Shown in pieces: positions 1 to 46,398 of a stretch of 46,398 nt of DNA. A program made the translations under genes and the position numbers. The number at the start of each line of letters is the position of its first letter. The first letter of the stretch is position 1. Under the pieces are notes generated by a model, which worked only from the letters and a program-made list of their open reading frames with translations, made no database searches and was not told where the DNA came from. The stretch is taken from positions 1 through 46,398 of the forward strand of contig JAFPSR010000026.1 in assembly GCA_017413675.1 (NCBI GenBank), read 5' to 3'. Source of the stretch: Clostridia bacterium. GTDB taxonomy: Bacteria > Bacillota_A > Clostridia > Christensenellales > UBA1750.

Positions 1-2814
1 AAAGATAAATCGCAGTTCCTCCCGGTTCAGTTCGCGGATCGATGTTTCCCCTCCGGAGATAGCCCGGGCAATCAGATCCCGTTTTTCCTCCTTAAGGGCC
101 ATTACCCTCTCCTCCACACTGTTCCGGGTTACCAAACGAATCACTTCCACCGGGCGCGTCTGTCCGATCCGGTGTGCCCGGTCCGAAGCCTGATCCTCCA
201 CGGCAGGATTCCACCACGGATCATACTGGATGACTACGTCTGCATTGGTCAGATTCAGCCCGAATCCCCCTGCCCGCAGCGAAATCAGAAAAACATCGGC
301 TTCACAGGCATTGAAGGCATTGACCAGACGGACACGTTCCCTGGCCGAAGTATCCCCATCCATGTACAGGAAGGAGATCCCCATGGCGCGCAGATGGCGG
401 CGCAGAATATCCAGCATCTGTGTAAACTGGGAGAACAGAAGCACAAAATGCCCGCCTTCCACAGCTTCGGCAACCAGCTCCAGACAAGCCTGGAGTTTCC
501 CGGAAGATCCTTCATACTGATCCAGGTACAGACCGGGGTGGCAGCAAAGCTGGCGAAGCCTTGTAATTGCCGCCAGTGTACGCATCATGCCGCGTCCCCG
601 TTCCGACTGATTATCCATATGCCGGATCTGCCGGAGCAGAAGGTTGTGGGTATGCGCATAGGCCTGATACTGTTCCGGCGTCATATCGACCAGTACATCA
701 TGCTCTATCTTGGGCGGCAGATCCCTGAGCACATCACTCTTGACCCTTCGCAGCAGGAACGGTGCCGTCCGGCGCCGCAGGGCAGCCAATTCCCTGTCCT
801 GCGCCTCTGTAGACGTCTGGAACCGATTGGCAAATTCCCGGGCATCCCCCAGGAATCCCGGGAGAACATAATCAAAAACTGCCCACAATTCCCCCAAATG
901 GTTCTCCACCGGTGTCCCCGTCAAAGCGAAACGGGATTCCCCGGAAAGTCTCCGCGCTGCCCGGAAAGACTGCGAGGAAGCATTTTTGATATGCTGCGCC
1001 TCATCCAGAATACAAATCCGGAACGGGATCTTTTCCAGCGTATCGATATCCCTGCGCATCTGTGCATACGAAGTCAGGATCAGGTCATACCGGCTGTACT
1101 CGGAAAGCTGTGACAGCCGCTGCTGTGCGTTCCCCTGACAGATCAGTACCCGCAGGTTGGGTGTAAACCGTTCCGCTTCCGCCAACCAGTTATACAGAAG
1201 GGATGTCGGTACCACACACAGGGAAACCCCACCTTCCGCTTCCTGAACTTTCCGGAGCAGGGCAAGTACTTCCACTGTCTTCCCGAGTCCCATCTCATCC
1301 GCCAGTATACCGCCCATTTTCAGTTCAGCCAGTGTATACAGCCAGCGGAATCCCTCTTCCTGGTAGGTGCGCATTCCCTGCAGGGGTGCCGGAAGTTCTT
1401 CCGGCACCCCGGTCAGTTTCTCATACAGACGGCGGACTTCCTCTTCCCGTTCCACCGGAAGTCCCTCCAGGAGGCTCATCAATGCCGGTGCCTGGTAGGA
1501 AGCAAACCGCAATACATTTCCGGTTTCCCCCAACGCATCCTGTGCCAGCAGGGATATTTTTTCCCACCCATCATCTTCAAGTGTCAGATAAGATCCGTCC
1601 CTGAGCCGTACATAACGGCGCTTTTCCCGGACAGCCTGCATAAAGGATGCAATCTCCTCTTCGGGAAGTTCTCCTGTCTGCAGTGTCAGTTCCAGGAAAT
1701 TCTTCCCGCGGTTGAAGCGAACAGACCCGGAAAGATGCATCCGTCTGGGGCGCATCTGCACCAGCTCATCCGAAAGGTAGACTTCCGCACAGGTTCGGAG
1801 CTGTTCCACTCCTTTCGTCAGGAATTCGTAGATATCCCCGTCCTCCTGCAGATGTGCATATCCCGGACGTACATGAAATCCATACTGGGAAAGGAGGGAA
1901 AGAATCCCATGTTCTGCAGCACTGTCACGCAGAAGAAGCAGTCTTTCTGCCGTATCCTCTTTGGGGGAAAACGGATCAATACTGCGTTCCGCATAGCAGA
2001 ATTCCAGGCGGCAGGTCAGATCGTCCTGTTCCCGATCCAGATAAGCCCTTGCCGTAAGGATTTCAGACACCAACAGCTGGTTAATGTCTTCCTGAACCTG
2101 TACGGAAGCACAGGCCTGCAGACGGGGCAGAATTTCACTTAAAAACCGTTCCCCGTTGCGGAACCCTAAATGGTATTCGGATTCCGGATCCATCAAAAAC
2201 GGGTAAAGCATCTCCCGTTCCTGTTCATAGAGCCGGTACAGTTTTCTCTGAACCAGTACATAGGCACAATCCGGGGAGAATGCCTGCATGCCTTCCTTCC
2301 GGCAGTACAGATGCAGCCCATCCCTGTCCAGGTTCAGCTGGAAAGAAATCGGAAGCTTCTCCCGAACCACCGATGTAACTTCCGTAAGTTCATTCCGGCT
2401 GCGGATCAGGAAGGGATGTTCCCCCAGTACATCCAATATACGGGTAACAGCCATGAGCGGGATGCTGATATACTTCCTCTTCTGCGGTACATTGGTCACA
2501 GAATACAAATGCGTGTATTCCGACAACAGACGCAGGAAAGCTTCCTCCTGTACCTGAAAGCTCTGTGTCTGCCCGTCCAGAGTGAAATCCTTGCCCATCC
2601 GCAGGGGTTTCCCTTCAAAATATGCATTGATCATCTCCGGAATGTTCTGGACTACATACATTCGCTTCATTCCGGCTTTCAGAGCAACCTGCAGCAGGTG
2701 GTTTTCCCGATCGATTCCGAATATGATTACGAGATGTATCGGAATACCACGCAGCAGAGGCTGATCATAATAGGCCATCAGTTGGTCTTCTCTTTCCCTG
2801 CCAGGATTCTGCAT
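1..2814 (-). CDS. SNF2-family DEAD/DEAH helicase, 3' end cut by window
   Basis: ATP-dependent SNF2/Rad54-type DNA translocase. Reading the minus strand from ATG 2814 gives 938 codons without a stop up to base 1. The frame is still open there, but the last residues resemble the usual SNF2 C-terminus, so probably only a few codons are missing. The N-terminal half (about 1-480) resembles the bacterial SNF2-associated region. The motor follows: Walker A DEMGLGKT near residue 505, box II DEAQH near 603, TGTPVEN near 640, and motif VI DRAHRIGQTRP near 880. No N-terminal SWIM zinc finger is seen. A GAGAGG ribosome site lies about 8 nt before the ATG. The gene is divergent from the membrane protein at 3056. 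The cellular role of bacterial SNF2 proteins is poorly defined; transcription recycling or DNA repair is possible. Confidence 0.9.
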   Translation of the reverse strand, partial: MQNPGREREDQLMAYYDQPLLRGIPIHLVIIFGIDRENHLLQVALKAGMKRMYVVQNIPEMINAYFEGKPLRMGKDFTLDGQTQSFQVQEEAFLRLLSEYTHLYSVTNVPQKRKYISIPLMAVTRILDVLGEHPFLIRSRNELTEVTSVVREKLPISFQLNLDRDGLHLYCRKEGMQAFSPDCAYVLVQRKLYRLYEQEREMLYPFLMDPESEYHLGFRNGERFLSEILPRLQACASVQVQEDINQLLVSEILTARAYLDREQDDLTCRLEFCYAERSIDPFSPKEDTAERLLLLRDSAAEHGILSLLSQYGFHVRPGYAHLQEDGDIYEFLTKGVEQLRTCAEVYLSDELVQMRPRRMHLSGSVRFNRGKNFLELTLQTGELPEEEIASFMQAVREKRRYVRLRDGSYLTLEDDGWEKISLLAQDALGETGNVLRFASYQAPALMSLLEGLPVEREEEVRRLYEKLTGVPEELPAPLQGMRTYQEEGFRWLYTLAELKMGGILADEMGLGKTVEVLALLRKVQEAEGGVSLCVVPTSLLYNWLAEAERFTPNLRVLICQGNAQQRLSQLSEYSRYDLILTSYAQMRRDIDTLEKIPFRICILDEAQHIKNASSQSFRAARRLSGESRFALTGTPVENHLGELWAVFDYVLPGFLGDAREFANRFQTSTEAQDRELAALRRRTAPFLLRRVKSDVLRDLPPKIEHDVLVDMTPEQYQAYAHTHNLLLRQIRHMDNQSERGRGMMRTLAAITRLRQLCCHPGLYLDQYEGSSGKLQACLELVAEAVEGGHFVLLFSQFTQMLDILRRHLRAMGISFLYMDGDTSARERVRLVNAFNACEADVFLISLRAGGFGLNLTNADVVIQYDPWWNPAVEDQASDRAHRIGQTRPVEVIRLVTRNSVEERVMALKEEKRDLIARAISGGETSIRELNREELRFIF

Positions 2815-2969
2815 GTTGTTTTTCCTCTCTTTTCCGGATTCCCAATACAAGGGTATCCTTATATTATTCTCCGCCCGGCTTGCAGTTTCCTTCCCTTTGC
2901 ATAAAGGAAAAGCACATATTGGGAGATCACTTATCTCTGTTTTATGTGCTGACGAAGATAGAACAACGT

Positions 2970-3002
2970 TATAATAACCATGTTCACTCTTTATGCTATA
3001 AT
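2970..3002 (+). promoter_or_regulatory. promoter of the GT-C-like gene
   Basis: TGCTATAAT at 2994-3002 is an extended -10 element (TG, one base, TATAAT) 54 nt before the start at 3056. A second TATAAT occurs at 2970-2975. No good -35 box is seen for the downstream element, as is common with extended -10 promoters. Confidence 0.5.
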
Positions 3003-3055
3003 GAAAAAAGAATCGTGGGAATAAACATCCGGATCCCCACGGGGAAGGAGTATCC

Positions 3056-4273
3056 ATGTCCGCTTCACGAAAAAAGGGACTGCCTGCCTCCGGCAGTTTT
3101 GCCCTCCCTCTTTTGCTTCTCGGAGCTGCCCTGTTTTATCTTTTATATCATGATCTGGCCGGCGGTACCCTGTTTGCGCATAACGGCTGGGACAGCTATA
3201 CCTTACAGGCGGACGCATGGCTGCACGGGAGGATTGCCCTGGACCGGGACTATCCCTATCTGGAGCTGGCCATATATCAAGGACAGTATTATGTCTCTTT
3301 CCCCCCGTTCCCGGCCTTGCTTATGCTGCCTTTCGTCCTCGTTTTCGGTCTGGATACCCCCAACAACCTGATTCTGGCCTTCTGGATGGTTGCCGCCCTC
3401 CCTGCCCTGTATCTGTCTTTTCGAAAAATCGGCATTCGGGAAGCTGTTTCCGCCATTGCTTCCCTCCTCTTTCTCTACGGTTCCAACCTTCTTTGGATGT
3501 CTACATGTGCGGGAGTCTGGTTTATTGCCCAGGTCCTGAACTTTACCCTGCTCAGCTGGGCCCTGTATTTTTTCACGCTGCACCGTCATGCGCTCTGCAC
3601 ATCCTTTATCGCTTTGGCCGTCGGCTGCCGTCCCCTTTCCGTCCTGCTTCTTCTGCCCGTCTTTTTCCTGTTCCTGCGGGAAGACCGGCAAAAAGGACGC
3701 CGTCTGGGCGAAGCGCTTCTGTCCGAATGGCCCTGTATACTCTCCGCACTCCTGATCGGTCTTGCCTATATGTTCTACAATATTATCCGGTTCGGCAATC
3801 CCCTGGAATTCGGCCATAATTATCTTCCCGAATTCGTCCGCGCACCGGAGGGGCAGTTCTCCCTGGTATACCTGTGGCCGAACCTGAAGGAAGCCCTCTT
3901 CGGCTTCATCTCGCTGGAGCCGGACGCCAGTCTTCGTTTTTCGGAATTCGGCAGTATGGCATTCTATCTGGCCAATCCGGTTTTCCTGGCATTCGGGGCT
4001 CAGACCGTTTCCGACCTGGTCCGCCGCCGTTTCCAGCCGGTGCAGATCCTCTGCTGGGTATTCCTGATCCTGGAGTTATTGCTCCTCTGCTGTCACCGGA
4101 CCCTTGGGGGATGGCAGTTCGGGTGCCGGTATACCTGCGACCTCGTCCCGTATGTTATCCTGTATTACCTCCTGAAAGACCGGAAACAATCCTTTACCGC
4201 CCTCTGGCTGTTCGGCTTCGCCGGCCTGATTTTCAACCTGTACGGGGCGCTGCACATGCTGGTCACCCAGTAG
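3056..4273 (+). CDS. polytopic membrane protein, probable GT-C glycosyltransferase
   Basis: 405-residue integral membrane protein with about ten hydrophobic segments. After the first membrane segment a short extracytoplasmic stretch carries acidic and aromatic residues (NGWDSYTLQADAWLHGR, then YYVSFPPFPALL). That layout recalls GT-C enzymes of the GT39/ArnT type, which move sugars from polyprenyl-phosphate carriers to surface acceptors. The assignment rests on topology and this loop only; donor and acceptor are unknown. The start ATG is preceded by GGGGAAGGAG at good spacing. The gene has its own promoter and ends in a hairpin terminator, so it appears monocistronic. A transporter or other membrane protein cannot be excluded. 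Confidence 0.6.
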   Translation: MSASRKKGLPASGSFALPLLLLGAALFYLLYHDLAGGTLFAHNGWDSYTLQADAWLHGRIALDRDYPYLELAIYQGQYYVSFPPFPALLMLPFVLVFGLDTPNNLILAFWMVAALPALYLSFRKIGIREAVSAIASLLFLYGSNLLWMSTCAGVWFIAQVLNFTLLSWALYFFTLHRHALCTSFIALAVGCRPLSVLLLLPVFFLFLREDRQKGRRLGEALLSEWPCILSALLIGLAYMFYNIIRFGNPLEFGHNYLPEFVRAPEGQFSLVYLWPNLKEALFGFISLEPDASLRFSEFGSMAFYLANPVFLAFGAQTVSDLVRRRFQPVQILCWVFLILELLLLCCHRTLGGWQFGCRYTCDLVPYVILYYLLKDRKQSFTALWLFGFAGLIFNLYGALHMLVTQ

Positions 4274-4310
4274 CAGGTCCGGACACATGCCCCTTTGTTA
4301 ATTCCGTCTT

Positions 4311-4350
4311 AAAACGACCGCCTTTTCCCGGGCGGTTTTCTGATTTTTTC
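4311..4350 (+). terminator. intrinsic terminator after the GT-C-like gene
   Basis: Stem ACCGCC (4317-4322) with GGCGGT (4331-4336), flanked by AAAA upstream and a broken T-rich tail (TTTTCTGATTTTTT). Confidence 0.75.
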
Positions 4351-4800
4351 GGGATTTTCCTTCTATTGCCCGCCCCGGAAGAAAGAGTAAATTAACATTT
4401 CCACGGGGACTTCCCATTTCCTACATACAGAATTAACCGTTTCCAAACAAAGAAATTATACCGAATATGCATCAATATACCGGTTTCATTTTTCCCCCTG
4501 TTTGGCATTTCCTTCCATGCCGTTGGGTTTTTTGTTGTCTTTACGGGATTTTCCGTCTGTTTTCCTCATCCATTATGTCGATTTATAAACAGCCGGATGG
4601 AATCCAGGCGATAGTTTTGCATATTTATACATTTATTTTGCTGATTTTCCTGTCCTCCCGAAAACAAAGTTGACGAATTGCACTAAAACCGCTTGCATTC
4701 CTTTGTACTTTGTGCTATTTTCTTAATATCTAAATGCTAGGTTAGGTTATCTGCCTGCATATGTCTGTCAGATGAAAATTAATAGGAGGTGTATTCCATT
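4351..4800 (+). promoter_or_regulatory. AT-rich intergenic leader with promoter for the sugar permeases
   Basis: About 450 bases without a convincing gene. The best promoter is TTGCAT (4693-4698), 17 bp spacer, TATTTT (4716-4721). A further TTGACG lies just upstream at about 4670. The predicted 5' UTR is about 75 nt and ends in AGGAGG (4784-4789). Short open frames in the gap lack a ribosome site and coding character. No riboswitch fold was recognised. Confidence 0.55.
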
Positions 4801-5808
4801 ATGTCTGCGACATCCACGCTGTCGCCCACCACTCAAAAAGTTTTGAGAAGGAAAAAGAACTGGGGCAATGGCGAGATCAAACGGCACATCGCGTTCCTGA
4901 CGATGATGATTCCCGGTTTGGCCTTCCTGATCTGCTTCAGTTATCTTCCGATGCCCGGTATTCTCCTTGCTTTCAAGGACTATCACCTGGATAAACTGCC
5001 GGCTGATTTCTTCATTAAGAACCGCTTCATTTATTCGCTATTCGTATCCAATGAATGGGTCGGTATTGAGAATTTCCGGTTTATCTTCCTGAGCAGAGAT
5101 ATTTGGATCGCCGTCCGCAACACGGTCGGATACAACCTCATGTTCATGGTAGTTGGTCTGTTCTGCGCTGTCGGTCTTGCTCTGATGATCAACGAAATGG
5201 CGCAGCCCAAGATGGCAAAACTGTATCATACAATTTTGTTCCTGCCGCACTTCCTGTCCTGGGTTGTTGTTTCCTACCTGGTTTACGGTCTGGTTGCCGA
5301 ACGTGGCATCATCACCCAGATGATCCAGGCAGCCGGCGGCCAGAAAATCGCGTTCTATACCGAACCGAAATACTGGCCTTATATCTTCCTGTTCTTCAAT
5401 GTCTGGAAACATACCGGTAACTCTTCCATTATTTACCTGGCAACGCTGACCGGCTTCGATCAGGAACTCTACGAAGCCGCCGCTATCGACGGAGCCAACA
5501 AGTGGCAGCAGGTTACCAAAATCACGATCCCGCAGCTGGTCCCGATCATCGTTCTTCTGCAGATCCTGGCTATCGGCCGAATCTTCTCCGACGAATTCGA
5601 TATGTTCTATGCTCTTCCGAACGGCGCCGGTGCTCTGCGTGACATTTACTACACCGTAAACGTTTACGTATACCAGTCCATGAGAAGCGGTATGAACATC
5701 GCCTATCCGACTGCAGCCGGTTTGATGCAGTCCATCGTCGGTTTGTTCATGATCGTTACGACCAACCTGATCGTTCGTCAGGTTGCTCCGGACATGGCGC
5801 TGTTCTAA
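4801..5808 (+). CDS. sugar ABC transporter permease, LplB type
   Basis: 335-residue MalF-like inner-membrane permease of the LplB/YtcP carbohydrate-uptake family, with six predicted membrane helices. The ATPase-docking EAA loop is clear near residues 223-242 (EAAAIDGANKWQQ). An in-frame GTG at 4789 overlaps the ribosome-binding site, so ATG 4801, 11 nt after AGGAGG, is preferred. The second permease follows 18 nt later, in an operon with it. In this family the partner is usually a large lipoprotein binding protein and the ATPase is often a shared MsmX type; neither gene is in the window. The substrate is unknown; oligosaccharides are usual. Confidence 0.92.
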   Translation: MSATSTLSPTTQKVLRRKKNWGNGEIKRHIAFLTMMIPGLAFLICFSYLPMPGILLAFKDYHLDKLPADFFIKNRFIYSLFVSNEWVGIENFRFIFLSRDIWIAVRNTVGYNLMFMVVGLFCAVGLALMINEMAQPKMAKLYHTILFLPHFLSWVVVSYLVYGLVAERGIITQMIQAAGGQKIAFYTEPKYWPYIFLFFNVWKHTGNSSIIYLATLTGFDQELYEAAAIDGANKWQQVTKITIPQLVPIIVLLQILAIGRIFSDEFDMFYALPNGAGALRDIYYTVNVYVYQSMRSGMNIAYPTAAGLMQSIVGLFMIVTTNLIVRQVAPDMALF

Positions 5809-5826
5809 GAAAGGAGGATTTGGATT

Positions 5827-6774
5827 ATGTCAGCAACTACTGTTGAAAAGAAAAACATTAAGGCTTCAACCCGCTCTCTGAACCAGATTTCTCCGACTGC
5901 GAATGCGATCATGCACGTGATCCTGATCATTGCCTGTCTGCTCGTTATCCTGCCGTTGTTAATCGTTATCGCCGCTTCCTTCTCCGAAGAAAAGCAGATC
6001 GTTACCTACGGCTATTCGTTCCTGCCCCGCGGCTTCTCCCTGGAAGCTTACAAGCTGCTGTTCACCAAAGGTAAGGTTGTTTACTATGCTTACCGCAACA
6101 CCATCGCCGCTACCGTCCTGGGTACCGTTTGCTGTATGGTTTCCGTCGGTTTGTATGCCTATCCCCTTTCCCGTCGTGACTTCCGCTTCCGCGGCGTGTT
6201 CATGTTCATCTCCTTCTTCACCATGCTGTTCCACGCTGGTATGGTTCCCTACTATGTAACGGCTACGCAGATCCTCGGCCTGAAGAACACCTTCTGGGCC
6301 CTGTTCCTGCCGATGTCCTTCAGTGCATACTGGGTTATCATCATGAGAACGTTCTACAGGACGAACGTTCCGGAAGAAGTTATCGAGTCTGCCCGTATCG
6401 ACGGCGCCGGTGAATGGCGTACGCTGCTGCAGATCGTTGTCCCGCTGGCCGTTCCCGGCCTGGCCACCGTTGCCCTGTATGCAACGATCGGTATCTGGAA
6501 CAACTTCTATCAGTGCCTGCTGCTCAACTCCGACGATAAGCTGACGAACCTGCAGTACATGATTTACCGTACACTGATGAACATTCGTTACCTCAAGGAA
6601 ATGGCTGCTCAGCAGGGCATCGACTCCAACCAGATGATGGACTTGGCGAACCTGCCTTCTGAAACCTTCCGTATGGCTATGGCTCTGATCACGATCGGAC
6701 CCATCGTCGCGGCCTATCCTTACTTCCAGCGCTTCTTCATGAAGGGCTTGACCATCGGTGCTGTTAAAGGCTAA
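5827..6774 (+). CDS. sugar ABC transporter permease, LplC/YtcP type
   Basis: 315-residue MalG-like permease, presumed to dimerise with the preceding LplB-type protein to form the transmembrane channel. The N-terminal helix follows a polar leader of about 25 residues. The EAA loop lies near residues 186-203 (ESARIDGAGEWRTLL), and the protein ends with the family-typical FxKGLTIGAVKG. AAGGAGGATTTGGATT precedes the ATG. Codon use here (GTT, CGT and similar among GC-rich codons) resembles that of the purine permease at 25560, which suggests strong expression. The operon closes with a strong terminator, so no binding protein is co-transcribed. Confidence 0.93.
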   Translation: MSATTVEKKNIKASTRSLNQISPTANAIMHVILIIACLLVILPLLIVIAASFSEEKQIVTYGYSFLPRGFSLEAYKLLFTKGKVVYYAYRNTIAATVLGTVCCMVSVGLYAYPLSRRDFRFRGVFMFISFFTMLFHAGMVPYYVTATQILGLKNTFWALFLPMSFSAYWVIIMRTFYRTNVPEEVIESARIDGAGEWRTLLQIVVPLAVPGLATVALYATIGIWNNFYQCLLLNSDDKLTNLQYMIYRTLMNIRYLKEMAAQQGIDSNQMMDLANLPSETFRMAMALITIGPIVAAYPYFQRFFMKGLTIGAVKG

Positions 6775-6828
6775 GATCGGTCTTTATGGGTATGTACCTT
6801 GCATACACCTGAATCATGTGACAGACTG

Positions 6829-6860
6829 AGACGGTGCAGCCAATGCTGCACCGTCTTTTC
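6829..6860 (+). terminator. strong intrinsic terminator after the permease pair
   Basis: Perfect stem GACGGTGCAGC (6830-6840) with GCTGCACCGTC (6845-6855), 4-base loop, then TTTT. Confidence 0.92.
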
Positions 6861-6917
6861 ATTCCCGGCAATAGTTGTCATTCTCAATTTTTTCATCCTT
6901 GTATATATTTTCATAAC

Positions 6918-6946
6918 TTGATTCAGAACCTGCATCATGCTAAACT
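6918..6946 (+). promoter_or_regulatory. promoter of the DUF362 gene
   Basis: TTGATT (6918-6923), 17 bp spacer, TAAACT (6941-6946), 50 nt before the start codon. Confidence 0.6.
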
Positions 6947-6995
6947 GGAAAGTAATGAAGTACCATATTTTTTTCTTTTCGGAAAGGATTAGAAC

Positions 6996-8525
6996 ATGGA
7001 ATCTACTGCAAAAAAACAGCCGGTAATCCGTCTTCGCCCGTTCAGTGAAGTTTGGATCGGAACCGGGAACGGACTGCTGAAGAAGAATCTGAAACGCGGT
7101 CTGGATGCACTCGGCGGACTGAAGAAATTCATCAAGCCCGGACAGAGCGTCTTTATCAAACCGAACCTGACTGCCGCGCAGGAAGAAATCACCGGCGGCG
7201 TCACGGACCTGCGCATGTGCAGAGCCCTGATTGAGCTGATTCAGGAAGAAACCGAGCACGGTCACCTGATGGTCGGCGAAAACACCGGGCAGGGCGGCGT
7301 GATCGGCCGTTACTTCATCTCCCATGGCTGGGCCAAAATGTGCGAAGACATGGGCGTGGAACTGGTTGACTTCGAAAAGGACGAGTGGGGCGAATATCCC
7401 CTGCCCGACGCCATGTTCCTGGATGTTGTCCATCTGCCCAAGAAGGTTGTGGAAGCCGACGTGTATATTACCCTTCCCATCCTGAAGAACCATGACACGG
7501 TATGCATCACCGCTGCCATCAAGAACAGCTTCGGCCTGATTTCCATGATCGACCGCCGCGAAACCCACCGTGCCAATGCTATCGAGCAGTGCATCGTGGA
7601 TATCGCCCGGATCCGCAAACCGGACCTGTGCATCGTGGACGGACGCATCGGCATGGAAGGCATCGCCGGCGGCTCCCATTTTGACCATCCGCGTTATGCC
7701 AACCGCATCATCATCGGCGCCGACCCGGTAGCCGTTGACGTGGTCTGCACGCATATCATGGAGCAGAACCCGCGTGTCCGTTATCTGCAGTGGGCAGAAG
7801 AATACGGCATCGGGAACGCCAACCTGGATTACATCAGCATCAAGGGCATGCCCCTGGAGGAAGCCAAGGTTCCCTTCATGACCCCCGCCGAAGAAATCGA
7901 GGAAACCACGGGCGGCAAAATCCATCTGTACGATCTGGATTCCTGCTCCCGCTGCCGCGCTGTCGCGCAGGGCACCCTGCATCGTTTCCGCTCTCCCGAG
8001 AGCGTATTGAACGAAGTGGATATCCTCTACGGCCCCGGTGACTGGAATATCGACGAAAAGGACCGCAGCAAAGCCTGCATCCTGGTCGGCGACTGCATCC
8101 AGGAGAAATACCGTTCCCTCGGCCGCTGGGTCCCCGGCTGCCCCATGAACGAAGCCGCTTACTTCAGCGCGCTGAATGACCTCAATGTCGTCTGCAACCG
8201 TTGTGAGTTGGCTGTCCGTGAGTGGATGGCTACCCATACGGAAGAGGAACTCGCTTTCCTGCGCATCCTGGCCTCCAACAAAACCGTTTTCCAGGGCAAG
8301 GACAACCATTCCGAAGCCACGGATTACGTGCTTACCGTCGGCGACTGCCAGATGATGTACGCACGTCACCATAAGTTCCGTAGCATGTCCGAATTCCGCG
8401 CCAAGGGCCTCGACATCAACATCGATGACCTGGTGGCCACCATCCCCGGACATGTCCCGACCATGGAAACCATCGAGGAAGCCTATCAGAAACTGAAGGC
8501 CCACCATGATGCCAACGCGAAATAA
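6996..8525 (+). CDS. DUF362 domain protein with cysteine-rich C-terminal part
   Basis: 509 residues. The N-terminal two thirds match the DUF362 pattern: IKPNLT near residue 53, VYITLPILKNH near 156, CITAAIKNSFG, and a GADPVAVD block near 245. DUF362 proteins are often linked to iron-sulfur chemistry and redox enzymes, but no reaction is firmly assigned. The C-terminal part carries spaced cysteines (SCSRCRA about 316, GDC about 365, VPGC about 381, CNRCE about 400) that could bind a metal or an Fe-S cluster, although the classic ferredoxin CxxCxxCxxxC spacing is absent. GGAAAGGA precedes the ATG. The gene has its own promoter and a strong terminator. Confidence 0.85.
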   Translation: MESTAKKQPVIRLRPFSEVWIGTGNGLLKKNLKRGLDALGGLKKFIKPGQSVFIKPNLTAAQEEITGGVTDLRMCRALIELIQEETEHGHLMVGENTGQGGVIGRYFISHGWAKMCEDMGVELVDFEKDEWGEYPLPDAMFLDVVHLPKKVVEADVYITLPILKNHDTVCITAAIKNSFGLISMIDRRETHRANAIEQCIVDIARIRKPDLCIVDGRIGMEGIAGGSHFDHPRYANRIIIGADPVAVDVVCTHIMEQNPRVRYLQWAEEYGIGNANLDYISIKGMPLEEAKVPFMTPAEEIEETTGGKIHLYDLDSCSRCRAVAQGTLHRFRSPESVLNEVDILYGPGDWNIDEKDRSKACILVGDCIQEKYRSLGRWVPGCPMNEAAYFSALNDLNVVCNRCELAVREWMATHTEEELAFLRILASNKTVFQGKDNHSEATDYVLTVGDCQMMYARHHKFRSMSEFRAKGLDINIDDLVATIPGHVPTMETIEEAYQKLKAHHDANAK

Positions 8526-8541
8526 TTCCTGACCTGTCTGT

Positions 8542-8579
8542 AAATCTCCCGGACATCCGCGGATGTCCGGGAGATTTTT
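8542..8579 (+). terminator. strong intrinsic terminator after the DUF362 gene
   Basis: Perfect 36-base palindrome (8542-8577), arm AAATCTCCCGGACATCCG, followed by further T residues. Confidence 0.93.
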
Positions 8580-8585
8580 GATGCC

Positions 8586-8615
8586 TTGACTGTCCCCTGC
8601 CCGCTTTGCTAGACT
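8586..8615 (+). promoter_or_regulatory. promoter of the lyase-like gene
   Basis: TTGACT (8586-8591), 18 bp spacer, TAGACT (8610-8615), shortly before the ribosome site. Confidence 0.6.
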
Positions 8616-8641
8616 GGAAAAAAACAACGGGAGGCCTTGCC

Positions 8642-10414
8642 ATGGACCAACGTGTATATTCCCTTCTGAAAACCTGGTGCGACCGGTACCTGTCCCTGCA
8701 GATCCGTGCGCCTTTCGACCGGGATTTTCGGGGGGCCGTCCTGTGCCCTGCCTGCGGGATCCTGCACGGCCGCTCCTCCGATATGGTCTATCCCCTCGTC
8801 TATCTCTGGACCGTGACCGGGGAAGATGCCTATCTGCAGGGCGCCGTGGATGCCGTGGACTGGGCCGAGCGAAAAATGATCATGCCGGCAACCGGGCTGT
8901 ACCGGAATGATTTCGCTTCGGACTGGTGGGGGATCTCCGCCTTCGCCTACCTGGCCCTGGCCGATGCCCTCCGCGTGGGCATTTCCCGCCTTCCCGCCGC
9001 TGTGGCGGACCGGTGGAAAACCATCCTGCGCCGCCTGGCCGCGGGAATCTATACGGAATTTGCGGATCCTTCCTTCCGGCCCAATGTAAACTACCTGTTC
9101 GGGGGCGCTGCGGTCATGGCCAGGGCTTCGGTTCTGGAAAAGCGGGACGATTACCGCCTCCGGGCGCTGGAATGGGCGGAAAAAGCCCTGACTTACGAAA
9201 CGGAAGACGGAATGATCTACGGAGAAGGCTACCATGCCGAGAAGCGGAAATCCCCGCGCGGTTTTGTCCCGGTGGACCTGGGATACAATGCGGAGGAATC
9301 CATCCCCCTGCTCTTTTCCGCAGCCAATGACCTGGACGATGCCCGCCTGCGCAAGGCTGCCGTCCGCATGACGGATGCGCTCCTTCCCTTTATCCTCCCG
9401 GACGGCGGGCTGGATAATTCCTGGGGCGCCCGCTCCGAAAAATGGACCTATTACGGGAGCCGCACCTCCGACGGGATCCAGGCTGCCCTCCTGCAGGAGC
9501 CGGACAATCCTGTCTGGCGGGAAGCCGCGGCGCGGAATTCTGCCCTCTATGAAGCCTATACACTGGACGGCCTGCTGGCCGGCGGCGCCATGCATGACGA
9601 TGCAGGGGAACCCGTATGTATCCATCATACGTTCACGCATGCCAAAGTCCTGGCCCATATGTGTGAAAGCGGCCTTTCCTTCGCTTCCGGCCTGGCCCGC
9701 CTTCCCTCCGATGATTTTTCCGGCACGGCCGCCTATCCTTCCTGCGGCGTCTATCTGGCCGGCAGCGGGGACTTCCGCGCCAGCCTGTATGCCTCGGACT
9801 ATACGGCGGATCCCCGGATCCAGCCGCTGGGCGGCAGCCTGACCCTGCTCTGGCACCGGAAAACCGGCCCGGTCCTTGCCGCGACCCCGAACGAGTACTT
9901 CCCGAAGGAACCGCAGAATATGCAGCTCCTCCGCTACGGGGAGTCCGTCCGCTGCATGACGCCCCGGATTGTCAGCGGCACGTACACTTCCGTTTATGAC
10001 CCGCTGTTCTCCTTCCGCGCAAACCCGGATGCCCCGGAGTTTGCGGCCGAAGGATACCTGACCGGCCCGGACGGGGGGATCCTGTGCAAGGAAACGCAGG
10101 ATTATGCCCGGTACCGGACAGCCTGGCGCTTTACGGAAGCGGAGGTCATCCTGACTGCCCGGCAGGATGCCGCATCGGGTACCCTTGTCCTGCCCGTCAT
10201 CGCCGGAAGCCGGGACACCGTTGCGTGTGCCGGGAACCGCATCGTCATCACCCGCCCCGGCGGGACGGTGATCCTGACCTGTGACAGGCCCCTGTTCCTG
10301 CCCGACGGGAACGAACGGCGCTTCTTCAACCCGGTGGGCGGGTTCCAGCATGTCTTCGTCTGCGCAGACCTTCCCCGGGATACGGAAACGACGGTCCGGA
10401 TCCGGGTGGAATAA
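8642..10414 (+). CDS. predicted (alpha/alpha)-barrel polysaccharide lyase or hydrolase
   Basis: 590 residues, no signal peptide, so probably cytoplasmic. The N-terminal 350 residues are helical with repeated aromatic and histidine motifs (SSDMVYPLVYLW, RPNVNYLFGGAAVMAR, LPDGGLDNSWGARSEKW, CIHHTFTHAKVLAH). The C-terminal 230 residues look like beta-sandwich. This two-part build recalls heparinase/alginate-lyase superfamilies that cleave acidic glycans, but no family signature is certain. A frame open from 8606 is longer; ATG 8642 is chosen because GGGAGG (8629-8634) lies 7 nt upstream and the promoter overlaps the longer version. Together with the sugar permeases it may serve glycan use. Confidence 0.6.
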   Translation: MDQRVYSLLKTWCDRYLSLQIRAPFDRDFRGAVLCPACGILHGRSSDMVYPLVYLWTVTGEDAYLQGAVDAVDWAERKMIMPATGLYRNDFASDWWGISAFAYLALADALRVGISRLPAAVADRWKTILRRLAAGIYTEFADPSFRPNVNYLFGGAAVMARASVLEKRDDYRLRALEWAEKALTYETEDGMIYGEGYHAEKRKSPRGFVPVDLGYNAEESIPLLFSAANDLDDARLRKAAVRMTDALLPFILPDGGLDNSWGARSEKWTYYGSRTSDGIQAALLQEPDNPVWREAAARNSALYEAYTLDGLLAGGAMHDDAGEPVCIHHTFTHAKVLAHMCESGLSFASGLARLPSDDFSGTAAYPSCGVYLAGSGDFRASLYASDYTADPRIQPLGGSLTLLWHRKTGPVLAATPNEYFPKEPQNMQLLRYGESVRCMTPRIVSGTYTSVYDPLFSFRANPDAPEFAAEGYLTGPDGGILCKETQDYARYRTAWRFTEAEVILTARQDAASGTLVLPVIAGSRDTVACAGNRIVITRPGGTVILTCDRPLFLPDGNERRFFNPVGGFQHVFVCADLPRDTETTVRIRVE

Positions 10415-10439
10415 CGAGAAAACAGAAAAAATGCATAAA

Positions 10440-10480
10440 AACACCGGTGCGGCCCCCTTTACGGAGGGTGCACCGGTGTT
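10440..10480. terminator. bidirectional terminator between convergent genes
   Basis: Stem AACACCGGTGC (10440-10450) with GCACCGGTGTT (10470-10480). T-rich tails follow on both strands (CCTTTTG on +, TTTTTATGCATTTTTT on -). Confidence 0.85.
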
Positions 10481-10498
10481 CCTTTTGATTCCGTTTTC

Positions 10499-11425
10499 TC
10501 AGAACAGGTAGATGAGATACCCGATATACACGCAGAGCAGCAGGATCCCCTGGTAACGGAGGACCCGCTTCTGGAACAGGGTCGGGATCGTCAGGATCGC
10601 CATAACCCCCAAGGCTACCGGGATGTCGATAGCCAGTGAGGTGCCTACCATCGGGACCGGCTTGATCAGGGCGGACAGGCCGCAGACCAGCACAATGTTG
10701 AGGATGTTGGCTCCGATCACATTGCCTAGCCCCAGGGCTGCATGCCCCTTGACCAGGGAAGTAATCGTGGTGACCAGCTCCGGCAGGGATGTGCCCAGGG
10801 CAATCAGGGACAGGGAAATCACCTTTTCCGGGACATTCAGCTTCCGCGCAATCTCGCTTCCCTTATCCACCAGCAGGCGCGCCCCGACAAACAGAAGCGC
10901 CGCCCCGCCGATCAAAAGGAGGATATCCGCCCACAGGGGCATCTTCTTCCCTTCTCCTTCTCCGTTCGCCGTTTCCTCTTCCGTGCTTCCGCTGCGGACA
11001 CTGAACCAGGAATACAGGCAGAAGAGCACTGCCAGGACCGCACCGGCCAAGCGCAGGATTTCCCCGGCAATCAGGCCGATCAGGAGCACAAACAGCAGGC
11101 TGGCAAAGAACCAGATACAGCTGTTGCGCATGTCCTTGATATTGACCTTCCCCGGACGGATCGTCTGGGACAGGCCCGCGATAAAAGCGGTATTGCAGAT
11201 AATGGAACCCAGCGCGTTCCCCAGGGCCATTTCATTGTGCCCCAGCACCGAAGCCGTTGTACTGACCATAACCTCCGGGAGCGTCGTCCCGATGCTGACC
11301 AGCGTCATCCCAATGACCAGTTCGGAGATATGGGCCCTTTTCGCGATGCGGACGGCGGAATCCACAAAGAAATTGCTTCCCGCCACCAGCAGGACAAGGC
11401 CCAGGCCAAACAGGAAATAAATCAA
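10499..11425 (-). CDS. calcium/sodium antiporter, CaxA/YrbG family
   Basis: 308-residue exchanger of the Ca2+/cation antiporter superfamily, with two inverted five-helix halves. Each half carries the alpha-repeat: GTTLPEVMVSTTA with GHNEMALGNALGS in the first and GTSLPELVTTITS with LGLGNVIGANILN in the second. The acidic residue after the proline is the usual ion ligand. The length is close to the family norm of about 320. The start is a TTG at 11425 with AAAGGATGG upstream; an ATG within that motif is out of frame and stops after four codons. The gene lies 60 nt after alaS on the same strand without a clear terminator, so it may be co-transcribed with it. Confidence 0.9.
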   Translation of the reverse strand: MIYFLFGLGLVLLVAGSNFFVDSAVRIAKRAHISELVIGMTLVSIGTTLPEVMVSTTASVLGHNEMALGNALGSIICNTAFIAGLSQTIRPGKVNIKDMRNSCIWFFASLLFVLLIGLIAGEILRLAGAVLAVLFCLYSWFSVRSGSTEEETANGEGEGKKMPLWADILLLIGGAALLFVGARLLVDKGSEIARKLNVPEKVISLSLIALGTSLPELVTTITSLVKGHAALGLGNVIGANILNIVLVCGLSALIKPVPMVGTSLAIDIPVALGVMAILTIPTLFQKRVLRYQGILLLCVYIGYLIYLF

Positions 11426-11485
11426 TTCAGAACCATCCTTTCCTTCGGACGGAAAACTCCCCTGCGGGTTTTTCCGCTGCCGGGT

Positions 11486-13243
11486 TTATTCCGCCGCAGC
11501 CCCGATGACCGCCTTGATGCGGCGCACGCCTGCGGAAGAGGATTCTTCCTTCTGGATCTTGAAGGAAACCAACTCCCCGGTATGGGTGGCATGGGGGCCG
11601 CCGCAGATTTCCTTGGAGAATTCGCCCATGGTATATACGGTTACGCGCTCCCCGTACTTGTTCTCGAACAGGCCGATCGCGCCCTGGGCTTTGGCCTCGT
11701 CCACGGTCATCTCTTCCACCGTGATCGGGACATCCGCCTGGATATAGGAGTTGACCAGGTCCTGGACCTGCGCGATCTCTTCCTTCGTCATCTTGCGGGA
11801 GAAGGAGAAGTCGAACCGCAGGCGCTCCTGGGTAATGTTGGAACCGCGCTGCGCGACTTCGTCCCCCAGGACCTTGCGCAGGGCAGCCTGCAGAAGGGGG
11901 GTGGCGCTGTGCAGGCGGGCAGTCTGTTCGTTGCGTTCCACCAGTCCGCCTTTGAATCGCTGTTCCGCACCGGCCTGGGAGGTCTTCTGGTGCTGTTTGA
12001 AATTCTCGTCAAACCCGGCACGGTCCACCGTCAGCCCGTGCTCGGCGGCAATTTCCTCCGTCATTTCAATCGGGAACCCGAAAGTATCGTACAGATGGAA
12101 GGCCGTCAGCCCGTCGATCTGCGTATGGCCTTCCTCCAGCCGGCGGATGGCCTTATCCATCTCCTTGAGCCCCTGGTTCAGCGTACGCTGGAAACGGGCT
12201 TCCTCCAGGTCCAGCTGCTCGAGGATATGCTGTTCGTTCTCGCCCAGTTCCGGATACACATCCCTGTACTGCGCCACGATGACGGAAGCAATCTTGCTGA
12301 TGGATCCCTGGGGCATCCCGATGCGCAGGCCCATGCGGACCGCGCGGCGGATCAGGCGGCGCAGGACATAGCCGGCATCCACATTGGAGGGCAGGATCCC
12401 GGCGCGGTCGCCCAGGATAAACGTCGCGGTCCGGGTATGGTCCGCGATGATGCGGAAGGCACGGGTTTCCTCTTCGTTTTCCCCGTAGGTCTTCCCGGAC
12501 AGTTCCCCGATCCTGGCGATAATATCCGCGAACAGGTCCGTTTCGTATACGCTTTCCTTGCCGTTGAGCACGCAGATGGTTCTCTCCAGGCCCATGCCGG
12601 TATCCACGTTCTGTTTGGCCAGCAGACCCGTGACCACATTGTTCTTCTTGGAGTACTGCATGAACACGTCATTCCAGATCTCCAGGTAATGGCCGCAGGA
12701 GCAGGCCGGGCTGCAGTCCGGGCCGCAGGGGCCGGTTTCGCCGGGCTGCCACCAGTTGTTCTCGGCAGGCAGGTAGAAGATCCGCTCTTCGGGGACCCCG
12801 CACGCGCGCCACAGGTCATGCGCCTCATGGTCGGCAGGAGCGTTCTCGTCACCGGCAAACACCGTAAAGGCCAGACGTTCCGGATCCAGCCCGAGATATT
12901 TTTCGGACGTCAGGAATTCCCAGCTCCAGGGAATCATTTCCTTTTTAAAGTAGTCGCCCAGGGACCAGTTCCCCAGCATTTCAAAGAAGGTCAGGTGGCT
13001 GGCGTCCCCGACTTCATCGATATCATTGGTACGGATACATTTCTGCACATCCGTCAGACGCGTTCCCGCCGGATGCGGGGCACCCATCAGGTACGGGATC
13101 AGCGGGTGCATGCCTGCCGTCGTGAACAGGACGGTAGGATCGTTCTCGGGAATGACAGAGGCGCTCGGGATAACGGCATGCCCGTGCTCTTCAAAAAAGC
13201 GCAGGAACATGGCGCGCAGTTCGGCTGCTTTCAGCTGTTTCAT
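11486..13243 (-). CDS. alaS: alanine--tRNA ligase, short form without C-Ala domain
   Basis: 585 residues against about 870 for ordinary bacterial AlaRS. Present are the class II catalytic core (TDVQKCIRTNDIDEVGDASHLTFFEMLGNWS), the tRNA-recognition region, and an editing domain reaching the ICGGPH and SSSAGVRRIKAV blocks, where the protein stops. The C-terminal C-Ala domain is absent and is not found downstream. The editing zinc site is altered: HxxxH reads HSATP (H445, P449) and the usual FDFSH reads FDFSF (F481), while C547 and H551 remain. ATG 13243 is preferred over 13252 because the latter abuts GGAAAGGA. Expression is under a T-box leader. Reduced mischarge editing is an inference. Confidence 0.92.
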   Translation of the reverse strand: MKQLKAAELRAMFLRFFEEHGHAVIPSASVIPENDPTVLFTTAGMHPLIPYLMGAPHPAGTRLTDVQKCIRTNDIDEVGDASHLTFFEMLGNWSLGDYFKKEMIPWSWEFLTSEKYLGLDPERLAFTVFAGDENAPADHEAHDLWRACGVPEERIFYLPAENNWWQPGETGPCGPDCSPACSCGHYLEIWNDVFMQYSKKNNVVTGLLAKQNVDTGMGLERTICVLNGKESVYETDLFADIIARIGELSGKTYGENEEETRAFRIIADHTRTATFILGDRAGILPSNVDAGYVLRRLIRRAVRMGLRIGMPQGSISKIASVIVAQYRDVYPELGENEQHILEQLDLEEARFQRTLNQGLKEMDKAIRRLEEGHTQIDGLTAFHLYDTFGFPIEMTEEIAAEHGLTVDRAGFDENFKQHQKTSQAGAEQRFKGGLVERNEQTARLHSATPLLQAALRKVLGDEVAQRGSNITQERLRFDFSFSRKMTKEEIAQVQDLVNSYIQADVPITVEEMTVDEAKAQGAIGLFENKYGERVTVYTMGEFSKEICGGPHATHTGELVSFKIQKEESSSAGVRRIKAVIGAAAE

Positions 13244-13282
13244 GGGAATCATTTCCTTTCCAGATTGGTTGGGTCCTCGGAC

Positions 13283-13540
13283 CTACGAAAAAACAAGCCC
13301 TGCGTCTGTCCTAAGACGAGCGCAGGGGCTTCGCGGTACCACATAGGTTGACGGCATAGGCCGTCCTCTCAATTCCCCGGGTAACGGCGGGAACCCGTCC
13401 GCCTTCTTTCGGCGGAATGCTCCGGGGCGGCCGGACAAAACAGGTGCCGCCGGGCTCCCACTCTCCCCAGCTCGCTTGCGGACTGTTTCCTCCTGACCCC
13501 TTCTTCGCGGGATCGGTCTGCGCATGGCAGAATTCCTTCC
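13283..13540 (-). promoter_or_regulatory. T-box leader of alaS, candidate specifier GCC (Ala)
   Basis: tRNA-sensing leader. The conserved T-box TGGTACCGCG is read on the minus strand at 13342-13332. A terminator hairpin (13331-13295) follows, ending in six T residues. Upstream lies stem I with AGCGAGCTGGGGA-like apical motifs. At its base, helix GGGG/CCCC and helix AAACAG/CTGTTT bracket an internal loop whose 3' side ends in GCC (13431-13429) followed by a purine, as expected for an alanine specifier. Uncharged tRNA-Ala should stabilise the antiterminator and allow alaS transcription. Confidence 0.92.
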
Positions 13541-13545
13541 TATTC

Positions 13546-13573
13546 AGTATAGCAAAAAGGACTGTCCCGTCAA
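13546..13573 (-). promoter_or_regulatory. promoter of the alaS T-box transcript
   Basis: Minus strand TTGACG (13573-13568), 16 bp spacer, TATACT (13551-13546), just upstream of the leader. Confidence 0.75.
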
Positions 13574-13701
13574 GGGCAATGCTCCCCGCCCGGATTGTAA
13601 AACTATCGTAAAAACAGGGATTTCCGCCGCCGTGCCGGCGTCCGCAGGCTCGTAATCCCCTTCCCTCCTATGGTATCATAAAGCCGGAAAGGAAGGATCC
13701 T

Positions 13702-14541
13702 ATGCGTGAAATCGATGTCCGTCTGGTGACGGAAAAAGTCCGTTCCCTCTTCCTGGATGCCGTCTGCAACCTGGGGGAGGATGTCTATACCCTGCTGCGG
13801 GAAGGGCTGGCCAAAGAGGAGAGCCCCTACGGGCAGGAAGTCCTCCGGCAGCTTATCCGCAATGCCGAGATTGCCCGGTCCCATCACAGCCCGATCTGCC
13901 AGGACACCGGCATGGCCGTCCTGTTTGCCGAGATCGGCCAGGATGTGCACTTCACAGGAGGGGACCTGAACGAAGCCATTGAGGAGGGCGTCCGCCAGGC
14001 CTATCATGACGGGTGTTTCCGTGCTTCCGTGCTGGATCCGCTTCTGCGGAAGAATACCGGGGACAACACGCCCGCCATCGTCCACTACAGCATCGTCCCG
14101 GGGGATTCCGTCCGCCTGACAGCGGCGCCCAAGGGGTTCGGGAGCGAGAACATGTCCGCCCTGAAATGCTTCGCCCCCGCTGTCGGGGAGGAAGGCGTCA
14201 AGGATTTCGTGGTGGAGACCGTCCGCCTGGCCGGGGCCAATCCCTGCCCGCCCGTGATCGTCGGCGTCGGAATCGGCGGGACAGCCGAAAAAGCCATGCT
14301 CCTGGCCAAACATTCCCTGACGCGGGATGCCGGGACGCATTCCGCGGATCCCCATCTGCGGGACATGGAGGTCGAACTGCTGGAAAGGATCAACCGCCTC
14401 GGCATCGGGCCCGGCGGCCTGGGCGGCCGCATTACCGCGCTTGCCGTCCATATCGAACAGTTCCCCACGCACATCGCTTCCCTGCCCGCGGCCGTCAACA
14501 TGCAGTGCCATGCCGCCCGGCATAAGAGCTGTACCCTGTAG
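13702..14541 (+). CDS. class I fumarate hydratase, alpha (N-terminal) subunit
   Basis: 279-residue catalytic subunit of the two-subunit, oxygen-sensitive [4Fe-4S] fumarase/tartrate dehydratase family, which interconverts fumarate and malate. The three expected cluster cysteines are visible in ICQDTG (about 66), LKCFAP (about 156) and NPCPP followed by VIVGVGIGG (about 182). Length is normal for the split form. AAGGAAGG precedes ATG 13702. A possible extended -10 (TGGTATCAT, ending near 13677) lies just upstream. The beta subunit starts 13 nt after the stop. L-tartrate dehydratase shares this architecture and cannot be excluded, but a lone fumarase is the simplest reading. Confidence 0.9.
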   Translation: MREIDVRLVTEKVRSLFLDAVCNLGEDVYTLLREGLAKEESPYGQEVLRQLIRNAEIARSHHSPICQDTGMAVLFAEIGQDVHFTGGDLNEAIEEGVRQAYHDGCFRASVLDPLLRKNTGDNTPAIVHYSIVPGDSVRLTAAPKGFGSENMSALKCFAPAVGEEGVKDFVVETVRLAGANPCPPVIVGVGIGGTAEKAMLLAKHSLTRDAGTHSADPHLRDMEVELLERINRLGIGPGGLGGRITALAVHIEQFPTHIASLPAAVNMQCHAARHKSCTL

Positions 14542-14554
14542 GGAGGAAACCGCC

Positions 14555-15103
14555 ATGAAAAGAATTACACTGCCGCTGACCCGGGAAAGTGCCGCCTCCC
14601 TGCGTGCCGGGGATGCCGTCCTGCTTTCCGGCGTCCTGTATACCGGGCGGGATGCCGCCCATAAACGCCTGGTTGCCCTGCTGCAGGAGGGAAAAGAGCT
14701 TCCCTTCCCGCTGGAAGGATCCACCATCTACTATACCGGGCCCTGCCCGCCCATGCCCGGGGACGTGATCGGGGCCTGCGGTCCCACCACCTCCTACCGG
14801 ATGGATGCCTATGCCCCAACCCTGCTGGACCGCGGCCAGCTCGGCATGATCGGCAAGGGGCAGCGCAATGACGCGGTCAAACAGGCCGTCCTGCGCAACG
14901 GGGCTGTCTATTTCGCCGCTACCGGCGGGGCCGGCGCCCTTCTGATGCAGAGCGTGAAAAGCTGCCGCGTGATTGCCTTCGAGGACCTGGGCACCGAAGC
15001 GGTCCATGAACTCGTTGTGGAAGATTTCCCCGTCATTGTTGCCCTGGATGCCGCCGGCGGCGACCAGTATGCCGACGGCAGGAAGGCTTACGAACGGCCA
15101 TGA
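14555..15103 (+). CDS. class I fumarate hydratase, beta (C-terminal) subunit
   Basis: 182-residue partner of the alpha subunit; in single-chain fumarases this is the C-terminal domain. Family blocks include GDAVLLSGVLYTGRDAAHKR near the N-terminus, YTGPCPPMPG and ACGPTTSYRMD in the middle, MIGKGQRN, and the end block ATGGAGALL with FPVIVALDAAG. The frame is open further upstream, but ATG 14555 has GGGAGGAAACCGCC directly before it and matches the usual beta-subunit start. The stop overlaps the ATG of the following acetyltransferase gene (ATGA), implying translational coupling. Confidence 0.9.
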   Translation: MKRITLPLTRESAASLRAGDAVLLSGVLYTGRDAAHKRLVALLQEGKELPFPLEGSTIYYTGPCPPMPGDVIGACGPTTSYRMDAYAPTLLDRGQLGMIGKGQRNDAVKQAVLRNGAVYFAATGGAGALLMQSVKSCRVIAFEDLGTEAVHELVVEDFPVIVALDAAGGDQYADGRKAYERP

Positions 15104-15600
15104 CCGAAGAGAAACGGCAGCAGGCGCTGTACATCCTGCGGAAAAGAGGAGACCCTTTCCTGACCGCCCTGTACTTTGACCGCCCCGATCCCGCCATAGC
15201 CCCTGCCGCATCCGGATCCCCTGTCCCTGCCCGGAAAGCCGCAGCCCCGGAAAAGCTGCCCGGCGCTGTCCGGATCCCTGCCGGTGCCGCGGTTTACTAC
15301 GGCTGCCTGCCGGGAACGGCATGCACGGAGGAACAGGCGGCCGGCTGGGCTGCCGCGTCCCCGCTGCGGGACGGGTTCCGGACCATCACGGCGGAAACCC
15401 TGCCTGCCTTCCGGAACCGGGGTGTCGCTTCCGCCTGCCTTTCCTGCCTTCTGCGTTCGGAAAGCGGCCCGTTTCTATACCTGGTCAGGAGGGACAACCT
15501 GCCCTCCCTGCGCCTGGCGTTCTCCTGCGGATTCCTGCCCGTCCCGGGCGCCGGAGGAGAAATCCCCGTTTCCCTTGCCAAGAACCCGAATATAGTGTAG
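15100..15600 (+). CDS. GNAT-like acetyltransferase, divergent
   Basis: 166 residues. The C-terminal half shows a GNAT core: AFRNRGVASACLSCLL as the acetyl-CoA-binding R/Q-x-x-G-x-A/G region, then a strand (FLYLVRRDN) and a helix ending in AFSCGFLPVPG. The N-terminal half is proline/alanine-rich and low in complexity, with no recognisable fold. The ATG overlaps the stop of the fumarase beta gene, so the protein is probably made with fumarase, but no link in function is evident. Substrate unknown. Confidence 0.65.
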   Translation: MTEEKRQQALYILRKRGDPFLTALYFDRPDPAIAPAASGSPVPARKAAAPEKLPGAVRIPAGAAVYYGCLPGTACTEEQAAGWAAASPLRDGFRTITAETLPAFRNRGVASACLSCLLRSESGPFLYLVRRDNLPSLRLAFSCGFLPVPGAGGEIPVSLAKNPNIV

Positions 15601-15603
15601 AAT
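15575..15603 (+). promoter_or_regulatory. promoter of the DUF1292 gene
   Basis: TTGCCA (15575-15580), 17 bp spacer, TAGAAT (15598-15603), overlapping the end of the acetyltransferase gene. Confidence 0.6.
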
Positions 15604-15666
15604 ACGCGTGTTCCCTGTCCCTCACCGGGAAGGGAGCCTTACCCAGTACAAAGGAGGGTCAGTCCC

Positions 15667-16041
15667 ATGACCGAAGATCGTGATATTGTTGTGTTTACCG
15701 ATGACCAGGGCAATGATTTTACCATGGAAGTCACCGATTATTTCTTCTATGAAGGCGAAGAGTACGCTGTGCTGGTGGATCCGGACGAACTGGACTGCTG
15801 CTGCGAATGCGAAGAATGCGAAGACGAGGAATGCGAATGCGAAGAGTGTGACTGCGAAGAATGCGGCCACGACCATACCGTCAACGCCGTCATCATGAAG
15901 ATCGTCCAGCTCGATGACGGGATGGAAGAGTTCGTCCCCGTCGAGGACGAATCCCTGATGGAAAAGCTCATCGAAGTCGCCACCACCCGCATCGACATGG
16001 ATGCGCTGCAGGACGAGGATGAGGTGGACGACGAGGAATAA
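15667..16041 (+). CDS. DUF1292 protein with Cys/Glu-rich insert
   Basis: 124-residue very acidic protein. The start (DIVVFTDDQGNDFTMEV, then FFYEGEEYAVLV) and the later block VNAVIMKIV match the small DUF1292 domain widespread in Firmicutes, whose function is unknown. Between these two halves (residues 44-70) sits an insert with ten cysteines alternating with glutamate/aspartate and ending CGHDH, a likely metal-binding segment. The last 15 residues are almost all Asp/Glu. AAAGGAGGG precedes the ATG. The gene has its own promoter and terminator. Confidence 0.85.
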   Translation: MTEDRDIVVFTDDQGNDFTMEVTDYFFYEGEEYAVLVDPDELDCCCECEECEDEECECEECDCEECGHDHTVNAVIMKIVQLDDGMEEFVPVEDESLMEKLIEVATTRIDMDALQDEDEVDDEE

Positions 16042-16070
16042 TCCCGTCTCCCTGCCCGAACCCGTACAGT

Positions 16071-16106
16071 CCCCGGTCTGCCCCCAAGGGAAACCGGGGG
16101 CTTTTC
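16071..16106 (+). terminator. intrinsic terminator after the DUF1292 gene
   Basis: GCCCCC (16080-16085) pairs with GGGGGC (16096-16101) followed by TTTT. An alternative stem uses CCCCGGT at 16071-16077. Confidence 0.75.
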
Positions 16107-16162
16107 CAAACCGGAATGTTTTGCCGGCGTGTTTCCCGCATGCCGGAGGAAAGGAACCGACC

Positions 16163-17440
16163 ATGAAAACCACGCCCGTACGCGGCACCAATGACTATCT
16201 GCCCCGCGAGGCCGCCCTGCGCGACCGGATGCAGGAAACCATCCTGAAAACCTACCGCAGCGCCGGCTTCCTGCGTGTCCAGACCCCGGCCATGGAGGAT
16301 CTGGAGAACCTGTCCAAGAGTGACGGCGGGGATAACCTGAACCTGATGTTCAAAATCCTGAAACGGGGCGACAAACTGGACCGTGCCCTGGAAACCCTCC
16401 CGCCGGCGGATGCCTCCGCTGCCCGGGAAGACGCGCTGTGCGACATGGGGCTGCGGTACGACCTGACGCTGCCGCTCTGCCGGGTCTATGCCGGCAACCG
16501 GGAGAAGCTCCCGAACCCGTTCAAGGTCATCCAGATCGATAAGGCCTACCGCGCGGAACGTCCCCAGAAGGGCCGTCTGCGCGAGTTCGTCCAGTGTGAT
16601 ATCGATATCCTGGGCAGCGATTCCCCGCTGTGCGAGGTGGAACTCATCGATACCACGACCCGGGCCCTGCTGAACCTGGGCATGGAAGATTTCTCCGTAC
16701 GCATCAACGACCGCCGTCTCCTTCGCACCTACCTGACCGCTGCCGGGTTTGCCCCCGACACGCTGGACAGTGTCTGCATCTCCTTTGACAAGCTGGACAA
16801 GATCGGGCCGGACGGCGTAAAGGAAGAGCTCTCCGAAAAAGGCTTCCCCGCCGAAGCCATCGAGAACCTTGTTTCCACCCTGGTCAACCCGCCCGCTTCC
16901 CCGCAGGAGCTCGCCGAACGGTTCCCGGACCCGGAAACCGCTTCCGCTATGGCCCCCGCCCTCGAATCCCTTACAACCATCCTGGATACGGTCGGGGTGC
17001 TGTCCGAAGGAAAGTTTGCCATCCGTTTCGACCTGAGCCTGGTCCGCGGACAGGGCTATTACACCGGCACGGTTTTTGAAGTGGAAAGCAACCGCTTCCG
17101 CGGCGCCATCGCCGGGGGCGGGCGCTATGACAACCTGGTCGGCAAGTTCATCGGGGCCAAAGTCCCGGCTGTCGGGTTCTCCATCGGGTTTGAACGGATC
17201 TTTTCCATCCTCCTGGAGAGCGGCGCGGACTTTACGGACCGTCCCCGCGCTGCCGTCCTGTACCGGGATGAGGATTTCATCCCCGCCATGCAGTGGGCGC
17301 GGGAACTGCGGGAAACCCGGGATGTCTCCCTGTTCCGCATGCCCAAGAAACTGGGATCTTTCCTGTCCCGCCTGACCGAGCAGGGATATTCCTCCTTCGC
17401 CGTTTTCGGACGGGATGAAGAACTCCGTCCCATGCAGTAG
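16163..17440 (+). CDS. hisS: histidine--tRNA ligase
   Basis: 425-residue class II synthetase that charges tRNA-His. N-terminal VRGTNDYLP is the family start. Motif 2 is YRAERPQKGRLREFVQCD near residue 130. The two histidine-specific signatures appear as LVRGQGYYTGTVFE near 293 and GGGRYDNLVG just after. HisZ paralogues usually lose these signatures and the C-terminal domain, so HisS is preferred; a compact anticodon-binding domain occupies the last 80 residues. The frame is open upstream; ATG 16163 follows GGAGGAAAGGA. No T-box leader is present, unlike alaS and serS in this window. Confidence 0.88.
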   Translation: MKTTPVRGTNDYLPREAALRDRMQETILKTYRSAGFLRVQTPAMEDLENLSKSDGGDNLNLMFKILKRGDKLDRALETLPPADASAAREDALCDMGLRYDLTLPLCRVYAGNREKLPNPFKVIQIDKAYRAERPQKGRLREFVQCDIDILGSDSPLCEVELIDTTTRALLNLGMEDFSVRINDRRLLRTYLTAAGFAPDTLDSVCISFDKLDKIGPDGVKEELSEKGFPAEAIENLVSTLVNPPASPQELAERFPDPETASAMAPALESLTTILDTVGVLSEGKFAIRFDLSLVRGQGYYTGTVFEVESNRFRGAIAGGGRYDNLVGKFIGAKVPAVGFSIGFERIFSILLESGADFTDRPRAAVLYRDEDFIPAMQWARELRETRDVSLFRMPKKLGSFLSRLTEQGYSSFAVFGRDEELRPMQ

Positions 17441-17446
17441 ATTTCC

Positions 17447-17478
17447 GCCGGAAGGAAGCGCTGGCTCCTTCCGGCTTT
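17447..17478 (+). terminator. intrinsic terminator after hisS
   Basis: GCCGGAAGGA (17447-17456) pairs with TCCTTCCGGC (17466-17475), followed by TTT. Confidence 0.8.
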
Positions 17479-17532
17479 CCATACCCGTCACAAATTCCCC
17501 GTTTCCCTCGTATACAGCAAGGAGGCATCCGT

Positions 17533-18393
17533 ATGTTCGGCTATATCCGTCCCTATGAGGGTGAACTGAAAGGCTGGGAAATCCGCGCCTACAAGGCCTC
17601 GTACTGCGGGGTCTGCCGTTCTCTGGGAAAGTGCGGCCCCCTCTGCCGCCTGATGCTCCGCTATGACCTGGCTTTCCTGGCCCTGGTGCGCGCCACGCAG
17701 AACGGGGTTTCCTTTACCCGCGGCCGCTGCCCGATCCACCCGTTCCGGAAACAGGACATGCTTTCCGGCGAGGACGCTTCGTATGCCGCCCGCCTGCATG
17801 TACTCCTGAGCCATGCCAAATGGCGGGATGACCTGCGGGACGGCGCGGTCCTGTCCGTTTTCCCCTGGCTTGTCTACCTCCCCGCCGCCCGGCGGGCACG
17901 GAAAAAACTGCCAGAGGAAGCGCAGGCCATCCGGACCATGCTGGAGGAACAGCGGGTCCTGGAACGGGAAAAATGCCGGGATGCCGACAAAAGCGCGGAA
18001 CCGTTCGCCAAGCTCCTCTCCCTGCTGTTTTCCCGCGGGACCTGCGGGGAGGAGAAGGAGGAACTCTCCTACCTGGGCTACACCGTAGGCAAGTTCATCT
18101 CCTGGGCCGACGCCCTGGACGATTACCGGAAGGATCAAAAGAAAGGGCGCTACAACGTCTTTGTCCTCCTCTATCCGGATTTCGAGACCGCCAAAAAAGA
18201 AGTCTCCCCGCTTTTGTACGCCTGCGCGCAGGGTGCCCAGGCCGCTTTTGCCCTGCTGGATGAAAGCGTGTACTCCCATATTTCCGATAATATCCTCTCA
18301 GACGGGATGCTGTCCGTGATCGAATCCCTGGGACAGAAACGCCGGCGGGATGTCCCGCCGCTGCCCGGGGACCCGGCCGGTCCCTCCCGCTGA
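17533..18393 (+). CDS. DUF5685 family protein
   Basis: 286-residue cytoplasmic protein. The start MFGYIRPYEGELK, the block YCGVCRSLGKCGPLCRLMLRYD with its paired cysteines (residues 25-38) and FLALVRA match DUF5685, a Clostridia family of unknown function. A later ALDDYRKDQKKGRYN block near residue 200 is also typical. Additional cysteines (CPIH, GTCGEE) could form a metal site; this is inference. AAGGAGG lies before ATG 17533. The J-domain gene follows after 34 nt, an arrangement expected for this family, so the two products may act together. Confidence 0.85.
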   Translation: MFGYIRPYEGELKGWEIRAYKASYCGVCRSLGKCGPLCRLMLRYDLAFLALVRATQNGVSFTRGRCPIHPFRKQDMLSGEDASYAARLHVLLSHAKWRDDLRDGAVLSVFPWLVYLPAARRARKKLPEEAQAIRTMLEEQRVLEREKCRDADKSAEPFAKLLSLLFSRGTCGEEKEELSYLGYTVGKFISWADALDDYRKDQKKGRYNVFVLLYPDFETAKKEVSPLLYACAQGAQAAFALLDESVYSHISDNILSDGMLSVIESLGQKRRRDVPPLPGDPAGPSR

Positions 18394-18427
18394 GGATCTC
18401 CCCGACCCGACATAAAGGAGCAGAACA

Positions 18428-19057
18428 GTGGATCCATACAAGATTTTAGGAGTCTCCCCCTCCGCCAGTGACGACGAGGTCAAGGACGCTTACCGCAAAC
18501 TGGTCAAAAAATACCATCCTGACCGGTATGTCAACACCCCCCTGTATGAACAGGCGCAGGAAAAACTCAAGCAGGTCAATATGGCCTATGACGAAATCCA
18601 GAACATGCGCAAAAACGGCACCTCTTCCGCCTCCGGCAATCCTTTCCAGGGCTATGGTTCCTACGGCGGGTACGGCGGCTACAACCCCTACGGGTCTTCC
18701 TCTGCGGGCAGCGGCGGGGACCCGGACGTCAGGCAGCGCTACCGGGATATCCGCCAGATGCTCTCCATGGGCCTGGTCCGGCAGGCGCACGAAGCCCTGT
18801 CCCGCATGCAGGACCGCAGTGCCGAATGGTACTACCTGATGAGCATTATCGCGATGCGCACCGGCCAGTATGCCCAGGCCCAGAGCTACGCTTCCGAAGC
18901 GGCCCGCCTGGACCCGACGAATACGGAATATGCCGCCGCGGCGCAGAACATGTCCTCCACGTTCCGGGACGCGCAGACCGTATTCCGGACCGGCCAGGCT
19001 CCCCTGTGGCCGTGCCTCATGCCCCTGTGCTTCTGCATGCCGTTCCCCTGCTGCTGA
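18428..19057 (+). CDS. DnaJ-domain protein with Gly/Tyr-rich linker and helical repeats
   Basis: 209 residues. The N-terminal 65 residues form a J domain (DPYKILGVSPSASDDEVKDAYRKL, broken by the KKYHPDR loop with the HPD triad), which stimulates Hsp70 ATPase activity. A glycine/tyrosine/serine linker (about 75-98) follows, then a region with TPR-like character (RQAHEALSRMQ, AQAQSYASEAARLDPTN). No zinc-finger or DnaJ C-terminal domain is present, so it is not the housekeeping DnaJ. The last 18 residues are hydrophobic and contain five cysteines. The start is GTG 18428, 8 nt after AAAGGAG; no nearby ATG fits. Second gene of an operon with DUF5685. Confidence 0.88.
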   Translation: MDPYKILGVSPSASDDEVKDAYRKLVKKYHPDRYVNTPLYEQAQEKLKQVNMAYDEIQNMRKNGTSSASGNPFQGYGSYGGYGGYNPYGSSSAGSGGDPDVRQRYRDIRQMLSMGLVRQAHEALSRMQDRSAEWYYLMSIIAMRTGQYAQAQSYASEAARLDPTNTEYAAAAQNMSSTFRDAQTVFRTGQAPLWPCLMPLCFCMPFPCC

Positions 19058-19065
19058 CACGACAA

Positions 19066-19110
19066 AACCCGCGGAAGAAACCTGTGTTTCTCCCGCGGGT
19101 TCAGTTTTTT
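19066..19110. terminator. bidirectional terminator between convergent genes
   Basis: AACCCGCGG (19066-19074) pairs with CCGCGGGTT (19093-19101), with an inner stem. TTTTTT follows on the plus strand and TTTTG on the minus strand. Confidence 0.88.
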
Positions 19111-19117
19111 ACCGGTT

Positions 19118-20095
19118 TCAGGGGTTCATGGCCTCTTGCAGGACCCTGCGGTTGTTCTCCATGATGGCAAGATATCCGGCCCCGTCCCGGATGGCAGCCG
19201 CATCCACGGACTGCATCGAATCCATCGTCAGGATCTTCAGGTCCGGGTTGTGCACGCTCTGGGCTACCGTCCGGGCGATCCCGCCGTCGGATCCTTCAAT
19301 GGTCAGGATGGCCGGAAGGCCGAGTTCGTCCGTTTTCGCCGCCAGGAAGGCGACGGTTTTAAAGCTGGCCTCGGTTTCCGCGCTGCATCCTGGGAAAGCT
19401 GCATAACAGGGAATCCCGTAGTCTTCCGCCAGGTACCGGAACGGGAAACGGTCCGCGAACAGCAGGACCGGCTTTTCGGCTTCCCGTACCGTTTTTTCGT
19501 AGGCTGCATCCAGTTCCCGCAGCTTTTCGAGGTAAGCCTCTTTGTTCTTTTCATAAACAGCGGCATGCGCGGGGTCCAGTTCGGCTGCCGCTTTGGCGAT
19601 CCCGGATACCAGGACCGCGGCGTTGCGCAGGGAAAGCCAGACGTGCTCGTCCGGTTCCCCTTCCCCTTCTTCCTCTTCCTCCTGCATGCCTTCCATCCAT
19701 TCCTCTTCCCGTACCGCGTCCCCCAGCAGATCCAGGAAGCAGAGGACCTTCCTCTCCGGGTTCGCGTTCTCGGCAAGGACATCGTCCATCCAGGCGGAGG
19801 ACGGCCCCCCGGTATACAGAAGGAGGCTGCAGGAAGAGATCTTCAGGATATCCTGCACGCTCGGCTGGTAACTGTGCAGGTCCACCCCCTTGTCCAGGAG
19901 CAGGGTCACGCGGAACGCGTCCCCTTCCTCCCCCAGGATATTCCGCACCCAGTCATATTCCGGGAAACCGAGGCATACGATTTCCCGGCCCGCGTCCTTT
20001 CTTGTTAACCCCGTCCCACAGGCCGCGAGCGGCAGAAGCAGGCAAAGGGCACAGGCCAGGGCCAGGATCCGCCATATCATTGCCTTACCGCGCAT
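19118..20095 (-). CDS. znuA: zinc/manganese ABC transporter binding lipoprotein, ZnuA type
   Basis: 325 residues. A lipoprotein signal peptide ends LLPLAAC, so it is anchored outside the membrane. The mature protein fits cluster-9 metal-binding proteins: LHSYQPS near residue 73 for the first histidine ligand, an acidic E-rich loop followed by DEHVWLS, ADRFPFRYLAEDYG, and TIEGSDGG near the C-terminus. The acidic loop replaces the His-rich loop of many ZnuA proteins. ATG 20095 is chosen because GGGAGGG lies 7 nt upstream; it overlaps the end of the repressor gene by 11 nt. No membrane or ATPase partner (ZnuB, ZnuC) is in the window. Zinc specificity is inferred from the adjacent Fur-family gene. 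Confidence 0.88.
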   Translation of the reverse strand: MRGKAMIWRILALACALCLLLPLAACGTGLTRKDAGREIVCLGFPEYDWVRNILGEEGDAFRVTLLLDKGVDLHSYQPSVQDILKISSCSLLLYTGGPSSAWMDDVLAENANPERKVLCFLDLLGDAVREEEWMEGMQEEEEEGEGEPDEHVWLSLRNAAVLVSGIAKAAAELDPAHAAVYEKNKEAYLEKLRELDAAYEKTVREAEKPVLLFADRFPFRYLAEDYGIPCYAAFPGCSAETEASFKTVAFLAAKTDELGLPAILTIEGSDGGIARTVAQSVHNPDLKILTMDSMQSVDAAAIRDGAGYLAIMENNRRVLQEAMNP

Positions 20096-20522
20096 CCGGC
20101 TTCCCTCCCCGGGCACAGTCCTCGCACAGCCCGTAGAAAACCGAGCGCATGGGGTTCAGGGTAAAGCGGTGGGTTTCATACAGGTGCTTTTCCACCCCTT
20201 CCAGTTCCTCGCAGTGCAGATGGATCAGTTTCCCGCATTTTTCACACTTGCAGTGGAAACAGTTCTCCGTATCCGCATGGCTTTCCTTCCCCACATAGGC
20301 AAAACAGGCGGGACTGCCCGCATCAATCAGGTATTTGGTGACGATACCCTCGTCAACCAGGCTTTCCAGCTGGCGGTAAACCGTCGCCAGGCCGATCGAT
20401 TTTCCCTGCGAGCGGAACCAGGCTGCGGCATCCGCCGCCGTGAAGTGTTCCCCCGGGAAATTCTGCAGGCAGGCAATCAGTTCTTCCCGCTGCCGGGTCT
20501 TATATTTTGACTGCGTACGCAT
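20085..20522 (-). CDS. zur: Fur-family metal-responsive repressor, probably Zur
   Basis: 145-residue Fur/Zur/PerR protein. It has a winged helix (AADAAAWFRSQGKSIGLATVYRQLESLVDEG) followed by a dimerisation domain with the structural zinc cysteine pairs CEKCG (about 93-96) and CEDC near the C-terminus, plus regulatory-site histidines (HLHCEE, KHLYETH). The coupled znuA gene points to zinc sensing. The gene sits behind a consensus promoter whose -10 box runs into a palindromic operator, so autoregulation is likely. GGAGG lies 5 nt before ATG 20522. Fur (iron) or PerR (peroxide) cannot be fully excluded from sequence alone. Confidence 0.88.
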   Translation of the reverse strand: MRTQSKYKTRQREELIACLQNFPGEHFTAADAAAWFRSQGKSIGLATVYRQLESLVDEGIVTKYLIDAGSPACFAYVGKESHADTENCFHCKCEKCGKLIHLHCEELEGVEKHLYETHRFTLNPMRSVFYGLCEDCARGGKPDAR

Positions 20523-20539
20523 GGGTTCCTCCGTACAAT

Positions 20540-20556
20540 TTGAGAATCGTTCTCAA
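20540..20556. promoter_or_regulatory. palindromic Fur/Zur-type operator
   Basis: TTGAGAA (20540-20546), TCG, TTCTCAA (20550-20556): perfect 7-3-7 inverted repeat. Its outer edge shares one base with the -10 box of the zur-znuA promoter, so bound repressor would block RNA polymerase. Confidence 0.85.
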
Positions 20557-20584
20557 TTATATGCATTTTCCCCTGTCCTGTCAA
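20556..20584 (-). promoter_or_regulatory. consensus promoter of zur-znuA
   Basis: Minus strand TTGACA (20584-20579), 17 bp spacer, TATAAT (20561-20556): both hexamers and spacing match the sigma-70/sigma-A consensus exactly. Confidence 0.92.
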
Positions 20585-20614
20585 GGGCGCAACGCAATAG
20601 TAACATACGCCGGC

Positions 20615-20644
20615 TTGCGAAACAAAAGGGGAGCATGTTATAAT
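20615..20644 (+). promoter_or_regulatory. promoter of glnS
   Basis: TTGCGA (20615-20620), 18 bp spacer, TATAAT (20639-20644), about 65 nt before the glnS start. Confidence 0.65.
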
Positions 20645-20708
20645 GATGCAATCTGAAAAGAAGGCTTTTTTCCGCCGGATACCGGCAAAAAAGCAGACGG
20701 AGGCAACC

Positions 20709-22415
20709 ATGGAAAACGAAATCACGGCGACCAACTTTATCGAGGAGTTCGTCCTGGAGGATGTCCGCAGCGGGAAAAATAAAGGGAGGGTCCAGACCCG
20801 TTTCCCGCCCGAACCGAACGGCTACCTGCACATCGGACATATCAAGGCTGCCTATGTGGATTTCACCGTCGCGAAGAAATTCGGGGGCAAGTGCTATCTG
20901 CGTTTTGACGACACCAACCCCGTCAAGGAAGATACCGAGTATGTGGACGGCATCCTGTCCGACCTTAGGTGGATGGGCTTCGACTATGCCGGCGTCAACT
21001 ACTGCTCCGATTATTTTGAGAAAACCTGGGAATTTGCCCTGCGCCTGATCCGCGAAGGCAAAGCCTATGTGGACGATTTAAGCCAGGAGGAGATGCGCGC
21101 CTACCGCGGCACCCTGACGACCCCCGGCAAAAACAGCCCGTACCGGGACCGCTCCCCGGAGGAGAACGAGGATTTGTTCCTGCGCATGACCAAGGGGGAA
21201 TTCCCCGCCGGCAGTCATACGCTGCGCGCGAAGATCGATATGGCGTCCCCCAACCTGAACATGCGCGACCCAGTCATGTACCGCATCATGTATGTGCATC
21301 ACCACCGTACCGGGGACAAATGGTGCGTTTACCCCATGTACGATTTCTCCCATCCCATCGGGGACGCGCTGGAAGGCACCACCCATTCCCTGTGCTCCCT
21401 GGAGTACGAAGCGCACCGGCCCCTGTACAACTGGGCCGTGGAGAGCGTCGGCTTTGAAGAGCCCCCGCGTCAGATCGAGTTTGCCCGCCTCAATATCACC
21501 CATATGGTCATGTCCAAGCGCTATCTGCGCCGCCTGGTCGAGGAAAAATATGTCTCCGGCTGGGATGACCCGAGGATGCCCACCCTGGCCGGGCTGCGCC
21601 GCCGCGGGTATACCGCCGCGTCCATCCTGGACTTCATCAAGCGCGCCGGCATCGCCAAGGCGGATTCCGTCGTGGATATCGGCCTGCTGGAACACTGCAT
21701 CCGTGAAGACCTGAACGAAACCGCGCCGCGGGCCATGGTTGTGCTGGACCCGGTTCCCATGACCATCACGAACTGGGAAAAAGGAAAAACCGAAATCCTG
21801 AAATGCGAGAACCATCCCGGCCATCCCGAAATGGGTGAAAGGGACCTGCCCTTCTCCGGGGAACTGTTCATCGAACGGGAAGATTTCATGATCGACCCGC
21901 CCAAAAAGTTCTTCCGGCTCTTCCCGGGCGGGGAAGTCCGTCTGAAATCCGCCTACATTATCCGCTGCACCGGGTACGATACCGATGAAGCAGGGAATGT
22001 TACCCATATCTACGCGGAAATGGATCCCTCCTCCCGCAGCGGCGAAGAAGGTGCCAACCGCAAGGTCAAGGGCACGCTGCACTGGGTAGACGCCGCCTCC
22101 GCCATGGATGCCGAAGTACGCAATTACGGCTACCTGATCAACGACGAAGGCAATGCCGGGGAAGAGGAAACGGAAGACGCCGAGGATACTCCCGTCAATG
22201 AATCCTTCCTGCGCAACTTCAACCATGATTCCCTGGAAACGGTAACCGGCTGCAAGGCCGAACGCGCCCTGGCTGCGACCAAAGCCGGCGATCACTACCA
22301 GTTCATCCGGCAGGGATACTACGTCACCGATCCGGACAGCACGCCGGAACACCTGGTTTTCAACCGCACGGTTACGCTCCGGGATTCCTGGGCGAAGGAA
22401 CAGAACCGGAAATAA
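20709..22415 (+). CDS. glnS: glutamine--tRNA ligase
   Basis: 568-residue class I synthetase. The glutamine-type signature PPEPNGYLHIGH (HIGH at 41-44) separates it from GluRS. The KMSKS equivalent is VMSKR near residue 266. The length fits bacterial GlnRS with its two C-terminal beta-barrel anticodon domains and no extra YqeY extension. The frame is open from 20643, but ATG 20709 has GGAGGCAACC upstream and gives the usual N-terminus. GluRS lies two genes downstream, so tRNA-Gln is presumably charged directly and GluRS can be discriminating. Probably first gene of glnS - SemiSWEET-like - gltX. Confidence 0.95.
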   Translation: MENEITATNFIEEFVLEDVRSGKNKGRVQTRFPPEPNGYLHIGHIKAAYVDFTVAKKFGGKCYLRFDDTNPVKEDTEYVDGILSDLRWMGFDYAGVNYCSDYFEKTWEFALRLIREGKAYVDDLSQEEMRAYRGTLTTPGKNSPYRDRSPEENEDLFLRMTKGEFPAGSHTLRAKIDMASPNLNMRDPVMYRIMYVHHHRTGDKWCVYPMYDFSHPIGDALEGTTHSLCSLEYEAHRPLYNWAVESVGFEEPPRQIEFARLNITHMVMSKRYLRRLVEEKYVSGWDDPRMPTLAGLRRRGYTAASILDFIKRAGIAKADSVVDIGLLEHCIREDLNETAPRAMVVLDPVPMTITNWEKGKTEILKCENHPGHPEMGERDLPFSGELFIEREDFMIDPPKKFFRLFPGGEVRLKSAYIIRCTGYDTDEAGNVTHIYAEMDPSSRSGEEGANRKVKGTLHWVDAASAMDAEVRNYGYLINDEGNAGEEETEDAEDTPVNESFLRNFNHDSLETVTGCKAERALAATKAGDHYQFIRQGYYVTDPDSTPEHLVFNRTVTLRDSWAKEQNRK

Positions 22416-22445
22416 CCCGGGCGTTATGCAGAAGGAGTCAAACCC

Positions 22446-22727
22446 ATGACGAAAATATTCGAAGTCCTCATGCTGGTCTGCTTCGGCGTGTCCTGGCCGA
22501 TCAACATCCTCAAATCCCTGAGAACCCGTTCCGCCAAAGGAAAGAGCCTGCTCTTCCTGTGCCTGATTTTCGCCGGCTACATTGCCGGGATTATCAACAA
22601 CCTGATCAACGGGGCCAACTATGTCCTGGCCGTCTATATTCTGAACCTGATCATGGTCGGCATCGATATCATCCTGTATTTCCGCAATCTCGCGCTGGAT
22701 AAAAAAGCCGCGCAGGCACAAGATTGA
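22446..22727 (+). CDS. small three-helix membrane protein, SemiSWEET/PQ-loop-like
   Basis: 93 residues with three predicted membrane helices (about 5-26, 34-57, 61-82). The end of helix 1 reads SWPINILKSLRTRSAKGKSL, close to the PQ-loop signature of SemiSWEET sugar transporters (proline, polar residue, K/R-rich loop, then GxS), although the P-Q pair is P-I here. SemiSWEETs act as homodimers that pass small sugars; transport by this protein is an inference. AGAAGGAG precedes the ATG. It lies between glnS and gltX with short gaps, apparently in one operon. Confidence 0.7.
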   Translation: MTKIFEVLMLVCFGVSWPINILKSLRTRSAKGKSLLFLCLIFAGYIAGIINNLINGANYVLAVYILNLIMVGIDIILYFRNLALDKKAAQAQD

Positions 22728-22741
22728 AAGGAGTCCCCATC

Positions 22742-24181
22742 ATGACTGTTCGTACCCGTTTCGCACCCAGCCCGACCGGCTACATGCACCTGGGCAACCT
22801 GCGTTCCGGACTGTATACCTACCTGTTCGCCAAAAAGCACAACGGCACCTTCATCCTCCGGATCGAGGATACCGACCAGGGCCGCTTTGTGGAGGGCGCC
22901 ACGCAGGTGATCTATGACACCCTGCGCGACTGCCATATGCAATGGGACGAAGGTCCCGATATCGGCGGCGATTACGGCCCCTATATCCAGAGCGAACGGA
23001 AGGACCTGTATCTTCCCTACGCACAGCAGCTGGTGGAAAAAGGCGCTGCCTACTACTGCTTCTGCACCCGGGAGGAGATCGAGGAGCGCCGGCAGGCTGC
23101 CGCCGAGCGCGGGGAAACCTTCAAGTATGACAAACACTGCCTGCACCTGACCAAGGAAGAGGTCCAGGCCCGCCTGGATGCCGGTGTCCCCTATGTCATC
23201 CGGCAGAATGTCCCCACCGAAGGCGAATCCGATTTCGATGACCTGGTTTTCGGCCATATCACCGCCGCCAACGATACCCTGGACGACATGGTCCTGATCA
23301 AGGCCGACGGCATGCCCACCTACAACTTCGCCAACGTGGTGGACGACCACCTGATGGGCATCACCCATGTCATGCGCGGGATGGAATACCTGTCCTCCAC
23401 GCCGAAATACAACCTGCTCTACAAGGCGTTCGGCTGGGAAATCCCGAAATATATCCATCTGACCCCGGTCATGCGCGATAAGGAGCATAAACTCTCCAAG
23501 CGCGACGGCGATGCCTATTTCTCCGATTATGTCGACAAGGGCTACCTGAAGGAAGCGCTCGTCAACTACATCGCCCTGCTCGGCTGGAACCCCGGCGATG
23601 ACCGGGAGTTCTTCACCATGCCGGAGCTCATTGAGGCCTTTGATGTCAGCGGGCTGTCCAAGTCCCCCGCCATCTTCGATATCGCCAAGCTGCGCTGGAT
23701 GAATGCCGAATACATCCGCAGGATGGCCCCGGAGGAATTCGACCGGAACGCCGCCCCCTGGTATGAAAAGGCCGGGGTGGCCGGCATGGACCGCGGGATC
23801 CTGTGCAAGATCCTGCAGCCCCGTGTGGAGGTTTTCTCCGAGCTGCCCGATATGGTGGACTTCCTAACCGAGCTGCCGGAATTCACCAATGACCTGTACA
23901 CCCACAAGAAGATGAAGACGAACCCGGAGATCGCCAGGGACGTCCTCACCGAGGTAATCCCCCTTCTTCGCGCGCTCCCCGAATGGACCGAGGAAGCCGT
24001 CCATGACCTGCTCATGGAGCATGCCGCGAAAACCGAACGCAAGAACGGCATGGTCATGTGGCCGGTCCGCATCGCGCTCAGCGGCAAGGCCGTAACCCCC
24101 GGCGGCGCGGTGGAGATCGCCGTGCTCCTCGGGCGCGAGGAAAGCCTGCGCCGGCTGGATGCCGCCCTTCTGAAACTGTAA
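22742..24181 (+). CDS. gltX: glutamate--tRNA ligase
   Basis: 479-residue class I synthetase. N-terminal RFAPSPTGYMHLGN carries the HIGH equivalent (16-19) and KLSKRDGD near residue 249 is the KMSKS loop. The connective peptide holds CFCTREEIEERR, where other GluRS have zinc-binding cysteines. The helical anticodon-binding domain makes up the last 150 residues. ATG 22742 follows GAAAGGAGTCCCCATC; an in-frame ATG at 22724 overlaps the previous gene and has no ribosome site. The gene ends in a clear terminator. Confidence 0.95.
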   Translation: MTVRTRFAPSPTGYMHLGNLRSGLYTYLFAKKHNGTFILRIEDTDQGRFVEGATQVIYDTLRDCHMQWDEGPDIGGDYGPYIQSERKDLYLPYAQQLVEKGAAYYCFCTREEIEERRQAAAERGETFKYDKHCLHLTKEEVQARLDAGVPYVIRQNVPTEGESDFDDLVFGHITAANDTLDDMVLIKADGMPTYNFANVVDDHLMGITHVMRGMEYLSSTPKYNLLYKAFGWEIPKYIHLTPVMRDKEHKLSKRDGDAYFSDYVDKGYLKEALVNYIALLGWNPGDDREFFTMPELIEAFDVSGLSKSPAIFDIAKLRWMNAEYIRRMAPEEFDRNAAPWYEKAGVAGMDRGILCKILQPRVEVFSELPDMVDFLTELPEFTNDLYTHKKMKTNPEIARDVLTEVIPLLRALPEWTEEAVHDLLMEHAAKTERKNGMVMWPVRIALSGKAVTPGGAVEIAVLLGREESLRRLDAALLKL

Positions 24182-24188
24182 CGCATCA

Positions 24189-24235
24189 GGCGAACCTGCC
24201 CGGGTCCCGGGTTTCGGGTTCGCCTTTTCCTTTTT
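24189..24235 (+). terminator. intrinsic terminator after gltX
   Basis: GGCGAACC (24189-24196) pairs with GGTTCGCC (24217-24224), followed by TTTTCCTTTTT. It lies just before the ribosome site of the next gene. Confidence 0.82.
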
Positions 24236-24246
24236 ACGGAGGTCCC

Positions 24247-25476
24247 ATGCAGATACCCCTTCCCGCCTTTGTTTCCTCCCTTTCCCGGAGGTTTGCTCCT
24301 ACCGGGCAGCCCCTCTATGCCGTCGGGGGGATCGTGCGCAATACGCTGCTGTCCCTCCCGTTTTCGGATGTGGACCTGTGCGGGCCCCTGTCCGCCGAGG
24401 GGGTTGTCCGCCTTCTGGAAGGGGACAGGGAGTATGCCGCCTCCCTGCGCCCTACGGGCTTCGGGTCGGTGGAAATCCTGGAAAAAAAGTCCGGGATCGT
24501 GGCGGAATATACCGTGTTCCGCTCGGACAGCTACCGGGAAGGGCACCGGCCCCATACCGTCACCTTCACGGAGGACCTCTCCGTAGACGCCCGGCGGCGG
24601 GACTTTACCGTCAATGCCCTGTACGCCGACGCGTCGGACGGGACGGTCCTGGACCCGACCGGCGGCCTGGCCGACCTTGCCTCCCGCCGGCTCCGCGCCG
24701 TACGGGACGCGGACCTGGTCATGCGGGAAGACGGGCAGAGGATCCTGCGCATGGTGCGCTTTGCCGCCCAGCTCGGCTTTTCCGTATCCGCGGACCTGTA
24801 CCGGGCTGCGAAGGCGCATCTTTCCAACCTGGAGGAACTCTCCGGGGAACGCCTCCGGGAGGAATTCGAACGGATCCTGCTCAGCGACGTACGGTATCCT
24901 GCCGTCCCGGACGGCGGAAAGCGCCTGTATGCCGCGCTTACGCAGCTTTCAGACCTGGGGGCGGACCGGATCCTCACCCCGCACCTTTCCTGGCAGGCAG
25001 ACGCCCTGAAGGACAGCGCGCCGGATACAGCCCTGCGGCTCGCCCTGCTCCTGACCCCCCGGGGAAAGGATGCCGCCGGGGCCCTGGAAACGGACCTTTC
25101 CCGGCTGCGTTTCGACCGGCATACACTGCATCGCGCCCTTCTGTTTTCCCGGTGTCTTACGGACACCACCCCCCTTTCCCTGACCGCACTCGGCCGGGAG
25201 GATGCGGCCCTGCTGGCCCGTTCCGATCCCGCCGCTGCGCCTCTGTATGCCCGGCTTGCCGCTGCGGACGTCCCGTTTTCCCTTCGGGAACTGCGTCTCA
25301 CGGGAGAGGACGTGATGCGCCTGGCTTCCGTTTCCGGGAAAGCCGTCGGGGAAATCCTGCACCGGGCCTTCCTGTACTGTCTTTCCCATCCCGGGGAAAA
25401 CACGAACGAACGGCTGCGCAGCCTGTGCCAGAGCGGGTTTTTTTCCGAAAGAAACCCGAAAAATCAGCCGGAATAA
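24247..25476 (+). CDS. cca: CCA-adding tRNA nucleotidyltransferase
   Basis: 409-residue class II nucleotidyltransferase that builds or repairs the 3' CCA of tRNA. The head domain shows YAVGGIVRNTLLSLPFSDVD, with catalytic aspartates D41 and D43; the usual VRD reads VRN. RRRDFTVNAL follows near residue 117, then DPTGGLADL, and EDGQRILRMVRFAAQLGF of the neck. A C-terminal HD phosphohydrolase domain is not evident. The frame is open much further upstream through the gltX end, but ATG 24247 with ACGGAGG is the natural start. A poly(A) polymerase cannot be excluded, but an adjacent synthetase operon and the length favour CCA addition. Confidence 0.88.
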   Translation: MQIPLPAFVSSLSRRFAPTGQPLYAVGGIVRNTLLSLPFSDVDLCGPLSAEGVVRLLEGDREYAASLRPTGFGSVEILEKKSGIVAEYTVFRSDSYREGHRPHTVTFTEDLSVDARRRDFTVNALYADASDGTVLDPTGGLADLASRRLRAVRDADLVMREDGQRILRMVRFAAQLGFSVSADLYRAAKAHLSNLEELSGERLREEFERILLSDVRYPAVPDGGKRLYAALTQLSDLGADRILTPHLSWQADALKDSAPDTALRLALLLTPRGKDAAGALETDLSRLRFDRHTLHRALLFSRCLTDTTPLSLTALGREDAALLARSDPAAAPLYARLAAADVPFSLRELRLTGEDVMRLASVSGKAVGEILHRAFLYCLSHPGENTNERLRSLCQSGFFSERNPKNQPE

Positions 25477-25505
25477 TTGTCTTTCCCTTCGAACAAGTCT
25501 ATAAT
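25477..25505 (+). promoter_or_regulatory. promoter of the purine permease
   Basis: TTGTCT (25477-25482), 17 bp spacer, TATAAT (25500-25505). The 5' UTR is only about 45 nt, too short for a purine riboswitch. Confidence 0.75.
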
Positions 25506-25559
25506 GGAAGTACGATCTTAAACCGGATTTCTTAACTACATAAGGAGGGAGTTTCTACC

Positions 25560-26990
25560 GTGGAAAAACTATTTAAGATCAAACAAAGCGGTTCGACCGT
25601 GCGTACCGAAATCCTCGCCGGTTTAACCACGTTCATGACAATGGCTTACATCATTGCCCTGAACCCCAACCTGCTGACCAACTTTGATGTTGGCTCTTCC
25701 CTGTGGAACGGCGTGTTCCTGGCCACCTGTATCGCTTCCTTCGTCGGTATGCTGGTTATGGCATTCTGCGCGAACAAGCCTTTCGCGATGGCTCCCGGCA
25801 TGGGCCTGAACAGCTTCTTTGCCGTTGTTGCCGCCCAGATCGCCGCGATCGCCGAAGTCAGCTACCTGGAAGGCTTCCAGGCCGGCCTCGTAATCATCCT
25901 GATCGAAGGCATCATCTTCCTGATCCTCTCCGTTCTGAACATACGTGAAAAGATCGTGGAAGCCATCCCCCTGGGTGTCCGTATGGGTATTGCCCCGGCT
26001 ATCGGCCTCATGCTGATGAATATCGGCCTCGGTTCCAACGTCGGCCTGTATTCCGAAACCAACGGTTTCACCACGCCCTTCTATGTCATGCGCGACTTCT
26101 TCGGTTCCCTGACCGCAGGTTCCGCCAAGGAAGCCCTCGGCTCCCAGTGGCCCACCATGATCCTGACGGTTGTGACCATGTTCATCGGACTCTTTATTAT
26201 CATCATCCTGGCAAAGAAGAAGGTTAAAGCCAGCGTCCTGATCGGCATGCTGGTCGCTTCCGTTGTATACTGGGCCGGTTCCGCCATCTTCCTGAAAGTG
26301 AATCCGTTCGAGTCCCTGAAGACTGCGAGCTTCGTTCCTCCTTTCAAGGATATGATCGATACCACCCTGTTCAAGTTTGACTTCGCCACCTTCTTTAAGA
26401 TCGGCTGGTTCACCGCCATCACCCTGATCCTGACCTTCTGCATCATCGACATGTTCGATACCATCGGCACCCTGGTCGGTACCGCTTCCCGTGCAGGCAT
26501 GGTCGACAAGGAAGGCAAGATGCCCAACATGAAGGAAGCCCTGATTGCTGACGCTGTCGGTACCGTTGCCGGTTCCGTCACCGGAACTTCCACCGTTACC
26601 ACCTTCATCGAATCCGCTTCCGGCGTTGAAGCCGGCGGCCGTACCGGTCTGACCGCCCTGACCACCGCGGTCATGTTCCTGGCCTGCATCTTCATCGCCC
26701 CGATCGCTGCGATTATCCCCGCGGCGGCAACTTCTTCCGCCCTGATCTATGTTGGTGTCCTGATGCTCATGGGCCTGAAGAACATCAACTTCGACGACCT
26801 GGACCAGATCGTCCCGGTTGCCCTGATGCTCATCGCAATGCCCATCTCCGGCTCCATCGGCCACGCCATCGGTATCGGCCTGATCGCCTATACCGTCATC
26901 AAGGTGTGCAGCGGCAAGTTCAAGGAAGTTTCTGTCCTGACTTACATTATCTCCCTGCTCTTCCTGGTGAAGTTCTTCCTGGCCGTATAA
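25560..26990 (+). CDS. NCS2-family purine permease, AzgA type
   Basis: 476-residue membrane transporter with about 12 to 14 hydrophobic segments. AGLTTFMTMAYIIALNPNLL near the N-terminus and MAPGMGLNSFFAVV near residue 80 are hallmarks of the AzgA subgroup (adenine, guanine, hypoxanthine uptake). A second signature, DMFDTIGTLVGTASRAGM, lies near residue 296, and GTSTVTTFIESASGVEAGGRTGLT follows in two blocks near 340. GTG 25560 is the start, after TAAGGAGGGAGTTTCTACC. Codon use is similar to that of the sugar permeases. Monocistronic, between its own promoter and terminator. The exact base transported cannot be read from sequence. Confidence 0.92.
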   Translation: MEKLFKIKQSGSTVRTEILAGLTTFMTMAYIIALNPNLLTNFDVGSSLWNGVFLATCIASFVGMLVMAFCANKPFAMAPGMGLNSFFAVVAAQIAAIAEVSYLEGFQAGLVIILIEGIIFLILSVLNIREKIVEAIPLGVRMGIAPAIGLMLMNIGLGSNVGLYSETNGFTTPFYVMRDFFGSLTAGSAKEALGSQWPTMILTVVTMFIGLFIIIILAKKKVKASVLIGMLVASVVYWAGSAIFLKVNPFESLKTASFVPPFKDMIDTTLFKFDFATFFKIGWFTAITLILTFCIIDMFDTIGTLVGTASRAGMVDKEGKMPNMKEALIADAVGTVAGSVTGTSTVTTFIESASGVEAGGRTGLTALTTAVMFLACIFIAPIAAIIPAAATSSALIYVGVLMLMGLKNINFDDLDQIVPVALMLIAMPISGSIGHAIGIGLIAYTVIKVCSGKFKEVSVLTYIISLLFLVKFFLAV

Positions 26991-27004
26991 GATCGTATTT
27001 CGCG

Positions 27005-27035
27005 GCGCCTGCCTTCCGGCAGGCGCTGTTTTTTT
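27005..27035 (+). terminator. strong intrinsic terminator after the purine permease
   Basis: GCGCCTGCC (27005-27013) pairs with GGCAGGCGC (27018-27026) across a TTCC loop; TG and seven T follow. Confidence 0.93.
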
Positions 27036-27059
27036 GTCCCGGTTTTCTTGCCCGTTTCC

Positions 27060-27089
27060 TTTACAGCAGCCCGAAAAACATGATATGCT
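27060..27089 (+). promoter_or_regulatory. promoter of the cobalamin leader and btu operon
   Basis: TTTACA (27060-27065), 18 bp spacer, TATGCT (27084-27089), with TG upstream of the -10. Confidence 0.55.
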
Positions 27090-27099
27090 TATCTACGCA

Positions 27100-27310
27100 G
27101 CCGGACGCCGTACGGCAGGTGCCGCGGGGAGAGAAAAACCCCGGCACCGAGGGAAACGCCTGCGATTGGCGTACTAACCCAGTAACCGTGAAGCTGACGA
27201 TCCTGCCAGGGCAGCCATGTGCTGCCGGTCACTGCAGCTGCCCGCCGGGCGCTGTGGGAAGACGGCCGGAGAGGATGAAGCCAAGCCGGGAGACCTGTTG
27301 GCTGCGGGAA
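27100..27310 (+). promoter_or_regulatory. cobalamin riboswitch
   Basis: B12-sensing leader. The B12 box AAGCCGGGAGACCTGTT at 27283-27299 is preceded by GGGAAG and GGATG, and by CACTG at 27230-27234. Further upstream are paired GGTGCC/GGCACC arms and the GGGAA block at 27150-27155. Spacing between GGGAA and CACTG is longer than in textbook examples because extra hairpins are present. The three following genes form a BtuFCD-type importer, the usual target. Boundaries are approximate. Confidence 0.85.
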
Positions 27311-27633
27311 AGCGCGACCTTGCAGCGCGCACTCTTTCCATGTGCCGCCCCTGGGATTGGGCGGCGGCAAAAGGCAGCCACGGCCTGTGCAGCGGAAAAC
27401 TTTTTCTTTTTTCGCATGCCTGTACAGGCTTCTTTTGTGTGTGCCTGTTTTGCCGCCGTCCGTTGGACGGCTGTGCGAAGCGGGCTTTTGTTCCGCTCTT
27501 TTCCGCCGGGTTCCCCCCTTCCAAGGTCACCGGGATCCGCGGGGAAGCCTTTCCGCGGAAAAGCACCGGGAAAGGTCCGTCTTTGCGTCCATCCGCTGTC
27601 CGCGGATCGCTGCAAAGAAACGGAGGAATCCAA
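27311..27633 (+). other. long untranslated expression platform before btuF
   Basis: Over 300 nt between the B12 box and the btuF start. It holds several hairpins: GCCGCCC/GGGCGGC around 27346-27366, GCCGTCC/GGACGGC at 27455-27471, AGCGG/CCGCT followed by CTTTT near 27479-27504, and TCCGCGG/CCGCGGA around 27536-27560. T-rich runs occur near 27402-27415. One of these is presumably the switched terminator or sequestering stem. A longer open frame through here continues into btuF, but it lacks a ribosome site. Confidence 0.55.
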
Positions 27634-28650
27634 ATGACAAAACTGTTCACCAAACTGACCGTAATTCTGCTGTGCCTGATGCTCCTTGCGGGCTGCGCGC
27701 AGCAGGCACCGGCCGCAACCGCGGAACCGACCCAGGCCCCTGCGACCCAGGAGCCGACGGCGGAACCCACCCAGGAACCTTCCCAGGAACCCGTCAAAGA
27801 GACTGTCACGGTGACCGACGGCCTCGGACGCAGTGTGGAAGTTCCCGCTGACTGTGCGCGCATCGTAGTCCTCTCTGCCGCCGAGGTGGAGATCGTCTGC
27901 GAATTAGGCGCGGAAAACCGGCTGGTAGGGCGAGGCACCTACTGCAATTATCCCGAATCTGTCGCCAGCATCCAGGCGGTGGGCTCCGGAAGCGAAACCA
28001 ATCCGGAAGAAATCATCGCCCTGACCCCCGATCTGGTCATCATGAACACCATGGACCAGAGCAAGGATGTTGTGGACCTGCTGGAAAAGAGCGGGATCCC
28101 CTCCATTCTGACCACAGCGACCGATATTGAAGGAGTATATCACTCCATCGAAATCATCGGCAAAGCCCTCTCCCTGGATGACCAGGCTGCCAAGGTGGTC
28201 GAAGCCATGAAGGCCGACTTTGCCAAGGTTCCCAACCTGGGCGAGCTGTTCGGGGAAAACAAGACCATCTACTTTGAGATTTCGCCCCTGGAATGGGGTC
28301 TGTGGAGTGCCGGCGGCGGTACTTTCTATGAGCAGATCGCAGCAGCCATGGGCATGGAAAACCTGTTCAACGATCTGGACAGCTGGGCACAGGTGTCCGA
28401 AGAACAGGTCATCTCCCGGGATCCTGCCGTCATCGTTGCGCTGACCAGCAAGGAAGTCCTGGGGAAGGACCCCGTTGAGGAGATCTGTTCCCGTGAAGGC
28501 TGGAAGAACCTCTCTGCCGTCAAGAACGGACTGGTCGTCTACTACGACGCCGACGCGCTGTCCCGTCCCGGCCCCCGTCTCGGCAAAGCTGCCGCAGGCC
28601 TGGCCGAAATGATCCGTGAGATCGCGGACGCACTGGATAAAGCCGCCTAA
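27634..28650 (+). CDS. btuF: cobalamin-type ABC transporter binding lipoprotein
   Basis: 338 residues. The signal peptide ends MLLAGC, so the protein is lipid-anchored outside the cell. A linker of about 30 residues rich in Pro, Thr, Glu and Gln follows. Then comes the TroA-like two-lobe domain: VTDGLGRSVEVPADCARIVVL, TYCNYP, NPEEIIALTPDLVI, and the C-terminal VVYYDADALSRPGPRLGKAAAGL in two blocks. This is the class III fold for corrinoids, siderophores and haem. The cobalamin leader upstream decides for B12 or a corrinoid. ATG 27634 follows CGGAGGAATCCAA. First gene of a five-gene run to 32049. Confidence 0.9.
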   Translation: MTKLFTKLTVILLCLMLLAGCAQQAPAATAEPTQAPATQEPTAEPTQEPSQEPVKETVTVTDGLGRSVEVPADCARIVVLSAAEVEIVCELGAENRLVGRGTYCNYPESVASIQAVGSGSETNPEEIIALTPDLVIMNTMDQSKDVVDLLEKSGIPSILTTATDIEGVYHSIEIIGKALSLDDQAAKVVEAMKADFAKVPNLGELFGENKTIYFEISPLEWGLWSAGGGTFYEQIAAAMGMENLFNDLDSWAQVSEEQVISRDPAVIVALTSKEVLGKDPVEEICSREGWKNLSAVKNGLVVYYDADALSRPGPRLGKAAAGLAEMIREIADALDKAA

Positions 28651-28655
28651 ATCAT

Positions 28656-28712
28656 TGTTGTACCGGTCCGGGACCGGATCTGTACAGGTCCGGTCCCGGA
28701 TCCCCCCTTTCG
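28656..28712 (+). other. intra-operon hairpin btuF-btuC
   Basis: Strong stem GGGACCGG / CCGGTCCC between btuF and btuC with no T tract. It may protect the btuF message 3' end and favour binding-protein excess; this role is inferred. Confidence 0.5.
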
Positions 28713-28726
28713 GGAAAGGAGTCCCC

Positions 28727-29794
28727 ATGAAAACATCCCGGTCCCCTGTCCAAACCGGCGTGCGCTTTGCAAAACGCAGCGCCTTTTTGGCTGTGCTCCC
28801 GGTTTTCTGGCTTCTCTCCCTGTTCTTCTGCATCGTCCTGGGATCCGTCAGGATCCCGGCTGTCCGGATCCTGGAGATTTTTTCCTCCCTGCTGCACGGG
28901 ACCCGGCATTCGGACGCCTATACTTCCATCCTGCTCTTCTCCCGCCTGCCGCGCGTCCTGTGCGCCGCCCTGGAAGGCGCCGCGCTGTCCCTGTGCGGCT
29001 GTGTCATGCAGGGCCTCCTGCGCAATGACCTGGCGGACGGATCCACCCTGGGGGTTTCCTCGGGCGCCAGTGTCGGCGCCGTGCTGGCCCTGATGCTCGG
29101 ACTGCAGCTGCCCTTCTTTTCCATCGGCGCGCCGGCCGTCATGGCGATGCTCTTTGCCCTCCTCTCCCTCTGCCTTGTCCTTTTCTTTTCCTGGAAAACC
29201 GATCACGCCCTGAGCAGCCAGACCATTATTTTATTCGGACTGATTCTTTCCATGCTGGCTTCCAGCGTGATCAACCTGATGGTTTCCTTTGCCGGGGAAC
29301 GGGTCCGTACCATCCTGTTCTGGACCATGGGGTCCTTCTCCGGCATGGGGTATGACGAGGCCCTCCTGCTGGCCGTTACCTTCTTCCCCATCGCGGGGAT
29401 CCTCGCTTCCCTGGGCACGGAATACAACGCCCTGTCCCTGGGGGAGGAAACCGCTTTCCACATCGGGGTTTCCGTCCAGAAACTCAAATGGATCACCATG
29501 GTCGGGGTTTCCGTCCTGCTGGGCACCTGTGTGTCCGTGGCAGGATCCATCGGGTTCGTCGGGCTCGTCATCCCGCACATTACCCGCCTGCTGGTCGGGC
29601 CGGACCACCGCAGGCTCCTGCCCGCCTGCCTGTTTACCGGGTCCGCTTTCCTGTTATGGTGCGAGCTTCTGTCCCGTACGGTCCTCTCACCCCGGGAGCT
29701 GCCGGTCGGCGTCATGACCTCCCTGTTCGGTTCCGTAACCCTGCTGGTCCTGCTCCTTCGGAAGAAAAGGAGGGAAACCCGTGAAGAATCCTGA
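28727..29794 (+). CDS. btuC: cobalamin-type ABC transporter permease, FecCD/BtuC family
   Basis: 355-residue membrane subunit with about ten helices. Family blocks: RLPRVLCAALEGAALSLCG near residue 75, MQGLLRNDLADGSTLGVSSGA near 95 as the signature loop, MGSFSGMGYDEALLL near 205, and the C-terminal GSIGFVGLVIPHITRLLVGPDHR in two blocks, where the coupling helix contacts the ATPase. ATG 28727 follows GGGAAAGGAG. Its end overlaps the ATPase gene by 14 nt, implying coupled translation. Works with the lipoprotein upstream and ATPase downstream to import a corrinoid. Confidence 0.92.
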   Translation: MKTSRSPVQTGVRFAKRSAFLAVLPVFWLLSLFFCIVLGSVRIPAVRILEIFSSLLHGTRHSDAYTSILLFSRLPRVLCAALEGAALSLCGCVMQGLLRNDLADGSTLGVSSGASVGAVLALMLGLQLPFFSIGAPAVMAMLFALLSLCLVLFFSWKTDHALSSQTIILFGLILSMLASSVINLMVSFAGERVRTILFWTMGSFSGMGYDEALLLAVTFFPIAGILASLGTEYNALSLGEETAFHIGVSVQKLKWITMVGVSVLLGTCVSVAGSIGFVGLVIPHITRLLVGPDHRRLLPACLFTGSAFLLWCELLSRTVLSPRELPVGVMTSLFGSVTLLVLLLRKKRRETREES

Positions 29795-30584
29795 ATCCCC
29801 CCTCCTGTCCGCGGAACATGTCACAGTCCGCGCAGGCAGCCATACCCTTTTGTCCGATATCTCCCTTACGGTCAACCCCGGCGACTGGCTCATGGTCACC
29901 GGGCCCAACGGGGCCGGGAAAACCACCCTGATCCGCGCCCTGAGCCGGGTCATCCGCTCTTCCGGGACCGTAACCCTTGCCGGGAAGGAGATCGGGACCT
30001 ACCGGCGCCGGGACGCCGCTCGCCTGATGGGGGTCCTCATGCAGGCCGGGTTTTCCCAGGCTTCCTATACGATCGAGGAAACCGTCTCCCTGGGCCGGTA
30101 CGCCTACCGTTCCAGCCTCTTTGCCCCGCTGACGGAAGAGGACCGCTTCCATATCCGAAGCGGGATCGAAAAAGCCGGGCTTTCCGGCATGGAACACCGC
30201 AGGCTGGATACCTGTTCCGGCGGGGAACTGCAGCGCGTCGCCTTTGCGCAATTGATCGCCCAGCAGCCCCGGCTCCTCCTCCTGGATGAACCAACCAACC
30301 ACCTGGACCTGCTCTTCCAGAAACAGCTCTTCCAGTGGGTGGATTCCTGGCGGCGGGAGGACGGGCATGCCGTCATTTCCGTCGTGCATGACCTGAGCCT
30401 GGCCCGCCTGTACGGTACGCATGCCCTCCTCCTGAAGGACGGGGAAGCCGTCTGCCAGGGCCCGCTCCCGGGATCCCTTGCCGACCCCATCCTGAAGCAG
30501 GCCTACGGCATGGACGTAGCTGCCTGGGAAAAATACCTTGCCTCCGTATGGCAGGAAAAACCCGCTGAAAAGGAAGCCCTATGA
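29781..30584 (+). CDS. btuD: cobalamin-type ABC transporter ATPase, BtuD/FecE family
   Basis: 267-residue ATPase. Walker A GPNGAGKT at about 43-50, Q-loop MQAGF, signature CSGGELQR near 145, Walker B LLLLDEPTN near 164, and the switch histidine in VVHDLSLA. These match FecE/BtuD enzymes. The start is GTG 29781 with AAGGAGGGAAACCC upstream, inside the end of btuC. Its stop overlaps the ATG of the next gene (ATGA). Confidence 0.93.
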   Translation: MKNPESPLLSAEHVTVRAGSHTLLSDISLTVNPGDWLMVTGPNGAGKTTLIRALSRVIRSSGTVTLAGKEIGTYRRRDAARLMGVLMQAGFSQASYTIEETVSLGRYAYRSSLFAPLTEEDRFHIRSGIEKAGLSGMEHRRLDTCSGGELQRVAFAQLIAQQPRLLLLDEPTNHLDLLFQKQLFQWVDSWRREDGHAVISVVHDLSLARLYGTHALLLKDGEAVCQGPLPGSLADPILKQAYGMDVAAWEKYLASVWQEKPAEKEAL

Positions 30585-31111
30585 AACCGGACAAGAAACC
30601 CAAAGAAGAAAAAACCAACGTCCTGCGTTTGGCGGAACAGAAAAAAATCCCCCATACCGCGCACACTTATCCGCACGCGGAAGGGGAAGCCGTAGATGCC
30701 CGCACCGCTGCAGAGCTCATGGGCCTGCCTGCCCGCTCCGTTTTCAAAACCCTGGTCACCCTCGGGGCAAAGGACCGGGTCTATGTGTTTGTGATCCCGG
30801 CCGATTCCACCCTGGACCTCAAAAAGGCCGCGAAGGCCTGCGGGGAAAAGAGCATCCAGATGCTCCCGCAGAACCGGCTCCTGCCCCTGACCGGCTACGT
30901 ACACGGCGGCTGCTCCCCGGTCGGGATGAAAAAATTATTCCCGACCTATCTGGACGCCAGCTGCCTGTCCCTTCCTTCCATGACGGTCAGCGCCGGCAAA
31001 ATCGGTTTCCAGATCGAGCTTGCCCCAAAGGACCTGATCTCCCTTTGCCGCGGCAAAACGGCAGACCTGGCCGCCCCTTCTGCGGAAGAGGACGACGAAA
31101 CCAATCCCTGA
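30581..31111 (+). CDS. ybaK: Cys-tRNA(Pro)/Cys-tRNA deacylase, YbaK/EbsC family
   Basis: 176-residue trans-editing factor that removes cysteine wrongly attached to tRNA-Pro. The conserved lysine lies in ARSVFKTLV (K56), followed by VFVIPADSTLDLKKAAKA and the GGCSPVGMKK loop near residue 109 that shapes the pocket. About 20 extra charged residues at the N-terminus and an acidic tail exceed the normal length of about 160. Its ATG overlaps the btuD stop, so it is co-translated with the B12 importer, though no functional link is obvious. Confidence 0.92.
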   Translation: MKPDKKPKEEKTNVLRLAEQKKIPHTAHTYPHAEGEAVDARTAAELMGLPARSVFKTLVTLGAKDRVYVFVIPADSTLDLKKAAKACGEKSIQMLPQNRLLPLTGYVHGGCSPVGMKKLFPTYLDASCLSLPSMTVSAGKIGFQIELAPKDLISLCRGKTADLAAPSAEEDDETNP

Positions 31112-31134
31112 ATCATCCGAAAGGAGAATCCCGT

Positions 31135-32049
31135 ATGGAATCCGTATCCCTTTTTACCCAGGACAATACCTTCCTTTCCCTGGCTGTTTTTGACACCCCG
31201 GACGCCAAAGCCGTTGTCCAGCTGGTCCACGGAATGGAGGAACATAAGGAACGCTATTATGACTTCATCGGCCACCTGGTCCAAAACGGGTTCTCCGTAG
31301 TCATCTCCGACCTGCGCGGGCACGGGGCAAGCGCCCCCCTCCTGTCCCACATCGCGGACGAAGACGGTGACGCACTGCTGCTCCGGGACCAGCAGGAGAT
31401 TACCACCTGGATCCGGGGACGTTTCCCCGCCCTCCCCATCCTGCTCTACGCGCATTCCATGGGCACGATTATCACCCGGGCGCTCCTGCTCACGGATTCT
31501 TCCCGCTACGCGGGCGTCGTCCTGGCCGGCTACGTCCATCCCTATCCCGGCATCGGCGCAGGGCTCGCCCTGGCCAACCTGCTGAAAAAGAAGCATGGGG
31601 CCAGGGGGTATTCCAAACTGTTGTACGCCCTTTCCGAGGGGGTATACAGCAAATCCCTGAAAGAGAAAAAAACGGATGCGGACTGGCTCTCGTATAATGA
31701 AGAGAATGTCCAGAGATACCTGAACGATCCCCTGTGCGGGAAGGAATTCACGATCGGCAGTTACTGTGCCATGTATGCCCTTCTGAAACGGATGTCCGCA
31801 TCCGGGGACGCCCGGGATATCCGTCCCGACCTTCCGATCCTGCTCGTTTCCGGTTCCGACGATCCCTGCACCGGCGGGGAAAAAGGAAGGAAAAAGAGCC
31901 TGGACGGCCTTCGGAAAGCCGGGTTTGCCAACCTGACCGTAATCACCTATCCCCACATGCGGCACGAGATCCTCAATGAGGACGGGCACATGCAGGTCTA
32001 TACGGACCTTACCCGTTTCCTGGCCGAAGCCGCCGGAACCGCCCGGTAA
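31135..32049 (+). CDS. alpha/beta hydrolase, monoacylglycerol-lipase-like
   Basis: 304 residues, cytoplasmic. LVHGMEEHKERYYDFIGHLVQNGF and VVISDLRGHGASA are the serine-aminopeptidase/lysophospholipase entry motifs. The nucleophile serine is in AHSMGT (about 108), the aspartate in SGSDDP (about 242) and the histidine in MRHEI (about 277), giving a full catalytic triad. It should hydrolyse an ester, probably of a monoacylglycerol or lysophospholipid; the natural substrate is not known. AAAGGAG before ATG 31135. Last gene of the btu run, 23 nt after ybaK. Confidence 0.87.
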   Translation: MESVSLFTQDNTFLSLAVFDTPDAKAVVQLVHGMEEHKERYYDFIGHLVQNGFSVVISDLRGHGASAPLLSHIADEDGDALLLRDQQEITTWIRGRFPALPILLYAHSMGTIITRALLLTDSSRYAGVVLAGYVHPYPGIGAGLALANLLKKKHGARGYSKLLYALSEGVYSKSLKEKKTDADWLSYNEENVQRYLNDPLCGKEFTIGSYCAMYALLKRMSASGDARDIRPDLPILLVSGSDDPCTGGEKGRKKSLDGLRKAGFANLTVITYPHMRHEILNEDGHMQVYTDLTRFLAEAAGTAR

Positions 32050-32063
32050 ACCGGACCATACAA

Positions 32064-32115
32064 AAAGGGATATGCTGCGGATCTTTCCAGATCCCGGCAT
32101 ATCCCTTTCTTTTTC
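32064..32115. terminator. terminator after the hydrolase, convergent with the acetyltransferase
   Basis: AAAGGGATATGC (32064-32075) pairs with GCATATCCCTTT (32097-32108); CTTTTTC follows on the plus strand. The minus strand has a shorter T run (TTTTTG). Confidence 0.85.
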
Positions 32116-32122
32116 TGTTTCC

Positions 32123-32671
32123 CTACAGTTCCCTGATCACCCTGGCCGGATTGCCGGCAATCACGACATTGTCCGGGAAGGATTTGGTCACGACCGATCC
32201 GGCGCCCACGATGCAGTTATCCCCGATCGTGACGCCCGGCAGGATGGAAACCTGGCCGCCGACCCACACGTTGCTGCCGATCCTCACCCCTTTGGGGATC
32301 GTCAGTCCCTTTTTCCGCTCTTCCGGGTCCAGCTCATGGGTAGAGGCATAGATGCAGGTTTTGGGCCCGATCATGGAATTGTCCCCGATCACGATCGGGG
32401 CCGCGTCCAGGAATACACAGTCGAAATTGGCGAAGAAATTTTCCCCTACAAAGATCCGGTACCCGTAATCGCAGCGGAACGGCGGTTTGATACGCAGATG
32501 CTCCCCCGTTTTCCCGAACAGGTCCTTCACCATTTTCTCCCGCAGCAAATCATCCTCCGGGGAACGGTTCAGTTCCTCACACCGGATCCTCGCATTTTTC
32601 TTGTCTTCCATCAGTTCCGGGTCCGAGCCCTGGAACGGCTCGCCCGCGATCATTTTTTCTTTTTCCGACAT
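32123..32671 (-). CDS. sugar O-acetyltransferase, maltose/galactoside type
   Basis: 182-residue hexapeptide-repeat enzyme of the LacA/Maa/NodL group, which transfers acetyl from acetyl-CoA to sugars. MSEKEKMIAGEPF is the family N-terminus. The left-handed beta-helix repeats run from about residue 75 (VFLDAAPIVIGDNSMIGP). The catalytic histidine is in ASTHELDPEERKK, and the end VTKSFPDNVVIAGNPARVIREL in the last 22 residues is typical. AAAGGAG precedes the ATG. A TAGACT box on the minus strand near 32739-32734 may be its -10. Probably acts in detoxifying unused sugars. Confidence 0.92.
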   Translation of the reverse strand: MSEKEKMIAGEPFQGSDPELMEDKKNARIRCEELNRSPEDDLLREKMVKDLFGKTGEHLRIKPPFRCDYGYRIFVGENFFANFDCVFLDAAPIVIGDNSMIGPKTCIYASTHELDPEERKKGLTIPKGVRIGSNVWVGGQVSILPGVTIGDNCIVGAGSVVTKSFPDNVVIAGNPARVIREL

Positions 32672-32802
32672 GATGTCTCCTTTGCTGCCCGGAACCTTTC
32701 CCCCCGGCCCGGGCTTCCGTTTTCTTCCCTTCCAGTCTACCGCATCCGGCAGAAAAAAACCAGTCCCGGCGGAAAGCGGAAGCAGCGCCCGGACAGGCCG
32801 GG

Positions 32803-32844
32803 AAAAACAAAACCGGACTGCCGTACGGGACAGCAGTCCGGTTT
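32803..32844 (-). terminator. intrinsic terminator after serS
   Basis: Minus strand AACCGGACTGC (32843-32833) pairs with GCAGTCCGGTT (32821-32811), followed by TTGTTTTTC. Confidence 0.88.
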
Positions 32845-32863
32845 CCCTGTCATTCGGTTTTTA

Positions 32864-34141
32864 TCAGCGGACCGGTTCCAGGACTTCCATGCCGCAGAAC
32901 GGGCGCAGCGCTTCGGGGATGACCACCGAACCGTCTCCCTGCTGGAACTGTTCCACAATGGCCGGGATCAGGCGGGAAGTCGCCAGTCCGGACCCGTTCA
33001 GGGTATGCACGTACTCGATGCGGCGGGTTTCCTGGCGGCGGAAACGGATGTTGCCGCGGCGGGCCTGGTAATCATGCGCGTTGGATACGCTGGAGCATTC
33101 CTTGTATTCGTTCATGCTGGGAATCCACAGTTCAATATCATACGTGGTTGCCATGGATGCCGAGCAGTCCGCGGCAGCCAGCTTGCTGAGCTGATAGTGC
33201 AGGCCGAGGCCTTCCACCAGCGCGCAGGCTTTGCGGATCAGTTCTTTAAGCATCGCATCGGAATCCTCCGGACGGGTGTAGCCGAACATCTCCACCTTGT
33301 TGAACTGGTGGCCGCGGATCATGCCGCGTTCGCTGGCACGGTAGGTGCCGGCTTCCTGGCGGTAGCAGGGGGTATAGGCGAACAGGCGGCGGGGCAGGTC
33401 CTTCTCCTCCAGGATCTCATCCCGGTACAGGTTGATCAATGCCGTCTCTGCCGTGGGCAGGAGGAAATGGAACCCGGTATCGTCCTTGACCTGGAATACG
33501 TCCTCCTTGAACTTGGGGAACTGGCCGGCCGTGTAGCCGCAGGCATCCGTAAGGATATGCGGGGGCAGCATGAACGTATATCCGTCCCTGATGTGGGTCG
33601 TGATGAAATAATTGAGCAGCGCCCATTCCAGCATGGCCCCGCGGTCGGTATACAGCCAGTAGCCGTTGCCGCCCATCTTCACGCCGCGCTCGTAATCGAT
33701 CAGGCCCAGGGAGGTGCACAGATCCACATGGTTCTTGGGCTCATAGGGGAATTCGGGCTTTTTCCCGAACACGGAAACCACCTGGTTGTTTTCCTTGCCG
33801 CCGGCAACGACATCGTCCGCGGGCAGGTTCGGCAGGCCCATCATGAAATCCTGGATCCGTTCCTCCAGGGCACGCTGCTCCTCGTCCATCCGTTTGACAT
33901 CCTCGCCCATGGCGCGGGTCTTCTCCATCAGGGGGGCCAGATCCTCGCCCGCCTTCTTCAGGATGGGGATCTGTTTGTTCATACGGTTGCGTTCCGCCTT
34001 GACTTCTTCGCTCTTCGCGATCAGCGCGCGGCGGTCGGCATCCCACTTCAGCAGCTCCGTGAAATCCACCTCTATATTCCTTTTGCGCAGCCCGTTGGCC
34101 ACATACTCGGGATCCTTCCGGATCAGATTGATATCCAGCAT
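32864..34141 (-). CDS. serS: serine--tRNA ligase
   Basis: 425-residue class II synthetase of normal length. It starts MLDINLIRKDPEYVANGL and continues with a long charged helical arm (about 35-100) that clamps the tRNA-Ser variable arm. Motif 2 is FAYTPCYRQEAGTYRASERG in the RGHQF context, and motif 3 is the C-terminal LNGSGLATSRLIPAIVEQFQ. GGAGG lies 8 nt before ATG 34141. Expression is under a T-box leader with a serine-type specifier. It ends in a strong terminator. Confidence 0.96.
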   Translation of the reverse strand: MLDINLIRKDPEYVANGLRKRNIEVDFTELLKWDADRRALIAKSEEVKAERNRMNKQIPILKKAGEDLAPLMEKTRAMGEDVKRMDEEQRALEERIQDFMMGLPNLPADDVVAGGKENNQVVSVFGKKPEFPYEPKNHVDLCTSLGLIDYERGVKMGGNGYWLYTDRGAMLEWALLNYFITTHIRDGYTFMLPPHILTDACGYTAGQFPKFKEDVFQVKDDTGFHFLLPTAETALINLYRDEILEEKDLPRRLFAYTPCYRQEAGTYRASERGMIRGHQFNKVEMFGYTRPEDSDAMLKELIRKACALVEGLGLHYQLSKLAAADCSASMATTYDIELWIPSMNEYKECSSVSNAHDYQARRGNIRFRRQETRRIEYVHTLNGSGLATSRLIPAIVEQFQQGDGSVVIPEALRPFCGMEVLEPVR

Positions 34142-34149
34142 AGTTTCAT

Positions 34150-34385
34150 CCTCCGTGAATTAGTAAAGCCGCCCCGGATCCCGGGACGGCGTAAACCGCG
34201 ATACCACCCGCATTGGCTGTCGGAACAGCCCTGCTTTCCTTCGCTGTAACGTGCGACCACGCCGTGTTCTGCACAGAAAAACCGACCGTGTCGGTCCCGG
34301 GATGGAAAGCATTTCATCCTGCCGGTTTGCACCAGGGTCCGGCTCTCTGCAAGGAGCGGAAATGCATATTTCCCGTCAAAAGCAT
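34150..34385 (-). promoter_or_regulatory. T-box leader of serS, candidate specifier TCC (Ser)
   Basis: On the minus strand, GGGTGGTATCGCGG (34209-34196) is the T-box, with T in place of the usual C in ACC. Stem I holds GAGAGCCGG and GGTGCAAACCGG motifs. At its base, helices GCATTTC/GAAATGC and GGGA/TCCC bracket a loop whose 3' side ends in TCC (34306-34304) followed by A, the expected serine codon. The terminator stem GCCGTCCCGG/CCGGGGCGGC (34190-34168) is followed by only three T residues. Confidence 0.9.
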
Positions 34386-34389
34386 GTAC

Positions 34390-34418
34390 AGTATAACGCG
34401 AAAAGCCCATGTTTACAA
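34390..34418 (-). promoter_or_regulatory. promoter of the serS T-box transcript
   Basis: Minus strand TTGTAA (34418-34413), 17 bp spacer, TATACT (34395-34390). Confidence 0.7.
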
Positions 34419-34446
34419 GGCATTTCGCCCAGTTTCCAAAAATGTA

Positions 34447-34477
34447 ACGAAAAGGGCTGGCCCCGCAGGATCAGCCT
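34447..34477 (-). terminator. possible terminator after pdxA
   Basis: Minus strand GGCTG (34476-34472) pairs with CAGCC (34459-34455), with inner GC pairing, then CTTTTCG. It overlaps the pdxA stop codon. Confidence 0.5.
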
Positions 34478-35484
34478 TCTGCCTGCGGCGCAAGTTCGCA
34501 GGCCGCGTAGATGGCTTCCAGCATGCTCTTTCCCTGTGCCAGGTTTTTCCCGGCAATATCAAAGGCCGTGCCGTGGTCGACGGACGTCCGGATCATGCCG
34601 CCGTTCAGGCCAACCGTGATATTGACGCCGGCATCGAAATCCAGCACTTTCAGCGCCACATGACCCTGGTCGTGATAAGGGGCAACCACGATATCGAATT
34701 CGCCTTTCAGCGCCCGGGTATAGATCGTGTCGGCAGGATACGGGCCGGAAGCGTTAATCCCTTCCCGCACAGCCTCGGCAATGGCGGGAACCAGCTTTTC
34801 CTCCTCTTCCCCGTATCCGAACAGGCCGCCCTCCCCTGCATGCGGGTTGATGGCCGAGACCGCGATCCGGGGATCAGCGATCCCGGCGCGCTTCAGGGTC
34901 GTATCCGCGATCCGGATCACGCTGAGCGTCCTCTCCTTCGTGATGGCATGCACAGCATCGATCAGGCCGAGGTGGGTGGTCAGATGGATCACCCGCAGTT
35001 TCGGGGCCGTCAGCATCATGGCGTATTCCTTCGTCCCCGTCAGGTCCGCCAGGATCTCCGTATGGCCCGGGTAGGCATGCCCGCCCAGGTGCAGGGCTTC
35101 CTTGTTGAGGGGCGCCGTAACGATCCCCTGCGCTTTCTTTGCCAGGCAGTATTCAATCGCCGTTTTCAGGTACTGGAACGCCGCATTCCCCGCATCGGCG
35201 CGGACTTCACCGAAAGGAAGGTCATCCGGCACCATACCCAGGCTGATTACATCCAGTGTCCCATAGACTCCCTGCGCCTCCCCGGGGTCCCGGATTTCCC
35301 GGACGGACAGGGGCAGGTTGCAGAATCCCGCCGCGCGGCGGATATGGCTCCCCTCCCCGATGATCACGGGCACACAGCGGGCATACACTTCTTTTTCGGC
35401 AAGCGCCTTGACGATCACTTCGGATCCCACCCCGCAGGGATCCCCCATTGTCAGGAGCAGCAGGGGTTTTTTCGGGTTATTCAT
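34471..35484 (-). CDS. pdxA: PdxA-family 4-phospho-acid dehydrogenase, probably tetronate type
   Basis: 337-residue NAD-dependent, metal-using dehydrogenase. Family blocks: LTMGDPCGVGSEVIVKAL at the N-terminus, TAPLNKEALHLGGHAYPGHTE in two blocks near 135, a THLGLID metal histidine, NPHAGEGGLFG near 210, and PYHDQGHVALK near 265. PdxA proper acts in vitamin B6 synthesis. Homologues next to DUF1537 kinases (PdxA2) oxidise 4-phospho-D-threonate or -erythronate to dihydroxyacetone phosphate and CO2. The divergent kinase 112 bp away supports the second role. ATG 35484 is preferred over an in-frame TTG at 35505 that overlaps the purine-rich ribosome site. Confidence 0.9.
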   Translation of the reverse strand: MNNPKKPLLLLTMGDPCGVGSEVIVKALAEKEVYARCVPVIIGEGSHIRRAAGFCNLPLSVREIRDPGEAQGVYGTLDVISLGMVPDDLPFGEVRADAGNAAFQYLKTAIEYCLAKKAQGIVTAPLNKEALHLGGHAYPGHTEILADLTGTKEYAMMLTAPKLRVIHLTTHLGLIDAVHAITKERTLSVIRIADTTLKRAGIADPRIAVSAINPHAGEGGLFGYGEEEEKLVPAIAEAVREGINASGPYPADTIYTRALKGEFDIVVAPYHDQGHVALKVLDFDAGVNITVGLNGGMIRTSVDHGTAFDIAGKNLAQGKSMLEAIYAACELAPQAEG

Positions 35485-35535
35485 AGAATTCTCTCTTTCC
35501 GGCAAACCGTTGTTTCACCATGCGATAATCCCAGG

Positions 35536-35573
35536 GGGAGTACATCGAACTCCCTTCTGTTTTATGATAGAAT
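35536..35573 (+). promoter_or_regulatory. kinase promoter with overlapping inverted repeat
   Basis: Extended -10 TGATAGAAT (35565-35573). No good -35 box. Instead GGGAGT (35536-35541) and ACTCCC (35549-35554) form a 6-7-6 inverted repeat over the -35 position, in the 112 bp gap between the divergent pdxA and kinase genes. It is a candidate operator for both. Confidence 0.5.
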
Positions 35574-35596
35574 AAAAAGGTAGGAGGAATCAAGAC

Positions 35597-36820
35597 ATGT
35601 TTGCTGCTTTGCTCGCGGATGACCTGACCGGCGCCATGGATGCCGGGGTCCAGTGGACCCGTTCCGTACCGGATGCCGCCGTCGTATGGACCCTGCCGCT
35701 CCCGGAAAACCGGCCCGCCCTGGTCCTGACTTCGGAAAGCCGGAACCTGCCTGCCGCGGAAGCCGCCGCCCGGGTGCGCAGCGCGTATGAAGCGCTCCTT
35801 TCCGGCGGATACCGCCTGGTGTATAAGAAAACGGACTCCACCATGCGCGGGCATATCGGGACGGAAATCCGGACCCTGCTCTCTTTCGGGAAACACCGCT
35901 TTGCCCTGCTCTGCCCGGCCCTCCCTGCCGGAGGCCGCAGCGTCAAAAACGGGATCCTGTATGTCGGCGGGGAACCGCTGCTTTCCTCGGATATCGCGAA
36001 AGATCCCTATTCCCGCATCACTTGCAGCAGCATCCCCGAGCTCCTTGTCCGGGACGCGGATCTTTCCGCAGCCGTCTTCCCCTGTGACGAAACCCTGCCG
36101 GGTGCCCTGCGTTCCTTTACCGGGGATGTCGCCGTTGTGGATGCCGAAACGGAAGAGGACCTCGCTTTTGTGGCCTCCTGCCTGGACGATTCCATCCTGC
36201 CCTGCGGTTCCGCCGGGCTGTTCGGCGCCATCTGCCGCCTGCGGCAGGAACCGGCCCGGCCCGTCCCCGCCGGGACCGGAGCCGGCCCTCTCCCGCGCCT
36301 TTTGACCCTGTGCGGGTCCCCCGCCCTGAAAAGCCGGGAACAGATGCAGGCTGCGGCCAATGCCGGCTTCCTCCTCCGTTCCTTGACAGAATCCTGCGCA
36401 GCGTCTACTCTGAAAGAGTGCCGGCTGGCCCTCGGGAAAGGAAACAGTGTCATCCTGGATGCAGCCGGCAGCACCAAGGAGGAACTGTCCCTGCTCTATG
36501 CGGATGACGCCCGCGGCCTGCAAAAGGCCGGAGCCCGTGTCCAGGCCCTTCTTCGGGAAGCAGCCCTGCAATTGGCGGGAAGCGCCGACGGGATCTGCGT
36601 ATTCGGCGGCGACAGTGCCCTGAGCATCCTGAGCACGCTGCGTGCCGACGGCATTCTCCTTCGGGGGGAAGCCCAGCCGCTCGTCCCCTGGGGCACGCTC
36701 CTCGGCGGACCGAACGAAGGCCTTTTCTTCTCCACCAAAGCCGGCGGCCTGGGAAACACGCAGGTGATCCCCGACGTCCGCCTGGCCCTGTCCCGTCTGT
36801 TATGTTCCCGCAAGGGATGA
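35597..36820 (+). CDS. four-carbon acid sugar kinase, DUF1537 family
   Basis: 407 residues. N-terminal substrate domain: ALLADDLTGAMDAGVQ and VYKKTDSTMRGHIGTEI near residue 75. C-terminal nucleotide domain: CGSPALKSREQ, ICVFGGDSALS near 335 and LFFSTKAGGLG near 375. This family (DtnK/OtnK) phosphorylates D-threonate, D-erythronate or related keto-acids at C4, giving the substrate of PdxA2 or an aldolase. AGGAGGAATCAAGAC precedes the ATG. Probably the first gene of a plus-strand run to thuA. The precise acid is not readable from sequence. Confidence 0.9.
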   Translation: MFAALLADDLTGAMDAGVQWTRSVPDAAVVWTLPLPENRPALVLTSESRNLPAAEAAARVRSAYEALLSGGYRLVYKKTDSTMRGHIGTEIRTLLSFGKHRFALLCPALPAGGRSVKNGILYVGGEPLLSSDIAKDPYSRITCSSIPELLVRDADLSAAVFPCDETLPGALRSFTGDVAVVDAETEEDLAFVASCLDDSILPCGSAGLFGAICRLRQEPARPVPAGTGAGPLPRLLTLCGSPALKSREQMQAAANAGFLLRSLTESCAASTLKECRLALGKGNSVILDAAGSTKEELSLLYADDARGLQKAGARVQALLREAALQLAGSADGICVFGGDSALSILSTLRADGILLRGEAQPLVPWGTLLGGPNEGLFFSTKAGGLGNTQVIPDVRLALSRLLCSRKG

Positions 36821-36850
36821 ATATGAATCTGCTTTCCGTAGAAAGCGTAT

Positions 36851-36865
36851 GCGCCGAAACGGCGC
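36851..36865 (+). repeat. inverted repeat before the LarA-like gene
   Basis: GCGCCG, AAA, CGGCGC: perfect 6-3-6 hairpin 16 nt before the start codon, just upstream of AAGGAG. It could modulate translation or bind a regulator. Confidence 0.5.
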
Positions 36866-36881
36866 AGAAGGAGAAACTCTT

Positions 36882-38165
36882 ATGATGGATCTGAATGCCG
36901 AAATCCTCGCCCTGATGGACAGTATCCAACTGCCGAAGATGGTCCGTGTCCGCCAGAAGATGTATAGTGAACATATCGAGCCTGCCGACCTGCCCGGCGT
37001 AATCGCGGATCGGCTCAGCCAGCCGAAGTTTTCCAATACATTCCGCGCCGGCGCCCGCATCGCCATTACTGCCGGCAGCCGCGGGGTTGCAAATATCCCG
37101 GTGATTCTGAAAGCTGTTGCCGATTTCCTCAAAACGAAGGGCGCCTATCCGTTCATCGTCCCGGCCATGGGCAGCCACGGCGGCGCAACCGCCGAAGGCC
37201 AGAAGAAACTGCTGGCCGGCTACGGGATCACGGAAGAATCCATCGGCGTGCCGATCCTCTCTTCCATGGAAGTCAAACAGGTGGGGACCACCTGTGAAGG
37301 CCACCCGGTCTATATCGACAAAAATGCCGCCGAAGCGGACGGGATCGTCCTGGTCGGCCGCATAAAGCCGCATACCGACTTCCAGGGCCCCTATGAGAGC
37401 GGCCTGATGAAGATGATGACCATCGGGCTGGGCAAACGCCAGGGCGCGGATACCTGCCATGAGGAAGGGTTCGCCCATATGGCCCACCTGGTCCCCCTGT
37501 TCGGGAATGTCATCCTGCAGAATGCCCCGGTCATCAGCGGGATCGGCCTGATCGAGAACGCTTATGACCAGACGGCGGAAGTGCATGCCCTGCTGCCTGC
37601 GGAAATCCCGGATGAGGAACCCAAGCTCCTGAACCGCGCCCGCAGCATTATGGCCCGGATCCTGATCCCGGAAAGCGACGTCCTGGTCGTGGACCGGATC
37701 GGCAAGGATATCAGCGGCGACGGGATGGACCCGAACATCAGCGGCACCTTTATCCCCCCGCTCCAGGGCGGACACAAGGCCCAGCGGACCGTTGTCCTGG
37801 ACCTGACCGACGCAACGCACGGCGCCGCACTGGGGATTGGCTGCGCGGATGTGACCACCCGCCGGCTGTTTGACAAGATTGATTACAGTGCCACCTGCGT
37901 CAATGCCATCACCTGCACGGTCCTGCAGTTCGTCAAAATCCCGATCGTCATGCCGAGCGATGAAAAAGCCCTGCAGATCGCGGTCAGGACCTGTACCCTG
38001 ATTGACAAGAAAAACCCGAAGATCGTCCGGATCCGCGATACCATGCGGGTCGGCGAGATTGAGATTTCCGAAGCGCTCCTGCCCGAAGCCCTCCAGAATC
38101 CGGACCTCGAAGTCCTGGACGATCCCAAGCCCTGGGCTTTCGATGCCGACGGCAACCTCTGGTAA
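36882..38165 (+). CDS. LarA-superfamily (DUF2088) nickel-pincer isomerase homologue
   Basis: 427 residues, the usual LarA length. AMGSHGGATAEGQ holds H99 and GRIKPHTDF holds H164, spaced like the two catalytic histidines of lactate racemase. ESGLMKMMTIGLGKRQGADTCH supplies a lysine and histidine where LarA binds the nickel pincer cofactor, though spacing differs (K177 or K185, H193). LarA homologues racemise or epimerise 2-hydroxy acids; in this locus C2-epimerisation of a four-carbon acid sugar is an inference. ATG 36882 follows AAGGAG; in-frame codons further upstream lack a ribosome site. The cofactor genes larB, larC and larE are not in the window. Confidence 0.78.
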   Translation: MMDLNAEILALMDSIQLPKMVRVRQKMYSEHIEPADLPGVIADRLSQPKFSNTFRAGARIAITAGSRGVANIPVILKAVADFLKTKGAYPFIVPAMGSHGGATAEGQKKLLAGYGITEESIGVPILSSMEVKQVGTTCEGHPVYIDKNAAEADGIVLVGRIKPHTDFQGPYESGLMKMMTIGLGKRQGADTCHEEGFAHMAHLVPLFGNVILQNAPVISGIGLIENAYDQTAEVHALLPAEIPDEEPKLLNRARSIMARILIPESDVLVVDRIGKDISGDGMDPNISGTFIPPLQGGHKAQRTVVLDLTDATHGAALGIGCADVTTRRLFDKIDYSATCVNAITCTVLQFVKIPIVMPSDEKALQIAVRTCTLIDKKNPKIVRIRDTMRVGEIEISEALLPEALQNPDLEVLDDPKPWAFDADGNLW

Positions 38166-38200
38166 TCCCGCACACCGCCGGCCAACCCTGCTTTCCCGCT

Positions 38201-38219
38201 CCTGCCCTGCGCGGGCAGG
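38201..38219 (+). other. intra-operon hairpin
   Basis: CCTGCCC / GGGCAGG stem with 5-base loop in the 76 bp gap, no T run. Possibly an RNA-stability element or weak attenuator. Confidence 0.4.
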
Positions 38220-38241
38220 TCTATGTCAGAAAGGAGTCCCT

Positions 38242-39114
38242 ATGAGAATCGGTTGTTATTCCCCGGAACTGGTTTCTCTGCGCGGCAGCACCCCCTCCCC
38301 GGAGGAATCTCTCAAGGCACTGGAAACCCTCTTTCAGAAATGTGAAAAATACGGCTATCAGGCCATGCAGTTCAACTTCCTCTCCGCGGTAGGGGAAGAA
38401 ATGCCCGACGATTTCCCGCCGGAGGTCCTTACCCACACCGCCCGCCTGGCCAGGGCCGCCGATGTGCAGCTGATCTCCGTCAACGGCACCTTCAACATGG
38501 TCCATCCCGTGGAAGCGGACCGTCAGGACGGCATCCGCAGGTTCGGCCTGATGGCACAGGCTGCCGACGAGCTGAAGATCCCGATCATCACCCTTTGCAC
38601 GGGCTCCCGGAGCCTGACCGGCATGTGGTCCGTTTCCCCCGAGAACCGGACGGAGGAAAGCTATCAGCTGCTCCTGAAAACAACGGAAGCCATCCTCCCC
38701 TATGCCGAAAAATACAACCTGACCCTGGGGGTCGAGATTGAGGCTAGCAACGTCATCTATACCGCCGAACGTGCCCAGCGGTACCTGAAGGACATCGCCT
38801 CCCCGCACATGGGGATCATCCTGGACTGCGCCAACCTCTTCTATGCCGGTACCGGCAAGGTGGAAAATGTCCGCCCCTTCATGCAGGACGCCTTCGACCG
38901 GCTCGGCGATAAGATCTGCCTGGCCCACGGCAAGGATATCCGGCCCGGGGACAAACCGATGTTTGCCAACCCCACCGAAGGCATGGTGGATTATCCCTTC
39001 TTCCGTACGCTTCTGGACAGCATCGGCTATCAGGGCCCCATGGTCCTGCACGGCTTCCATGAGGAAGGACCCATGCCGGCGGCCATCGCCAAAATCCGCG
39101 AAATCTTCGGCTGA
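38242..39114 (+). CDS. sugar phosphate isomerase/epimerase-like TIM-barrel protein
   Basis: 290 residues of the AP-endonuclease-2/xylose-isomerase-like family (IolE, Hyi, OtnI relatives). Metal-binding positions are seen on successive strands: GVEIEASN near residue 165 (Glu), MGIILDCANLFYAG near 192 (Asp), LAHGKDI near 230 (His), and VLHGFHEEGP near the end. Such enzymes interconvert ketoses and aldoses or epimerise sugars. The neighbours (DUF1537 kinase, PdxA, LarA homologue) suggest a four-carbon acid-sugar substrate. AAAGGAGTCCCT precedes ATG 38242. Confidence 0.85.
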   Translation: MRIGCYSPELVSLRGSTPSPEESLKALETLFQKCEKYGYQAMQFNFLSAVGEEMPDDFPPEVLTHTARLARAADVQLISVNGTFNMVHPVEADRQDGIRRFGLMAQAADELKIPIITLCTGSRSLTGMWSVSPENRTEESYQLLLKTTEAILPYAEKYNLTLGVEIEASNVIYTAERAQRYLKDIASPHMGIILDCANLFYAGTGKVENVRPFMQDAFDRLGDKICLAHGKDIRPGDKPMFANPTEGMVDYPFFRTLLDSIGYQGPMVLHGFHEEGPMPAAIAKIREIFG

Positions 39115-39134
39115 GAACGGAAGGAATCCACACC

Positions 39135-39674
39135 ATGAAATGGATATTCGCCTCTGACCTGCACGGCAATGCTTCCGCCTGTGCGCAGCTCCTCGCCCGC
39201 TTTGAAGCGGAAGGAGCCGATAAACTGATCCTGCTGGGGGATCTTTTATACCACGGTCCCCGGAATCCGCTGCCCGACGGGTACGCGCCCGCGGATGTTG
39301 CCACCCAATTGAAGCCCTACAGCGACAGGATCTTCTGTGTCCGTGGTAACTGTGACAGCGAGGTGGACCAGGCCGTCCTCTCCTTCCCGATGCTGGAAGG
39401 CAGCGGGATCCTGTATGACGGGAAACGCCTGTTCTATCTTTATCACGGACATCAGAACATCGGGGAACTTCCCCTGCCGAACGTGGACGTCCTGGTACAG
39501 GGACATACCCATGTCGCGGTTCTGAACACGGATACGCGTCCCGCGCGTCTGAATCCTGGATCCGTCGGCATTCCCAAGGATGGGACACGCGGCACTTATG
39601 CGCTGCTGGACGGGGATCAGCTCAGCATCCGTGATTTGGTCGACGGACATGTTCTCTTTTCCGCCGTCCTATAA
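39135..39674 (+). CDS. yfcE: YfcE-like metallophosphodiesterase
   Basis: 179 residues, a complete calcineurin-like phosphoesterase: SDLHGN (8-13), LLGDLLYHGPRNPLP near 33, RGNCDSEVD near 70, HGH near 105, and VQGHTH near 119. GPRNPLPDGY is specific to the YfcE group, which hydrolyses phosphodiesters in vitro; the natural substrate is not settled. It lies 20 nt after the isomerase gene and 38 nt before thuA, so it belongs to the same run. Its role in sugar-acid use is unclear; it may remove phosphate from an intermediate. Confidence 0.92.
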   Translation: MKWIFASDLHGNASACAQLLARFEAEGADKLILLGDLLYHGPRNPLPDGYAPADVATQLKPYSDRIFCVRGNCDSEVDQAVLSFPMLEGSGILYDGKRLFYLYHGHQNIGELPLPNVDVLVQGHTHVAVLNTDTRPARLNPGSVGIPKDGTRGTYALLDGDQLSIRDLVDGHVLFSAVL

Positions 39675-39712
39675 AGATTCTATCCATGTCTATCTGAAAG
39701 CGAGGTTTATCT

Positions 39713-40375
39713 ATGCTGAACATTTTGCTGCTCTGTGATGATAAGTGGCATCCCGGTGAAGTGTTTGAGCGCGGGCTCGTACGTCCCCTTTCCCAGAAGG
39801 GTGTTCATTTTGATGTTGTAAAAGCGCCCCGGGATATCCTGACTAAAGAAATGATCCGTACGTTCGACGTGATCATCAACGCCAGAGGACATTCCTACAG
39901 CGCCGCCAATCCGGCTGCCTGGTTCTCCGAAGGGGAAACGGATGTCATGCCTGAAGATCTGGCCGATTATGTCAGGGAAGGCGGTGGTTTCCTCGCCCTC
40001 CACGGCGGCAACACCTATAAGACGGACCGGCTTCCCACCATGACGGAGCTGATCGGGAACGATTTCATCGGTCATCCCAAGATGTGCCCCATTCGGGCTT
40101 TCCCTGTCGGGAGCCATCCGATCACACAGGGAATCGAACCGTGCATGATCCGTGACGAACACTATATGCTCGACATTCACTGCGAGGATGCGGACGTTTT
40201 CTATAAATCCACTTCCGATACCGAAGCAGGCACACAGATCGCGGGGTATACCCGGAATTACGGGGAAGGCCGCATTTGCGTATTGACCCCGGGCCATACC
40301 CAGGCAGTTCTCGAAACAGAAGCCTATGCGAAAGTCCTGTATAATGCCATCCTGTGGTGCGCAAAACAAATCTGA
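39713..40375 (+). CDS. ThuA-domain protein (trehalose-utilisation family)
   Basis: 220 residues with a class I glutamine-amidotransferase-like Rossmann fold. Typical blocks are DDKWHPGEVFERGL, ADYVREGGGFLALHGG near residue 84, VGSHPITQGIE, DEHYMLD near 145, and GRICVLTPGHTQAVLET before the last helix. ThuA proteins occur in many sugar-degradation loci; several relatives act on keto-sugar derivatives, but the reaction here is unknown. The last six codons (WCAKQI and stop) recur at 46218-46238. Codons near the 3' end (GCA, CAA) are A-ending, unlike the GC-ending choices of neighbouring genes. A terminator follows. Confidence 0.85.
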   Translation: MLNILLLCDDKWHPGEVFERGLVRPLSQKGVHFDVVKAPRDILTKEMIRTFDVIINARGHSYSAANPAAWFSEGETDVMPEDLADYVREGGGFLALHGGNTYKTDRLPTMTELIGNDFIGHPKMCPIRAFPVGSHPITQGIEPCMIRDEHYMLDIHCEDADVFYKSTSDTEAGTQIAGYTRNYGEGRICVLTPGHTQAVLETEAYAKVLYNAILWCAKQI

Positions 40376-40380
40376 TTCTG
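40355..40380 (+). repeat. thuA 3'-end direct repeat, left copy
   Basis: Covers the last six codons, stop and five following bases of thuA. It matches 46218-46244 with two substitutions (both third-codon-position and synonymous) and one extra T in the right copy. The two copies bound an A+T-richer block of about 5.8 kb. Confidence 0.82.
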
Positions 40381-40402
40381 TCAATCATGGGGCCCCCTAT
40401 TG

Positions 40403-40432
40403 ACCAGTATGCTTCCGCATGCTGGTTTTTTT
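40403..40432 (+). terminator. intrinsic terminator after thuA
   Basis: ACCAGTATGC (40403-40412), loop TTCC, GCATGCTGGT (40417-40426), then six T. Its architecture resembles the terminator after the right thuA copy (46261-46292). Confidence 0.92.
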
Positions 40433-40630
40433 CTGCCCGTCTTTGAGAAAGAATCTTTTTTCAGAAAAAATGAAAGCAGATGCTTGATTCTTCAAAACAG
40501 ATAATATACAATCAAGTTGGTAAAAATAAACAAATATTTTCAATGTATATTGTTCACTTCTACCATTAATTATGAAAGTATCATGATTTCTGTTGGAATC
40601 TCTGTATCTTTCCAGGGAGGAGGAGTATAA
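40433..40630 (+). other. AT-rich leader before the exported-protein cluster
   Basis: About 200 bases, much richer in A+T than the DNA to the left. It must hold the promoter of the following three-gene cluster, but several TATA-like boxes (near 40503 and 40543) compete and no pair with good spacing stands out. It ends in GGGAGGAGGAG, a strong ribosome site 7 nt before the start. Confidence 0.4.
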
Positions 40631-43108
40631 ATGACAGAAAACAACACACAGCATACAAAGCATGTTCCGGATTCTGCCCCGAAGCATAAAAAGAGAATAC
40701 TTCCCCTCCGAATCATTTTTCTTATCCTGCTGGGCGCAGGGATTATTCTCTGGGTTTGGAAAGTCTGCGTTCCCTATTTTCGATTCGTTTCGGCAAATAT
40801 CCACTTTATGTATGGAGAAATGGAAGAAGCATACGAAGCCTACAACAAGATCAGTGATTATAAAGACTGCCGTAAGCGCGCTTTTGCCAGTCTGTTCCAA
40901 ATACAGACAAAACAGTTTGAATTTGCCACCATATATCCCGGGCAGACAATCCTCTGGGGACAATTTGAACAGAATAATGATATTTCAGATGGGATGGAAC
41001 CGATTGAATGGGTTATCCTGGATTCAAACGGAGAATACATCCGCCTGATCAGCAAAGAGATCCTGGATAATCAACCATACAGTACAGAAGGTTCGGAGAA
41101 CAAGTGGGAAACCAGCTCTCTTCGGAAGTGGTTGAATGAAACCTTTTATACTTCTGCATTTGGCCCTGATTTCCAGAAGATGATTACCGCTGATCCGGTC
41201 ACCGGTGATTATGTCTCTATCCTCTCCGCAGAAAATAATCTTTATGAAAAAGACAGCGCGTGGAACTTTTTTGATACTTATGCAGATACCGAATGCGTTG
41301 CAACCGAATATGCCAGAGCAGGCCTTAGCCCAAATAGCCGTGGTTACTGTGACTGGTGGCTGCGGCCCAGTCAACAAAACACGGACAAGGGGGAAATCAT
41401 CTGGAAAGACGGATACATCCTCGACAATACCAATCCGTCTTATCTTTCAGTTGTTGCCAATGCAGGTGTTCGTCCTGTTATCTGGATCAAATTGGATTAT
41501 GCTCCGATATACAGTTCCCCATGGATTGAAGAGCCTGCTTCCGAGGCTCCGGACATTGTCCCGTCCCCCTATGTAGATAAAGCCTGGCATAGGTATCTGC
41601 GTGCAGCCATAACCGACAGCCCGTTGATCGTGGAAGGCTCCGTCCAATTCGTAAGAAAAGCTCTCCTCCCTTCTGATTCCGGAGGCAGGGATATTCCATG
41701 CAGAGATTACACCTTTTCCGTGCTCTCCATACTCTACGGCAGTTATGAGAAAGAAGAAATCTGTGTCCTGGTTCCGGGGAATGCTTCCGTCTATGATTTC
41801 GATATGGGGAAACGATATATACTTTTCCTGAATACAGAGGATCAATATACCAATCCATCTGATCCGACTGCAGATAATCTGTATCAGGCATACCGCATTC
41901 GCTGTCGTTTGTTTGACGACCAAATCAGTCATCTCATCGTCGGTGGATATAATACAGATTATTTTCATGACAACTCTCGCCGCAGAAGGTTGATGACCCG
42001 AAATGACATGCTGGATTTTATCCATGAGATAAAAGGCTGGATGGAACCGGAACAAAATCCGCAGGAACCGGAACAAAATCCACAAGAGCCGGAACCGCCT
42101 CAACAGGAACAGGATCCTGATATGGTCGAAGTCCTGGCTCCTGCTCCGGAAGGCACTGCTCCATTTGTCTCGATTAATGCCGATAATGTCGTGAGTTATC
42201 TGAAGGCCGCACTGACTGACAGCTCCATGGTTGCAGAAGGAATCATCGGATCAAAACGATCTTATCAACCGCATACCTATCCTGATCAGAATAATCCTGT
42301 CCAATGGAATATCTACACATTCAAAATACATCATGTCTTTGCAGGACATCGTGTTGATGATCTGTATCCTCTGCAGGATCAAATAGATCTGCTGGTTCCG
42401 GGCGATAATCCTGCATTGGATTATGAGGTCGGAGGAAGGTATATTGTTGTTGTGAACTCTCCGGATTCCGTCTTCTATCCGTCTGATACACTTATTCTGT
42501 ATCAGGGCTATCAGATCCGCTGTAAACTCAGTGTCGGTGATTCCAACGTCATCCATCACCTGCAGATCGGTGACTTTGCAGCGGATTATCCGAAAACCAA
42601 GCAGGAATTCGAAGCCCTGATTGAAGAAACCGTAGGTTTGGGCGATCGATATTATAATCCAAAGGATTATTATATCCATGAAGATTGGTCCATAGAAAGT
42701 GTTGTCCGGCGCGCCCCGTTAATTGCCCGGGTAACAGTCAGGAATATTATAGGTGAACAGAATCCGGAGACATGGATCTGTCTTTGTACCATACGGGTGC
42801 CAGCCGACGTTTGGGAAGGAGATATTCCGGCTGTCCCTGATCAGGAATTCAAAATCCGGGTTCCCCGGGGAAGTGTGGCGGTAGGGCAGACATATGTGGT
42901 CTGTATCCAGAGGCATGTCGATCAGATCGACAGGGAGGGAAATCCGCTCTGCCTGCAGCCGTATTCCATAGTCGATATACTCGGAAAACCTGCTATCATA
43001 TATGATACCGTCTATGAACCCGCTGCGAAAAATTACTGGGTTTTCCACATAAATGATAAGTGGGCAGTGGATAAAATACAGGCTGCCCTGAAAGCCAGGC
43101 GTCAGTGA
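40631..43108 (+). CDS. large membrane-anchored protein: DUF6273-like domain plus repeated module
   Basis: 825 residues; no known family for the whole. One membrane helix at 23-45 after a basic leader puts the rest outside the cell. A short helical repeat (57-90, YGEMEEAYEAYNKISDYKDC) is followed by a DUF6273-like region at about 106-289 (ILWGQFEQNNDISDGMEPIEW, LRKWLNETFYTSAF, GYCDWWLRP, ANAGVRPVIWI). Then come two clear copies of a module of about 145 residues (322-470 and 522-670) and a degenerate third (685-790). Each copy has D-S-x-L/M-V-x-E-G, a Y-x-F core, then G-x-R-Y-I-V/L. The same module occurs in the two following genes. A Pro/Glu/Gln linker joins copies 1 and 2. Function unknown. 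Confidence 0.8.
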   Translation: MTENNTQHTKHVPDSAPKHKKRILPLRIIFLILLGAGIILWVWKVCVPYFRFVSANIHFMYGEMEEAYEAYNKISDYKDCRKRAFASLFQIQTKQFEFATIYPGQTILWGQFEQNNDISDGMEPIEWVILDSNGEYIRLISKEILDNQPYSTEGSENKWETSSLRKWLNETFYTSAFGPDFQKMITADPVTGDYVSILSAENNLYEKDSAWNFFDTYADTECVATEYARAGLSPNSRGYCDWWLRPSQQNTDKGEIIWKDGYILDNTNPSYLSVVANAGVRPVIWIKLDYAPIYSSPWIEEPASEAPDIVPSPYVDKAWHRYLRAAITDSPLIVEGSVQFVRKALLPSDSGGRDIPCRDYTFSVLSILYGSYEKEEICVLVPGNASVYDFDMGKRYILFLNTEDQYTNPSDPTADNLYQAYRIRCRLFDDQISHLIVGGYNTDYFHDNSRRRRLMTRNDMLDFIHEIKGWMEPEQNPQEPEQNPQEPEPPQQEQDPDMVEVLAPAPEGTAPFVSINADNVVSYLKAALTDSSMVAEGIIGSKRSYQPHTYPDQNNPVQWNIYTFKIHHVFAGHRVDDLYPLQDQIDLLVPGDNPALDYEVGGRYIVVVNSPDSVFYPSDTLILYQGYQIRCKLSVGDSNVIHHLQIGDFAADYPKTKQEFEALIEETVGLGDRYYNPKDYYIHEDWSIESVVRRAPLIARVTVRNIIGEQNPETWICLCTIRVPADVWEGDIPAVPDQEFKIRVPRGSVAVGQTYVVCIQRHVDQIDREGNPLCLQPYSIVDILGKPAIIYDTVYEPAAKNYWVFHINDKWAVDKIQAALKARRQ
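42043..42084 (+). repeat. two tandem 21-bp units coding a Pro/Glu/Gln linker
   Basis: 42043-42063 and 42064-42084 differ at one base; each encodes EPEQNPQ. A degenerate third unit follows. They form the linker between module copies 1 and 2 and could vary in number by slippage. Confidence 0.85.
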
Positions 43109-43147
43109 CCGTTTTTTTCGTCCTGCCATTTTCGAAGGGAGGAAACG

Positions 43148-43750
43148 TTGTTGAAAAGATTGATCCCGCTCCTGTTTTCGGCGCTACTGCTTCTTCTGTC
43201 TGCCTGCGGAAACTCCTCTGCCGGTCAGCCGGCGCCTGTATCCCCACTGCCGACTGCATGTGCTCCGGAAAGTGTTCCATACCATTACTATCCCGGAACC
43301 ACGATTGAAATGCATTTTGAACAGGCTCTTGGCTATCCTCTGGTTCTGGAAGGGACGATTCTCTCCACAAGTCCTGTGCCGGAAGAAGATCACGCCCAAT
43401 ACTACGTCTCCGGATACTACTATGATCTCGAAATCAATAAAATCTATCGGGGCGAATACAGCCAGTCTGTCATCCGGTTTACTTCCACCCGGGAAAAACC
43501 GGCAGATCTTATTGTCGGCAAACGGTATATCGTGTTCCTGCGCGCGGACGAACAAGGAATTTCCCCGAACAGAAAAATATGTTACACAGATCATGTTCCG
43601 CAAATATGCATCGAAATAGACAGCAATAATCCCTCCCTGATTTCCCGGTTCCTGGCAGACAACACACTGCTGGACATCCGGAAAAAGAAGGATTTTCTCA
43701 GAATCCTGGAAGAAGAATACCGCATCTATGCCCCTTTACAGCAACGGTAA
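43148..43750 (+). CDS. lipoprotein with one copy of the shared module
   Basis: 200 residues. The signal peptide ends LLLLSAC (Cys20), so it is lipid-anchored. Residues about 58-190 match the module of the previous protein: YPLVLEGTILS, YYDLEINKIYRGEYSQSVIRF in two blocks, and VGKRYIVFLRADE, then a charged helical end (IRKKKDFLRILEEEYRIY). No ATG fits; the start is one of two adjacent TTG codons (43148 or 43151) after GGGAGGAAACG. It lies 39 nt downstream of the large gene and is probably co-transcribed. Function unknown. Confidence 0.78.
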   Translation: MLKRLIPLLFSALLLLLSACGNSSAGQPAPVSPLPTACAPESVPYHYYPGTTIEMHFEQALGYPLVLEGTILSTSPVPEEDHAQYYVSGYYYDLEINKIYRGEYSQSVIRFTSTREKPADLIVGKRYIVFLRADEQGISPNRKICYTDHVPQICIEIDSNNPSLISRFLADNTLLDIRKKKDFLRILEEEYRIYAPLQQR

Positions 43751-43809
43751 TGCATCTGCAATCCTCCCGGTTTATCCCTGATCCCTGTCCGGTATGAAAG
43801 GCTGCGAAA

Positions 43810-44799
43810 ATGAAAGCTTTCCTGTTTTGGCTCCTGATCTCGATCCTGATTACCTCTGCACCGTCCGATGATCTGCCCTCCCGGGCTGCTGCCGTATCGG
43901 CAGAATCCGTCTTCAGCACAGACACAATATACGGCAGTTTCCTGGGACCCGACACCCGGCCTGCAGAAGCCTCCTTTACGACAAGCATTGTGGATCCTGC
44001 CGCATTCATCAATGATTCCAATTATCACCGTACCCTTCATTCCATGCTGTCCCGCAGCTCCCTGGTTGTGGAAGGTACGGTCCGGTCAGTCGAGGTTCTG
44101 AAAGAAAGGGCCGTGAATAATACTTTTGCAAATATGACATGGTATCTTCTGGAAGATCTGTCCGTTATCGCGGGCAGGTATGAGCAGGATGTCATTCCCG
44201 TAATCGTGGATGATGTTCTCGGTGAATTTCCTTCGTTCACTGTCGGACAGCGCTGTATCATGATCCTGCGGTCTAATGATTCCGTTTTCTATCCTGACGA
44301 GGAACAGATATGGGAATCGGAATACGTCCGGATCGAAGTGGATGCTGCGCATCCTTCCCGCCTCTCCGACTGCCGGCTGTACGGTGTCGAAATCCCCGTA
44401 CATACAAAGAAAGCTTTCACCAGGCTTGTCCGGAAGGCCATCGGTCTGCCGAAGGACTATTATTCCGCGGCAACCCGGTATGTCCATTCTGATCGGGAAT
44501 CGGCAATTCGGAGCGGGTCGGACCTGATCGCCGAAATCTCTGTTACGGAAATCAAGGAGCACAAAAAGGGACAGCTTGCCGAATGCACCTGTACCGTGAA
44601 AAAGGCCCTGAAAGGAAAAAAATACGCAAAGGAAGGGCAAACTGTCCGTATATGGATTCCCGCCGGCAGCATGGAACTCAATCGTTCCTACCAGATATAC
44701 TGTCAGAGACAGGTCCTGTTCCTGGATATTTTCCGCCGTCCGGTTCACAGTGATGCTTTCCAGATCACGTCCAAAAAGAACAGTATCATTCCTCTGTAA
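43810..44799 (+). CDS. exported protein with two copies of the shared module
   Basis: 329 residues. A hydrophobic N-terminus (FLFWLLISILITSA) looks like a signal peptide without a lipobox. Module copy 1 spans about 76-215 (SSLVVEGTVRSVEV, LLEDLSVIAGRYEQDVIPV, VGQRCIMILRSNDSVFYPDE). Copy 2 spans about 230-310 (SGSDLIAEISVTEI, CTVKKALKGKKY, RSYQIYCQRQ). The junction VRKAIGLPKDYY...RYVHSDRESAI parallels ETVGLGDRYY...YIHEDWSIESV of the 825-residue protein, so it is a shortened paralogue of that protein's C-terminal half. The ribosome site (GAAAGG) is weak. A terminator hairpin follows. Function unknown. Confidence 0.78.
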   Translation: MKAFLFWLLISILITSAPSDDLPSRAAAVSAESVFSTDTIYGSFLGPDTRPAEASFTTSIVDPAAFINDSNYHRTLHSMLSRSSLVVEGTVRSVEVLKERAVNNTFANMTWYLLEDLSVIAGRYEQDVIPVIVDDVLGEFPSFTVGQRCIMILRSNDSVFYPDEEQIWESEYVRIEVDAAHPSRLSDCRLYGVEIPVHTKKAFTRLVRKAIGLPKDYYSAATRYVHSDRESAIRSGSDLIAEISVTEIKEHKKGQLAECTCTVKKALKGKKYAKEGQTVRIWIPAGSMELNRSYQIYCQRQVLFLDIFRRPVHSDAFQITSKKNSIIPL

Positions 44800-44831
44800 T
44801 TCTGCTTTATGCTGAACATCGGCCTAAAGCA

Positions 44832-44867
44832 GGAAGCCGGTACATAATCCGTGCCGGCTTCCCTTTT
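44832..44867 (+). terminator. terminator after the exported-protein cluster
   Basis: GGAAGCCGG (44832-44840) pairs with CCGGCTTCC (44854-44862), then CTTTT. It sits between convergent genes; the minus strand lacks a good T run. Confidence 0.82.
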
Positions 44868-46005
44868 ATCCATCTTTTTTCTTCTGATACTGATTCAAAG
44901 CCATCCATTCCGCTTTCAGTTTGCTTCTGCGGTTCACCAGTCCGCGGATCACGCGGTAAAACGGCAGGAACGGCAACAGAACCGGATACCTGATAAACAC
45001 CGGGAACGCGGAGCGTACGGTATCCAGGGGCAGGAATATCCTTCCCAATATGTACCGAACCTTCTGCAACGGTCCGTTCCCATACCGCTCCATGCGGTTT
45101 TTCACACGGTTGCCTATCGTCCCGTACGTTCCGGAAGACAGGATATAATCCAGCATCTCCCGGTCGTTTTCCCCGATCTCTCCTTCACCGAACAAATGGT
45201 CCGCCAGATCCCGGTTCCGTTTCTCGAACTCTGTGAGCCCCAGTTTTTCCAGTTCCCCTTCTACATATTCCCGGTCCAGCGTGTCCCCCTTTTTCATATT
45301 GTACACATAGATGTCCAGCAGGGACCGCAGCCCGGTACCGCCTTCCGAATAATGTTTATATTCATGGGCGATCATATACACGTAGAAATCTTCTTCCCGG
45401 AAGTGAAACCCGAATTCTTTTCCCGGGTCCCGTACCAGCCTGGACTTGACATCCCGGTAATAGTCCGCAAGTGTCTTTTCCTGGCTTTGGTCAAACAGCT
45501 TCCTGTGCATTTCAAAACTGCAGACAGGCTTCTTATAGTAATGGTCATGGACCCCCCTCCCGTTATGGGGATCGGTCTCCATGCCCAGGCTTTCCATCAG
45601 GGGCAGGATATCTTCCGTGCGGGATTCATTATACAGGATATCGTTGTCCGCCATCTGCCGCATCCCGATTCTCGGATACAGGTCCTGCAGGACCGATCCT
45701 TTCATCGGCATATACCAGATACCTGCCTTCTCCAGCGCATCCAGGATCCGCGCCCGTTCCAGGTCCATGGCTGCTGTCTTGCGGACCGCTTTCCCCAGCG
45801 CCTGGGTGAATTCCTCATTCCTGACCCCGGCACTTTCCAGGGCTATCGCGGTAATCCCCTTCAGAAGATGGCGTTCTGCGCTCTGATATACCGCGGAGAG
45901 ATCCATTCCGTCAATCCTGTCCCGGTCCGGGATTTTTCCGTTGACCGCGCACGCGCACAGCCAGGCGATATCCGAAACGGCACGGCGATATTCCTCATTC
46001 GTCAT
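44866..46005 (-). CDS. nucleotidyltransferase-family protein (NTP_transf_5-like)
   Basis: 379 residues. IWYMPMKGSVLQDLYPRIGMRQMADNDIL in two blocks near residue 107 gives the K-G...R-x-x-x-D-x-D/N pattern of this family: a conserved lysine-glycine, then MADND where others have R-DIDIL. HDHYYKK and SFEMHRKLF (EMH) follow, also typical. The C-terminal third is basic. Relatives occur beside peptide-export or polysaccharide ABC transporters; the reaction is unknown. ATG 46005 is chosen because it overlaps the stop of the upstream ABC transporter remnant (11 nt), the expected operon layout. Since that transporter is truncated, the native promoter has probably been lost. Confidence 0.78.
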   Translation of the reverse strand: MTNEEYRRAVSDIAWLCACAVNGKIPDRDRIDGMDLSAVYQSAERHLLKGITAIALESAGVRNEEFTQALGKAVRKTAAMDLERARILDALEKAGIWYMPMKGSVLQDLYPRIGMRQMADNDILYNESRTEDILPLMESLGMETDPHNGRGVHDHYYKKPVCSFEMHRKLFDQSQEKTLADYYRDVKSRLVRDPGKEFGFHFREEDFYVYMIAHEYKHYSEGGTGLRSLLDIYVYNMKKGDTLDREYVEGELEKLGLTEFEKRNRDLADHLFGEGEIGENDREMLDYILSSGTYGTIGNRVKNRMERYGNGPLQKVRYILGRIFLPLDTVRSAFPVFIRYPVLLPFLPFYRVIRGLVNRRSKLKAEWMALNQYQKKKDG

Positions 46006-46219
46006 GACAAACCACCCCGTTCCCTGTAAATTCCAGCACCTTGTCGCAAATCGACAGGACCGCCGGGCGGTGCGTAACGATGACAATGGTCTTATCCGTC
46101 ATATTCCGCAGGTTTTCCAGCAGTCGTTTTTCCGTTTCCGTGTCCAGCGTGCTGGTGGCTTCATCCATCAGGAGGACCGGCCTGCCGGAGAAAACAGCCC
46201 TGGCAATCGCCAGCCGCTG
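45995..46219 (-). pseudogene. ABC transporter 3' remnant (ATPase C-terminal end)
   Basis: About 75 codons that match only the end of an exporter-type ABC ATPase: QRLAIARAVFSGRP, LLMDEATSTLDTETEKRLLENL (Walker B and D-loop, two blocks), then the H-loop IVIVTHRPAVLSICD. Walker A, the Q-loop, the LSGGQ signature and the whole membrane domain are missing. Homology stops at the QR of the signature region (about 46219); beyond it the minus-strand frame reads through the antisense of thuA 3' DNA and a terminator. It cannot be functional as an ATPase. Confidence 0.82.
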
Positions 46220-46238
46220 GTGCGCCAAACAGATCTGA
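46218..46238 (+). pseudogene. displaced thuA 3' end (last six codons and stop)
   Basis: Reads TGG TGC GCC AAA CAG ATC TGA, that is WCAKQI-stop, identical in protein to the end of the thuA gene at 40355-40375 but with GCC for GCA and CAG for CAA. It is on the same strand and followed by a terminator. The preceding DNA belongs to the ABC remnant, with a 2-3 bp overlap at the junction. Confidence 0.8.
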
Positions 46239-46244
46239 TTTCTG
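46218..46244 (+). repeat. thuA 3'-end direct repeat, right copy
   Basis: Counterpart of 40355-40380. Identity continues past the stop codon (TGATT then CTG) apart from one inserted T. The short stretch before it (GCCAGCCGCTGG against GCCATCCTGTGG) is also partly similar, which may be microhomology at the breakpoint. Confidence 0.8.
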
Positions 46245-46258
46245 CAGCGGACAAAAAT

Positions 46259-46292
46259 TTCCGGCATGCGGTTCCCCGCATGCCGGTTTTTT
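46259..46292 (+). terminator. intrinsic terminator after the right thuA copy
   Basis: CCGGCATGCGG (46261-46271), loop TTCC, CCGCATGCCGG (46276-46286), then six T. No intact plus-strand gene lies upstream, so it must once have served the displaced thuA end. Confidence 0.92.
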
Positions 46293-46345
46293 CTTCCAAA
46301 AACCAACCCGGGAGGTGCTGTGCAGAAAAAAGCAAAGAAAAAGTC

Positions 46346-46374
46346 TTGCTTTTCCCTTTTCGATATTATAGAAT
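46346..46374 (+). promoter_or_regulatory. promoter for a gene beyond the window
   Basis: TTGCTT (46346-46351), 17 bp spacer, TAGAAT (46369-46374). The gene it serves begins after 46398. No gene is seen between 46245 and 46398. Confidence 0.6.
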
Positions 46375-46398
46375 GGCATTGGTGAAAACAAACAAATA

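What the first reader, a model, noticed from the sequence alone, without database searches (positions are those of the whole stretch)
40355..46244. A+T-richer block bounded by two copies of the thuA 3' end
The last six codons, stop and a few following bases of thuA (40355-40380) recur at 46218-46244 on the same strand. The copies differ by two synonymous third-position changes and one indel, and each is followed by a TTCC-loop intrinsic terminator. The right copy uses GCC and CAG, like the GC-rich flanking genes; the left uses GCA and CAA, like the A+T-richer DNA between. This is what remains when a foreign segment enters at the 3' end of a gene, supplies its own 3' end and displaces the native one. 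The block carries three novel exported-protein genes, a nucleotidyltransferase-family gene and a transporter stub, but no integrase. It may be a minimal island, a gene-end insertion by homologous recombination, or the scar of a larger rearrangement.
Basis: partly seen in the sequence, partly recalled or inferred. Interest (0 to 1): 0.78.

Follow-up and report, generated by a model that had tools for sequence, protein, structure and literature searches.

The report
Broken exporter gene fused to thuA end
The repeated gene ending that looked like the border of a foreign DNA island is better read as a scar at the very end of an assembled contig, where a broken exporter gene is joined to the tail of a second, diverged copy of the thuA gene end; it is a fairly ordinary rearrangement or possibly an assembly error.

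Summary
The repeat is real and longer than reported. The whole last 181 bases (46218-46398) are a diverged, colinear copy of 40355-40536: thuA's last six codons and stop, terminator, promoter region and leader (score 89, maximum of 2,000 shuffles 47; 73% identity outside gaps). The island reading is weakly supported at best. The homology runs on past the stop codon into the supposed block, so the copies are not short borders. GC does drop just after thuA, but thuA's GC3 shows no 3' drop, and on the right the NTase and ABC genes are thuA-like (GC3 0.67-0.69). The one sharp discontinuity is at 46217/46218: an ABC-exporter gene, full length (549-561 aa) beside the NTase in 3 of 3 relatives fetched, keeps its last 74 codons and is fused, with 2 bp overlap, to the thuA-type tail. 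The contig ends 181 bases later. I favour an end-joining deletion into a second thuA unit; a chimeric contig end and a one-sided homologous insertion remain open. No relative close enough for the empty-site test was found. Side result: the exported proteins share a repeat predicted to have the netrin/TIMP-like (NTR) fold.

The parts
39713..40375 (+). thuA (ThuA-domain protein, 220 aa)
   Evidence: PF06283 E 4.5e-22
40355..40536 (+). left copy: last six codons and stop of thuA, terminator, promoter region, leader
   Evidence: alignment to 46218-46398, score 89 vs shuffle maximum 47
40402..40427 (+). left intrinsic terminator-like stem-loop
40631..43108 (+). exp1: DUF6273 protein, membrane-anchor-like N terminus (by eye), two NTR-like repeats and one second-type repeat
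   Evidence: PF19789 E 3.8e-12; repeats; fold; relative P0123
43148..43750 (+). exp2: putative lipoprotein (LSAC motif, by eye) with one NTR-like repeat
43810..44799 (+). exp3: signal-like N terminus (by eye), one NTR-like repeat and one second-type repeat; no relative but itself found
44832..44862 (.). terminator-like stem-loop between convergent exp3 and NTase genes
44866..46005 (-). NTase gene (NTP_transf_5 family)
   Evidence: PF14907 E 1.4e-38; 48-50% relatives in G304, G118, G107
45995..46219 (-). truncated ABC-exporter gene: last 74 codons only, starting at Q of the QRLAIARA motif
   Evidence: aligned to 549-561 aa relatives
46217..46219 (.). junction: ABC homology ends, thuA homology begins; 2 bp (TG) overlap
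46218..46398 (+). right copy: end of a second thuA-type gene, terminator, promoter region, leader, running to the contig end
46261..46286 (+). right intrinsic terminator-like stem-loop

Best explanation
The right copy is the stump of a second, diverged unit consisting of the thuA 3' end, terminator, promoter and probably a further gene beyond the contig end. It was joined to the inside of an ABC-exporter gene by an end-joining type (illegitimate) event with about 2 bp of microhomology, most simply a deletion that removed the first ~87% of the exporter gene and everything between it and the second unit downstream. The left copy is the native end of thuA running into its normal downstream genes; nothing was inserted there. 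Shown: homology of the two tails, truncation of the exporter gene, near-blunt junction in the contig. Inferred: that the junction is in the genome, that the second unit lay nearby on the same strand, and that the event was a deletion.
For: Tail-to-tail homology over 181 bases beginning abruptly at 46218. The exporter gene is full length (549-561 aa) beside the NTase in 3 of 3 fetched relatives, with homology stopping at the Q codon 46217-46219. Only TG fits both sides at the junction, relatives' exporter DNA being the proxy for the lost DNA. The joined DNA is homologous to DNA 5.9 kb away on the same strand, which a random chimeric read would rarely give (inference). thuA's GC3 shows no break towards its 3' end. 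NTase and exp3 are convergent around a terminator-like stem-loop, as in undisturbed DNA.
Against: 0 of 57 thuA loci carry a second thuA nearby (49 of them 10 kb or longer, all distant). The junction lies only 181 bases from the contig end, which by chance has about 0.8% probability (both ends counted, my arithmetic) and fits an artefact or a graph fork as well. GC falls right after thuA's stop, as an insertion there would also give. No relative close enough to show the unbroken state was found. Part of the promoter similarity may be a shared promoter type: a similar stretch lies before a tRNA-Thr gene in G304.
Confidence: 0.5

Rival explanations
1. Chimeric contig end: the last ~180 bases come from another molecule (a related species' or paralogous thuA locus) and were joined to the exporter gene during library preparation or assembly.
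For: Junction 181 bases from the end of a 46,398-base contig, about one read length; 2-bp junction inside a gene that is intact in the 3 relatives fetched; a 79% identical thuA exists on another public contig (P0002), so related thuA loci exist.
Against: A random partner would hardly be homologous to DNA 5.9 kb away on the same strand. The tail shares at most 12 exact bases with the rest of the contig, so it is not a simple k-mer misjoin inside this contig. A real junction whose tail also occurs in another context would end a contig in about the same place (graph fork).
Confidence: 0.27
2. One-sided homologous insertion (homology-facilitated illegitimate recombination): donor DNA carrying thuA-exp1-exp2-exp3-NTase-ABC recombined homologously in thuA and joined illegitimately at its other end to the recipient's last thuA codons; the right tail is the native one.
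For: One event gives both thuA ends, the same orientation, the near-blunt junction, the GC drop after thuA and the more GC-rich right tail (intergenic GC 0.43 vs 0.35). The process is described in competent bacteria and in E. coli conjugation (PMC3240628, abstract and passages seen).
Against: Those passages give 3-10 bp microhomology in most cases and a deletion about as large as the insertion, on average 1 kb each; here the overlap is 2 bp and, by the colinear right tail, little but part of thuA seems lost for a 5.9 kb gain. No mosaic break is visible in thuA's GC3 (0.52, 0.64, 0.75, 0.61, 0.59).
Confidence: 0.17
3. Site-specific gene-end island that integrates into the thuA 3' end and restores it.
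For: Two 3' ends of one gene in direct orientation, A+T-richer DNA between, with the GC drop just after thuA.
Against: No recombinase gene seen in the block, no tRNA, homology far longer and more diverged than an attachment site and extending into the island side, no composition switch at the right border, right border inside an operon gene found intact in relatives.
Confidence: 0.03

Closest known systems
Illegitimate (end-joining, microhomology) deletion junctions between diverged duplicates (recalled)
   Same: Near-blunt join, truncated gene, second copy of a gene end in direct orientation
   Different: The second unit is not seen in full and no relative shows the unbroken state
Homology-facilitated illegitimate recombination
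   Same: Could give one homologous side and one illegitimate side
   Different: 2 bp instead of 3-10 bp microhomology; large gain without visible matching loss
Gene-end integrative islands (integrase-borne; recalled)
   Same: Duplicate 3' end of a gene
   Different: No integrase seen, no short identical core, homology runs into the island side
ABC exporter + NTP_transf_5 gene pair of genomes G304, G118, G107
   Same: Exporter frame and NTase frame adjacent and slightly overlapping
   Different: Exporter cut to 74 codons here
Netrin/TIMP-like (NTR) domain
   Different: 14% identity; no Pfam model found it at E 0.01 or better in four repeats; role unknown

Membership tests
Site-specific gene-end island | Recombinase gene in the element | tested here: not met
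   The block's five genes/pieces scanned with Pfam and PHROGs; none is a recombinase. DNA beyond the contig end is unseen.
Site-specific gene-end island | Short identical direct repeats as borders | tested here: not met
   Homology is at least 181 bases at 73% with gaps, going into the island side
Site-specific gene-end island | Composition switches at the borders | tested here: inconclusive
   Left: GC 0.556 to 0.382 right after thuA, though not inside thuA. Right: no switch; GC3 of NTase/ABC 0.67-0.69 vs thuA 0.62
Site-specific gene-end island | Empty site in a relative | not testable with these tools
   Best thuA in named genomes 60%; none of 57 thuA loci shares any of eight tested window neighbours at E 1e-5
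Tandem duplication with deletion | Second full thuA in relatives at this place | tested here: inconclusive
   0 of 57 thuA loci have a second hit, but all are distant (32-60% identity) and share none of the eight tested neighbours with the window
Tandem duplication with deletion | Second thuA-type unit in the same genome | tested here: inconclusive
   Tail present at 46218-46398, but at the contig end; whole genome not held
Homology-facilitated illegitimate recombination | 3-10 bp microhomology at the illegitimate side (most cases) | tested here: inconclusive
   2 bp overlap, with relatives' sequence as proxy for the lost exporter DNA
Homology-facilitated illegitimate recombination | Deletion of recipient DNA of similar size | tested here: inconclusive
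   No recipient reference; the colinear right tail suggests little loss
ABC exporter gene | Transmembrane part and complete ATPase | tested here: not met
   Only 74 C-terminal codons remain; relatives have 549-561 aa
NTR (netrin/TIMP-like) domain, repeat type one | NTR fold | tested here: met

The most novel reading that the evidence does not exclude
The locus is polymorphic in a living population: a unit of thuA end, strong promoter and NTR-protein gene is present more than once and recombines illegitimately, so that the contig ended where a rearranged and an unrearranged path fork; exported NTR-like proteins would be spread and reshuffled by such gene-end joins without any mobile element.
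Probability: 0.1. Interest if true: 0.45.

Novelty: new member of a known kind. Interest (0 to 1): 0.2.

Why it matters
It shows that a duplicated gene 3' end next to a composition shift need not mark an island: the copy can be the stump of a second unit at an illegitimate junction or at a chimeric contig end. The NTR-like exported proteins, for which a word-based search of 5.8 billion proteins found one long relative for exp1 and none for exp3, are a small separate lead.

Tried and rejected
Island at the thuA 3' end: rejected as main reading; the GC drop after thuA is the point in its favour. Mobile origin of exp1: tblastn against 72,556 plasmids gave 2 records and against 50,697 phage records 1, all partial at 27-31% identity, covering 17-26% of the query around the DUF6273 region; not evidence for mobility. 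PHROGs: exp1 matched one family of unknown function weakly (E 1.1e-4), the ABC piece matched ABC-transporter families. Own genome: not held. Closest genomes: GlnRS best 65% (351 of 396 matching), HisRS best 60% (5 of 23) and 59% (20 of 250), so no close relative in what was drawn from larger groups. thuA in 10 of 396 order members at E 1e-25 or better, best 49%. NTase relatives: 15 of 297, 0 of 11 in the family of G044; I fetched the surroundings of the best 3 of those 15. The exp1 relative P0123 starts inside the protein and so is cut off on the thuA side; it was not found in 396 + 38 genomes. The right tail in 22 genomes: 1 match, promoter-like, before a tRNA-Thr gene. Viral contigs with thuA and NTase: none; leader pattern there: 3 exact matches, whose surroundings show no resemblance by eye; in 99 loci none.

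Own errors: the ABC query used was out of frame, so its rows there are not used; redid the comparison in frame. The three thuA GC3 figures were out of frame and are replaced. Paper searches on contig chimerism (listings only) gave nothing that I rely on.

Full report
What is there. The sequence TGGTGCGC..TGA that ends thuA (40355-40375) recurs at 46218-46238 with 19 of 21 bases identical. The part after the stop codon scores 65 (maximum 45) and the promoter part alone 57 (maximum 40). In a scan of the whole window, both strands, the next best match to the right 3' end scored 29 against 43 for the thuA end, and to the right promoter part 35 against 57; the terminator alone is not above background. 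The leader pattern TTGGTRAAAAYAAACAAATA, drawn from the two copies themselves, matches only these two places at up to 3 mismatches, where 0.01 is expected by chance. Left of 46218 the homology stops at once (score 12, shuffle median 14).

A caution on the promoter part: one of 22 genomes has an 84% match to 37 bases of it, upstream of a tRNA-Thr gene, so part of that similarity may reflect a shared strong-promoter type. The 3' end and the leader do not depend on this.

The right border. The DNA left of 46218 is the end of an ABC-exporter gene on the minus strand. Its reading frame matches ABC proteins only from about QRLAIARA on. In the three genomes with the best NTase relatives (G304, G118, G107; 3 fetched of 15 matching among 297 searched) an exporter frame of 561, 555 and 549 codons lies directly before the NTase frame and overlaps it slightly. 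They read LSEGQ(T/M)QR(L/V)AIARA. In the window the codons before QRLAIARA are replaced by thuA-type sequence; only TG (46218-46219) fits both. So about 87% of the exporter gene is missing and the join is near-blunt.

The left border. thuA GC3 in five 44-codon steps is 0.52, 0.64, 0.75, 0.61, 0.59, so nothing changes inside the gene towards its end. Right after the stop codon GC does fall, from 0.556 to 0.382 per 500 bases; this is the intergenic region and the start of exp1. Gene GC3 runs 0.77-0.78 (36849, 38239), 0.67 (39135), 0.62 (thuA), 0.46, 0.53, 0.58 (exported genes), 0.67 (NTase), 0.69 (ABC). The A+T-richer part is thus the three exported-protein genes and their upstream region; it starts at the left copy but does not end at the right one.

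Kinship. No whole genome is held. The nearest genomes by GlnRS and HisRS are 65% and 60% identical among those drawn; the nearest thuA in named genomes is 60%. None of 57 thuA loci carries any of eight tested neighbours (four upstream genes, three exported genes, NTase) or a second thuA (49 loci are 10 kb or longer, 29 are 19 kb or longer). The empty-site test was therefore not possible.

What it means. The sharp discontinuity is the exporter/thuA-tail join, 181 bases from the contig end. It is either a genomic rearrangement or an artefact. For a genomic event speaks that the joined piece is homologous to DNA 5.9 kb away on the same strand; for an artefact speaks its position at the contig end, though a real junction leading into DNA that also exists in another context would end a contig there as well. 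Among genomic events I prefer a deletion into a second thuA unit downstream, because the promoter and leader similarity suggests a second copy of the whole unit; a one-sided homologous insertion is possible, and would explain the GC drop after thuA, but departs from the published pattern (3-10 bp microhomology, matching deletion; PMC3240628, abstract and introduction passages seen). A site-specific island is unlikely.

Verdict. Observation real and larger than stated; island interpretation not well supported; ordinary kind of scar or artefact; low interest, with a small side lead in the NTR-like exported proteins.

Noticed in passing
40631-44799: Three exported-type proteins share repeats; one repeat type is predicted to have the netrin/TIMP-like fold, with no clear Pfam match.
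   Followed up: partly
27150-27296: Cobalamin riboswitch (Rfam RF00174, 55.8 bits) at the start of a frame for a BtuF-like substrate-binding protein (27217-28650; specific-family matches below the curated cut-offs).
   Followed up: no
20643-24181: A glutamine-tRNA ligase gene is followed by a second class I Glu/Gln-type tRNA synthetase gene (22724-24181).
   Followed up: no
35597-40375: Row of genes with SBD_N/NBD_C (sugar-kinase-like, name recalled), Lar_N, TIM-barrel, metallophosphoesterase and ThuA domains; the first four were not found around any of 57 thuA loci.
   Followed up: partly
46338-46374; L103 around 1500-1537 (reverse strand): The promoter-like stretch of the right tail resembles the stretch before a tRNA-Thr gene in genome G304, a hint at a shared strong-promoter type in this lineage.
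   Followed up: partly
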